Shown: piece after piece, positions 1-64,000 of the stretch
Layout of the letters: each line of letters begins with the position of its first letter
Position numbering within the stretch: the first letter of the stretch is position 1
DNA from: Odontesthes bonariensis
Taxonomy: Eukaryota; Chordata; Actinopteri; Atheriniformes; Atherinopsidae
Length of the DNA: 64,000 nt
Direction of reading: 5' to 3'
Assembly: GCF_027942865.1 (NCBI RefSeq)
Contig: NC_134523.1
Location: forward strand, 455,116 to 519,115
Position numbers and translations under genes: made by a program
The notes under the pieces: generated by a model
Told to the model about the DNA's origin: nothing
The model's input: only the letters and a program-made list of their open reading frames with translations
The model's database searches: none

Positions 1-892
1 CTCAACATTTTTTTTAATATTTACAATGATTGTATTAACAACAACAATAATAATACCAATTCTAGTAAAAAATACTACTACTAACTAATAATAATAATAA
101 CAATAAATATAAATAAATGACTAAATAAACAAATCAATAAAAAAAATCAATCAATTTGATTGAACTCAGCAGTCACTGTTAAAAAGCCTTCTGGCTGTGG
201 GAACAAAGGACATGATGGACATGAACAAAGATATGATTAAAGAGATGAGTTCCTTTGGAACCAACAGCGACGTGTGATATTTAACTGAAGTGAAAAGTTT
301 TACAGTATTTCACTCAGAGAGCTGCTTTGTATCACAGCCAGGCTTATTTTCCTCTCACAGTAACAGCTGCAGTGTTTTTCTGTAGCGCCTGTACATCCTC
401 ATTCCCACGTGTCGCGGTGACCTCTGACAGAAACTCCGCCTTCAGCTTTTTGCCTCAGAAACTGAAACTTGTGTGAAACCTTTTTGTTTGTGAAAGTAGT
501 TCAAAGGTGAACAAACTCGGGTCCAAATGAATTTTTTTTACTGATTTCAGTCACAATAACAGAGTTATATTCTTTAGTTAAAGGTGCCATATTCTGACCT
601 TTTTTAACAATTTGGCACAATTCTCTGGGGTCTTTTTGAGATGTTTGAGACAGACTTTGGTTAAAATAGCTGTTGGTTTAAGCAGAGTTTGTCTCGTCTT
701 CGGGTGGAGTAAACTACGCCCTTTTAGTGAGTCCAGAGGAAAGTTTCTCATCACACTAATTAAATAATAATAAATCTGGAATTAAATCAGTTAAATCGGA
801 CGTTAGCTGCCATCAACAGCACAAGGAAATGCACTTATGATTTCTTGTGACCTGAAGTTCTTTTGCCTACCGATGTGGAACACACTGACTTC
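1..892. other. Non-coding flank, no gene seen
   Basis: AT-rich stretch with short runs of A, T and TAA triplets in the first 150 bases. No exon-like open frame with splice sites and no recognisable protein similarity was found on either strand. It ends at a retroposon-tail motif. Confidence 0.5.
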
Positions 893-935
893 TAAGTCGC
901 TTTGGATAAAAGTGTCCGCAGAATGACCCTAATGT
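850..935 (+). mobile_element. 3' tail of L2-type LINE or LINE-mobilised SINE
   Basis: The motif TAAGTCGCTTTGGATAAAAG at 893-912, followed by a GTCCGCAGAATGA-like segment, matches the conserved 3' end shared by teleost L2-type LINEs and the SINEs they mobilise. Such ends normally finish in a few copies of a short AATGTAATG-like repeat. Here the tail runs directly into the 5.9-kb array. The body of the element was not recognised upstream, so this is probably a 5'-truncated copy. Confidence 0.6.
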
Positions 936-3900
936 AATGTAATGTAACAGTAATGTAATGTAATGTAATGTAATAGTAATGTAATGTAATGTGATTTAAC
1001 AGTAATGTAATGTAATCTAATGTAATCTAATGTAACAGTAATGTAATGTAATGTAACAGTAAAGTAATGTAACAGTAATGTAATGTAATGTAACAGTAAT
1101 GTAATGTAATGTAATGTAACAGTAAAGTAATGTGATGTAACAGTGATGTAATGTGATGTAACAGTAATGTAATGTAATAGTAATGTAATGTAATCTAATG
1201 TAATCTAATGTAACAGTAATGTAATGTAATGTAACAATAAAGTAATGTAACAGTAATGTAACAGTAATGTAATGTAACAGTAATGTAATGTAATGTGATG
1301 TAATGTAATGTAACAGTAATGTAATGTGATGTAACAGTAATGTAATGTAATAGTAATGTAATGTAATCTAATGTAATGTAATGTAACAGTAAAGTAATGT
1401 AACAGTAATGTAATGTAACAGTAATGTAATGTAACAGTAATGTAACAGTAATGTAATGTAACAGTAATGTAATGTAATCTAATGTAATCTAATGTAACAG
1501 TAATGTAATGTAATGTAACAGTAATGTAATGTAACAGTAATGTAATGTAACAGTAATGTGATGTAATGTAACAGTAATGTAATGTAACAGTAATGTAATG
1601 TAACAGTAATGTGATGTAATGTAACAGTAATGTAATGTAACAGTAATGTAATGTAACAGTAATGTGATGTAATGTAACAGTAATGTAATGTAATGTAACA
1701 GTAAAGTATTGTAACAGTAATGTAATGTAACAGTAATGTAATGTAATGTAACAGTAATGTAATGTGATGTAACAGTAATGTAATGTAATAGTAATGTAAT
1801 GTAATCTAATGTAATGTAATGTAACAGTAAAGTAATGTAACAGTAATGTAATGTAACAGTAATGTAATGTAACAGTAATGTAACAGTAATGTAATGTAAC
1901 AGTAATGTAATGTAATCTAATGTAATCTAATGTAACAGTAATGTAATGTAATGTAACAGTAATGTAATGTAACAGTAATGTAATGTAACAGTAATGTGAT
2001 GTAATGTAACAGTAATGTAATGTAACAGTAATGTAATGTAACAGTAATGTGATGTAATGTAACAGTAATGTAATGTAACAGTAATGTAATGTAACAGTAA
2101 TGTGATGTAATGTAACAGTAATGTAATGTAATGTAACAGTAAAGTATTGTAACAGTAATGTAATGTAACAGTAATGTAATGTAATGTAACAGTAATGTAA
2201 CAGTAATGTAATGTAATGTAATATAACAATAATGTAATGTAATGTAATGTAACAGTAATGTAATGTAACAGTAATGTAATGTAATGTAACAGTAATGTAA
2301 CAGTAATGTAATGTAATGTAATATAACAGTAATGTAATGTAACAGTAATGTAACAGTAATGTAATGTAATGTAATGTAATGTAACAGTAATGTAATGTAA
2401 CAGTAATGTAATGTAATGTAACAGTAATGTAACAGTAATGTAATGTAATGTAATATAACAGTAATGTAACAGTAATGTAATGTAATGTAATGTAACAGTA
2501 ATGTAATGTAATGTAACAGTAATGTAACAGTAATGTAATGTAATGTAACAGTAATGTAACAGTAATGTAATGTAATGTAATGTAACAGTAATGTAATGTA
2601 ATGTAACAGTAATGTAATGTAATGTAACAGTAATGTAACAGTAATGTAATGTAATGTAATGTAACAGTAATGTAATGTAACAGTAATGTAACAGTAATGT
2701 AATGTAACAGTAATGTAATGTAACAGTAATGTAATGTAATATAACAGTAATGTAATGTAATGTAACAGTAATGTAACAGTAATGTAATGTAATGTAACAG
2801 TAATGTAATGTAATGTAACAGTAATGTAACAGTAATGTAATGTAATGTAACAGTAATGTAACAGTAATGTAATGTAATGTAACAGTAATGTAATGTAACA
2901 GTAATGTAATGTAATAGTAATGTAATGTAATGTAACAGTAATGTAATGTAATAGTAATGTAATGTAATGTAACAGTAATGTAACAGTAATGTAATGTAAT
3001 GTAATGTAACAGTAATGTAATGTAATGTAATGTAACAGTAATGTAATGTAATATAACAGTAATGTAATGTAATGTAACAGTAATGTAACAGTAATGTAAT
3101 GTAATGTAACAGTAATGTAATGTAACAGTAATGTAATGTAATAGTAATGTAATGTAATGTAACAGTAATGTAATGTAATAGTAATGTAATGTAATGTAAC
3201 AGTAATGTAATGTAATAGTAATGTAATGTAACAGTAAAGTATTGTAACAGTAATGTAATGTAACAGTAAAGTGATGTAATGTAACAGTAATGTAATGTAA
3301 CAGTAATGTAATGTAATGTAACAGTAATGTAATGTAATGTAATGTAACAGTAATGTAATCTAATCTAATCTAATGTAACAGTAATGTAATATAACAGTAA
3401 TGTAATGTAATGTAATGTAATGTAACAGTAATGTAATGTAACAGTAATGTGATGTAACAGTAACGTAATGTGATGTGATGTAATGTAACAGTAATGTAAT
3501 GTAATGTGATGTAATGTAATGTAACAGTAATGTAACAGTAATGTAATGTAATGTGATGTAATGTAATGTAATGTAACAGTAATGTGATGTAACAGTAATG
3601 TAATGTAATGTAATGTAACAGTAATGTAACAGTAATGTAATGTAACAGTAATGTAATGTAATGTGATGTAATGTAATGTAACAGTAATGTAACAGTAATG
3701 TAATGTAATGTGATGTAATGTAATGTAATGTAACAGTAATGTGATGTAACAGTAATGTAATGTAATGTAACAGTAATGTAATAGTAATGTGATGTAATGT
3801 AATGTAACAGTAATGTAATGTAATGTGATGTAATGTAATGTAACAGTAATGTAACAGTAATGTGATGTAATGTAATAGTAATGTGATGTAATGTAATGTG

Positions 3901-6867
3901 ATGTAATGTAATGTGATGTAATGTAATGTGATGTAATGTAACAGTAATGTGATGTAATGTAATGTAACAGTAATGTAACAGTAATGTGATGTAATGTAAT
4001 GTAACAGTAATGTAACAGTGATGTGATGTAATGTAACAGTAATGTGATGTAATGTAACAGTAATGTGATGTAATGTAATGTAACAGTAATGTAACAGTAA
4101 TGTAATGTGATGTAATGTAATGTAACAGTAATGTGATGTAATGTAATGTAACAGTAATGTAATGTAACAGTAATGTAATGTAATGTAACAGTAATGTAAT
4201 GTAACAGTAATGTAATGTAACAGTAACAGTAATGTAATGTAACAGTAATGTAATGTAACAGTAATGTAATGTAACAGTAATGTAATGTAATGTAACAGTA
4301 ATGTAATGTAACAGTAATGTAATGTAATGTAACAGTAATGTAATGTAACAGTAATGTAACAGTAATGTAACAGTAATGTGATGTAATGTAACAGTAATGT
4401 GATGTAATGTAATGTAACAGTAATGTAACAGTAATGTAATGTGATGTAATGTAATGTAACAGTAATGTAATGTAACAGTAATGTAATGTGATGTAATGTA
4501 ACAGTAATGTGATGTAATGTAATGTAACAGTAATGTAATGTAATGTAACAGTAATGTAATGTAACAGTAATGTAATGTAACAGTAATGTAATGTAACAGT
4601 AATGTGATGTAATGTAACAGTAATGTGATGTAATGTAATGTGATGTAATGTAACAGTAATGTAACAGTAATGTAATGTGATGTAATGTAATGTAACAGTA
4701 ATGTAACAGTAATGTAATGTAACAGTAATGTGATGTAATGTAACAGTAATGTAACAGTAATGTAATGTAACAGTAATGTAACAGTAATGTAATGTAATGT
4801 AACAGTAATGTGATGTAATGTAACAGTAATGTGATGTAATGTAATGTAACAGTAATGTAACAGTAATGTAATGTGATGTAATGTAACAGTAATGTGATGT
4901 AATGTAATGTAACAGTAATGTAATGTAATGTAACAGTAATGTAATGTAACAGTAATGTAATGTAACAGTAATGTGATGTAATGTAACAGTAATGTGATGT
5001 AATGTAATGTAACAGTAATGTAACAGTAATGTAATGTAATGTAACAGTAATGTAATGTAACAGTAATGTAATGTGATGTAATGTAACAGTAATGTGATGT
5101 AATGTAATGTAACAGTAATGTAATGTAACAGTAATGTAATGTAATGTAACAGTAATGTAATGTAACAGTAATGTGATGTAACAGTAATGTGAAGTAATGT
5201 AACAGTAATGTAATGTAACAGTAATGTGATGTAACAGTAATGTGATGTAATGTAACAGTAATGTAATGTAACAGTAATGTGATGTAAAAGTAATGTGATG
5301 TAATGTAATGTAACAGTAATGTAATGTGATGTAATGTAATGTAACAGTAATGTGATGTAATGTAATGTAACAGTAATGTAATGTAACAGTAATGTAATGT
5401 AATGTAACAGTAATGTAATGTAACAGTAATGTAATGTAACAGTAACAGTAATGTAATGTAACAGTAATGTAATGTAACAGTAATGTAATGTAACAGTAAT
5501 GTAATGTAATGTAACAGTAATGTAATGTAACAGTAATGTAATGTAATGTAACAGTAATGTAATGTAACAGTAATGTAACAGTAATGTAACAGTAATGTGA
5601 TGTAATGTAACAGTAATGTGATGTAATGTAATGTAACAGTAATGTAACAGTAATGTAATGTGATGTAATGTAATGTAACAGTAATGTAATGTAACAGTAA
5701 TGTAATGTGATGTAATGTAACAGTAATGTGATGTAATGTAATGTAACAGTAATGTAATGTAATGTAACAGTAATGTAATGTAACAGTAATGTAATGTAAC
5801 AGTAATGTAATGTAACAGTAATGTGATGTAATGTAACAGTAATGTGATGTAATGTAATGTGATGTAATGTAACAGTAATGTAACAGTAATGTAATGTGAT
5901 GTAATGTAATGTAACAGTAATGTAACAGTAATGTAATGTAACAGTAATGTGATGTAATGTAACAGTAATGTAACAGTAATGTAATGTAACAGTAATGTAA
6001 CAGTAATGTAATGTAATGTAACAGTAATGTGATGTAATGTAACAGTAATGTGATGTAATGTAATGTAACAGTAATGTAACAGTAATGTAATGTGATGTAA
6101 TGTAACAGTAATGTGATGTAATGTAATGTAACAGTAATGTAATGTAATGTAACAGTAATGTAATGTAACAGTAATGTAATGTAACAGTAATGTGATGTAA
6201 TGTAACAGTAATGTGATGTAATGTAATGTAACAGTAATGTAACAGTAATGTAATGTAATGTAACAGTAATGTAATGTAACAGTAATGTAATGTGATGTAA
6301 TGTAACAGTAATGTGATGTAATGTAATGTAAAAGTAATGTAATGTAACAGTAATGTAATGTAATGTAACAGTAATGTAATGTAACAGTAATGTGATGTAA
6401 CAGTAATGTGATGTAATGTAACAGTAATGTAATGTAACAGTAATGTGATGTAAAAGTAATGTGATGTAACAGTAATGTGATGTAATGTAACAGTAATGTA
6501 ATGTAACAGTAATGTGATGTAAAAGTAATGTGATGTAATGTAATGTAACAGTAATGTAATGTAACAGTAATGTAATGTAATGTAACAGTAATGTGATGTA
6601 ATGTAATGTAACAGTAATGTAATGTAATGTAACAGTAATGTGATGTAATGTAACAGTAATGTAATGTAACAGTAATGTGATGTAATGTAACAGTAATGTG
6701 ATGTAATGTAATGTAACAGTAATGTAATGTAACAGTAATGTGATGTAATGTAACAGTAATGTAATGTAACAGTAATGTGATGTAATGTAACAGTAATGTG
6801 ATGTAATGTAACAGTAATGTAATGTAACAGTAATGTAATGTAACAGTAATGTAATGTAACAGTAATG
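931..6867. repeat. 5.9-kb pentamer-based satellite (TGTAA/TAACAG)
   Basis: Nearly uninterrupted array of AATGTAATG blocks separated by TAACAGTAATG, with TGTGATG and TAATCTAATC variants. The units are 5 bp and 11 bp (5+6). Rare variants recur at a fixed distance: CAGTAACAGT at 4221 and 5440, and a double TGTGATG block at 4621 and 5840. Both pairs are 1219 bp apart, so a segment of about 1.2 kb was duplicated as one block. The array lacks in-frame stops on the minus strand, which creates a spurious open frame of about 1200 codons rich in HYITVTLHYC-like repeats. Nothing supports it being translated. Confidence 0.95.
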
Positions 6868-7124
6868 GACCAAGCCGGAGATGTACACAGCGTAACGTGA
6901 TGTTTCCTCAGCCCTCCTCTCTATGTACCTACACATGTTATACACCGTTGGAAAGCTAAAGCTCTTGAGATTTTTATGATGCGCCATTTCAAGATACAAT
7001 CATAACTGTGGACACAGTAAACACTTCGGTCAAACCAGTCGCAAATACAAAAAAACATGCAACTCACCTATGAAGCCTCACAGGATTCCAAGAACACCTA
7101 CAACTCCAACTCCTACTGTATTAA
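6868..7124. other. Short unique-looking spacer with a dispersed-repeat fragment
   Basis: A motif of about 30 bp beginning GGACCAAGCCGGAGA and ending CACAGCGTAAC lies right after the satellite. It recurs at 15742-15772, so it belongs to some dispersed repeat. No gene seen. Confidence 0.4.
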
Positions 7125-7250
7125 TGTTTTATAACAAGGTGTTATACTGTATTAATGTGTTATAGCAAGGTGTTATAACAACGTGTTATAACAGGGTGTT
7201 ATAACAGGGTGTTATACTGTATTAATGTGTTATAATAACGGGTTATCAGA
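7125..7250. repeat. Small outlying block of the 31-bp minisatellite
   Basis: Degenerate copies of the same GTGTTATACTGTATTAATG unit that fills fhl3 intron 4, located downstream of the fhl3 stop codon. It may be a separate seed of the array. Confidence 0.7.
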
Positions 7251-7546
7251 AATACTCATCGTGGATCTGGACGTGGGACAGAACAGTCAACCATGACCAA
7301 TCAAATGGTTCAAGAACAGCTTTAAGTTTCCTTTGAGTTTTAAAACGTTTAAACATTGTGTACATATTAACCTCATTATTATCATTAATGTTGTTCATCA
7401 GAGGTTTCAGTTACTGAGTTTTAACACCTGCTGATTTTTAATATGTCCTGAAACATAAAACATTTTTTTTGGGAGTCAGTAATTGAACTGCAGGTGATGT
7501 ACTGTTACAGTAAATAAACTTAGAGACGCAGAGAAGCGACGACACC

Positions 7547-7552
7547 TTTAAT
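7547..7552 (-). terminator. Candidate fhl3 poly(A) signal (ATTAAA)
   Basis: The minus strand reads ATTAAA about 208 nt after the fhl3 stop codon. No AATAAA was found on the minus strand between 7000 and 7740, so this variant hexamer is the best candidate. It is not confirmed. Confidence 0.3.
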
Positions 7553-7759
7553 TCTTTAAGCAAAATGTGAAAATAAAGAGAAACAATCAAAGATTACAAG
7601 ACATTTCTGCAGAGTTTGTTGGTACATGAATGCTGGAGAAGCTGGTAAGAGTTTAAAGTTGTAGATGCTGAGTTTGTTTTCACAGCGAGTGAATGAATGA
7701 AGCTGCAGGTTTCAGGTTTCCAAGTTCTCCCGCGGTGCTGGAGGTGCAGCTGGTGGCCG

Positions 7760-10700
7760 TCACTCGTCATCGTGGCAGTCTGTGCACAGAATCTGGCCCC
7801 GGTCGGGGAAGAAGCCGGAGCCCACCAGCGACACGGAGCAGTGGGAGCACTTAAAGCACGGCTGGTGCCACTGCCGGTCCTCAAAGGAAATATACTTCCC
7901 GTCTCCGAACCCTGCAAAGCAAACAAGCAGCAACAATAAAAAGGTTTTCTACTGTAATAATGCGTCATAACAAGGTGTTATACTGTAATAATGCGTCATA
8001 ACAAGGTGTTATACTGTATTAATGCGTCATAACAAGGTGTTATACTGTATTAATGCGTTATAAAAAGGTTTTATATTGTATTAATGCGTTATAACAAGGT
8101 GTTATACTGTGTTAATGCATTATAAAAAGGTTTTATACTGTATTAATGCGTTATAACAAGGTGTTATACTGTGTTAATGCATTATAAAAAGGTTTTATAC
8201 TGTAATAATGCGTTATAACAAGATGTTATACTGTATTAACGTGTTATAACAAGGTGTTATACTGTATTAATGCATCATAAAAAGGTTTTATACTGTATTA
8301 ACGTGTTATAACAAGGTGTTATACTGTGTTAACGTGTTATAACAAGGTGTTATACTGTATTAATGTGTTATAACAAGGTGTTATACTGTATTAATGCATC
8401 ATAAAAAGGTTTTATACTGTATTAACGTGTTATAACAAGGTGTTATACTGTATTAACGTGTTATAACAAGGTGTTATACTGTGTTAACGTGTTATAACAA
8501 GGTGTTATACTGTATTAATGCATTATAAAAAGGTTTTATACTGTAATAATGCGTTATAACAAGGTGTTATACTGTATTAACGTGTTATAACAAGGTGTTA
8601 TACTGTAATAATGCATTATAAAAAGGTTTTATACTGTACTAATGCGTTATAACAAGGTGTTATACTGTATTAACGTGTTATAAAAAGGTGTTATACTGTG
8701 TTAACGTGTTATAACAAGGTGTTATACTGTGTTAACGTGTTATAACAAGGTGTTATACTGTATTAATGCATCATAAAAAGGTTTTATACTGTATTAACGT
8801 GTTATAACAAGGTGTTATACTGTGTTAACGTGTTATAACAAGGTGTTATACTGTGTTAACGTGTTATAACAAGGTGTTATACTGTATTAACGTGTTATAA
8901 CAAGGTGTTATACTGTGTTAACGTGTTATAACAAGGTGTTATACTGTATTAATGCATTATAAAAAGGTTTTATACTGTAATAATGCGTTATAACAAGGTG
9001 TTATACTGTATTAACGTGTTATAACAAGGTGTTATACTGTAATAATGCATTATAAAAAGGTTTTATACTGTACTAATGCGTTATAACAAGGTGTTATACT
9101 GTATTAACGTGTTATAAAAAGGTGTTATACTGTGTTAACGTGTTATAACAAGGTGTTATACTGTGTTAACGTGTTATAACAAGGTGTTACACTGTATTAA
9201 TGTGTTATAACAAGGTGTTACACTGTATTAATGTGTTATAACAAGGTGTTATACTGTATTAATGTGTTATAACAAGGTGTTACACTGTATTAATGTGTTA
9301 TAACAAGGTGTTATACTGTATTAATGTGTTATAACAAGGTGTTATACTATAGAAATCAGATGTGGGACTCTTTATTCAGGGTGGGGCCCATCTCACCTGT
9401 GATGGCCGTGTTGCAGCCGGCGCACTTCTTGGCGTACAGACTGCTGAAGCACTTGATGCAGTACGGACTCTCCCCCTGCGAGGTGAAGGGTTGGCCGGCC
9501 AGCGGGGCTTTGCAGCCCGTGCACAGGAAGCACTCTTTGTGCCACACCTCGTCCCTGTAGGTCACGCCTCCTTTGGTCAGAGCCTGCGGGACACACACCG
9601 GAGCAGAAAGTCCAAAGTTAATGAGTGTGAAGCTGAGGAACTCATGTTAAACCAAACAGATCCACTTTAAGAAACGATTATTTCTGAAAACTCTCAGACA
9701 AGAAGCTGAGCTTCAGGTGAAACACGTCAGAAAGCAGCCAGAGGCTACTTTAGATTAAAAGTTTCAGGCTTCTGATGAGTTTTAAGTTTTGTTTCTTCAT
9801 CAAATAAAAGAAGAAGTCGTGAAAAGCTGCTGGTTGGTCATCTTTACCTGCAGAAACCATTGTTTCTATTTTACTATGGCTGGGCAACGATTAACATGTT
9901 TAATCTAATTAATCACATGATTTCCCTGATTAATCACGATTAATCGCATTTGTACGCAGAATCCAAAAATGAATCCAAAAGTAGCGTATAGCTTTTAGCA
10001 TTTAGCTTTATTTTAAATGTGCTGCCATATGAATGAAAGTGCCATAACATTTGTTGTGCAAACACACTTTTAACATCAGCATCTTTCTGTAGTTTTTATG
10101 TAGAAGCCTCGCTCCACTGTCTGTTTCCTTGAATGACTTGCTGCTATCAGTTGTGTGTTTTGCCTTTAAGTGATATTTTAGACTGGAACTACTACGCTGA
10201 GAAGACAATTCAACTTGGCAGAGTTTACAGATGACTTTGGTTCTGTCGACTCCGCCGTCTGGAAGAACTTTAACATGAAAATGGCCGAGTAAAAGTTCCG
10301 TACCCTTCTCCATGTTTGGTGGATCCGCCGATTACTTTCTTTTCCTGTTCCACAGCAGACAGCAGCAGACTTTTACAAAATAAAAGCCTGTGAGCAGCAG
10401 ACTTTTACAAAATAAAAGCCTGTGAGCAACAGACTTTTACAAAATAAAAGCCTGTGAGCAGCAGACTTTTACAAAATAAAAGCCTGTGAGCAGCAGACTT
10501 TTACAAAATAAAAGCCTGTGAGCAACAGACTTTTACAAAATAAAAGCCTGTGAGCAACAGACTTTTACAAAATAAAAGCCTGTGAGCGACACACTTTTAC
10601 AAAATAAAAGCCTGTGAGCAACAGACTTTTACAAAATAAAAGCCTGTGAGCGACAGACTTTTACAGAATAAAAGCCTGTGAGCAGCAGACTTTTACAAAA

Positions 10701-13700
10701 TAAAAGCCTGTGAGCAACAGACTTTTACAAAATAAAAGCCTGTGAGCAACAGACTTTTACAAAATAAAAGCCTGTGAGCGACACACTTTTACAAAATAAA
10801 AGCCTGTGAGCAACAGACTTTTACAAAATAAAAGCCTGTGAGCGACACACTTTTACAAAATAAAAGCCTGTGAGCAACAGACTTTTACAAAATAAAAGCC
10901 TGTGAGCAACAGACTTTTACAAAATAAAAGCCTGTGAGCAACAGACTTTTACAAAATAAAAGCCTGTGAGCAACAGACTTTTACAAAATAAAAGCCTGTG
11001 AGCAACAGACTTTTACAAAATAAAAGCCTGTGAGCGACACACTTTTACAAAATAAAAGCCTGTGAGCAACAGACTTTTACAAAATAAAAGCCTGTGAGCG
11101 ACACACTTTTACAAAATAAAAGCCTGTGAGCAACAGACTTTTACAAAATAAAAGCCTGTGAGCAACAGACTTTTACAAAATAAAAGCCTGTGAGCGACAC
11201 ACTTTTACAAAATAAAAGCCTGTGAGCGACACACTTTTACAAAATAAAAGCCTGTGAGCGACAGACTTTTACAAAATAAAAGCCTGTGAGCAACAGACTT
11301 TTACAATAATAAAACAGGGGTGCTGCATGTTGTTCCCCCTCTCTCTGCCCCCTCCTTCCTGTCTCTCTGAACTTTCCTATCCGTTAAAGGCACAAAAGCC
11401 CCCCCAAAAAATAAAAATTGTTGTTTTTTAAAAAATAAACAAATAAAATAAAACCTGCGTTAAATCGCCATAAAATATTTATCGGCGTTAAATAATGAAC
11501 CAGCCCTACTTTAGACAAAGTCCCTCCTGAATGTGCAGGTTCTGCAGCCACATTGGGCCCATTTAGAGTCTGAAACGGAGCGCCTGCCTCACCTTCCTGC
11601 AGTGGCTGCACTGAGGGGCGACTCGGCCCTCGTAGCACGGCATGCAGTAGTAGTTGTTGTTGTCTGGGATGAAGGCCTCGGCCCCGATCGGCTTCTCGCA
11701 GCCGTGACACATGAAACAGTCCTCGTGCCACGTGGAGCCGTCGTACTCCAGCATCCTGGAGCCTGTGGGAGACATGAGCCCAGTTACCTCATCTCTGCGC
11801 TGTTTGGATAGGAAGGACATCTGATAACCAGACGACTCGAGCCGTTCTTACACTGCACAGCTACTCCGGCTTATCTCCCATCAAAACAACCCGACCGGCT
11901 GAAAGAAAGCAGGGCTGATTTTATTTATCCAGCTGCCTGAATAATCTGATTGGAGGCCGCCGGCCGGTTCCCACACGTGCACGAGCAGCACGCCTGGCTG
12001 CACAAGTTCAGAAAAGCAAGACTCGGTCATGCCTATGAAAGTGCACGTCGGAGCCTTTAATCAGTGGCCCGGTTTTAGGACTTCTGGGACCTGAAACGCA
12101 GCCCAGAGGCACGCCGGTGTTTTGAACATGAACTCGGCTGCTCCTTGGAGAAGCGGGTGAAGAGGGCAGCGGCTTCTAAAAGCATCTCAGGCTGATCAGA
12201 AACTGAGCAGCCTGTGAGCAACAGGCTTTTACAAAATAAAAGCCTGTGAGCAAAATACTTTTACAAAATAAAAGCCTGTGAGGAACAGACTTTTACAAAA
12301 TAAAAGCCTGTGAGCAACAGACTTTTACAAAATAAAAGCCTGTGAGGAACAGACTTTTACAAAATAAAAGCCTGTGAGCAACAGACTTTTACAAAATAAA
12401 AGCTTGTGAGCAAAAGACTTTTACAAAATAAAAGCCTGTGAGCAAAATACTTTTACAAAATAAAAGCCTGTGAGGAACAGACTTTTACAAAATAAAAGCT
12501 TGTGAGCAAAAGACTTTTACAAAATAAAAGCCTGTGAGCAAAATACTTTTACAAAATAAAAGCCTGTGAGCAACAGACTTTTACAAAATAAAAGCTGGTG
12601 AGCAACAGACTTTTACAAAATAAAAGCCTGTGAGCGACTTTTACAATAATAAAACAATAATAAAACAGGGTTGCTGCGTGTCGTTCCCCCTCTCTCTGCC
12701 CCCTGCTTCCTGTCTCTCTGAACTGTCCTATCTATTGAGCAGGTTTGTGGGCCTCTACCTGGCATGACGGTTTTGTCGCAGGCCGCACACTTGGAGGAAA
12801 ACTCGCTGCAGTAGCAGTCGCTGCACACCAGCGCCTCCTCCTGGCTGGTGAAGGACTCGTCAGCCAGAGAGCGGTCGCAGCGGAAACAGCGGAAGCAGTG
12901 GTCGTGGAAATATCTGTTCTCATAGAAGAGCTCCTGGAGGAAGTAGAGGGGCAGACAGAGAGGAAGCTGTCAGAAAACACATCAGATTTATCTCATTTGT
13001 TTTTATTACATGTATACCACCCTGAGAAGTTCACAGGCTGCACTGCGCCTGGTGTCAGATTTACTATTACAGAAATAACAGAGTTCAAAAACTTAACTGT
13101 AGAATGATAAAGTTTAATCACAGAAAGTGACTCCAACAGAACTGTGGAATATTTTTTAGACTTTTAATAAATATGATGTAATTCATCATCACTGAGGCTG
13201 GAATTCTGGATTATTTCCACAGACTCAGGGATGATTCTGATGATTTAAAACTTGACTTTACAGTTTTCTCTTCTCAGAACAATCTTAAAATGTTGCATGT
13301 TTGTCAGGATTCGGCCTCATAAAACACATCAGGCAGATTTAACCACAGAGCTTCATCATCATGTGACCATTTACAGAAACACTCACAGCTGAAATATGCT
13401 TGAAAACATTCCAGTAACACTGAGGTTTATTTAAAAACTGTCCTTTATAGTGTGTGTTTGCTTAAAGTTTGATGGATAAGCAGTTTGAGGAAATTATTCA
13501 GCTTGTTTAGAAGATAATTCAGTATATTTCTGATCGTTCTTCTACAGATGAATGCCTGCAGCTGTTGCTTTTGGACCTCTGCATGGAGAATAATGTTGAT
13601 CCACTGTCTTTATTCATAAACTGTGACATTTAAAGGGACTCAGAGTATTCATTCTCTGAACAAAAACTTCAGAGCAGTATTCATTGCTCACAGGAGGAGT

Positions 13701-16274
13701 CGATGTGAAGTTCCCTTGTTTCCACGACACCCGCCTGACCTCCACCCAGACGAGGGTTGACAGAAGTTTTCCAGCATTCCCTCCTCGTCATCACTATTTT
13801 CTCAAAAATCTGAATAACCCACTTTGTTTTTGCGTTCCCCTTGGAGCCAGCTCTAAGATAAATGGCTCCACTGAACAGCGGGTGTAAGGCGTATTTTGAG
13901 GCGTGGGGGTGTCACAGTGGGGATGCACGCCGAGGACGAACCGCCAAAACAAGCAGGAATAAATTTACTGCCGCCCCCCACAGGGAGTCCATAACTCACA
14001 GGACAGCGATGGCCTCGTGGCGTCTGTGGCTGCTTCCTTCTGGGAAGAGTTTTTTGGTTTCACTCCACAGAAAACATTCAGCCGTAATTATGTTTCCCGT
14101 TTTCTAGGATCAGCGGCAGGAAAAGTGTCCTGATGACTCAGACGCGTTACATTCAATATAATTTTGTTAATGCCTTTAAAGTTGCCAGAAAATGAAACCT
14201 AATGTTTAAATCTTTGTTTATGATGCGGTTTGTACTGCGTCACCTCGACTGGGCCAACAACAGTTGTGGAGATGATCTCTTTAGAGTTTGTCATTTCCTG
14301 GAAAACTAAAATGTTGATAACTCATTCTGAATGCAGCAGCGTTCAATAACTTTTCAACCAGTTTGAGAAAGTAAGCAGAGTGGCTCACAAGCTTCTGTTT
14401 TTATAGGAAACGTGTATTTCTGTGTTTGCAAAAAGGACTAATTCTGAAGCTAAACTATTCAAAATCATAAAATATTGGAATAAAAGTACTCCTTATGGAG
14501 GTGGAATGCCCTGGATAACAGTTTATACATTGCTTTATGATTCTAGGAAACATTTCTTCCTCCTCATCATTTATTCATCATAAACTCCTAAAGATTTAAT
14601 TTTTAAGCTTAAACTGTTGGTTGATTACAAGGCTCGTGTACATCTCCTTTATAAGTCTTTTCCAAAATATCTATATACATGGGATATGTTTTTTAAACAG
14701 AACAGTTTGGTCTGGTTTGATGCATAACATGTCCATAACATGTCTATAACATGTCCATAACACGCCCATAACATGTCCATAACATGTCTATAACATGTCC
14801 ATAACACGCCCATAACATGTCTATAACATGTCTATAACATACCCATAACATGTCTATAACACGACCATAGCATGTCCATAAATTGTCCATAACATGCCTA
14901 TAACATATCTATAACACGTCCATAACTTGTCTATAACATGTCCATAACATGTCCATAACATGCCTATAACACGTCCATAACATGTCTATAACATGCCTAT
15001 AACATACCTATAACACGACCATAACTTGTCTATAACATGTCCATAACATGCCCATAACATGCCTATAACATACCTATAACACGTCCATAACATGTCCATA
15101 ACATGCCCATAACATGCCTATAACATACCTATAACACGTCCATAACTTGTCTATAACATGTCCATAACACGACCATAGCATGTCCATAAATAGTCCATAA
15201 CATGCCCATAACATCTCCATAACATATTCAAAACATGTCCATAACACGTCTATGACATGTCTATAACACGTCCATAACATGCCTATAACATGCCTATAAC
15301 ACGTCCATAACATGCCTATAACATGCCTATAACACGTCCATAACATGCCTATAACATGCCTATAACACGTCCATAACACGTCCATAACATGTCTATAACA
15401 TGTCCATAACATGTCTATAACATGTCCATAACATGCCTATAACATGTCTATAACACGTCCATAACATGCCTATAACATGTCTATAACATCCACAATGATG
15501 CCTCTTGTACATCGTCTCATTATCTTCTGGGAGTCGTCTGTGTCTTTTCCAGTCAAGAAAAAACTTGCTGGTTAAATAAAAGTAACTTTAAGTCAAAATT
15601 TGCCAGGAGTCTGAACACTTTCGGACTTGACTGTACAGATACAGATAGTTCCTCTGTTGATCCCAGAGGGAAACAGGTTAGCAGTGTAGCTTTAAGCTAG
15701 CAGCAGATGCTAGCAAACGATGCTTTCTCATCCACAGTGACGGACCAAGCCGGAGACGTACACAGCGTAACTCGTCTTTAAATGATGAGCAGAGTCTGTT
15801 CACTCATGCTAACGCTGCAAAGCTGTGTGTAGCATGTAGCATGTAGCATGTACAGCTAAACCTTAAACGACCGGCCTTTAAATGTAGAATCAGGATATAG
15901 TTTATGGTGCATCCAGGTGTCCATGTTCAGATGTAATTGAATCTTTTACCTCCAGTTCTAATCTATTTCAGCTATTCCCTACAAAACTATTGATTTCAGA
16001 ACATTTCATGATTGATAATGAATATTTTTTTTGAATGAAAAACATGAACCCATGTAAAGCTGCTGGGTCATGGGCAGCGTTTACATTGCTGCTCTGGTTC
16101 TTCATCCTGGGAACGCACCTTTGCATCGTGTCCGATGACCTCTTTACACTCGTGGCAGGTGTTGGCGCACAGGCGGTCGTAGCAGGGGATGCAGTGCGGC
16201 TTCTCCTCCACCTGGATGTATTTGCGTCCATACAGGGACTCGTTGCAGTTGTTGCAGTCGAAGCGGTCGCTCAT
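7760..16274 (-). CDS. fhl3: Four and a half LIM domains protein 3 (FHL3)
   Basis: LIM-only adaptor that binds transcription factors and actin-associated proteins in nucleus and focal contacts, best known in muscle. Five coding exons on the minus strand: 16119-16274, 12759-12933, 11593-11762, 9397-9583 and 7760-7911. All introns are GT-AG and frames join (156+175+170+187+152 = 840 bp, 279 aa; human FHL3 is 280). The half LIM finger uses C7, C10, C28 and C31. LIM1 starts at C40/C43 with H62/C65, then LIM2 to LIM4 follow. Diagnostic stretches are FDCNNCNESLYGRKYIQ, SKCAACDKTVMPG, GGVTYRDEVWHKECF and GDGKYISFEDRQWH. The NESLYGRKYIQ and CDKTVMPG segments favour FHL3 over FHL1/FHL2. The ATG at 16274 is followed by the family-typical MS-RFDC start. 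A CAG acceptor gives an exon start at 16297, so 23 nt of 5' UTR share the first coding exon and a noncoding exon lies upstream. Introns are loaded with minisatellites. Assignment to one teleost paralogue (a or b) was not possible. Confidence 0.95.
7945..9348. repeat. 31-bp hairpin minisatellite filling fhl3 intron 4
   Basis: About 45 units of 31 bp, each with the inverted repeat TATAACA-AGG-TGTTATA followed by CTGTATTAA and a CGTG/TGCG/TGCA variant. The array occupies almost the whole intron between fhl3 exons 4 and 5 (7912-9396). A 14-unit block is duplicated: the TACTAATGCG variant at about 8636 recurs 434 bp later, and 434 = 14 x 31. Confidence 0.93.
10008..10313 (-). pseudogene. BED zinc-finger fragment of a hAT transposase (copy 1)
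   Basis: 101-codon frame with the CxxC...HxxxxH signature of BED fingers and the SSSSLKYHLKAKH context seen in ZBED/hAT N-termini. The frame ends without any hAT catalytic core. Nearly identical frames occur at 17875-18180, 31675-31980 and 40112-40417. The other three have CKHCQ where this copy has CKLCQ. Conservation across copies may reflect recent spread rather than selection. Confidence 0.6.
10360..11310. repeat. 32-bp minisatellite inside hAT-like copy 1
   Basis: About 30 tandem 32-bp units with core ACTTTTACAAAATAAAAGCC followed by TGTGAGCA and a variable RCA triplet. Every unit holds AATAAA on the plus strand, antisense to fhl3. Confidence 0.95.
12206..12735. repeat. 32-bp minisatellite plus SINE tail in fhl3 intron 2
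   Basis: About 13-14 units of the same 32-bp family, then a GCTGCGTGTCGTTCCCCCTC-type SINE 3' segment. No left hAT terminus is seen, so this is a truncated copy. It ends only about 20 bp from the exon 2 splice donor (exon edge 12759). Confidence 0.88.
12940..14715. other. fhl3 intron 1, unique-looking part
   Basis: The intron between coding exons 1 and 2 spans 12934-16118. This half shows no further exon, no tandem repeat and no recognised transposon. Short open frames here have no splice support or family motif. Confidence 0.5.
14722..15490. repeat. 11-bp minisatellite (CATAACATGTC) in fhl3 intron 1
   Basis: About 70 units of an 11-bp repeat alternating CCATAACATGT, CTATAACATGC and CCATAACACGT. 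The frame MLWTCYRHVMDVLWTC on the minus strand is a by-product of the periodicity. Confidence 0.93.
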
Positions 16275-16584
16275 GATGTTTTCCTGTGGCCGACCTCCTG
16301 CAGAACAGAGGATGCACAGGCTCAGTTTAGCTTTGGTATCAGCATAAAGACGGCACAGGAAGGAGGAGGAGGGAGGTTAGAGGTCACGGATAAGGCAGGA
16401 GGATGTACAGTTAGCGAGCAAACACTGTAGGAGAGCAACAGTGAAAGATGTCCTCCTGCAGTTTGTGGGAAAGTTAGTTCACAAATAAAAAGACTGAAGA
16501 AGCCTGGAAGGGTTCTGCCTCCCCGATGCTACCGTCTGAAACCACCTGTAGCATCATGTTCCAAATCATCCTCCTTACTTTACA

Positions 16585-17050
16585 GGACCCCAAATTTAGC
16601 ATTTCATGGAATAACCTTAAACAGTCAGGCTTTTTGTTTAGAAAATGACTCATAATAACACGCCCATAACACGTCCATAACATGTCTATAACATGCCCAT
16701 AAAATATCCATAACATCTCTATAACATATCTATAACATGCCCATAAAATGTCTATAACACGCTCATAACACGTCTATAACATGTCCATAAATTGCCCATA
16801 GCATGTCTATAACATGTCCATAAATTGCCCATAACACGCCCATAACACGTCTATAACACGTCTATAACACGTCTATAACACGCCCATAACATGTCTATAA
16901 CATGCCCATAACATGTCCATAAATTGCTCATAGCATGTCTATAACATGTCCATAACACGTCTATAACATATCCATATATACCCCAAATTTAGCATTTCAT
17001 GGAATAACCTTAAACAGACGGTCAGACGTTTTGTGTAGAAAATGACTCGT
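16585..17050. repeat. Second 11-bp array bracketed by direct repeats
   Basis: The same 11-bp unit as 14722-15490 fills 16655-16975. It is bracketed by two copies of a segment of about 65 bp (16587-16650 and 16981-17050) that contains CCCCAAATTTAGCATTTCAT and ends in GAAAATGACTC. The arrangement suggests that one copy was split or duplicated when the array grew. Confidence 0.8.
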
Positions 17051-17741
17051 TTGTCCTCAGAATTCATGATTCAGCTGCAGAAAGGACAGAAACAGAAACT
17101 CTCCAGCGTCTCATGATGATTTATGTTCATCTCGTCTGGATAAAAACAGGAAGTCTTTGCTCTGCATCGCAGGAACTAACGTGCTCCAACAGAAAAGCTC
17201 CATATGGAACACAGAAGCTGCGAGGAACCTCATCACGTTGATGCATCATCACAAAACAAATGTTTGTTTGTTTTAAAGGTGCATTCTGTGACCTTAGAGA
17301 ACCAGCTGGTTCTGATTCCAAAACAAACTAAAAGTAAAATCTAACCTGGAGCCCCAAATAGCTCAGAATTCTCCTTATTTTGGGTAAAATCTGACCAATA
17401 TCATATTTCTTTTACAGTTAAATCACGATTTTAAATTGATTTTTAACGATTGATTTAGTTTTTATATTTTGGAAGTTACTGAACGGTGTAACCAAACTAT
17501 TTCCCTTCGCCAGAGAGCATTTCTGAACAGATTTTAATCAGTTTATGCAGCCCGTACTCATAAACCTGTCTTGAACTGCTTCAGTTATCTCTTTGCTTTC
17601 CATTAAATACCTTTATTTAACGTTAAAGTGGTTTGTTTGGGTCCCTGATGCCTCTGCTGGTGCTTTAATCTCAGCATGACGTCTCTTTAGGTGTTTCCAT
17701 CTGACATTCAAACCTCATCTATGCAAATAATTGTTATTAAT
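17051..17741. other. Non-coding spacer
   Basis: AT-rich sequence upstream of the fhl3 start. No coding exon, RNA gene or clear transposon seen. Confidence 0.45.
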
Positions 17742-17874
17742 TAGGGCTGGGCAATGATTAACATGTTTAATCTAATTAATCACATGATTTCCCTGATTAA
17801 TCTCGATTAATCGCATTTGTACGCAGAATCCAAAAATGAATCCAAAAGTAGCGTATAGCTTTTAGCATTTAGCT

Positions 17875-18180
17875 TTATTTTAAATGTGCTGCCATATGAA
17901 TGAAAGTGCCATAACATTTGTTGTGCAAACACACTTTTAACATCAGCATCTTTCTGTAGTTTTTATGTAGAAGCCTCGCTCCACTGTCTGTTTCCTTGAA
18001 TGACTTGCTGCTATCAGTTGTGTGTTTTGCCTTTAAGTGATATTTTAGACTGGAACTACTACGCTGAGAAGACAATTCAACTTGGCAGTGTTTACAGATG
18101 ACTTTGGTTCTGTCGACTCCGCCGTCTGGAAGAACTTTAACATGAAAATGGCCGAGTAAAAGTTCCGTACCCTTCTCCAT
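17875..18180 (-). pseudogene. BED zinc-finger fragment of a hAT transposase (copy 2)
   Basis: Same 101-codon frame as in copy 1, with CKHCQ in place of CKLCQ at the first CxxC. It is an internal remnant with no catalytic domain. Confidence 0.6.
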
Positions 18181-18228
18181 GTTTGGTGGATCCGCCGATT
18201 ACTTTCTTTTCCTGTTCCACAGCAGACA

Positions 18229-21200
18229 GCAACAGACTTTTACAAAATAAAAGCCTGTGAGCTACAGACTTTTACAGAATAAAAGCCTGTGAGCGACAGA
18301 CTTTTACAAAATAAAAGCCTGTGAGCAGCAGACTTTTACAGAATAAAAGCCTGTGAGCATCAGACTTTTACAAAATAAAAGCCTGTGAGCAGCAGACTTT
18401 TACAGAATAAAAGCCTGTCAGCAACAGACTTTTACAAAATAAAAGCCTGTGAGCAACAGACTTTTAAAAAATAAAAGCCTGTGAGCAACAGACTTTTACA
18501 AAATAAAAGCCTGTGAGCAGCAGACTTTTACAAAATAAAAGACTGTGAGCAACAGACTTTTACAAAATAAAAGCCTGTGAGTGACAGACTTTTACAAAAT
18601 AAAAGCCTGTGAGCGACAGACTTTTACAACATAAAAGCCTGTGAGCAACAGACTTTTACAAAATAAAAGCCTGTGAGCAACAGACTTTTACAAAATAAAA
18701 GCCTGTGAGCAACAGACTTTTACAGAATAAAAGCCTGTGAGCAACAGACTTTTACAAAATAAAAGCCTGTGAGCAACAGACTTTTACAAAATAAAAGCCT
18801 GTGAGCAACAGACTTTTACAAAATAAAAGCCTGTGAGCAACAGACTTTTACAGAATAAAAGCCTGTGAGCGACAGACTTTTACAAAATAAAAGACTGTGA
18901 GCAACAGACTTTTACAAAATAAAAGCCTGTGAGCAACAGACTTTTACAAAATAAAAGCCTGTGAGCAACAGACTTTTACAAAATAAAAGCCTGTGAGCAG
19001 CAGACTTTTACAAAATAAAAGCCTGTGAGCAGCAGACTTTTACAGAATAAAAGCCTGTCAGCAACAGACTTTTACAAAATAAAAGCCTGTGAGCAACAGA
19101 CTTTTACAAAATAAAAGCCTGTGAGCAACAGACTTTTACAAAATAAAAGCCTGTGAGCAACAGACTTTTACAAAATAAAAGCCTGTGAGCGACAGACTTT
19201 TACAAAATAAAAGCCTGTGAGCAGCAGACTTTTACAGAATAAAAGCCTGTGAGCATCAGACTTTTACAAAATAAAAGCCTGTGAGCAGCAGACTTTTACA
19301 GAATAAAAGCCTGTCAGCAACAGACTTTTACAAAATAAAAGCCTGTGAGCAACAGACTTTTAAAAAATAAAAGCCTGTGAGCAACAGACTTTTACAAAAT
19401 AAAAGCCTGTGAGCAGCAGACTTTTACAAAATAAAAGACTGTGAGCAACAGACTTTTACAAAATAAAAGCCTGTGAGTGACAGACTTTTACAAAATAAAA
19501 GCCTGTGAGCGACAGACTTTTACAACATAAAAGCCTGTGAGCAACAGACTTTTACAAAATAAAAGCCTGTGAGCAACAGACTTTTACAAAATAAAAGCCT
19601 GTGAGCAACAGACTTTTACAGAATAAAAGCCTGTGAGCAACAGACTTTTACAAAATAAAAGCCTGTGAGCAACAGACTTTTACAAAATAAAAGCCTGTGA
19701 GCAACAGACTTTTACAAAATAAAAGCCTGTGAGCAACAGACTTTTACAGAATAAAAGCCTGTGAGCGACAGACTTTTACAAAATAAAAGACTGTGAGCAA
19801 CAGACTTTTACAAAATAAAAGCCTGTGAGCAACAGACTTTTACAAAATAAAAGCCTGTGAGCAACAGACTTTTACAAAATAAAAGCCTGTGAGCAGCAGA
19901 CTTTTACAAAATAAAAGCCTGTGAGCAGCAGACTTTTACAGAATAAAAGCCTGTCAGCAACAGACTTTTACAAAATAAAAGCCTGTGAGCAACAGACTTT
20001 TACAAAATAAAAGCCTGTGAGCAACAGACTTTTACAAAATAAAAGCCTGTGAGCAACAGACTTTTACAAAATAAAAGCCTGTGAGCAGCAGACTTTTACA
20101 AAATAAAAGACTGTGAGCAACAGACTTTTACAAAATAAAAGCCTGTGAGCGACAGACTTTTACAAAATAAAAGCCTGTGAGCAACAGACTTTTACAAAAT
20201 AAAAGCCTGTGAGCAACAGACTTTTACAAAATAAAAGCCTGTGAGCAACAGACTTTTACAAAATAAAAGCCTGTGAGCAGCAGACTTTTACAAAATAAAA
20301 GACTGTGAGCAACAGACTTTTACAAAATAAAAGCCTGTGAGCAACAGACTTTTACAAAATAAAAGCCTGTGAGCAGCAGACTTTTACAAAATAAAAGACT
20401 GTGAGCAACAGACTTTTACAAAATAAAAGACTGTGAGCGACAGACTTTTACAAAATAAAAGCCTGTGAGCAACAGACTTTTACAGAATAAAAGCCTGTGA
20501 GCAGCAGACTTTTACAGAATAAAAGCCTGTGAGTAACAGACTTTTACAAAATAAAAACCTGTGAGCAGCAGACTTTTACAAAATAAAAGACTGTGAGCAA
20601 CAGACTTTTAGAAAATAAAAGCCTGTGAGCAACAGACTTTTACAAAATAAAAGCCTGTGAGCAACAGACTTTTAGAAAATAAAAGCCTGTGAGCAACAGA
20701 CTTTTACAAAATAAAAGCCTGTGAGCAACAGACTTTTACAAAATAAAAGCCTGTGAGCAGCAGACTTTTACAGAATAAAAGCCTGTGAGCAACAGACTTT
20801 TACAAAATAAAAGCCTGTGAGCTACAGACTTTTACAAAATAAAAGCCTGTGAGCAACAGACTTTTACAAAATAAAAGCCTGTGAGCAACAGACTTTTACA
20901 AAATAAAAGCCTGTGAGCGACAGACTTTTACAAAATAAAAGCCTGTGAGCAGCAGACTTTTACAGAATAAAAGCCTGTGAGCAACAGACTTTTACAAAAT
21001 AAAAGCCTGTGAGCTACAGACTTTTACAAAATAAAAGCCTGTGAGCAACAGACTTTTACAAAATAAAAGCCTGTGAGCGACAGACTTTTACAAAATAAAA
21101 GCCTGTGAGCAACAGACTTTTAGAAAATAAAAGCCTGTGAGCAACAGACTTTTACAAAATAAAAGCCTGTGAGCAACAGACTTTTACAAAATAAAAGCCT

Positions 21201-21566
21201 GTGAGCAGCAGACTTTTACAGAATAAAAGCCTGTGAGCAACAGACTTTTACAAAATAAAAGCCTGTGAGCTACAGACTTTTACAAAATAAAAGCCTGTGA
21301 GCAACAGACTTTTACAAAATAAAAGCCTGTGAGCAACAGACTTTTACAAAATAAAAGCCTGTGAGCGACAGACTTTTACAAAATAAAAGCCTGTGAGCAG
21401 CAGACTTTTACAGAATAAAAGCCTGTGAGCAACAGACTTTTACAAAATAAAAGCCTGTGAGCTACAGACTTTTACAAAATAAAAGCCTGTGAGCAACAGA
21501 CTTTTACAAAATAAAAGCCTGTGAGCGACAGACTTTTACAAAATAAAAGCCTGTGAGCGACAGACG
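18229..21566. repeat. 3.3-kb 32-bp minisatellite with higher-order structure
   Basis: About 104 units of 32 bp. Variant units recur in order: GAGCATCAG at 18355 and 19251, and GAGTGACAG at 18579 and 19475. Both spacings are 896 bp = 28 units. A shorter 6-unit (192-bp) repeat marked by GAGCTACAG appears towards the right end (about 20820-21460). Confidence 0.95.
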
Positions 21567-21574
21567 TTTACGTA

Positions 21575-21715
21575 CAGAGGCTATAGTCCTTGCTGCAGCT
21601 GGCCCCGGTTCGAGTATCAGACGGCCCTGTGCTGTGTGTTGTTCCCCCTCTCTCTGCCCCCTGCTTCCTGTCTCTCTGAACTTCCCATTAAAGGCTCAAA
21701 GCCCCCCACAACATA
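21575..21715 (+). mobile_element. tRNA-derived SINE segment (copy 2)
   Basis: Contains GTACAGAGGCTATAGTCC, a degenerate B box (GGTTCGAG) and GACGGCCCTGTGCTG, then a conserved pyrimidine-rich tail CCCCTCTCTCTGCCCCCTGC. The fullest copy is at 61318. Confidence 0.6.
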
Positions 21716-21809
21716 GTTTTTTTTTTAATTTAAAAAATAAATTGACAATACCTGCGTACAATATTTATCAGCATTAAATAAATAAAGAGTTAACTCGCCC
21801 AGCCCACAT

Positions 21810-24370
21810 TACAGAAAGTGACCCGTGGAAGTGAAGTGAGGGGGTAAAACAGCCTCAGCTGAGCCGTCAGGACAGAAAATGGACCTGGCTCCGGTTTGGG
21901 TTCACACTGCAGTTACAAAGGCAGACACTAACTATCACAGTTATAATTCTTATTTTAACCACATTTAGTGGCTTTGACGTGTTTCTGTAACATCGGAACA
22001 GAAGAGCCGCGAGTTGGACAGCTATGAAAGAACCGAGCGTTCTTATCTCAGTCGGAATGAGAAGACCCAGAGCTCGCTGCAAACTGATGACGGCTGCTTG
22101 CTTTCCCAGAAAAATGCCTTCAGCGGTTTGTTATGAAGCTGGTTAGCGTTAGATGCTGCTGCTGATGACGGTCGCCGGCCCAAAGGAGAGTTCTACGCCG
22201 GCTCTGAAACCTTCAAGTCTGTGCACGTGGCGTGTAAAAGCCGCCATGTTGACAGCACGGTTTACATTCCAGATGTCTCGCTGCTATCAAACATCGTGTT
22301 TCTGAAAGCCAACGATGATAAACATCGCTTTCAGATGAACAGAAAAAGAATAAAAAGAATAAAAAGAATAAAAAGAATAAACAGAATAAACAGTCATGTC
22401 TGCTTTTACTGAAGCTGCTGAGCCAACAGCGAGGACTTCTCTCCCAGCAGATAATCCTGCCGTTTCCTCTTAAAGCTGAGACAACAAAACATGGAAGAGA
22501 AGCCGGCTGATGGAGAGCTTTACATCCTCTGTCTGTTCTCTGTCTGCGTGGAGAAATCAGCACAACTTCCCTCCTGAAAACTCTACGAGCTTCGGCTTTC
22601 TATTCGGGTCTGAGCGCGGTGAACAATGGTTTTCCTTCCGGTCATAGTCCTCTCGGTTTTATGCTTTATGTTTCTCTTCCTGCACCACAACATCTGCAAA
22701 CACATTCTGAGGCCTCCAGCTGTTGTCTTTCATCAAAGCATCCTCTGGGCCTCCAGAGGAGAAACTCTTATGGGACCGAGCCAGAAACCAGAAACACGGC
22801 CACTTACTTACAGAAATGTCAAAATGTTTTAGGAGCTCCGACACGAAGCAGGACTGAAGAGGAAAAGATTGTTGTTTTTACAATTCTGATGAGATACAAA
22901 TAAAGAAAAACTAAGAGAAAAGCTTCTGGCTCAAACTGTTAAAGAAGCTGAATATCATCCTTATTTTTCAGTCTTTAAAGCTTCCAACGACCCCTAAAAA
23001 GAAATATTTTAATCTTTAATCGGGTTCAAGGTTTATATCCGAGTCATTATTGTACAATAAAAACAAAACGATCTGATCCATTGCTGATATGAAAATAATA
23101 TTGATTAGAAATTAAACTTTCACCAAATGGAGACATTTTTAAATCCAGGTCAAAAACATTTCTGTTCTCATGTGTCTATGCATGAAATCTGCACGATAGC
23201 TTTGAACTTATCTGGACTGTTGCTGGTTTTTAAATTCATTTAAATTATTTTATTTGTTTCTCTTTATATTCTTTTATGTATTTTAATGCTTCTTCCACTC
23301 CCTGCTGCAGTGCTTTTATTTTATGTAAAGCACTTTGAATTGTTTGTACATGAAATGTGCTATATAAATAAATTTGATTTGATTCGATTTGATTAATGTA
23401 CATATAATATTTCTACATCATGTAACTAAGTTAACTAATGCGTCCTCTCCTGTTCCCACCGATGCAGCAGGCGCCTGAGAATGTAAGGACATGGGAATAA
23501 GAATAGGTTGGAATACAACAAATAAAAGCCAAACCGTATTCAACGTCCCAGTGAAACCAAACTCATGTGTAAATACAATCCGTCATGCTAAAAACATGTG
23601 TTAGTAAGTAAATACGAATGAGAGAAATGAACGTAGAGTAAAATAAATAAACAGAAATACTTTAAAAATACCTGAAATACCCGACATTCTTCGAACAGTT
23701 TATTCTAGAAAAGTAAAGATCCAAACCATAAAAGAGACACCAGATAAAACCTCCTGAACTAATCAATCAACTAATCGATTTCTGTTTTTAATGGTAACAC
23801 CTTTAAAAATGCATTGAAACTGTTGTGCATCTTTTCATTTGATCAATGCAAATATTCCATTTAATTAACGAATACTTTACATACGTCCTAAAATCATCAC
23901 CTCTTTAAAATCTCCCAAATCTTTAAATCAATGATTTTTTTTTTAAATGAAATGTATTGATCTACAGAAACAAACTGGAAAATGTATCCCAGTTTGTCCC
24001 TTCACGACAAGAACCCGGTCGGGATGTACTCACACTTTATGTGTTCATTTGTGTCCACAAACGGGATTTTACCTTATTTTTTTTTTTTTGGACAACTGGA
24101 CATGAAAAGAACTCCACTGAGAAACAGAGCATCGCCCCATTTTTTAAATAGTCACATTTTAAAGCAACGCCAGAAAGGTTTGCAAACCTTAAACTATGGG
24201 ATTCGCAGGACTTGTTTTGCACATTCCTGGGCCTGAAACTGTACAAAATACGAGCATAGTTGCTCACTCTCTGTCGACTCCAATTGATTCTGGTGCCTAG
24301 AGTGAGGAGACCCAGCCAATATGGCGGCGACGCTGTTACGTTCCAGCACGCCCTGAGGCGTCTACGTATA
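21810..24370. other. Non-coding region, mostly unrecognised
   Basis: No exon-like frames with splice sites were found. A short AAAAAGAATAAAAAGAAT microsatellite lies at 22335-22395. The dispersed repeat at 23140-23400 is listed separately. Confidence 0.45.
23140..23400 (+). mobile_element. Dispersed retroposon-like repeat, family R1 (plus)
   Basis: Ends in GTGCTATATAAATAAATTTG with a GATTTGATTCGATTTGATT tail, the form of a LINE/SINE 3' end. It includes CTCCCTGCTGCAGTGC and CTTTGAATTGTTTGTACATG. Reverse-strand copies lie at 52385-52660 and 55978-56260. Confidence 0.65.
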
Positions 24371-24372
24371 TT

Positions 24373-27234
24373 ATGGCTGTGTTCGAAACCGCATACTACT
24401 CCCACTACTCCCACTACTCCCACTACTCATACTAACTTTAACTTTTTTAAGTTCCCGGATGCATACTAGATTCTCCTAAATGTTGGGTATGCATCATGAG
24501 GTTACTACTCATACTCAAACTACCCAAGATGCAACGTAACGTGACGTCGCTGATTGTCATTTCCTGTCAAAACGGCAGTTTCAAGCTAGCTACTACGAGG
24601 GTAGGTTCACTTCCTGTTTTCAAAACAAAAGCACCAATTGTATGGTAATGGCTTTCCCTATGATAAAAGGCAACGGGTATTTTATTTTGTGAAAATAACC
24701 GGAAGTGCGTTGCTCACTGCGGCTAGCTTTAGTAGCGCCGAATTCGTGGGAACAAAATTGTAAACAGCCGGTATTTTGTCAGGTTTTCAACACGTTGGGG
24801 ATCTAAACGACTACTTTCTCTCCTGAAAATGTTTCAAATGTTGCTAAAGTTTACAGAGTTTAGAGCTTAAGAGAAATCAGCTTCAGGCCGGCTGATTTCA
24901 GCTCGGGCAGGAGCGAAATGCATTGTGGGTAAATGCTCTGCATACTGTCTGATCGATGAGTATGTAGAATGCAGTATGCAGTATGTAGTATGTAGTATGC
25001 AGTATGTAGTATGTAGTATGTAGGATGTAGTGTGTAGTATGTAGTGTGTAGTATGTAGTATGTAGTATGCAGTATGCAGTATGTAGTATGTAGTGTGTAG
25101 TATGTAGTATGTAGTGTGTAGTATGTAGTATGTAGTATGCAGTATGCAGTATGTAGGATGTAGTATGCAGTATGTAGTATGTAGTGTGTAGTATGCAGTA
25201 TGCAGTATGTAGTATGTAGTGTGTAGTATGTAGTATGTAGTATGCAGTATGTAGTATGTAGGATGTAGTATGCAGTATGCAGTATGTAGTACGTAGTGTG
25301 TAGTATGTAGTATGTAGTATGCAGTATGCAGTATGTAGGATGTAGTATGCAGTATGCAGTATGTAGTATGCAGTATGTAGTATGTAGTATGCAGTATGCA
25401 GTATGTAGTATGTAGTGTGTAGTATGTAGTATGTAGTATGCAGTATGCAGTATGTAGGATGTAGTATGCAGTATGCAGTATGTAGTATGCAGTATGTAGT
25501 ATGCAGTATGTAGTATGCAGTATGCAGTATGTAGTGTGTAGTATGTAGTATGCAGTATGCAGTATGTAGGATGTAGTATGCAGTATGCAGTATGTAGTAC
25601 GTAGTGTGTAGTATGTAGTATGTAGTATGCAGTATGCAGTATGTAGGATGTAGTATGCAGTATGCAGTATGTAGTATGCAGTATGTAGTATGCAGTATGC
25701 AGTATGTAGTGTGTAGTATGTAGTATGCAGTATGCAGTATGTAGTATGTAGTGTGTAGTATGTAGTATGCAGTATGCAGTATGCAGTATGTAGGATGTAG
25801 TATGCAGTATGTAGTAGGTAGTATGTAGTATGCAGTATGTAGTATGCAGTATGTAGTATGCAGTATGCAGTATGTAGGATGTAGTATGTAGTATGTAGTG
25901 TGTAGTATGTAGTATGTAGTATGTAGTATGCAGTATGTAGTATGCAGTATGTAGTATGCAGTATGTAGTATGTAGGATGTAGTATGTAGTGTGTAGTGTG
26001 TAGTGTGTAGTATGTAGTATGTAGTATGCAGTATGTAGGATGTAGTATGTAGTATGTAGTGTGTAGTGTGTAGTATGTAGTACGTAGTATGTAGGATGTA
26101 GTATGCAGTATGTAGTATGTAGTATGCAGTATGCAGTATGTAGTATGTAGTGTGTAGTATGTAGTATGTAGTATGCAGTATGCAGTATGTAGGATGTAGT
26201 ATGCAGTATGCAGTATGTAGTATGCAGTATGTAGTATGTAGTATGTAGTATGCAGTATGCAGTATGTAGTGTGTAGTATGTAGTATGCAGTATGCAGTAT
26301 GTAGGATGTAGTATGCAGTATGCAGTATGTAGTACGTAGTGTGTAGTATGTAGTATGTAGTATGCAGTATGCAGTATGTAGGATGTAGTATGCAGTATGC
26401 AGTATGTAGTATGCAGTATGTAGTATGCAGTATGCAGTATGTAGTGTGTAGTATGTAGTATGCAGTATGCAGTATGTAGTATGTAGTGTGTAGTATGTAG
26501 TATGCAGTATGCAGTATGCAGTATGTAGGATGTAGTATGCAGTATGTAGTAGGTAGTATGTAGTATGCAGTATGTAGTATGCAGTATGTAGTATGCAGTA
26601 TGCAGTATGTAGGATGTAGTATGTAGTATGTAGTGTGTAGTATGTAGTATGTAGTATGTAGTATGCAGTATGTAGTATGCAGTATGTAGTATGCAGTATG
26701 TAGTATGTAGGATGTAGTATGTAGTGTGTAGTGTGTAGTGTGTAGTATGTAGTATGTAGTATGCAGTATGTAGGATGTAGTATGTAGTATGTAGTGTGTA
26801 GTGTGTAGTATGTAGTACGTAGTATGTAGGATGTAGTATGTAGGATGTAGTATGTAGTATGTAGTATGTAGGATGTAGTGTGTAGTGTGTAGTATGTAGG
26901 ATGTAGTATGTAGGATGTAGTATGTAGGATGTAGTGTGTAGTGTGTAGTATGTAGTATGTAGTATGTAGGATGTAGTATGTAGGATGTAGTATGTAGGAT
27001 GTAGTGTGTAGTGTGTAGTATGTAGGATGTAGTATGTAGGATGTAGTGTGTAGTATGTAGGATGTAGTATGTAGTATATAGGATGTAGTATGTAGGATGT
27101 AGTATGTAGTGTGTAGTATGTAGGATGTAGTATGTAGGATGTAGTATGTAGTATGTAGGATGTAGTGTGTAGTGTATAGTATGTAGTGTGTAGTATGTAG
27201 TATGTAGTATGTAGTAGGCGGTTTCGAACACAGC
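24373..27234. mobile_element. Terminal-inverted-repeat element carrying a heptamer satellite
   Basis: The perfect inverted ends are GGCTGTGTTCGAAACCGC at 24373-24390 and its complement at 27217-27234. The left interior (to about 24950) is ordinary sequence and the rest is a 2.26-kb heptamer array. The same interior and ends occur reversed at 59101-60190. No transposase frame was seen, so the element is nonautonomous. No target-site duplication could be settled, and the superfamily is left open. Confidence 0.8.
24955..27216. repeat. 2.26-kb heptamer satellite (AGTATGT/AGTATGC)
   Basis: Seven-base units, mainly AGTATGT and AGTATGC with AGGATGT and AGTGTGT variants. Rare variants recur at multiples of 7: TACGTAG at 25291, 25599 and 26334 (308 and 735 bp apart) and GTAGTAGGTA at 25811 and 26546 (735 bp). 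The 777-codon minus-strand frame is an artefact: a 7-bp unit rotates through all frames and contains no stop. Confidence 0.95.
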
Positions 27235-30200
27235 CTTTGTCTATGATCTGCTCCCTCTATGCTGAAGTCAAACTCATTTCAACTTGGCCGCTACATTCTA
27301 TGGCGACACGTTGACATCCAATCAGAGGGAATGTGGCAGATCTCATCAAATCATTCACCTCAAACAAAACGCCAGATATTCAAGAATGGCTGCCTGAAGC
27401 GCTAAAGCGCCAAAATACAACAAATGTCCTCTCAGGAAATTTCAAATATACAGTCCAATTCAAGCCAATTACAATCAAATCCTTTGTAATACAATCAAAT
27501 TCAATTCAGTCCTGCCTCTTCATGCCTAAACACACAGATCTTCACCTGTTGTGCAACATTAATAAATTGTAAGGGAATATTTTTCTGTTACTGGAAGTCA
27601 ATTGTACATCTTTTTGTGTTTAATAGGTTAATTTATTCAAATTAGCAGCTGAAATGAGCTCCTATGCTAAGGATTCTTTTTTTAAACTGAACATTAGCTA
27701 CTCTGTTAGCTCAGAGAACTTTGTTGATTTTTTTTACTTTTTAAAAAAAATTATTTAGATTTTTATGAGCCCCAAAATATTAAAACTTAACCGACTTAAA
27801 GAAAAATGGTAATAATTTCCAATTTAATCATTTTTACTGATAAATAATTACTGACCGACTCATGTTAGCTTGAGTAGTAAGTTAGCAGCTAGCTTTCAAA
27901 CAGCTCTGCTAGCTAGTGAAATGCTAACATTACGGAGCTACCCTACATGCTACGTTAGTCTTTATCGTGGAATTTCATCCTTTATAACGGCTCATTTTGT
28001 GAACTAACTTTAAACAAGTGCCTGGTAAATTCAGGTTGTGTATTTTATTTACAGTAAGGGGACTTTTAGGAGGACAAAAAAGAAAAAAATATTTAATAAT
28101 ACTTTGGTAACAGGTGTTGCTTTCACTATTTTGTTTGTTCCACTGATGAAATGTTAGAATAAAAATGAAAAGCTCAATTATTATTATCCATTGCATGATG
28201 CAAAATCATATAAAGAAAAGAATAAGTAGCCTTTAAAGTCCTTTAAGTTGCAAAGACAAAAAAACAAAAGTCCAAAAAAGCTGGATTTCCTGTTCTACGA
28301 AACCAAAACAAAACATTTTTCCAGGTATGAAAACTCAACGCTTATAATCAAGAAAATAGTTTGGAGTGATGACCAAAGAGTCATGAAGACGGTTGTCTAA
28401 TGACTCAGGTACAGTTTACAGGTGTTCATTTGGACCACACCCAGAATGCTTCGTCACCGTGCACCTTGATGAGCGTACATGTTGGATTCCTGTCTGTCCT
28501 GCTGACAGATTTACGGCTTTGGGGCTGAAGCCAAACGGCATCTGTGTCCAGGGGTGGAGCAGCGATTTTAAATGTTCCAGGGGTGTTACATGAGCGCCAC
28601 ATGAAGCCCAGAGACACGACGCTGAAGTTGGCATCCGATTCACGAATTAAATGTATGGGCATAAAGGGCCATTTCACTGCATTTTTGCATTTTGATCGCC
28701 CTAAACTAGATCCTGTATGGAAACTACAATAGTTACACTGCTCAAATCTGGATGGAATTATTCTAAAGAGGGTACAGAGTCTTTAAAACACATTTTATGC
28801 TTTGTTAAAACTTTATTTGGTCCTGTACTTTACTCCCCAACATCCTCGTGGTTCCTTATGAGCAGAACCGGAAACCCTGTGAGTCACGAGAGCCGAGACT
28901 TTGTGTTTATTTTCCCTGAGGAAGAATGCAGGCGAGTGGCTGAGGTTTACAAACCAGATTATTTCATGATCACACGTCATAAAACTCAGTGGAATACGCA
29001 CGTAAGTAAGTGTTGAAGCTTTTACAGCCACAACTTATTAATTCAGCTATTATGAAGCAGCCTGGGGGCCTCTTATGGGCCCCCGCCACCTGAATCTGAG
29101 TTTTATGGTTTCTAAACTTACAAATTACTGCTTTCTCCTGAGCTGAAACACCCATTTAAAAACAGAAACTGCAGTGGGAGCGAGCATGTCAGTTCTGGTG
29201 GAGTTTTTACGCTGGATTAGTGACAGTTTGATGTCATTTCTCTTATTGTTTCTTTAGGTTTTATCCGCAGAGTTCAGCGTTTTGGCCCCTGACTTCCTTT
29301 GGGGCTTCATCTTTGAGTTTCCCTCGGGATTAATAAAATATCCATCTATCTTCTGTTGGTCTTTGGGGATTCTGAGTTGGTGGTCCAGACTTTCCATCAG
29401 CTAAAAATATTAAACCTGACAAAATTCGGCCCTTTAACACTGCGGACTGAAACAATAAAGCAGCTTTGTGTCGACCACGTTAGTTTGTAAGTGAAGCGTT
29501 ACCATAAATGCTCCCTGGAACAGTCACCACAGTGTTTGAGTGACGCCCCTTAAAAATACATCCAAATATATCACATGACCAACACTAAACATACAGTAGA
29601 TAAGACTAAAATATACTCTATATACACACAGGAGATGTAATGCCCTTTAAAAACGCATTAAAACCACCGTCAGGTCTATATAAAACATCCAGTTCTGAAT
29701 GTGGGAGGCCTGGAGCTGTGATGCATGCTGGGTTATATTATAATAATATTATAATTATAATGCAAAGTCAAAACCCTGTTAAAGAAAGAGTAAAAGAAAC
29801 ATTATTAAATATTCTCAGTCATCTCCTAAATAATTTCAGTGGGAAAAACTGCAAAACGTTTCTATTCAAATCAGTTTAATCATATTTTAAGTCATCTAAA
29901 AGGCACTTTAAAGAGAAAGTTTAATACAAGTATTACCATCTTTCAGACGTGCTTCGTTATGAGCCTTGTTTGCATAATTTGGTCATAACTACATCGCTTG
30001 AAATTAGCGTTCATTTAATATTAAACACTATGGATTTTATCGTGAGTATTCTGTCTCGTTTTATGCTAATTGTGTCGTTTAGTGACTCATTTATTTCAAG
30101 TGTGAAGACACTGCTGAGCTAATCCTACATTTAACCTGTTCTCATGACCTCAGCGCACCGCCTTCAGGCCCTTTGGTGAGTCATCAACACGCCGTTCAAA

Positions 30201-30542
30201 AGCACGTCGAATGGTTCGTGTCGGGGCAAAAATAACAAGACGGGACGTCGTTTCCTCAGAATAAACAGCGTAACACGAAAAAGTACCAAAAAAAGCCTAA
30301 AAATGAAAGCAGCTGCACGTCTTCCTGAGACCAGGCAGGATTTACTGTCCTGTTATACAGCCGTGGCTCAAAGCTGCTCAGCGTTGTTGTTAAGCATTTC
30401 CACCAGGTGCATGATGGGAAATAATCTCAGGAAAATCTGGTTGTAATGAGTGTTTTTAAAAATCTTTAGTCTGAGACTTAAAACTCGGTGTCGCTGTCTT
30501 TAGATGTTTATGTTTAGGGATAGAGCAGACGCTTTTATCCAC

Positions 30543-30585
<43 letters not shown>

Positions 30586-31541
30586 TATATATTTATATAT
30601 AATATCTTATAATATGTTTAAAGTTCCTGTGTGAGAGGTCAGACATTAGTTCATGAATGAATTAGCTAATGTTTAAGGAAGTCTGAACCTTTAAAACTGC
30701 TCAGCTTCAGCGTCCCGGTCAGAACTTCCCAAATTCCACGTTTGGGAGACACAAAGTGAGTTTTTCCCTCCCAGATTCCCAGAGACCTAACCCAGAGTAA
30801 TCTAGCTTAGCTGACCAATCAAAACGCTTCAATAATAAACCGTTTTTCCACTCTTTGACAAACTCCCAAAGCAGAAAATAACTGTTTAACTGTTTAACTG
30901 GCTCTAAATAAATGTGAAACAAGGAGCCCATCAGTAACCGTGGGTTACAGATTACATCAGAACATTTAAACTGTATAAACTTCCTGGTCCTGGTTCTGAT
31001 GGAGTTTTTTCTCCCCACAGTCGCCCTGTGTCTCCTTCCTTGTAGCCATGAAACGGTGCTTTTTGTGTCTGGCAGACAGTTAATACAGTGAAATACTGTA
31101 GTTCTGCAGGGAAATAAAGTATTTGAACAACTGCTTTACAGACGGTAACGGTTGGAACAGGTAAAGTTTCACCACCTTTCACACTTTATTTCCCCTGCAG
31201 CTCAGAACAGTCCTCACATTGTGGGACGTAATGAGAATCCTGACGCTGTGGAGTCGGTCTCAGTTGTTCCAAACTGCTGCAGAAAAGGGAACAACAAGGC
31301 TGCTTTCTGCCTTTCATCCTCAGCACAAAGACGCTCAGTCTGGCTTCCTGCAGATCACGAGGCTTCAACAAACCAACCAACACCAACACTTTGTAGTTTG
31401 TTGCCTCTGATTAAAGGTCCCGTCAGCTCCAACAGCCTCATATGAGCAGATGCTGAGCTGGCAGAACAGTATCCCACAAAAGTTGGAGACTTTTGCCTGA
31501 AACTCCAACATGATGAGTTTCACTAACTGATCACACATAAC
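27235..31541. other. Long non-coding stretch, no gene recognised
   Basis: All open frames are short and lack splice signals or known motifs. An L2-like tail (CGGGATTAATAAAATATCCA) lies near 29325-29350 and an (AT)n microsatellite at 30541-30600. The rest shows nothing identifiable by eye. Confidence 0.45.
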
Positions 31542-31674
31542 TACAGCCGGGCAACGATTAAAACCTTTAATCTAATTAATCACATGATTTCCCTGATTAA
31601 TCACGATTAATCTCATTTGTACGCAGAATCCAAAAATGAATCCAAAAGTAGCGTATAGCCTTTAGCATTTAGCT

Positions 31675-31980
31675 TTATTTTAAATGTGCTGCCATATGAA
31701 TGAAAGTGCCATAACATTTGTTGTGCAAACACACTTTTAACATCAGCATCTTTCTGTAGTTTTTATGTAGAAGCCTCGCTCCACTGTCTGTTTCCTTGAA
31801 TGACTTGCTGCTATCAGTTGTGTGTTTTGCCTTTAAGTGATATTTTAGACTGGAACTACTACGCTGAGAAGACAATTCAACTTGGCAGTGTTTACAGATG
31901 ACTTTGGTTCTGTCGACTCCGCCGTCTGGAAGAACTTTAACATGAAAATGGCCGAGTAAAAGTTCCGTACCCTTCTCCAT
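31675..31980 (-). pseudogene. BED zinc-finger fragment of a hAT transposase (copy 3)
   Basis: The 101-codon frame appears identical to that of copy 2, including CKHCQ and the YHLKAKH zinc ligands. No transposase core follows. Confidence 0.6.
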
Positions 31981-32027
31981 GTTTGGTGGATCCGCCGATT
32001 ACTTTCTTTTCCTGTTCCACAGCAGAC

Positions 32028-32370
32028 AGCAGCAGACTTTTACAAAATAAAAGCCTGTGAGCAGCAGACTTTTACAAAATAAAAGCCTGTGAGCAACAGA
32101 CTTTTACAAAATAAAAGCCTGTGAGCAGCAGACTTTTACAAAATAAAAGCCTGTGAGCAGCAGACTTTTACAAAATAAAAGCCTGTGAGCAGCAGACTTT
32201 TACAAAATAAAAGCCTGTGAGCAGCAGACTTTTACAGAATAAAAGCCTGTGAGCAGCAGACTTTTACAAAATAAAAGCCTGTGAGCAACAGACTTTTACA
32301 AAATAAAAGCCTGTGAGGAACAGACTTTTACAAAATAAAAGCCTGTGAGCAACAGACTTTTACAATAACA
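32028..32370. repeat. 32-bp minisatellite inside hAT-like copy 3
   Basis: About 10-11 units with the ACTTTTACAAAATAAAAGCC core. It is the shortest array in a complete element and so may be closest to the ancestral state. Confidence 0.93.
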
Positions 32371-32387
32371 AAATAAATAATAAAACA

Positions 32388-32535
32388 GGGGTGGTCCGTG
32401 GCGTAGTGGGTTCAGCTGGCCCCGGTTCGAGTCCCACATCGGACGGCCCTGTGCTGCATGTTGTTCCCCCTCTCTCTGCCCCCTGCTTCCTGTCTCTCTG
32501 AACTTTCCATTAAAGGCACAAAAGCCCCAAAAAAT
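32388..32535 (+). mobile_element. tRNA-derived SINE inside hAT-like copy 3
   Basis: GGTCCGTGGCGTAGTGGG resembles an RNA polymerase III A box region and GGTTCGAGTCCC a B box. A body with TCTCTCTGCCCCCTGCTTCC and an A-rich end after AAAGGCACAAAAGCCCC follows. The same order is seen at 61318-61490. Confidence 0.72.
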
Positions 32536-33044
32536 TATATTAAAAAAATTTAAAAACTGCGTTAATGCGCAATAAAATTTTTATTGGCGTTAAATAATAA
32601 CGAGTTAACTCACCCAGCCCTACACATCACCTGTGTTGACACCTTTTTTAGTTCCTCTGCCACCTTCAGTCACACAAATCAACCAACACCGAGTTAAGAT
32701 CTCATGAAAATAAATCGCTTTAAATATATATATTCTGGCACATTCAGGATTTTGGTCATTTAGATATTAAAACATACTTTCCCTAACAAACTCAGTAACT
32801 AAATCAGTAACTAAATCAGTATTATTGGATAGTAATGACACATAACCGGCTCCACTGACATCACATCGGTTTAGAAGGTCGTGCACGTGTCCGGCTTTGT
32901 TTGTTCATCCAGGAAGACGATGCGAACTGCAGCTGCTGCCGTCCACCCACATAAAAACAGCTCTCTGTTAAATCTTTCACCACGTCTGACACTTTGAACC
33001 CGGCGACCTGCAGCAGGAGCTCACAGGCTTCCACAGATGGTCTG

Positions 33045-34032
33045 CAGAGGTGGCTAGTTACCAGTTATATTTACTCGAGTAAGTAAGAAAACATTATACT
33101 TCTAGGAGTAGTTTTAAATCTCTATACTTTTTACTTTTCCTTGAGTAGATGTGTGCAGCAGAAACTGTCCTCTTACTCCGCTACATTAGGCTACAATGAG
33201 CTGGTTACTTTTGTTCTTACCTCTTTGGTATTCTACGCCTCATTATTTTTATCCCCCCGCGTACGCCTCATTTTAATGTTTTATTCTGACAGAGAGAGAG
33301 ACTTCCGCCAAAGGCTCTACCACCTGACTGTGTTCCACCAATCAGACGCAGCCGTGCAGTCTGGTCACGTGACCGTACTCGATCTCAGCGGCGGGACGGG
33401 TTAGCTTTAGCATTAGCAGTCGTAGCAAACAAACAAAGAAACAGATGAAAAATGTCAGAACCAACGGTGGGAAATGAAGACGCAGACGAGGCCTCATACT
33501 GAAAGCATGTTTACCTTACAAAGAGTGAGAAACAGCAGCTACATTATGTGTCTTCTGTGGCAACCAAAACAAACGCACATTTCAGCAGAAACTCAACATC
33601 TAACCTGAGGAAACATGTAGCGCTAAGTTTCCTAAACTCGTTTTTCCCCCATGGATAGATGAATGTTTGTTTTTTAGGTTACATATGGGTTACATATGTT
33701 TTAAACATTTCCTAAGTCTCCTTTATTTTTTATTGAAGTACTTTAATTTACCTGGATTATTTTGATTTAAGCTATTTTGTAATTAATTCATTCATTTTAA
33801 TTTATTTGATCAATTGGATGAACTCTAATTGGCCTAAAGATGATTATTTAGTATGTTTGTCTGTCTGATTGAATGCTTGTGTTAACAAATAAATCAGACG
33901 GTACTCAACAGTTACTCAGTACTCGAGTAGTTTTTTCACAGAGCACTTTTTTACTCTTACTCAGGTAATTATTTGGATGACTACTTTTTACTTTTACTTG
34001 AGTATAATTTTTGGCTGCTCTGCCCACCTCTG
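33045..34032 (+). mobile_element. Tol2-like nonautonomous hAT element
   Basis: Ends are CAGAGGTGG and CCACCTCTG, followed inward by TACTCGAGTAAGTAA and TTTTACTTGAGTATAA, the ACTTGAGTA-rich subterminal pattern of Tol2-type hAT elements. A degenerate BED-finger stretch (STSNLRKHV in one frame near 33600) interrupted by stops lies inside. The flanking octamers ATGGTCTG and GTCGTGTG agree only partly, so the insertion looks old. Confidence 0.78.
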
Positions 34033-35920
34033 GTCGTGTGAAACTGACCATCTTTCCAAAGACAGTTTTCAGCGTCAGAATGAAATCTTTCGTCTTTTTT
34101 AATGAAAACGATGATGTTCGGGGGCGCCTTCTGTGTTCTAATGTTAGACGTGGCCACTGAGATGTCACCCGTTCATTTGGTGAGATCAGAACTCTAATTT
34201 AACCCTTTAAGACAGCGGCGTCAATTCAGCCAAAGCTAAGCTAAGGTAAAGGTCACTATAGTCACATGACTACAGTATCAATAAATCAATATACAATAAT
34301 CACCACAAAAGCCTGCTACGTAGCTTATCTGTGTGCAAATGCAGTCTCACTCACACCCGCTAACATAACAATGGACACGTCTCCGTCTCCCTGTTAGCAT
34401 TAGCATTAGCATTAGCATTAGCTTCGTTAACAGCCAGAATCCCGCCTTCTCTCCCTGGGCCTCCTTCCTCACCGCTGGGGCAACATTGGACTCCTTTCTT
34501 TGGTGATAAATAAATCTAAAGTTTTCTGCTTTCTTTTCATATTTTACATTAATTAGCAAACAACAAATCCCGCTAATAACATCAGCTTTGACCTCCAGGC
34601 TCCGTCATCTCGTGGGAGGGAGGGGGGGCTGGGAGATACCACATTTCAAAAGGGGAGATGATACTTAGATCAATTGATTATATTGTTCAGAATTAATTGA
34701 CACAGAGTAATTCCATAAATTAATTTATCGAACATTTCCATTTTCCCCTGGAGTTGGACTCGCCGTGGTCAGCCTCTTATGGGGAATTTATTGATCGGAC
34801 TGTCACAGATACAAGTACATTTCAGAATGCCCGGAAATTCCCTTTGACCTCAGTTTGTGCCAACCCTTTATTCCATTCTGTATCATTCAATGCGTACGTG
34901 GCTCAAACCCCTCCCTCTCAGGCGCCTGGCTTTCGCCATTATCGTAAACAAGCTCATTCTAACCTTAAAGAATATTCATATGAACCGAACAACAAAGCAC
35001 ACGATGTAATTAGGCCATGTCATTCCCACATAGTCCCCCCTGAAATCACTTATCAGGGATTTAATAAAGAAATAATCTAAAAAAAAGAAAATCATCACAC
35101 ATAATTAACATAATTAGCACAAAATTATTCTAATAATTCTACATTCTAAATCAAGGGGAACATATTGAATAAATGAAAATCACGTTAAACGATACTGAAT
35201 TCAACAATCATTTAAATCTTTAACATCGCCATCACACCTGTCCACTGTTCGCAGGAGCGAAAAACCCGCCGGCTGCTACTTTCCTAACTCATGTTCTTAT
35301 TCTTGGGAAAACTCTCCTACGGCCCCCCCCCACTCGGCGACCGACCACTTAATTACTCTTTCAGTACCAAAGGTCGCACTCCGAACAGTTGCCTGACACA
35401 ACTGGCCATGGACATATGAGTGATTAGTTCTGATTGATAATAAACATAGAATGAACAGCTGCCAAACCCAATTGACGCCCATTCTTTAGGAACATTTGTA
35501 TCAACATCTGCTTTAAAATGTGCTCGTGTTGCAGTAAAAGTGGACAGAATGATTGAACAGATCTTAAAGAAGTGCGCCTGTGAAGTCTCTTAACATCGGG
35601 TTAGTTTTGGCTCAGCACTTGTTGCACTTGGACTGCGCTCTCAGGCAAATAAACATGAACTGGTGTGGAACACGGAGAATCACCGTCCAACACAAACACA
35701 CATGTAAACATACTTTCCCATCGGCTGCCAACCGGTTTGAGTTCTGGAAGGTCCAGTTCGTGTCCCGGGTGTTACTGGACCAAATGTTTGTTAACTGGGA
35801 CGCTGCTGCGCCTGCTGTCTCTGTTTCTGATCTGCTGCTGGATTTATTTTTATTCTGGGAATTATCTTTGTGCTGGAGAGCTTCAGAGGGGCCGAGGGCC
35901 GAGTCCATGCAAGTTACTGT
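34033..35920. other. Non-coding region with no recognised gene
   Basis: A short GCATTA microsatellite lies at about 34396-34423. No splice-supported frame, tRNA or clear transposon ends were found. Part of 34600-35100 has the look of old repeat, but no family could be assigned. Confidence 0.4.
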
Positions 35921-35924
35921 CGTC

Positions 35925-36768
35925 AGTAGGGATGGGAATAGATGAGATTTTTACGATTCCAATTCCATTTTCAATTCTGCTTAACGATTCGGTTCTTTGT
36001 CGGTTCCCTTATGGATTCTCATTTGGAGAAAAAGGACAACAAACCGGTCGATCAGCATCAACTTTGTTTAGTTTAGAAGTAACACGAGTCGTGACCTCAC
36101 AAACCCAACAACGGTGAGGTCCACATTGGTCTATCCTGGCCTGGGTAATTTAACTCTTCCTGCTCTGGTGAAAGGAGAAGCTGGAGGTAGAGGTGAACTG
36201 GGGGTAGTACCACCAGCCTCTGGCTCTGAGCCAGTCAGGCTCTGTCTCTCATGATTTCATCTAAATGTAATGCCTGAGAAGGCATTCATTTAACCTTAAC
36301 CGTTACTAACAGCAGCTTTTACAATCAGGCAAATGGTGCTAACATGATAGGCAGTGTTAGTTAGTTAGTTAGTTACCTGCAGTGTTAGCCGAGGACATGC
36401 TAACGCTGCTAACGTTGCTGGGTGCAGATTCACCAACGTTAGTCCGGAGCAGATCGAAAACGCGACATTCATTCATAGTTATTGCATGTTGGTAGTATTT
36501 CCTCCCTTTGGTGAAATATTCACTTTGCAAGTTGCCCTGTTGTCGTCTTTTTTAGGGATGTGTAACCAAACTTTCGAGCGTTTGTACCGCTTGGGCGCCA
36601 TGTTTACTGTTGGCTGCTGGCTGCGCTGGACTCGCCACGCAACGCTGCGTGGTGACGTCATTCGCGCCCACTGGACTCGATAAGGGAATCGTTTGCAAAA
36701 CCGCCAAACGATTCCAAGGAATTTAAACGCTGGGAACCGTATTTCGATTCCCATCCCTACCGACAACC
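35925..36768 (-). mobile_element. ZBED/hAT-type nonautonomous element remnant
   Basis: The left end GTAGGGATGGGAAT and right end ATTCCCATCCCTAC are complementary. On the minus strand (about 36487-36620) a BED-finger-like stretch reads KRSKVWLHIPKKDDNRATCK, then KGGNTTNM, typical of ZBED/hAT proteins. The second half of the finger and all catalytic parts are missing. Confidence 0.68.
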
Positions 36769-36834
36769 CTGCATCCTGCGCAGTCATGCAATAAAAAGTT
36801 GCGTTTTAGGCTCAAATCATCCAAAAATCTGTGG

Positions 36835-36950
36835 TTCAGAAGGAAGAGCGGGCGTCTGCCCATCAGAAGGTTGCAGGTTTGAGTCCCAGCTCCACATGTT
36901 GAAGTGTTCTTTGACAAGAACATCATCAGAAGTCTTTAGTCTTGTTTTAT
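36835..36950 (+). mobile_element. tRNA-derived SINE fragment
   Basis: GAGCGGGCGTCTGCCCATCA, then AGGTTGCAGGTTTGAGTCCC (B box) and CCACATGTTGAAGTGTTCTT match the head of a common teleost tRNA-derived SINE. Only the 5' part is preserved. Confidence 0.55.
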
Positions 36951-36957
36951 GCAAATT

Positions 36958-37262
36958 AACCCTCCTGTTGTCCTGTGGGTCCAAAGTGAGCCACCACCAT
37001 GTTTATCTGTAGAAAAAATACCTTAAACTATCTTTTTCCAACTTGAAATGTTCTGACTGTTCCTAAAGGGACCCCATCATTAGAAAAAGTCACTTTATTT
37101 TTGTTTATGTTTCCATGTGGGCTGTACACCACTAGGGTACAAACATTTTTGACCCGTGAATTATAAAAACATTTAAACTCCAGAAAAAAGTTCACTGTTT
37201 TTTTCCCTTTCAATATAATTAATTCAGAAGTAATTACTACACATTTATATAATAGCAATAAT
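36958..37262. mobile_element. Dispersed repeat family R2, truncated copy
   Basis: Begins TTAACCCTCCTGTTGTCC and continues through ACCACCATGTTTATC and GTACACCACTAGGGTAC. Longer copies lie at 53549-54240 and 62738-63360. This one stops abruptly where the 55-bp array begins. Confidence 0.65.
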
Positions 37263-37267
37263 AAATG

Positions 37268-37990
37268 TAACCAGCTGCCAGTTTGGGAGGCGGAGCCTTC
37301 AGTTATCAGGCCCCTCTCTGTGGAACCAGCTGCCAGTTTGGGAGGCAGAGCCTTCAGTTATCAGGCCCCTCTCTGTGGAACCAGCTGCCAGTTTGGGAGG
37401 CAGAGCCTTCAGTTATCAGGCCCCTCTCTGTGGAACCAGCTGCCGGTTTGGGAGGCAGAGCCTTCAGTTATCAGGCCCCTCTCTGTGGAACCAGCTGCCA
37501 GTTTGGGAGGCAGAGCCTTCAGTTATCAGGCCCCTCTCTGTAGAACCAGCTGCCAGTTTGGGAGGCAGAGCCTTCAGTTATCAGGCCCCTCTCTGTGGAA
37601 CCAGCTGCCAGTTTGGGAGGCAGAGCCTTCAGTTATCAGGCCCCTCTCTGTGGAACCAGCTGCCAGTTTGGGAGGCAGAGCCTTCAGTTATCAGGCCCCT
37701 CTCTGTAGAACCAGCTGCCAGTTTGGGAGGCAGAGCCTTCAGTTATCAGGCCCCTCTCTGTGGAACCAGCTGCCAGTTTGGGAGGCAGAGCCTTCAGTTA
37801 TCAGGCCCCTCTCTGTGGAACCAGCTGCCAGTTTGGGAGGCGGAGCCTTCAGTTATCAGGCCCCTCTCTGTGGAACCAGCTGCCAGTTTGGGAGGCAGAG
37901 CCTTCAGTTATCAGGCCCCTCTCTGTGGAACCAGCTGCCAGTTTGGGAGGCAGAGCCCTCAGTTATCAGGCCCCTCTCTGTGGAACCAGT
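37268..37990 (+). repeat. 55-bp minisatellite derived from a LINE 3' end (plus)
   Basis: About 13 units of 55 bp with core CCAGCTGCCAGTTTGGGAGG. In each frame the units translate to RAFSYQAPLCGTS, PLWNQLPVWEAEPS or similar. The AFS-x-AP-x-LWNQLP string is typical of the C-terminal end of fish LINE reverse-transcriptase proteins. Because 55 is not divisible by 3 and the unit lacks stops, long open frames appear in all forward frames; they are not genes. Confidence 0.9.
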
Positions 37991-38215
37991 GCAATCTGTT
38001 GGTTTCCTTAGCAGGAAATTGTTTTTGAATTGGCTCTATATGAATGAATATGATTATTTTGAAAATAATTATGATTACAATGAATTCTAATTGGCTTGAA
38101 TAGTTATTATTATTATTATTATTATATATTATTTAAGTGCCTTGAGATGAGGATGATTTTTTGTAATTTGGCGCTATTTAAATCAAACTGAATTGAATTG
38201 AATTAAAACCACAGA
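37991..38215 (+). mobile_element. LINE 3' UTR and tail
   Basis: Contains AAGTGCCTTGAGATGAGGAT and TTTGGCGCTATTTAAAT, ending in AATTGAATTGAATT. This is the usual 3' end of teleost LINEs with a short-repeat tail. It follows directly on the 55-bp array in the same orientation, so the array sits where the end of ORF2 would be. Confidence 0.65.
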
Positions 38216-39977
38216 TCCTGTTTTAAACAGGATGCACTGCAGGATTAATGTGGAAATGCTCCGCTGACTCCTGCTTTCACCCGTGATGCGTCCTCCAGAT
38301 CATAAAAACATCTGTTTGACACAATAACAAGACAAAAAGCTCGATTTCAACGACACTATATTTAAAGTTGCCTCTGTGCAGAATCCCGCCGCTTCCTCGT
38401 GTTTACACTCTTTCTGCCAACTGGCTGCTTTCTAAGAGCGGAATCAATGAGTTCATCTCTTTCTCAGCAGAAAGAGCAAAAAGTTTTCCCCAAAATGTCC
38501 GAGTCCTCCCCTGAAACGGGTCCAGATCTGCCCAGCAGCAACAGGAAATGGAAAAGACAGCAACGTGCGTGCGACTGACTCGTGATGAGACGCCGTCAGG
38601 AGGGTTTTACGACCGTCGTCTTTAACCCCTTAACGCCTGAATTTATATAGCTGTATATAAAAAAATGTTTTGTGTGTCTTTTAGCCTTTAACCTTGTAGC
38701 ACCCACAGTTGCAGATATGCAACAAGCTTTTTATTTATTTACATTATTTATTTACATTATATTTTTATTTATATTTTTATTTACATTACATTATTTGATT
38801 TTTTAAGTTTACATACATTATTTACATTCATGTGTAATATTTTTTTACATTACATTTTATGTAAAAATGGGTGGGAATAAACCAATATTTTTGTTTATTT
38901 TTGTTTATTGGCAGTTGTTATTGGCAACTGTGGGTGCTACAAGGTTAAATAGATGGTAAATAATGCTGAGATTATTCATTTCAATTTTGCACAAAAAATA
39001 AATAGAAATTTTGGTATGTTGCTTATTTGCAACACCAGGCATAATGGTCAATAATAAGATAACAACAACACAGTAATATAACAGTGAAAAAACAATGTTT
39101 TTTTATTCACCCTTTTTTTTTCTTTTACATATTTATTTATATAAAGGTTCCTGGGTCCGTAGTGAATATGGACTAACCGGCATTGGGGGAATAAAGATGC
39201 TATCTCAGCTGGTTGATTGAGTCAAACAGTTTGTAGCATATATGCAACAATAGGCGTTAAGGGTTAAAAACCAGCTCCCATTCGCTGTTTTTATTTGTGT
39301 GAGACTCATCTGTAAAAACTGAGTCCAACCCAGGAATCTCTCAGGAATGCGGCCGTGGTTGAAACGTGGCATAATCGTGTGGTTCCAACGCTAAAAAGGC
39401 TTTTCTCCTTTGCCCCTTATTTTCTAAGAAAAAAAGCCACAAAAGTCAGGAATTCCTTTCTGTGTGAACAACAACACATGTGCGACTGTTTCAGTGGAAG
39501 CAGAAACGAACGCGAGGAAGACGTGATGGAAACTGTGAGCAGCACCAGGGCGTGCGGGGGGGGGGGGTTAATGATCTGAAGTCATATCGCTGGAACGCCA
39601 CATGACTGACGGGCTTGTTAACGTGGACCAGACTCGTGTGTGAAACATGTTTGCATGTATCAGTGACTCCTGCGTCTGAGCCAACTCCAGCCTCAGGGGA
39701 CAGTTTCCTCAAAGGCCTCCTTGTTCTCCTTCTCATAAGTCCCACATCAAAAGCAGTATCAGTTATTTATCTGGGCCCAAATAACTTCCACCGGGTCCCC
39801 GGACCGAAGACGGAACAGAGCGGAGATCCTGTTTCATGTGAAGTTCAGTCAGAGTTACAGGAGGCTCAGAAGGACAAACTTTAATCTGTTTAATCCTAAA
39901 CATAATCAGTTTTAGGCAACCTAACCTGGTCAATATATGAAGTCAAAGCTCATAATTAAAAAACAAAACACTAAAAC
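38216..39977. other. Non-coding region, no gene recognised
   Basis: TATTTA-rich low-complexity sequence lies around 38720-38850. TGTAGCACCCACAGTTGC (near 38696) and GCAACTGTGGGTGCTACA (near 38923) are reverse complements and may be the ends of a small element. No coding exon seen. Confidence 0.45.
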
Positions 39978-41120
39978 TAGGGCTGGGCAACGATTAAAAA
40001 TGTTTAATCTAATTAATCACATGATTTCCCTGATTAATCACGATTAATCTCATTTGTACGCAGATTCCCAAAATGAATCCAAAAGTAGCGTATAGCTTTT
40101 AGCATTTAGCTTTATTTTAAATGTGCTGCCATATGAATGAAAGTGCCATAACATTTGTTGTGCAAACACACTTTTAACATCAGCATCTTTCTGTAGTTTT
40201 TATGTAGAAGCCTCGCTCCACTGTCTGTTTCCTTGAATGACTTGCTGCTATCAGTTGTGTGTTTTGCCTTTAAGTGATATTTTAGACTGGAACTACTACG
40301 CTGAGAAGACAATTCAACTTGGCAGTGTTTACAGATGACTTTGGTTCTGTCGACTCCGCCGTCTGGAAGAACTTTAACATGAAAATGGCCGAGTAAAAGT
40401 TCCGTACCCTTCTCCATGTTTGGTGGATCCGCCGATTACTTTCTTTTCCTGTTCCACAGCAGACAGCAGCAGACTTTTACAGAATAAAAGCCTGTGAGCA
40501 ACAGACTTTTACAAAATAAAAGCCTGTGAGCGACAGACTTTTACAAAATAAAAGCCTGTGAGCAGCAGACTTTTACAAAATAAAAGCCTGTGAGCAACAG
40601 ACTTTTACAAAATAAAAGCCTGTGAGCAGCAGACTTTTACAAAATAAAAGCCTGTGAGCAACAGACTTTTAAAAAATAAAAGCCTGTGAGCAACAGACTT
40701 TTACAAAATAAAAGCCTGTGAGCAGCAGACTTTTACAAAATAAAAGTTTGTGACCAGCAGACTTTTACAAAATAAAAGCCTGTGACCAGCAGACTTTTAC
40801 AAAATAAAAGCCTGTGAGAAACAGACTTTTACAAAATAAAAGCCTGTGACCAGCAGACTTTTACAAAATAAAAGCCTGTGACCAGCAGACTTTTACAAAA
40901 TAAAAGCCTGTGAGCAGCAGACTTTTACAAAATAAAAGCCTGTGACCAGCAGACTTTTACAAAATAAAAGCCTGTGACCAGCAGACTTTTACAAAATAAA
41001 AGCCTGTAAGCAACAGACTTTTACAATAATAAAACAGGGGTGCTGCGTGTTGTTACCCCTCTCTCTGCCCCCTGCTTCCTGTCTCTCTGAACTTTCCATT
41101 AAAGGCACAAAAGCCCCAAA
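39978..41120 (-). mobile_element. hAT-like nonautonomous element, copy 4 (right end lost)
   Basis: The left end TAGGGCTGGGCAACGATTAA and BED-finger frame (40112-40417, minus) are intact. A 32-bp array of about 17 units (40465-41025) and a SINE-type tail follow. The AGTTAACTC right terminus is absent. Confidence 0.75.
40112..40417 (-). pseudogene. BED zinc-finger fragment of a hAT transposase (copy 4)
   Basis: Same 101-codon frame as copies 2 and 3. It is a remnant without a catalytic core. Confidence 0.6.
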
Positions 41121-41479
41121 CATTTTTCTTTTATTGTTTTCAATTGTTCGATTGTGTTTGTTCTTAAAGCTGCTGATAGGATTACAGCTCTTAATGTTAT
41201 CGGGCAGCGACACGGTCTCCGGTTGAAGAAATTCTTCCTGGATTTGATGAATTCCTCTGAGTTAAAGTTAATAAAGTGACGCAGCAGAGGAGGGGCTCGG
41301 CTGTTTTAGATTTAAAACATAAGACACGTTTTTAAAAATAGTTTTCAAATTCTTAAAATTCTCCAGAATCTCATCGCAGAGATGTTTTTGTTCATGAGCT
41401 TAAATGGAGACTCCAGTGGTTCGGTTTCCCCGGCTTCTCCCCAGCATGTGGGTACAGTGTGACGTCTGTGAGAGAATGC

Positions 41480-41630
41480 ATGAAGTATGCAGTATGCAAT
41501 ATGCAGTATGTAGTATGCAGTATGCAGTATGTAGTATGCAGTATGTAGTATGCAGTATGTAGTATGCAGTATGCTGTATGTAGTATGCAGTATGTAGTAT
41601 GCAGTATGCAGTATGTAGTATGCAGTATGT

Positions 41631-41664
<34 letters not shown>

Positions 41665-41854
41665 TAGTATGTAGTATGCAGTATGTAGTATGCAGTATGC
41701 AGTATGTAGTATGCAGTATGTAGTATGCAGTATGTAGTATGTAGTATGCAGTATGTAGTATGCAGTATGTAGTATGCAGTATGCAGTATGTAGTATGCAG
41801 TATGCAGTATGCAGTATGTAGTATGCAGTATGTAGTATGAAGTATGCAGTATGT

Positions 41855-41890
<36 letters not shown>

Positions 41891-43903
41891 ATATGCAGTA
41901 TGTAGTATGCAGTATGCAGCAAGGCAGGAATTTCACGAGGGCCACGAGGGCCATGGCCCTCGTGCCCTCCCACTTTGGCCTTGTGCCCTTGAAAATTATA
42001 TCTGCCATAAGGCCACAGTGGCCTTGATGCCCTCTCTGACTAAGTTTTGCGGTTTAGCAGTCTGCCTCTTTTCTGACACGGCTTCAATGATCAATGAGCA
42101 TCTGGTGGAGAAAAAAAAAAATCAGCGGTGCGCTTAATTCGAGCCTGGAATACACCGCTCGGACGGTCTATGATGACAGTTGACATCAGTCTATCTCCGC
42201 CCACCCCCTCACGCGTCCGTGTGCATAGCCAGCTGATTCTCCGCTCAAGAAAAGGCTGAGGTGAGGTAAGGTTTTGTGATGATCCTGTTTGCCGTTAAGT
42301 TTTTCATTTGTCCAGCTTTAAGTGTAATTTTATGGATAACATTACTATTTCTTGCTCGTATGGTAATACATAATTATAATATTTTGAAGTGTTTTTGTTA
42401 CTACTTGGATAAGTTACGTTGCAGTTAGCTAACAGCTAGGCAGTTAGCGCTGTGTTGTTAGCTGTCAAAGACTTCTGTGCAGACTAGGTTCGTTTGCTGC
42501 TCGTTTATCCAGGGCTCTAAATTAACACCCGCCAAATGCGGGTGAAAGTTATTTTTGGCGTGTATTAAAAAAAACTCACTTGCCGGCTTGGCCGATGATA
42601 AATGAGGAACTTTACCATCTATTTCGCGGGACGCGCGAGCGCAGTTTCTATGGGAACGCATAGAAACCGCCGAGGCTGCCGTACTAGGGGAGTGGGTCAC
42701 TCTGGTTTGGAAATACAATAGACGCCGGTGTTCAGTCGATTTCTCCTACTTGTCGAGAATTACTACTTTGTGCATGCGCCGAGCCGATTTTCTAAGTTTC
42801 GTTTTCACGCCAATAATGTTTTGCGACCCTGCGTCTGATTATTTTCTCTTTTGGAAGACATGCAAAGTAATAAAACACTTAGGCCTATCGTATTAACAAG
42901 CAGTTAGCTTATGCACAAATGGGGTGTCATTCACCATTTGATTTTTGTATTTGGGACACTTCTGTCTTTATTTAGGTGACTCTGCTCCATCATTGTGAAT
43001 GAATGCATTGAGAAGGGGGAGCATTATTTGACAGCATGTTATTGGTACAAATACAGACGCAAACACTAACAAAATGTGGCGATGGTTGGGACAGCCGGCC
43101 GCGAAGAGAAAAGATATGCCTGCCAAAGGAGGGGAGGAGGATGATATTTTGAATATATTGAATCTGGCATGGTGACAGCTTGCGCACACGCCGGCCACAC
43201 TTTGTGAGAAAAGGGAAAAATGGAACTGATTTAGATGGATCCGAAGACAGTTCAGAGAGCTTGGACGATGTTTAAGCATTTCACAGTATCCATAATTCCA
43301 TAATTAGTCTCTGCACATAGTTTTGTGTTTAATTTTGTGCATTATCTGCACTAAAACATGATTAGAAAGTTGTTAAATATTTCCATTTTTGTAGATTCAG
43401 GGTTCACATGAATATAAATCAGTTTTAAAGTTATTTTTTTATGTACAAAAAATGTGACCCTGAATAGTATGCGAGGGTTGAGGAGTAATGAAATGTTAGA
43501 ATAAGTTTTGTATGTACATAAGTTTAATTGCAATTTGGTCCATTGAATGCTTAATAAGTGTATATATAAAAGTATTGTAAATGCATATACAATCGTAGTC
43601 ACTTCATATCATATGTTAAATCATTGTTTTAATTTATGGCCTTGGTGCCCTGGCTTTTGGCCTTTGTGCCCTTAAAAAATTGACAACTCAAAAGGCCAAG
43701 TGGCCTTGCCCCTAAAATGACGAAATTCCAGGCCTGGTATGCAGTATGTAGTATGCAGTATGTAGTATGCAGTATGTAGTATGCAGTATGTAGTATGTAG
43801 TATGCAGTATGCAGTATGTAGTATGCAGTATGCAGTATGTAGTATGCAGTATGTAGTATGCAGTATGTAGTATGCAGTATGTAGTATGCAGTATGCAGTA
43901 TGT

Positions 43904-43937
<34 letters not shown>

Positions 43938-43994
43938 TAGTATGCAGTATGTAGTATGCAGTATGCAGTATGCAGTATGTAGTATGCAGTATGT

Positions 43995-44035
<41 letters not shown>

Positions 44036-44036
44036 T

Positions 44037-44077
<41 letters not shown>

Positions 44078-44186
44078 TAGCATGCAGTATGCAGTATGCA
44101 GTATGTAGTATGCAGTATGCAGTATGCAGTATGTAGTATGTAGTATGCAGTATGCAGTATGTAGTATGTAGTATGCAGTATGTAGC

Positions 44187-44217
<31 letters not shown>

Positions 44218-44283
44218 TAGTATGCAGTATGCAGTATGCAGTATGTAGTATGCAGTATGTAGTATGCTGTTTCGAACACAGCA
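41480..44283. repeat. Heptamer satellite split by a 1.8-kb insertion
   Basis: AGTATGC/AGTATGT arrays run at 41484-41919 and 43738-44265. The right block ends in CTGTTTCGAACACAGC, the terminus of the element family at 24373-27234. The middle is a separate insertion. No matching left terminus is visible near 41480. Confidence 0.85.
41920..43737 (+). mobile_element. 1.8-kb element inserted into the heptamer array
   Basis: Termini are GGCAGGAATTTC (41923) and GAAATTCCAGGCC (43722), roughly complementary, each followed inward by GGCC-rich stretches with TTGTGCCCTT. An internal plus-strand stretch near 43072-43170 reads MWRWLGQPAAKRKDMPAKGG, resembling the N-terminus of some hAT-type transposases, and is then cut by stops. 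The segment around 42510-42780 (CTCTAAATTAACACCCGCCA) looks like another repeat. Superfamily uncertain. Confidence 0.55.
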
Positions 44284-44285
44284 AA

Positions 44286-45350
44286 AGTCCACTGAACATT
44301 TCACGTTAGCATCTTAATGGATCTGTAGGCATGTTAGCTGAGAAGCTAGCAGAGAACACGTCAGATTACTCGAGTAATCGATGGAATAATTGACAGAATA
44401 CTCAAATAACTAATGGTTTGCTGCAGAGTTTAGTCTGATCTCCCAAACTGATCCGGAAACAGTCGGCAGGACAGAATCTGTGGATCTCAGTGATCAGTAG
44501 GTAAGAAAGTTCATTAGCTTCATCGTTAGCTTAGCAGGATTTCACAGGTTTTACTGTCCTTAAAAGACATCTGAGGAACATTAACGTTATCCATCATTCT
44601 GCTGAAGAAGACTTTTACTGGGAAAATGTTTCCTTAGGTCATGAATAAAGTTTGAACTGGACTTTTAAAGTGATGGGGGATATTTGTTGTGATTCGATGC
44701 TGAAACAAAGTGAAATATTTGCTTTTAGTCACGAAACTCCAAACTGCCCAACGAAGGACGTGAGAAGAGCTGAAAATACTGATATTTTTAAGCTAAAATG
44801 GTTTCATTCAGTCTGGTTTTTGCACATTATTTATTATTTTGTCTCTTTATTCACATCACTGATCATAACTGAATCATTTCACACAGCATCTGATTTACCT
44901 TTCATTATTTTAACCACTGCCTGCTGCCGCCTGCCGACAGCCGCGCCTGTTACGGTCTTTGCTGCTCGCTCTGCACAGCAGGCAGTGATACGAAGGGAGA
45001 GAAAATAGGGCCAAGAGATTGTGAGCTCTGGCTTTTTCCTGGAGAACCATTTTGTGATGCAAATGTATTACTCTGTTGAACGCATATTGTTTTGAGAAGC
45101 AAAACGCTTTATTTTTTAAACCCCAGCCAACTAGCCGGACTACCTTCATCAACACCAAAACGAGGCTGGAACTCTGCTCACAGGACGCAGCAGGGGGTAA
45201 GAAGATGTTCAGAAATGATGCTGCTGATATGGGATGTCATACAGTCAGAAGAGGCGAACTGTCCCTTTAATGTATGACTGTTGGAGCTGCTCTGAGCAAC
45301 AGTCTCTGAGCTGTGAACATACACCAGAACCATCAGCACACGCCTGCAGA
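44286..45350. other. Non-coding region, no gene recognised
   Basis: No splice-supported frame found. GAGAACCATTTTGTGATGCA near 45040 has the look of a dispersed repeat but was not assigned. Confidence 0.4.
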
Positions 45351-45357
45351 TCTATCT

Positions 45358-45426
45358 CTGAGGGAGATCATTGATGTAAAGCCTAAACAACAGGGGCCCG
45401 AACACAGAACCTTGGGGAACACCGAC
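45358..45426 (-). pseudogene. LINE reverse-transcriptase fragment
   Basis: The minus strand encodes VGVPQGSVFGPLLFRLYIND. The G-x-PQGS-x3-PLLF string is the highly conserved reverse-transcriptase block of non-LTR retrotransposons. The rest of the domain, including the catalytic FADD-type block, was not found next to it, so this is a dead scrap. Confidence 0.75.
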
Positions 45427-45767
45427 CAGACAAAACGCTGCTAACTTTCACACGCTGTGACTGTCAGGGAGGTTTGTAGAAATCATGCCAGAGTTTGAGA
45501 TGAAAACATTGTGGGAACGCATCAAATCCTCAAATCTGAGACAGACGCGGCACAGCTGATGGTTCCTCCATCTTTCCTGAAGCTCAGGACATTTTCCACA
45601 GAGGAGACAAGACGATGGGAGGAAACATGTTTGAGTGTTCGACCATGAAACGAAAACGCTTCATATTCCTCAACAACCAATGAGCTCCAACACACAGCTC
45701 ACTCTGCACTTTGGTTTACTTCATTTACATGTTGAGCAAATAAATCTGATCCCAGAATCTTCTTTTA

Positions 45768-45900
45768 TTTTCCTTTCCTTTCCTTTCCCTTCCTCTTGTT
45801 TCCTTTCTTTCCCTTTCCTTTCATTTCCTTTCCTTTCCTTTCTTTTCCTTTCCTTTCCTTTCCTTTTGTTTCCTTTCCCTTCCTCTTGTTTCCTTTCCTT
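45768..45900. repeat. Polypyrimidine (TTTCC)n microsatellite
   Basis: About 130 bp of TTTCC with TTCCC and TCTTG interruptions, purine-only on the minus strand. Confidence 0.9.
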
Positions 45901-47050
45901 ACTACTGAATTTCACTGAGTGAAATTTTCAGACCTTTTAAAAGAGACAAAAAGAAGTTTTTAATAAGGAGGAGCTCCACCAGCTGTAAACTTTCTGTTAA
46001 AACAACCAACAGTTTAACACCATCAGGAACATGAGCTGCTGAAACACCGACTCTGTGCTGGTTCATCACGTTTCCTGGTCCCACAGAGTTTATTAAAAAA
46101 GACCTCAAACCGGAGCCGATAGTTCATCTAAACTCATCCACCAAACACTTAAAAACATTCTGCTGTCATAATTCTGTTTCGCTTTGTTCTATTAATCTAA
46201 TTTATTCTTGTTCTTTTGGGACACGTTTTAAATGAATAAACTTTAACACATAAAACCGCTTCTGTGGCTTTCAGAGGGATTTATCACAACCTGGCAACCA
46301 CAGATAACCTCAACACTGGCTTCTAATTGATCAGTGATCAATCATCATTAAACTTTTGCGGAAGTTTTTAACTCATATGTGCAGCTGCAGCTTTTAACCT
46401 GGACTGAACGAGGCTTCAGGTTTTTTCTTAAAGCAGGTTTTTTTTTTTATACTTTATTTGCAACAAAACAGAATAACGACATATAAATGTGTACATAACG
46501 TCAACAAAAAAAAAAAAGCCAGCCAAGGGGAGCATAAGGATAAGAATAATAATAAGAGAATAACAGTCACAAAACTCTTGCAAAAAGAAAACTACTGAGC
46601 AAACTGACATATGTGCCAAAAAAAACAAACAAATAAAACAAAGATTTAGGACAACAGTTCGTCCATAATCCCAAGTTGGGAACAAGCCCATATTGTTGTT
46701 TTTGCTTTATGATTAGTTGAAGGTTTAATTGTGAGCAAGTATTGCTTTAATTCAATAAAAAAAACATAGAAATGTGGTTTTCTATTCAAAAACTTGCATT
46801 TGTGTATGTGAAATTTAGCTTTGATAATTAATAAATGAATAAAGAAAACCTTCGGATTCATTTTGCCACTTAGTTGAAACCCAAACAGGACATGTTCTTA
46901 AAGCAGGTGAAACGGCTTCAGGTGAGCACGTGTGTGCGCATGCGCAGCGCGGAACACCTGCTTCATTTCAGTATAAAACTGTAAATGTATAAATGTATGA
47001 TTCCTGGTAAAAAGCGGAACCTCTCATCCTCTCATCCAGATGTGGATTAT
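45901..47050. other. Non-coding region
   Basis: AT-rich with A and T homopolymer runs at 46440 and 46508. No exon or RNA gene recognised. Confidence 0.4.
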
Positions 47051-47070
47051 GTCAGTAAGAGTGAACATAC

Positions 47071-47290
47071 CTGTGCACGCGCATCCGCAGCCTCTGGAGA
47101 CGCTCACGCGCTGCTGTGTGGACAGTTTAATCCTCCGCGGTGAGTTTCCACTGAATGAAGCGTCTGCGGTGCGCGAGAGGAGCCCGTGGAGCGGAGCACC
47201 GCCTCCTCAGCACCGCCTCCTCAGCACCGCCCTCCTCCTCCTCCTCCGCCTCCATCCGGACACACTGCTCACAGACTGCCTCACGTGGTG
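47071..47290 (-). promoter_or_regulatory. GC-rich block, candidate fhl3 promoter and noncoding exon 1
   Basis: Local GC and CpG content rises sharply (GCGCATGCGCAGCGCGG just upstream at about 46937; CACGCGCATCCGCAGCC). The minus strand offers a good donor, CACAG then GTATGT, at 47071/47070. An exon here could splice to the acceptor at 16297. CTCCTC-rich repeats lie at 47205-47245. A plus-strand donor (GCGGTGAGT, near 47140) is also present, so the block could instead start a plus-strand transcript. Confidence 0.35.
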
Positions 47291-47339
47291 AAACCGCTTC
47301 ATGATCCCTTTAAATGGAAAATAATTCAATTGAATTGAA

Positions 47340-47645
47340 TTATTTAATTGTGGAACAATCTGCCTCTCCGCGTCAGACAGGCTTCCTCTCTGTCTGTTTT
47401 TAAATCTTAAAACATCTCTTCTCCCTGGCTTTTCGCACGATGTGAGATGTTGAAATGTGAAATTGATATTTTTAGTATTATTATTGTTTTAAATTATATA
47501 GCTGTTTTGTGCCTTTTAATTTATTCTTGTGTTTTATTCTTTTAAATTTCTTTGTTTTTATTTTTTGTACAGCACTTTGGTCAACTGAGGTTGTTGTAAA
47601 GTGCTTTATAAATGAAATTGGATTGGATTGGATTAATTCAGTTTT
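47340..47645 (+). mobile_element. LINE 3' fragment with ATTGG tail
   Basis: The plus strand reads LWNNLPLRVRQ, a LINE ORF2 C-terminal string, then AGCACTTTGGTCAACTGAGG and a GGATTGGATTGGATT tail. Confidence 0.65.
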
Positions 47646-47674
47646 ATTTGTAAAGCGCTAAATCACTATGAATG

Positions 47675-48462
47675 ATAACTGAAGGCTCTGCCTCCCAAAC
47701 TGGCAGCTGGTTCCACAGAGAGGGGCCTGATAACTGAAGGCTCTGCCTCCCAAACTGGCAGCTGGTTCCTCAGAGAGGGGCCTGATAACTGAAGGCTCTG
47801 CCTCCCAAACTGGCAGCTGGTTCCACAGAGAGGGGCCTGATAACTGAAGGCTCTGCCTCCCAAACTGGCAGCTGGTTCCTCAGAGAGGGGCCTGATAACT
47901 GAAGGCTCTGCCTCCCAAACTGGCAGCTGGTTCCACAGAGAGGGGCCTGATAACCGAAAGGCTCTGCCTCCCAAACTGGCAGCTGGTTCCACAGAGAGGG
48001 GCCTGATAACTGAAGGCTCTGCCTCCCAAACTGGCAGCTGGTTCCACAGAGAGGGGCCTGATAACTGAAGGCTCTGCCTCCCAAACTGGCAGCTGGTTCC
48101 ACAGAGAGGGGCCTGATAACTGAAGGCTCTGCCTCCCAAACTGGCAGCTGGTTCCACAGAGAGGGGCCTGATAACTGAAGGCTCTGCCTCCCAAACTGGC
48201 AGCTGGTTCCACAGAGAGGGGCCTGATAACTGAAGGCTCTGCCTCCCAAACTGGCAGCTGGTTCCACAGAGAGGGGCCTGATAACTGAAGGCTCTGCCTC
48301 CCAAACTGGCAGCTGGTTCCACAGAGAGGGGCCTGATAACTGAAGGCTCTGCCTCCCAAACTGGCAGCTGGTTCCACAGAGAGGGGCCTGATAACTGAAG
48401 GCTCTGCCTCCCAAACTGGCAGCTGGTTCCACAGAGAGGGGCCTGATAACTGAAGGCTCACA
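47675..48462 (-). repeat. 55-bp LINE-derived minisatellite (minus)
   Basis: About 14 units of the same 55-bp repeat as 37268-37990 but inverted. Two variant markers exist: CTCAG for CACAG (47770, 47880) and a one-base insertion giving CCGAAAGG near 47953, which shifts the otherwise continuous minus-strand frames. Confidence 0.9.
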
Positions 48463-48904
48463 GCAGATCTGACCCCTGAGCAGCATCTGCTTTCCTCAGA
48501 CTTTTATCGGTTTGTTGCTTTTTATTCGTGGTCTGAGTTAAACTGCAGCGTCCTGGAAAACCGTCCCGCAGAGCTGGATCGTGTTCCCGGGCTCTGACCT
48601 CCGTTTTCCACGGCGGCTTCGCCCTGTCGCTGCTCATCAGGAGGTAAAAGGATGAGGAGCTCCATGTGCGGCATGTTGAGCTGCTGACAGACAGATTCAC
48701 TCCTCTTCCCCACAGTTAGAGGTGAAGGTGTAGTGGTCTGATGTGGATATTCTGCCATCTGCTGGTTAAATATCACAGTTACAGTCCAGCTGAGAGACCT
48801 GAGGCATGTTACCAGGTCCAGACTTACATATTTTGTTGTAATAAAAGTTGTGAAAAACCCCAGAGTTTCTAAAAGTAGAATAAGAGGCAGAGCCTTCAGT
48901 TATC

Positions 48905-49258
48905 AGGTCCGTCTCCTCGGAGCATGTATCAGGGCGTCTGAGGTGTAAAACTCCTTCTTCCTGTTCCTGGGAGCATATATCAGGGCGTCTGAGGTGTAAA
49001 ACTCCTTCTTCCTGTTCCTGGGAGCATATATCAGGGCGTCTGAGGTGTAAAACTCCTTCTTCCTGTTCCTGGGAGCATATATCAGGGCGTCTGAGGTGTA
49101 AAACTCCTTCTTCCTGTTCCTGGGAGCATATATCAGGGCGTCTGAGGTGTAAAACTCCTTCTTCCTGTTCCTGGGAGCATATATCAGGGCGTCTGAGGTG
49201 TAAAACTCCTTCTTCCTGTTCCTGGGAGCATATATCAGGGCGTCTGAGGTGTAAAAAG
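48905..49258. repeat. 51-bp VNTR, seven units
   Basis: Seven units of 51 bp with core GGAGCATATATCAGGGCGTC, then GAGGTGTAAAA and CTTCTTCCTGTTCC. The same unit occurs three times in inverted orientation at 58370-58520. Confidence 0.92.
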
Positions 49259-49850
49259 TGGATGAACTCTATCTGAGCCTAATGTTCCAGCAGAGTTAGC
49301 TAAAGACTGTTTGGTCCAGTTCAACGCTGGACTGAAGAAGCTGAGCCACAGAGAGGGATCAGTTCCAACTCTCAGAGCCTGAACTTCAGAGCAGGGAAAT
49401 GGAAGCATCTGAGAAATAACTCATGGTTTATTTATTGAGTTATTTTCTCCTTTAGCAGCAGCTAACGCTAACAGCGTAGCTAATGAAGGTGACATACACC
49501 AGCTTCTAAGGAGGTATTGTTGTTCCTTTCTGAAAGATGAACATCTTTGTTCCCACATTACTTTGTTAGCTGAAGCTTTCTGGCTGAACGGTTCTGTTCT
49601 GTAAACAGCTGTGTGGATAAGGTGTGTTTCCAACCCAACACCGCTCCTCTCCTCACTCTTTTAGAGGTGTTACATTAGGTAAGATCTCAGGAAATAATGC
49701 CAATCTTTAAAAAAAAAAGGGCAGAATATATGTGTCCTTTATCTTTTTACTCTTTTCTTGTCATTGTGACTTTATTCCAACTCGCCGGGTCGGGCGTTTT
49801 CAGCAGAAATGTCACCTGATCTGACCACCATGACTCAGCAAAGTACAAAA
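49259..49850. other. Flank of the 51-bp VNTR, repeated inverted in ppt1 intron 2
   Basis: 49259-49570 (through AGCTAACGCTAACAG and GATGAACATCTTTG) is similar to the reverse complement of 58040-58370. The two stretches plus VNTR form an inverted duplicate. No gene seen. Confidence 0.7.
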
Positions 49851-49855
49851 TGTTG

Positions 49856-49861
49856 TTTATT
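49856..49861 (-). terminator. Probable rragc poly(A) signal (AATAAA)
   Basis: AATAAA on the minus strand about 490 nt past the rragc stop codon, which would give a 3' UTR of about 0.5 kb. Confidence 0.55.
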
Positions 49862-50353
49862 GGAGACTCAAACAAAAATACAACAGATTCTGGTAGTTTC
49901 TGAAACATTCAGACGGAGTAACAAAGGCTCCACATGAGGATGTTTCTGGGGTTTAAAAAGTTAAAAAGTTCAATAATTCAACGTTAAATGAGCTTTGAGA
50001 GAAATCTGCAGTTCTGTTTGAGTCTGAAACTGGATCAAAATGTCTTTTATGTGTTCAGAAAAACCTGCAGCTTCAACGTGAGACGCATCACACAGTAAAG
50101 TCGGTCAGTGGCGACTGTAACGTGAAGGTTCAAACTCATTAAAGCTTCCAGGAGAAGCTGGTTTCAGCTTCCTGAAACTGTGGCTCGGTCCTGAAGCTCC
50201 GCCTCCAGGTTCCTGTCAGACTCAGAAGCTCACTTTTCTGCATCAACTCAAAGTTGATGCAGAAAAGTGGCCAATCAGAGGGGCGGCCGCCTCCTCAGCT
50301 TCCTGCTTCGTGGGTCTGTGCGAGCCGCTTCACGGCGGCTTTAAGCGGCGGCT

Positions 50354-53300
50354 TTAAGCGGCGCTTCCGTTCAGCGCCGCGTACTTCGGGCCCGTCGGCT
50401 TGGTGCTGGAGGAGCTCGGCGGGCTCCAGGCGGCGCCTTCAAACAAGCTGCCGACCTCAAACACTTCGTGGATGGCTTTCCGGAAACAGTGGAAATTATA
50501 ATCTATCAAACCTGCAGAGGACAAAATACAGCGATTAATTCAAAATGTGACACACAAAAATAAATAAATAAAAATCAGCGTTTTCATTGTTTTTATAGCA
50601 GCTGGAACCGGTCAGGTCTTAAGTACTGAGGCCAACGGAACACACACTGTTGTTTTCAGGTTGAACTCATGTGTTTTTACTCCATCAGGTTTGCTGTTCT
50701 TTGCTGTATTTTCCATGCGTATCAGGCAGATCTGAACGCTTTGTGAGGGCTAGGGCTGGGTATCGTGGCCAATTTCCTAAATCGATTCGATTTCAATTCA
50801 TAAGGTTCTGAATCGATAAATCACGATTTGATTCGATTCAATCTGCTCTTAAATAATGAAAATGGCCCAACTGTTTTACAAAATACTAATGTATCTTATT
50901 TTATCTATTATTTTCACCATAAACAACAGGTTTTAAGTGCAAACTTGTGAATTGGGACAGTTTAAACTTCAGCTGTGAACACAAAAGTGCCATTTTAATA
51001 AAATTCTAAAGGAATTGCAAGTGAAAGTGTTGAACTACAACATTCCATCACTGCAAATTGCATGAAGGCATTTCATGTTTCTTAATGTGCAAAAATGGTA
51101 ATAATAATAATAATAATAACATGGCTCTGAAAGGATCAGATTATTGGCTAAATTACAATCAGACTGAGTTATTAAGGGTAATTCTCCTTGGATATCTGGC
51201 GGTGAATGAATGGGATCAGAGGCACAAAGCGTGTCATACCCCGGTATGATAGGTGGCGCTGTACCCATTCCAGCTGTTGCTAATAGAGCCACTTCCTGTT
51301 GACCTCTGCACCACCAACAAACTCAGGCGTTGGAGAAAGATGGAGAACGCAGAGCCAGATGAAGCTACGTCCCTCTACATTTGCTCTGTGATGAGCTGCT
51401 TGTTGCACAAACTCGATGCCCAACGGAGCATTCTCCATCGCGTTGTTTGTTTCTTTCTGACGGCGACAACAACAGGAATATCGTCTCCTTTGACTTCCGG
51501 GTCACGACCCCGGGAAAACATCTGGAGCATGCGCAGAACGCAAAGTCTGATTCACCACGAGCTTCAGCGTCTACAAGCAGGTTTAGAGTGACTTTAACCC
51601 AGTTATCTCAGGGTCTGAATCCCATCCGATCCAGTTCTTAGTCAGATTAAGGTGTCTACATGCATTTAATAACTCAATCTGATTGTAATTTAGCCAATAA
51701 TCCGATCCCTTCAGGGCCATGTGACCCCACTGAGTTACAGGTGTGACACATGATGCAGTTCTGCGTGTTCACCACAGGGGGGAGCTGCCTCCATCACCGC
51801 TCACTCTGTATGAATTAGGATGTTCTGGAGTTCAGAAGTATTCATGAATCCATTTTTACAGATTTATGGGTATAAGTAAGGTAACCTGACCTGGTTTATG
51901 AAAACTCTGGTTTAATTAAAGCTAAACTCAAACAGAATTTAGTGAGTCATCACTTCAGTGTCGTGAGCAGAGCTGACTGAAATAGAAACTCGACCTTTCC
52001 TCTCGAAGCTCTCCTCCCTGAGGATGCAGACGAGGGCGAGGAACCTGGTGACCTCCTTCAGGTACAGCACCGTCGTGTTGTTGAGCTTGATGATGGCCGA
52101 AGACTCTTTGTCGTAGGCGCAGCCATCCTCCATCAGCCTGGCAGAGGAGGGAAAGCAGCTTTAAACCCTCGCATCTTCAGCCAAGCCTCAAACAGGAAAC
52201 AGGAAACTGTTCTCACCCGTAGATGCAGGAGACGTCTATGACCACGTCGATCATGTCACAGCAGAGCTCGTAGGACTGCATGTCCACGGGAGAGCTGTCC
52301 GTGGCGATGTAGATCTTACTGACCACGTCAAACAGGAAGGCCTTCTCTATGCCAGAGTGCTGCGGGGGGGCAGCCAGGACGTTATCAAATCAAATCAGAT
52401 TTATTTGTAGCACATTTCATGTATAAAACAATTCAAAGTGCTTCACATAAAATAAAAGCATTGCAGCAGGGAGTGGAAGAAGCATTAAAATATATAAAAG
52501 AATATAAAGAGAAACAAATAAAATCATTTAAATGAATTTAAAAACCAGCAACAGTCCAGATAAGTTCAAAGATATCGTGCAGATTTCATGCATAGACACA
52601 TGAGAACAGAAATGTCTTTAACCTGGATTTAAAAATGTCTCCATTTGGTGAAAGTTTAACCTCCACACACAGAGCAGGAGATTCTGCATGAATGAAACGT
52701 ACGGATATGAAGATGTTCAGGAGGTTCTCCAGCGTCGGCAGCTGAGGAATCAGCTTCTGCACGACTTTACTGAAGGCCTCGAAAATGGAGTGGTCGTAGA
52801 TGCTGGTCAGGTAGAAGCTGAGGAGGACAGAGGGCTGTCAGCAAGCTGCTTCTGTGCACACACACCGTGCACACACACCGTGCACACACCGTGCACACTC
52901 ACCGTGCACACTCACCTGAGGTGGAGCTTCTCCAGGCTGGCGTCCGCCAGGTCATCGTTGGCCCTCTGGTGGACGTCTCTCTGCGTCTCTATCTTGTGGT
53001 CGTCCGACAGTCCGTCCACTTTGTGGATAAACACCTCGAAGTTGATGTCGGGGTTCACTTTGTAGGCTCGGGACACGGTCAGATGAAGCCGCCCCAGAGC
53101 CTCCACGTAGTCGTCCTGCGGGCAGAAAACAGGTGAGCAGCGAGCTCGCCCGACGCGGGACGAGGCGAGCCTCGCGTCCGTCCTACCTGAGCGTCGATGA
53201 CGAAGATCAGGGCGCCGGTTCCCGTGAAAATCATCTCGCTGTCGAACGTGGGGTCGAAGAAGTCCACCTGGCCGGGGAAGTCCCAGATCTGGAAGTTGAC

Positions 53301-54903
53301 GAAGGAGCTGCTGGAGATGTCGTCCTTGTAGATTTTGTTGGTGCTCTCCAGGAACAAAGTCTCGTTGGGCGACATCTTGTGGAAAACAACCTGAACAGAG
53401 GCGATAAAAGTCGCTGTGAGTGTCGGTTCCACCGGAGAAAAACAGGATCAATAAACTGATGAATAAACTGATCGATCAGGACCGCAGGGACAGCGGCGCT
53501 GATTCTGCATCAGACTGATCAGAAAACATCCCTCCTGTCGTCCTGTTTAACCCTCCTGTTGTCCTGTTTAACCCTCCTGTCGTCCTGCGGGTCCAAAGTG
53601 AGCCACCACCATGTTTAGCTGCAGAAAAAATACCTTAAACTATCTTTTTCCAACTTGAAATGTTATGACTTTTCCTAAAGGGACCCCATCATTAGAAAAA
53701 GTCAGACTTTATGTTTGTTTATGTTTCCATGTGGGCTGTACACCACTAGGGTACAAAGATTGTCTTTTGGGTCATTTTTGACCCGTGAATTATAAAAACA
53801 TTTAAACAGCAGAAAAAAGTTCAGTTTTTTTACTGTTTTTTTTTAACTGTTTTTAACTGTTTTTTTCCCTTTCAATATAATTAATTTAGAAGTAATTACT
53901 TCACATTTATATAATAGCAATAATAAACCTTTATTATGTAAAAGAAAACTGAGAAAACAAGAAAACTGTTGGTCCAGCTGACAGTTGGTTTGTGGTAAAA
54001 AAAAAAGTGTAATCCTGAAAACTGGTGATTGTCTTTTTGTATTGTGTAACATAAAATACATGATAAAAATGTATTGAATTGAGCTGAATAGATAAATAAC
54101 AGGTGGTTTCATCATACAAAATAGATTTTGGATTTAAAGTTCAATTAAGTTGCTTTATTTTGGGGCTTTGGTAGGGCGGGGCATTTCTGACCCAAAGGAC
54201 AAAGGGAGTAAACACAATGTTAAGACCGTATAAAGGGTTAATACTCTGTTATATGTACATTTGGTACAGCTGTATTCTTGTTTTTATCTTGTTGTAAAGC
54301 ACTTTGAGTACCATTTGGCTCTTGTAAAGGGCTATATAAATAAAGTTTGATTGATTGATTGATTGAGCTGCAATAATTACTGTTAAAACTTTATTGATAA
54401 TGTGATATTTTGTATATCCTGTTCTTATCTGCAACACCCGGCTTTAATCAAACTATTTCCCTTGCAGGATCAATAAAGTCTTAATCTGTTATAAAGTACA
54501 GTAAATGTGTTGCCAACCCTGAATGTTTCTGTTTAGTGACCTCTGACCCCTGGGCCCTTTGGGCTCACATTGTTGGTAAAGCTACTCATCATAAATGAGG
54601 CTTAAAGTAACACAGACCCATAAACTACAGCTTCATCCACCTCTGAACAACCTGTGTGAGTGCGTGTCAGTGTTTTCTGTGCGTGTCGGTGATCGGGAGC
54701 GAGCTCCGTGCCTTCTGGATGGAGGACTTCCCGCTGCGCCTCAGCCCCATCAGGAGGATCCTCGGCCGGTCAGCGGAGGAGTCCAGCCCCGGCTCCAGCT
54801 CCGGTTCCTCCGCACCGTAGCCGAAGCTCTTCGGGAAGGAGCCCACCACGTCGTAGCTGCCGGCCAGAGCGGCGGCGGCGGCGGCGTCGTACTGGATGTT
54901 CAT
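50354..54903 (-). CDS. rragc: Ras-related GTP-binding protein C (RagC)
   Basis: RagC pairs with RagA/B on the lysosomal surface and recruits mTORC1 when amino acids are plentiful. Seven minus-strand exons: 54712-54903, 53187-53390, 52916-53115, 52703-52817, 52217-52359, 51995-52137 and 50354-50511 (1155 bp, 384 aa; human RRAGC 399). The G-domain includes the P-loop GLRRSGKSS (residues 53-61), WDFPGQ (100-105) and HKVD (163-166). A roadblock-type C-terminal domain follows. The N-terminus [18 protein letters not shown] separates RagC from RagD. The start MNIQYD at 54903 parallels the mammalian start. Intron 1 has a GC rather than GT donor (54710-54711); the other donors are GT. The C-tail after HEVFEVG is unlike the human tail. 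Intron 4 is almost entirely an R1 retroposon copy. The gene is head to head with ppt1. Confidence 0.96.
50751..51060. mobile_element. Possible MITE-like fragment in rragc intron 6
   Basis: Starts CTAGGGCTGGGTATCG followed by several ATCGATTCGATT motifs, as in a common class of teleost hAT-like MITEs. The far end could not be placed. Confidence 0.4.
51120..51722. mobile_element. MITE with about 55-bp terminal inverted repeats (rragc intron 6)
   Basis: Left end CATGGCTCTGAAAGGATCAG with ATTATTGGCTAAATTACAAT inside. The right end is its near-complement (TTGTAATTTAGCCAATAAT at about 51684, ending CAGGGCCATG). The interior has no transposase. Total length about 600 bp. Confidence 0.8.
52385..52660 (-). 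mobile_element. R1 retroposon copy filling rragc intron 4
   Basis: Reverse-strand copy of the repeat at 23140-23400, starting at its AAATCAAATCAGATTTATTT tail. The intron is only 343 bp (52360-52702), so this insertion makes up about four fifths of it. Confidence 0.75.
53549..54240. mobile_element. R2 repeat copy in rragc intron 1
   Basis: Starts TTAACCCTCCTGTTGTCC (the first unit is itself tandemly repeated) and ends TATAAAGGGTTAA, so both ends carry TTAA with CCC/GGG. It contains GGGTCATTTTTGACCCG. TTAA ends suggest a piggyBac-type nonautonomous element, but this is inference from the ends only. Confidence 0.6.
54285..54368 (+). mobile_element. L2-type LINE tail (rragc intron 1)
   Basis: GTAAAGCACTTTGAGTACC, GGCTATATAAATAAAG and a TTGATTGATTGATTGA tail. 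Confidence 0.6.
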
Positions 54904-55316
54904 GCCGCAGGTCGGAGCCCGGCCCGCTGGTTCTGGAAGCTCCGGCTGGAACAAACCGAACCATCCGACAGGAATGTTGTTGTTGTTGTTGTTTTGCAAC
55001 CAGCTAGCATGGTAAGCTAGCTCGGGTTCCGTCGTCTGGTGATTACGTCACACAATATGGCTGTCCGCTTGAATAGGAGTACATTGTGATTGGCTGTACG
55101 TCTGTACGTCGGACAGTTGTGATTGGCTGTAGTAGCCATAGTAACCGTAACTAGGCGCTGTGCGTTGGAGAGTTGTTTTTTTTCTCGGTCTTTCGGTGAT
55201 CGGCAGCAGCTATGGAGAGCTTTTACGAAGAAATTACACTACAATATACATACATAAAGTCTAAGTAAATAAAACAAATACACAAACTGAAAAAAATAGC
55301 TTAAAGAAATGGCTTG

Positions 55317-55317
<1 letters not shown>

Positions 55318-55384
<67 letters not shown>
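55318..55384. repeat. (TATC)n microsatellite
   Basis: About 16 perfect tetranucleotide units in the rragc-ppt1 spacer. Confidence 0.97.
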
Positions 55385-55454
55385 GGTAAGCTAGCATGGT
55401 AAGCTAACCCGCTGCGCCGTGTTCACATAACGGAACAGCAGCTCAGACCCAAAC

Positions 55455-55627
55455 TGGCCTGTAAGCCCCTCCCCTCGCTTCTGATTGGCCGCTTGCTCCA
55501 AACATTTAAGACACTGGCACGTAGCCCCTCCCCTCGTTTCTGATTGGCCACTTGCTCCAAACATTTAAGTCACTGGCACGTAGCCCCTCCCCTCGTTTCT
55601 GATTGGCCGCTCGCTCCAAACATTTAA
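55455..55627. promoter_or_regulatory. Triplicated CCAAT/GC-box module, 59-bp period
   Basis: Three copies of a segment with CCCCTCCCCTCG, TTCTGATTGGCC and GCTCCAAACATTTAA. ATTGG occurs at 55484, 55543 and 55602, exactly 59 bp apart. NF-Y binds CCAAT and Sp/KLF factors bind CCCCTCCC-type boxes, so each copy is a complete small promoter module. Confidence 0.7.
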
Positions 55628-55637
55628 CTCACGTGAC
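55628..55637. promoter_or_regulatory. CLEAR-type TFEB/MITF E-box
   Basis: CTCACGTGAC matches the CLEAR consensus GTCACGTGAC at 9 of 10 positions and contains the full TCACGTGA palindrome. It lies just downstream of the CCAAT module, between two genes of lysosomal function. Binding is inferred. Confidence 0.6.
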
Positions 55638-55977
55638 AAGCAGTCCAAGTGCCAAGCAGGAAGGAAGGCAAAGCGGTGAGTAATGTTTCTTAAGATTTTA
55701 TAACACTGTAAAATGCCGTTAAAAGTCCTTATTTTGAAACTTTGCCCTTTTTTTATAAAAGCATTTGTTGGACTTAAACGTTACGTAGAGCAGAAAGCTG
55801 CTTCCACGCGTTTAAATATGGATTTATTTGTTGTAAATCTGCAGTTTTTAGCTGGTTGGAGCTAATTTTACGAGTGGATTAAAGGCTGAGTTTTTACCTC
55901 TTTCTTAGGGAAAACTTTTTTATTCTCACCCTGCTTTGATTGCTTACAGTTTTATCGTCCACAAAGCTGTGAGATTT

Positions 55978-56260
55978 ATCAAATCAAATCAAATTTATTT
56001 ATACAGCACATTTCATGTACAAACAATTGAAAGAGCTTTACATAAAATAAAAGCATTGCAGCAGGGAGAGGAAGAAGCATTAAAATACATAAAAGAATAC
56101 AAAGAGAAACAAATAAAATAATTTTAAAACCAGCAACAGTCCAGATAAGTTCAAAGATATCGTGCAGATTTCATGCATAGACACATGAGAACAGAAATGT
56201 TTTTAACCTGGAATTAAAAATGTCTCCATTTGGTGAAAGTTTAATCTCCACTGGCAGTTT
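55978..56260 (-). mobile_element. R1 retroposon copy upstream of ppt1
   Basis: Reverse-strand copy of the repeat at 23140-23400. It begins AAATCAAATCAAATTTATTT and runs to CCATTTGGTGAAAGTTTAAT. Confidence 0.75.
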
Positions 56261-56428
56261 GTTCCACTTGTTTGCAGCATAACAGCTAAATGCTGCTTAT
56301 TTATTAGAGTTCTTGTAGAAACTCTGCTCTGAGGCGGATTGGAGGGTTTTTGTTCCGCTCTGAGGGCAGTTCCTGCTGCCTCTGGGTGGCTTTAAGCTCC
56401 TCACAGGGAGCAGAAACCAGAACTGATC

Positions 56429-59400
56429 ATGTGGGTGATCACCAGTTTCAGGATGGCTGTGTTCCTGGTTCTCCTCCTGGCTGCTCCGGTGCTGCTGGTC
56501 GCCTCTGGCCCGGTTCGTGACCCCAACAATGGGACCGTTCCTCTGGTGCTGTGGCATGGGATGGGTGAGTAACCACGGATATATAAATATATGGAAAACA
56601 TGCATTTGAACACGTTACTTCCCTTTCTGAGGGATTAGTGTAACCAGGGGCCTCCTGGGGCTTTAAATGGGCCCTAATGTTATGGTTCTGTGCAGGATAA
56701 GTGAACGTTTAGTGAACTTAATGGACATTATCCCCAGATGTTGGGTTCATTCGGACAGAAATCCTGTTTTCTGTCTGTCACACTGTGTTATCTTTGCTGT
56801 TTTTCACACATGCAGCTAAAGAAATGGGAACAAATCTTAATTCCAGTCTAAAACCCACAAAGAGCTTCTAGATTATTCATTTCTGCTGGCATAAAACACT
56901 TTAATCATTTCATTTATATTAATTGTTCCATAATTAGTCATTAGATTATATCTTATATTCCTTTTTAAGCTTTAAATTGAATCTTATTTACTTTTTCTTG
57001 ATGTTGAATAACATATAATTCTTATTATTTTCTGTTTTTTCCTACTTTTAGACGTGATAATGTTCATTATTTTGGGATTAGGATTTTTTTTAAACTGAAT
57101 TTCTTATATTAATTTGACTCTTTTGGTAACTGAAAGCAGTTTAAATGTAAATGTACAAAAAAGTTGAAACTATGAAGCTGTTTTTCACAGATGCAGCTAA
57201 AGAAATGGGAACAAATGATGTGTCTGTGTGAGTTTTCTCAAAGTTTTCTGTAAAAGTTGTGTAAAGTTGGCAGATTTACATGGAATAAGCAGAAGTTGGG
57301 TGGTTTGTAACAGCAGTGATGAGGCTGAGATCTCAGCAGGATTTTCAGGAAGCTGTTTCTCACTCGGGTGAGATCAGAAAAGATACCTGAAACATAATTT
57401 TATTCCCACGTTGGCTGTGGAAGTGAAAAAGAGAAACGCTCTTGTCCTGTGTTGACTTCATAATCAGATCAGTTGGTTGATTATTCACCAGAAAATGAAG
57501 CCTTTTGGGTCATTTTCGTGTCAAACGTTCCCAGGATGATTTCAGGTGTCTCACTGATGGTAACGTGTCAGTTGGTTGATTGTTCACCAGTAACGTGCAC
57601 GTGTGTCCTCCAGGTGACAGCTGCTGCAACCCGCTCAGCATGGGCGCCATAAAGAAGATGATCCAGGAGGAGATCTCTGGCATTTACGTGCTCTCGCTGA
57701 TGATCGGGAAAAACGTGCTGCAGGTACCGTGAAGCCTTCCATCAACGTTCAGACCTGATAAACGTCTCATCCAATCACAGCTTCTTTCCTGTGGTGCGTT
57801 TATAGAAAAAGATGCTCAGTGTAAGACATTAGTTTGACTAACTATAAAATGAAACCTGTAGAAACATTGTAGAGCCGTTTAAGCAGCGTATTACTCCGTT
57901 TAATGTTTGAGTAAACCTGTTTGTTCTTGCTGAGGGTGGGAGGATGATGCTGTGGGCTCACCTGAGGTCTTTGTAAATGTTCTGTCCAGGTCAGGTCCTC
58001 CCTGATGAGGAAACCCAGAAAGCTTCAGCTAACAAAGTAATGTGGGAACAATGATGTTCATCTTTCAGAAAGGAGCAGCAATAACCTTCATTAGCTAAGC
58101 TGTTAGCGTTAGCTGCTGCTAAAGGAGAAAATAACTCAATAAATAAACCATGAGTTATTTCTCAGATGCTTCCATTTCCCTGCTCTGGAGTTCAGGCTCT
58201 GAGAGTTGGAACCGATCCCTCTTTGTGGCTCAGCTTCTTCAGTCCAGCGTTGAACTGGAGCGAGTTGTTAAAACAGTGGGATGAAAACTGGCTGCTGCAC
58301 ATTTACAGTCTTTAGCTAACTCTGCTGGAACATTAGCCTCAGATAGAGTTCATCCACTTTTTACACTTCAGAAGCCCTGATATATGCTCCCAGGAACAGG
58401 AAGAAGGAGTTTTACACCTCAGACGCCCTGATATATGCTCCCAGGAACAGGAAGAAGGAGTTTTACACCTCAGACGCCCCGATATATGCTCCCAGGAACA
58501 GGAAGAAGGAGTTTTACCCAATCTTTCACCTTTAACTCCTATCTGTTTTTTGTTTTTTTTTGTCTGTTATGTAATCCCATCAGAGCTCCTCTCTGGGCTC
58601 TCCTTGTGCTTCTGGTTCTGAGGCTTTAACCTGTCGTTTCTCTGCAGGACACAGAAAACGGGTTTTTCCTGGACGTGAACGAGCAGGTGTCGATGGTGTG
58701 CAGTCAGCTGGCTCAGGACCCGAAGCTGCAGGGAGGATACAACGCCATGGGCTTCTCCCAGGGGGGGCAGTTTCTGTACGTGGCCGTTTGATTCTCCCGA
58801 GTCGGTCCGGCCCGTCCTTCGTCACATGTTCTGATTCCTCTCTCCGCAGGAGAGCCGTGGCTCAGCGCTGTCCTTCTCCACCAATGAGAACCCTGATCTC
58901 CGTCGGCGGTCAGCACCAAGGTGAGGTTTTACTCCCTGTGAGTGTTTCTGCTCTCTCATCGTGTGTCCAACACCTGTGTCTGTGCTCGCTCAGGTGTGTA
59001 CGGGCTGCCCAGGTGTCCCGGGGAGAGCTCCCACATCTGCGACATGATCCGCGAGGCCCTGAACAGGGGCGCCTACAGCGACCTGGTCCAGAAACAGTAA
59101 GTCTGTGTTCGATACTGCATACTACATACTGCATACTGCATACTGCATACTACATACTGCATACTACATACTGCATACTACATACTACATACTGCATACT
59201 ACATACTGCATACTACATGCTGCATACTGCATACTACATACTGCATACTACATACTACATACTGCATACTACATACTGCATACTACATACTGCATACTAC
59301 ATACTGCATACTGCATACTACATACTGCATACTACATACTACATACTGCATACTACATACTGCATACTACATGCTGCATACTGCATACTGCATACTACAT

Positions 59401-62400
59401 ACTACATACTGCATACTGCATACTGCATGCTGCATACTGCATACTACATGCTGCATACTGCATACTGCATACTGCATACTACATACTGCATACTGCATGC
59501 TGCATGCTGCATACTGCATACTACATGCTGCATACTGCATACTACATGCTGCATACTACATACTGCATGCTGCATACTGCATACTACATGCTGCATACTG
59601 CATACTACATACTACATACTACATACTGCCTACTGCATACTCATCGATCAGACAGTATGCAGAGCGTTTACCCACAATGCATTTCGCTCCTGCCCGAGCT
59701 GAAATCAGCCGGCCTGAAGCTGATTTCTCTTAAGCTCTAAACTCTGTAAACTTTAGCAACATTTGAAACATTTTCAGGTGAGAAAGTAGTCGTTTAGATC
59801 CCCAACGTGTTGAAAACCTGACAAAATACCGGCTGTTTACAATTTTGTTCCCACGAATTCAGCGCTACTAAAGCTAGCCGCAGTGAGCTAACGCACTTCC
59901 GTTTATTTTCACAAAATAAAATACCCGTTGCCTTTTATCATAGAGAAAGCCATTACCATACAATTGGTGCTTTTGTTTTGAAAACAGGAAGTGAACCTAC
60001 CCTCGTTGTAGCTAGCTTGAAACTGCCGTTTTGACAGGAAATGACGATCGGCCACGTTACGTTGCATCTTGGGTAGTTTGAGTATGAGTAGTAACCTCAT
60101 GATGCATACCCAACATTTAGGAGAATCTAGTAATCAAACTCGCATACTAACTCAGAAAGTTAGGAGTAGTATGCAGTTTGGAACACATCCAGAGTCTGCT
60201 GCGAGCAGGCGGCGCCTTCACCTCCTCAGGTGAGTAACGGTTTTTGTGTTGTCAGCCTGGTGCAGGCGCAGTACTGGCACGACCCGCTCAACGACGACCT
60301 GTACAAGAAGCACAGCCTGTTCCTGGCCGACATCAACCAGGAGAGGGTGAGTGAAGACCTAATGACTCAGATCATTTACTGGTGTTTGTGGATCGGCCGA
60401 AGTCATGAATCAGAAACATGTTTGGGTTCTACGGAAGCCCAGAGCGGACGTGCTACGTATAAACTGTCTGATGGTTTTCGAGGCCACTTTTTCTCCCCAG
60501 TCCGCCCCTGTTTATATGCGTTTGTAATATGTTTGTGATCCTGCTGAGTCAACTTCATCAGTGACCGGCTGAGGGGACCAGGCCGTCTCCATGGTTACCG
60601 AATGATGCGGTGCCGTTATCGTTTTCTCGAGATAACGAGATAAATAACTCGTTATCTCGAGAAAATGAAATACTCGTCACACCAGCGGGATTTGCTTTGT
60701 GTTCGGAGAATCTAGTATGCATCCGGGAACTTAAGAAAAGTTAAAGTTAGTAGGAGAAGTATGCGGTTTGGAACACATCCAGTGTTTGTGTTCACACGGA
60801 TGTAAATGTGTTGTCTGCCCCGGTGTCTCAGGCTGTGAATGAGACCTACAGGAAGAACCTGCAGCTGCTGGAGAAGTTCGTGATGGTGAAGTTCCTGCAG
60901 GACACCGTGGTGGACCCCGTGGCCTCGGAGGTAAGCCTCCATCTGCCCTAACTTCCTGTGATGAAACCTCAGAACTCAGACTCTCTGACTCTGCTCGCAG
61001 TGGTTCGGCTTCCTGAAGACGGGTCAGGCCAAAGAGACGGAGACTCTGCAGGAGAGCGTCCTCTACAAAGAGGTAAGCTGCCCCGAAGCATGTTTCATCT
61101 CACCATAACTGCTGGAGTAACGCAGCCATTACAAAATAAAAGCCTGAGAGCGACAGACTTTTACAAAATAAAAGCCTGTGAGCGACAGACTTTTACAGAA
61201 TAAAAGCCTGTGAGCTACAGACTTTTACAAAATAAAAGCCTGTGAGCAGCAGACTTTTACAAAATAAAAGCCTGTGAGCAGCAGACTTTTACAATAATAA
61301 AATAAATAATAAAACAGGGTGGTCCGTGGCGTAGTGGGCTGAGCAGGCGCCCCATGTACAGAGGCTACAGTCCTCGCTGCAGCTGGTCCCGCATCGGACG
61401 GCCCTTTGCTGCATGTCGTTCCCCCTCTCTCTGTCCCCTGCTTCCTGTCTCTCTGAACTTTCCATTAAAGGCACTAAAGTCCTAAAAGAAATAAAAACTG
61501 CATTAATGCACGATAAAATATTAATCAGTGTTAAATAATAACGAGTTAACTCGCCCAGCCCTAGTTTTTTTTTTTTAATTGAATTGAATTGAATTTTATA
61601 TTTCATCTAAAACTGGTGAAATGCTTCTGAATTGCACCTAAATGAAATAAATAAATGGTTTACCATTCAAGCAGTTTTCCCTGTAATATTATTATGATTG
61701 CAAAGGACTACATTTTGTTGCACTTCTTTCTAAAAACGTGTTGAAACTCGCCGTATGAGCGCATTAAGATTTCCAATTCCAGGTTGGTGAAAAACGTAGC
61801 CCCTCCTCTCCCCGTTGCCATGGTGACTCATCAAATCGGGGCTCCATTGATGCTGGTTTTTTTTGTTTTTTTTTAAAGTTGTGGCTCAAAACTCAACTCA
61901 AACTTTATTTATAGAGCACATTTAAAAAACAACCGAGGTTGACCAAAGTGCTGTACAGGATAAAAGCGACTCATAATGCTACCGTTCCAAGCAGTTAAAA
62001 ATCAATAGATACTAAAACACAGTGCAATAAAATAAAGATATAAAACAAATCAAGGTTATCAGCCAAGACTCTACTTCTAACAGTTCTATTTAGCTGTGCA
62101 TATGACACCTGAAAGTATTTTATCTGCACTCTTCACTTTTAAATGAATTAATGATTATTTTTAATGTTTTTTTTTTTATTTCTTTTCAATGATTTTATTG
62201 CCTTCTTGTGATTTTATGTAGCTGTAAAGCACTTTGAATTACCTTGTGTACGAATTGTGCTCTATAAATAAAATGGCCTTGCCTACTTAATTATGATTAA
62301 AAGCCAGGGCTCTAAACTCAAAGTGAACCTACTCAGAGGTGACTAAACTCACTCATCAGCGTTTCTGGAACCGAAAATTGAGTTTTCCATCTCAGAGTTC

Positions 62401-62638
62401 AGGAACAGACTCGGAGTTTGTTTAACCTGCTTTGTGAAACGGACCGCAGATGTTTATAGAAGTCGGTGAGTTCAGCGTGACCTTTTTGTTGCTGCAGGAT
62501 CGTCTGGGCCTCGCCGCCATGGACAAGGCTGGAAAGCTGGCGTTTCTGGCCAGCGAGGGCGACCACCTGCAGTTCACCAGAGAGTGGTTCGACGCCAACC
62601 TGCTGCCCCTCCTGAGGTCGACCCGCCGCCCGGCCTGA
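56429..62638 (+). CDS. ppt1: Palmitoyl-protein thioesterase 1 (PPT1)
   Basis: Lysosomal hydrolase that removes S-palmitate from cysteines of proteins under degradation; loss causes infantile neuronal ceroid lipofuscinosis in humans. Nine plus-strand exons: 56429-56564, 57614-57723, 58648-58775, 58850-58920, 58994-59096, 60256-60346, 60832-60930, 61001-61072 and 62498-62638 (951 bp, 316 aa; human 306). All introns are GT-AG. A signal peptide ([15 protein letters not shown], about residues 11-25) precedes the alpha/beta-hydrolase fold. Family landmarks are [40 protein letters not shown] and [12 protein letters not shown]. The catalytic triad aligns as Ser119 (GFSQGG), Asp237 (FLQDTV) and His293 (EGDHLQ), each four residues beyond the human numbering. 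The sequon NET at 216 matches human N212; the human sites N197 and N232 are lost (HKHS-type and QDT), and NGT at 34 is extra. Met9 is an alternative in-frame start. Confidence 0.97.
58040..58520 (-). repeat. Inverted copy of the 51-bp VNTR element (ppt1 intron 2)
   Basis: The reverse complement of the 48905-49570 region, with three VNTR units (TATATGCTCCCAGGAACAGG) and the flank containing GTTAGCGTTAGCTGCTGC. Confidence 0.85.
59101..60190. mobile_element. Heptamer-bearing TIR element in ppt1 intron 5
   Basis: Reverse copy of the element at 24373-27234. Its left end CTGTGTTCGATACTGC starts about 6 bp after the exon 5 boundary, overlapping the extended donor site. The heptamer array is at 59113-59640, unique interior at 59640-60110 (TACCCACAATGCATTTCG) and right end GTATGCAGTTTGGAACAC near 60170. 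It makes up nearly all of the intron. Confidence 0.82.
59113..59641. repeat. Heptamer satellite (CATACTA/CATACTG), ppt1 intron 5
   Basis: About 75 seven-base units, complementary to the AGTATGT/AGTATGC arrays elsewhere, with CATGCTG variants in the right half. Frames through it are artefacts. Confidence 0.93.
60697..60782. mobile_element. Solo end of the heptamer-element family (ppt1 intron 6)
   Basis: GAGAATCTAGTATGCATCCG then AGTTAAAGTTAGTAGGAG and GTATGCGGTTTGGAACAC match the left-end region of the 24373 element in reverse, without array or far end. Confidence 0.7.
61127..61563 (+). mobile_element. hAT-like/32-bp repeat/SINE remnant, copy 5 (ppt1 intron 8)
   Basis: Five 32-bp units (61133-61290), a SINE (61318-61490; GGTCCGTGGCGTAGTGGG, GAGCAGGCGCCCC) and the right hAT terminus GAGTTAACTCGCCCAGCCCT. 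The left half with the BED finger is missing. The AATAAA-bearing strand is the ppt1 sense strand. Confidence 0.8.
61885..62285. mobile_element. LINE/SINE 3'-end repeats in ppt1 intron 8
   Basis: AACTTTATTTATAGAGCACA and CCAAAGTGCTGTACAGGA (reverse tail) and GTAAAGCACTTTGAATTACC with CTCTATAAATAAA (forward tail) face each other. Both are typical retroposon ends. Confidence 0.6.
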
Positions 62639-62737
62639 GCGCCACCTGCTGCCTGAAACTTCTTTTTGCACTGATCACTCGTAGCTCAACTTTTATCGGC
62701 TTTAGCTTCCTGCTGTGACGAAACTGAGATGTTGCCT

Positions 62738-63365
62738 TTAACCCTCCTGTTGTCCTGTTTAACCCTCCTGTTGTCCTGTTTAACTCTCCTGCTGTCCTGT
62801 TTAACCCTCCTGTTGTCCTGCGGGTCCAAAGTGAGCCACCACCATGTTTAGCTGCAGAAAAAACACCTTAAACTATCTTTTTCCAACTTGAAATGTTACG
62901 ACTTTTCCTAAAGGGACCCCATCATTAGAAAAAGTCCCACTTTATTTTTGTTTATGTCTCCATGTGGGCTGTACACCACTAGGGTACAAAGATTGTCTTA
63001 TGGGTCATTTTTGACCCGTGAATTATAAAAACATTTAAACAGCAGAAAAAAGTTCAGTTTTTTCCCTTTCAATATAATTAATTCAGAAGTAATTACTTCA
63101 CATTTATATAATAGCAATAAACCTTTATTATGTAAAAGAAAACTGTTGGTCCAACTGACCAAAAAAAAAAAAAAGTGTAATCCTGAAAACTGGTGATTGT
63201 CTTTTTGTATTGTGTAACATAAAATACATGATAAAAATGTATTGAAATTAGTTGAATAGATAAATAAAAGGTGGTTTCATCGTTCAAAATTCAATTAAGT
63301 GGCTTTATTTTGGCCATTTGACCCGTAGGACAAAGGAGAGTAAACACAATGTTAAAGAGATTTTA
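62738..63365. mobile_element. R2 repeat copy downstream of ppt1
   Basis: TTTAACCCTCCTGTTGTCC repeated four times, then the body shared with 53549-54240, including GTACACCACTAGGGTACAAA and GGGTCATTTTTGACCCG. It probably contributes to the ppt1 3' UTR or lies just past it. Confidence 0.62.
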
Positions 63366-64000
63366 AACGTAAGAAATCATTTAAACTGTGAAACTGCTCG
63401 TGTTGATAAATAAATTGTGTCCAATAAAAACAGGAGCCCGAGTTTATTGCAACAGTTTAATGATGTCTCAGTACTGATGATGTTGGACCCAAAAAATAAA
63501 GAAAAGAAATTTAGTAAAGATGATCAGAAGTTTACAGACAATCACTGATCTGTGCATGTGAGTAAAGGTGCAGCCCGTCTAACCTTCTCTAACGTGGAAT
63601 GTTTCTAACATTTTGGGAACGTCCTGAAGGGGAAACTGGGAATGTTAACCTCCCGGCTTCATGTTTGAATCCTCAGAACCGACTTTGCCCACTGGACCTT
63701 CTAGTTGCTGCACGCAGTGGAGGTGATATGATGCTCTGAGTGGTTGTTTTATAAGTGCCTCACCGGGGAATTGCATAAAATGAGGAAAAGAAGGAGAAGG
63801 AGGAGGAAGAGGAGGAAGCATCCTGACCGGCTGCAGAGAAGCTAATCTACGTGCTCGGCTTTCAGACAGAAATATGAAACGGCATCGAGCTGCTCGCTGC
63901 TGATTGGCTGGAGGATCTGCTCCAGAGAGCGAGCAGCCCTCTCATTGGCGAATGGAAGGAGCAGCTGCAGCTGTGATTGGCTGATCAGGAGGGGAGGAGG
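63366..64000. other. Window end: possible neighbouring promoter
   Basis: Poly(A)-signal-like AATAAA at 63423 (plus) and 63440-63446 (minus). GAGGAAGGAGGAG-type purine runs lie around 63780-63830 and three inverted CCAAT boxes (ATTGG) at 63903, 63944 and 63976. No coding exon is visible before the window ends. Confidence 0.35.

What the first reader, a model, noticed from the sequence alone, without database searches (positions are those of the whole stretch)
54904..56428. rragc and ppt1 share a head-to-head promoter with a CLEAR-type E-box
Seen: CTCACGTGAC at 55628-55637 lies between the divergent starts of RagC and PPT1. Known: TFEB/TFE3/MITF bind GTCACGTGAC (CLEAR) and activate lysosomal genes, and RagC controls TFEB through mTORC1. 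Inference: one element could control both a lysosomal hydrolase and the GTPase that restrains its activator, forming a physical feedback unit. In human the two genes lie in the same band but, to my knowledge, are not adjacent.
Basis: partly seen in the sequence, partly recalled or inferred. Interest (0 to 1): 0.75.

Follow-up and report, generated by a model that had tools for sequence, protein, structure and literature searches.

The report
E-box at a fish PPT1 promoter
In this fish the genes for the lysosomal enzyme PPT1 and the nutrient-signalling protein RagC start back to back, and the DNA switch between them sits near the start of PPT1 and looks like an ordinary lysosomal-gene switch for PPT1 rather than proof of a shared feedback unit.

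Summary
It is the only CACGTG in the spacer; TCACGTGA appears in about 1% of shuffled spacers and 0.1% of shuffled ppt1-proximal segments.

The E-box ends 38 nt before a good splice donor, so it lies in or at an inferred noncoding first exon of ppt1. It is 725 bp from the rragc ATG. rragc has its own cluster (two CAGCCAATC boxes, TGACGTAA). A second rragc copy on contig C6 keeps a similar CCAAT pair and has no CACGTG in 6.58 kb upstream, though it has a TCATGTG at -259 and E-boxes in intron 1.

Indirect conservation: predicted PPT1 N-terminal extensions of Conger and Ophioblennius (2 of 21 extension-bearing relatives) contain SRD and HVT, peptides that TCACGTGAC can encode, at a similar place.

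PPT1 as a TFEB target and TFEB raising RagD/RagC are published, so the loop is known in trans. Best reading: a MiT/TFE (or USF) site of ppt1; an effect on rragc is untested. The genome's excess of perfect GTCACGTGAC is repeat-borne in the small sample examined.

The parts
54712..54903 (-). rragc coding exon 1 (ATG at 54903; followed by an apparent GC donor, AAG|GCACGG)
55043..55050 (-). TGACGTAA (CRE/ATF-like), rragc-proximal
   Evidence: motif name recalled
55084..55131 (-). two copies of TACAGCCAATCACAA (CCAAT boxes, 33 bp apart), rragc-proximal; a similar pair 31 bp apart at the C6 rragc copy
55317..55384 (.). (TATC)17 microsatellite between the two promoter clusters
55453..55631 (+). three tandem units of about 59-60 nt starting with ACTGGC, each with CCCCTCCCC (GC box) and ATTGG (inverted CCAAT); the search of 55386-55700 found no other copy in the genome
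55628..55637 (.). CTCACGTGAC, CLEAR-type E-box, at the ppt1-facing edge of the tandem array; absent from the other two units
55632..55675 (+). inferred 3' part of noncoding ppt1 exon 1 (start site unknown), ending GCG|GTGAGT
   Evidence: sequence inference; no transcript data
55676..56406 (+). inferred ppt1 intron 1, ending CTCACAG|GG
55976..56251 (+). interspersed repeat copy inside inferred ppt1 intron 1, 91-92% identical to two others in the window
56407..56564 (+). ppt1 exon 2: 22 nt of leader, ATG 56429 / ATG 56453, signal peptide to HGMG

Best explanation
The E-box is the proximal MiT/TFE-class (TFEB/TFE3/MITF, possibly also USF) site of ppt1. It sits at or just inside ppt1's noncoding first exon, downstream of a small tandem array of GC and CCAAT boxes that would drive basal transcription. 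TFEB binding there would raise ppt1 during starvation. rragc is driven mainly by its own CCAAT/CRE cluster, about 500-580 bp from the box; any TFEB effect on rragc through this box is secondary. The two genes probably became neighbours in the fish lineage. Shown: positions, motif, splice signals, promoter-like pieces, the two rragc copies. Inferred: start sites, binding, direction of control.
For: Single TCACGTGA in the spacer; 0.1% of shuffled proximal segments hold one. A strong donor 38 nt after it and an acceptor at 56406 give a leader that stays open in the PPT1 frame and reads ...SRDKQSK...ELI-M. Conger conger P0065 begins MSRDAEL...SN-M: SRD in the same frame, 25 codons before its methionine against 23 here (31 to ATG 56453). 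Ophioblennius P0023 has MSPDHVTKRS...LK-M: HVT, 19 codons before, in another frame. A review places CLEAR sites mostly within 200 bp of the start (PMC6003119, passages). PPT1 is stated to be TFEB-upregulated (PMC7593845, passages). The C6 rragc keeps the CCAAT pair with no CACGTG in 6.58 kb upstream, and its head-to-head partner is a mycbp-like gene, not ppt1.
Against: No transcript, ChIP or orthologous DNA was available, so start sites and conservation are indirect. Peptides do not fix DNA: HVT also fits CATGTGAC, and SRD has many codings; SRD occurs 4 times and HVT once in all 42,264 residues of the 137 proteins, these two included. 19 of 21 extension-bearing relatives hold neither tripeptide before HGMG. 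The C6 rragc copy has TCATGTG at -259 and, in intron 1, GTCACGTGTT (+1419) and GTCATGTGAA (+554) read on the other strand, so rragc may have its own E-box input. A box about 500 bp from the rragc cluster could still act on it. In mammals other factors are reported at the PPT1 promoter: Nrf2 at -1,269 (PMC7593845) and repressive c-JUN (PMC13045223) (passages). The decamer has one mismatch to CLEAR.
Confidence: 0.62

Rival explanations
1. A shared bidirectional promoter: the one E-box drives both ppt1 and rragc under TFEB, a physical feedback unit.
For: Head-to-head genes with promoter-like clusters about 320 bp apart; RagC mRNA rises with TFEB overexpression in mammals, less than RagD (PMC6551658); a RagC query of the genome returned matches at two loci only, so an rragc copy could carry the TFEB response.
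Against: The box is ppt1-proximal and 725 bp from the rragc ATG; rragc has its own cluster; the C6 copy has no CACGTG in 6.58 kb upstream. Its TCATGTG at -259 and intron-1 E-boxes cut both ways: rragc may answer TFEB without the ppt1 box.
Confidence: 0.19
2. The E-box is a general USF-type (or other bHLH) basal promoter site, with no special TFEB or starvation role.
For: TCACGTGA flanks suit USF as well as MiT/TFE (recalled, no call); it is placed beside GC and CCAAT boxes as in housekeeping promoters.
Against: Next to a lysosomal gene that is stated to be TFEB-responsive in mammals (PMC7593845, passages).
Confidence: 0.13
3. Chance hexamer in a spacer; no function.
For: CACGTG itself is at background in the window and occurs in 15% of shuffled spacers; two TCACGTGA in a window this size are reached by 14 of 100 shuffles; the array and microsatellite show fast turnover.
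Against: The extended 8-mer in the proximal segment is found in 0.1% of shuffles, though the segment was chosen afterwards; fitting peptides at a similar place in two distant teleosts, where about 0.13 such tripeptides are expected in 319 extension residues from the codon rates.
Confidence: 0.06

Closest known systems
CLEAR element (GTCACGTGAC) of lysosomal genes, bound by TFEB/TFE3 (PMC7815692, PMC6003119, passages seen)
   Same: TCACGTGAC, next to a lysosomal hydrolase gene, at its inferred first exon
   Different: C instead of G at position 1; binding not shown; start site inferred
MiT/TFE-RagD-mTORC1 feedback loop (PMC6551658, part 1 of 2 read)
   Same: Same pathway: a TFEB-type site near a RagC/D gene
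   Different: In mammals the direct target shown is RagD through its own promoter site; here the nearby gene is rragc and the site is at its neighbour ppt1
Divergent (bidirectional) gene pairs
   Same: Head-to-head genes with promoter-like clusters less than 1 kb apart
   Different: Two separate clusters split by a microsatellite; the second rragc copy faces another gene (mycbp-like)

Membership tests
CLEAR element | CACGTG core with T/A flanks (TCACGTGA) | tested here: met
CLEAR element | Full decamer GTCACGTGAC | tested here: not met
   CTCACGTGAC, 9 of 10; so I call it CLEAR-type, not a proven CLEAR element
CLEAR element | Within 200 bp of the transcription start of a lysosomal gene | tested here: inconclusive
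   38 nt before an inferred exon-1 donor of ppt1; no transcript data
CLEAR element | Bound and activated by TFEB/TFE3 | not testable with these tools
   needs ChIP or reporter
CLEAR element | Conserved in related species | tested here: inconclusive
   peptides SRD/HVT at a similar place in 2 of 21 extension-bearing PPT1 proteins; orthologous DNA was not searched
Bidirectional promoter | Divergent genes, starts within 1 kb | tested here: inconclusive
   ATGs 1526-1550 bp apart; promoter-like clusters about 320 bp apart; starts not mapped
Bidirectional promoter | Shared control elements and co-expression | not testable with these tools
   sequence shows separate clusters; expression needed
TFEB-RagC/D feedback loop | An E-box of the TFEB/MITF type close to the rragc start (within 700 bp upstream of the ATG) | tested here: not met
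   no CACGTG, CATGTG or CACATG from 54904 to 55627; the C6 copy does have TCATGTG at -259

The most novel reading that the evidence does not exclude
In this fish genome a RagC query finds two rragc copies and no third RagC/D-type locus. The copy that became the divergent neighbour of ppt1 may have gained extra TFEB responsiveness from the ppt1 E-box and taken over the feedback role that RagD has in mammals: a regulatory take-over by gene adjacency after gene duplication, with the C6 copy as a twin wired differently.
Probability: 0.1. Interest if true: 0.7.

Novelty: new member of a known kind. Interest (0 to 1): 0.33.

Why it matters
As an ordinary CLEAR-type site it extends the known lysosomal control network to a named spot in a silverside-like fish. 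If the box also drives rragc, the C23/C6 rragc pair would be a natural experiment: similar proteins, one promoter beside a perfect-core TFEB-type site and one with weaker sites only, making it directly testable whether chance neighbourhood can wire a feedback loop.

Tried and rejected
Shared ancestral element: not supported, because the C6 rragc copy has a CCAAT pair but no CACGTG in 6.58 kb upstream and faces a mycbp-like gene; on re-checking I found that this copy has TCATGTG at -259 and E-boxes in intron 1, so I lowered the best explanation from 0.66 to 0.62 and the novel case from 0.12 to 0.10, and raised the three rivals slightly. Repeat origin of the ppt1 E-box: not found; 55386-55700 matched only itself in the genome search (which skips very common words), and it does not fall in the sampled repeat families that carry GTCACGTGAC. 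More extension-bearing relatives: a search with P0023 residues 1-45 returned only itself; a full search with P0065 listed its best 120 of 2240 and added 17 proteins with no further SRD/HVT extension. P0126 holds SRD, but its N-terminus is not extended (42 residues to HGMG), so it counts as background. The 10 of 137 proteins without HGMG were left out of the count. Lemur P0133 (RSCDTAK-M) would fit TCATGTGAC but is too degenerate to count. Human UTP11 gave no significant match in the window. An error of mine: one search ended exon 1 one base too late and put HVT in the PPT1 frame; one search corrects this (SRD is in frame). Whether rragd is truly absent stays open: the Rag family search did not complete.

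Full report
What is there. The window is part of a 945 Mb genome. Its PPT1 is 95% identical to that of Leuresthes tenuis over 92% of the query, the best of the listed hits, so a silverside relative is likely (inference). rragc lies on the minus strand with ATG at 54903, and its recognisable exons run down to about 50.45 kb. ppt1 lies on the plus strand, with recognisable coding exons to about 62.6 kb. Pfam and PDB comparisons agree with both identities. To the left, around 12.6-13 kb on the minus strand, is a LIM-domain exon closest to FHL3 among solved structures. To the right of the window is a CAP gene on the minus strand, probably cap1. The ppt1 protein query matched exons on contig C23 only, at this place.

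The E-box. CTCACGTGAC is at 55628-55637 and is the only CACGTG of the spacer. The hexamer alone is unremarkable (10 in the window, 9.6 expected). The extended TCACGTGA is rarer: 0.98% of 20,000 shuffles of the spacer and 0.10% of shuffles of 55440-55676 hold it (the second segment was chosen after seeing the site). In the whole genome CTCACGTGAC occurs 427 + 455 times.

Anatomy. Upstream of the box lie three tandem units of 59-60 nt beginning ACTGGC, each with a GC box and an inverted CCAAT. Aligned on that start, units 1 and 2 end where the next ACTGGC begins, and only the last unit runs on into ACGTGAC. The box therefore straddles the end of the array and is present once. The box ends 38 nt before GCG|GTGAGT at 55675/55676, and a possible acceptor CTCACAG|GG lies at 56406/56407. 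Another donor-like site, at 55396, scores slightly higher (8.99 against 8.82). The spliced leader stays open in the PPT1 frame...[38 protein letters not shown], where SRD is TCACGTGAC. The inferred intron holds an interspersed repeat copy, 55976-56251. On the rragc side are two CAGCCAATC boxes 33 bp apart and TGACGTAA, at -226 to -140 from the ATG, with no CACGTG, CATGTG or CACATG up to 55627. A (TATC)17 tract lies in the roughly 320 bp between the two clusters.

Related sequences. I had no orthologous fish DNA, so I used predicted proteins whose start codon lies in the leader. Of 137 PPT1 relatives fetched in two searches that each list the best 120, 127 keep HGMG and 21 of these have at least 47 residues up to it. 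Two of the 21 hold a peptide that TCACGTGAC can encode: Conger conger P0065, MSRDAELAFYFKELLSDLHSHGKPSN-MSALS, and Ophioblennius macclurei P0023, MSPDHVTKRSAAKEDLLHAHSLK-MSATLL. The peptides start 25 and 19 codons before the next methionine, against 23 codons here to ATG 56429 and 31 to ATG 56453; the Conger frame is the same as here, the Ophioblennius frame is not. With uniform codons about 0.13 such tripeptides are expected in the 319 extra residues (rates; product mine). The other 19 give no support. This is suggestive, not proof.

The second rragc. A RagC query returned 14 matches at two loci, C23 (this one) and C6. The C6 protein starts MSIQYEVEQLADSYGVADSFPKDFGYG and is RagC-like. Upstream of it, head to head with 1080 bp between the ATGs, is a gene that I name mycbp from recalled sequence; its only PDB match is a flagellar-associated protein and Pfam gave none. 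Beyond it is a connexin gene (Pfam). From memory, RRAGC-MYCBP-GJA9 is also the human neighbourhood, and human RRAGC and PPT1 are about 1.2 Mb apart. The C6 promoter has two CCAAT boxes 31 bp apart, and no CACGTG occurs in the 6.58 kb fetched upstream. The two promoters are otherwise hardly alignable. Against a clean contrast: the C6 copy has TCATGTG at -259 and, in intron 1, GTCATGTGAA (+554) and GTCACGTGTT (+1419) on the other strand. So the ppt1 partnership belongs to one copy, but E-box input to rragc as such is not excluded for either.

Mechanism. I think the box is ppt1's MiT/TFE-class site (0.62). Sources for the network: CLEAR and its position (PMC7815692, PMC6003119; passages), PPT1 as a TFEB-upregulated gene (PMC7593845, passages), RagD direct and RagC weaker (PMC6551658, part 1 of 2), and TFEB upregulating RagC/D (PMC11237164, passages). 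Nrf2 and c-JUN are also reported at mammalian PPT1 promoters (PMC7593845, PMC13045223; passages). A shared unit remains possible (0.19). The listings, of open-licence PMC papers only, showed no paper whose title or abstract reports the rragc-ppt1 pair; I did not read those papers in full.

Side result. The perfect decamer GTCACGTGAC occurs 4868 times in the genome against 1364 for its reversed control. Of 23 sites examined, out of the first 24 listed on contig C1, 19 fall into four repeat families. So in that small sample perfect CLEAR decamers mostly mark repeats; the ppt1 site is not in those families.

Verdict. Observation confirmed, interpretation partly supported. The site is an ordinary kind of element in an unusual, probably lineage-specific neighbourhood.

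Noticed in passing
G000 contig C1, loci L001-L004 and L014-L032: The perfect CLEAR decamer GTCACGTGAC is in excess (4868 sites) and 19 of 23 sampled sites sit in four repeat families, so repeated DNA may have spread TFEB-type sites through this genome.
   Followed up: partly
window 33364-33373: A perfect GTCACGTGAC just after a CCAAT box in a CpG-richer stretch; by eye the sequence after it could be the start of a hAT/BED-type element. No extended match to the four sampled families.
   Followed up: partly
G000 C23 and C6: The RagC query returned two RagC-type loci and no third RagC/D-type locus; rragd may be missing in this fish or below the search's reach.
   Followed up: partly
L045/L048, C6 rragc copy: The second rragc copy has TCATGTG at -259 and E-boxes in intron 1 (GTCATGTGAA at +554, GTCACGTGTT at +1419, read on the other strand).
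   Followed up: partly
window 54712 / 54711: rragc intron 1 appears to use a GC donor (AAG|GCACGG) with a weak consensus.
   Followed up: no
window 1205-6999, 24860-27278, 41345-42053, 43629-44313, 59063-59740: Large arrays of short repeats open in several frames; the last one lies between ppt1 exons.
   Followed up: no
L048 521-1601: The C6 rragc copy is head to head with a mycbp-like gene; recalled human order has the two on the same strand, so a local inversion may have happened.
   Followed up: no
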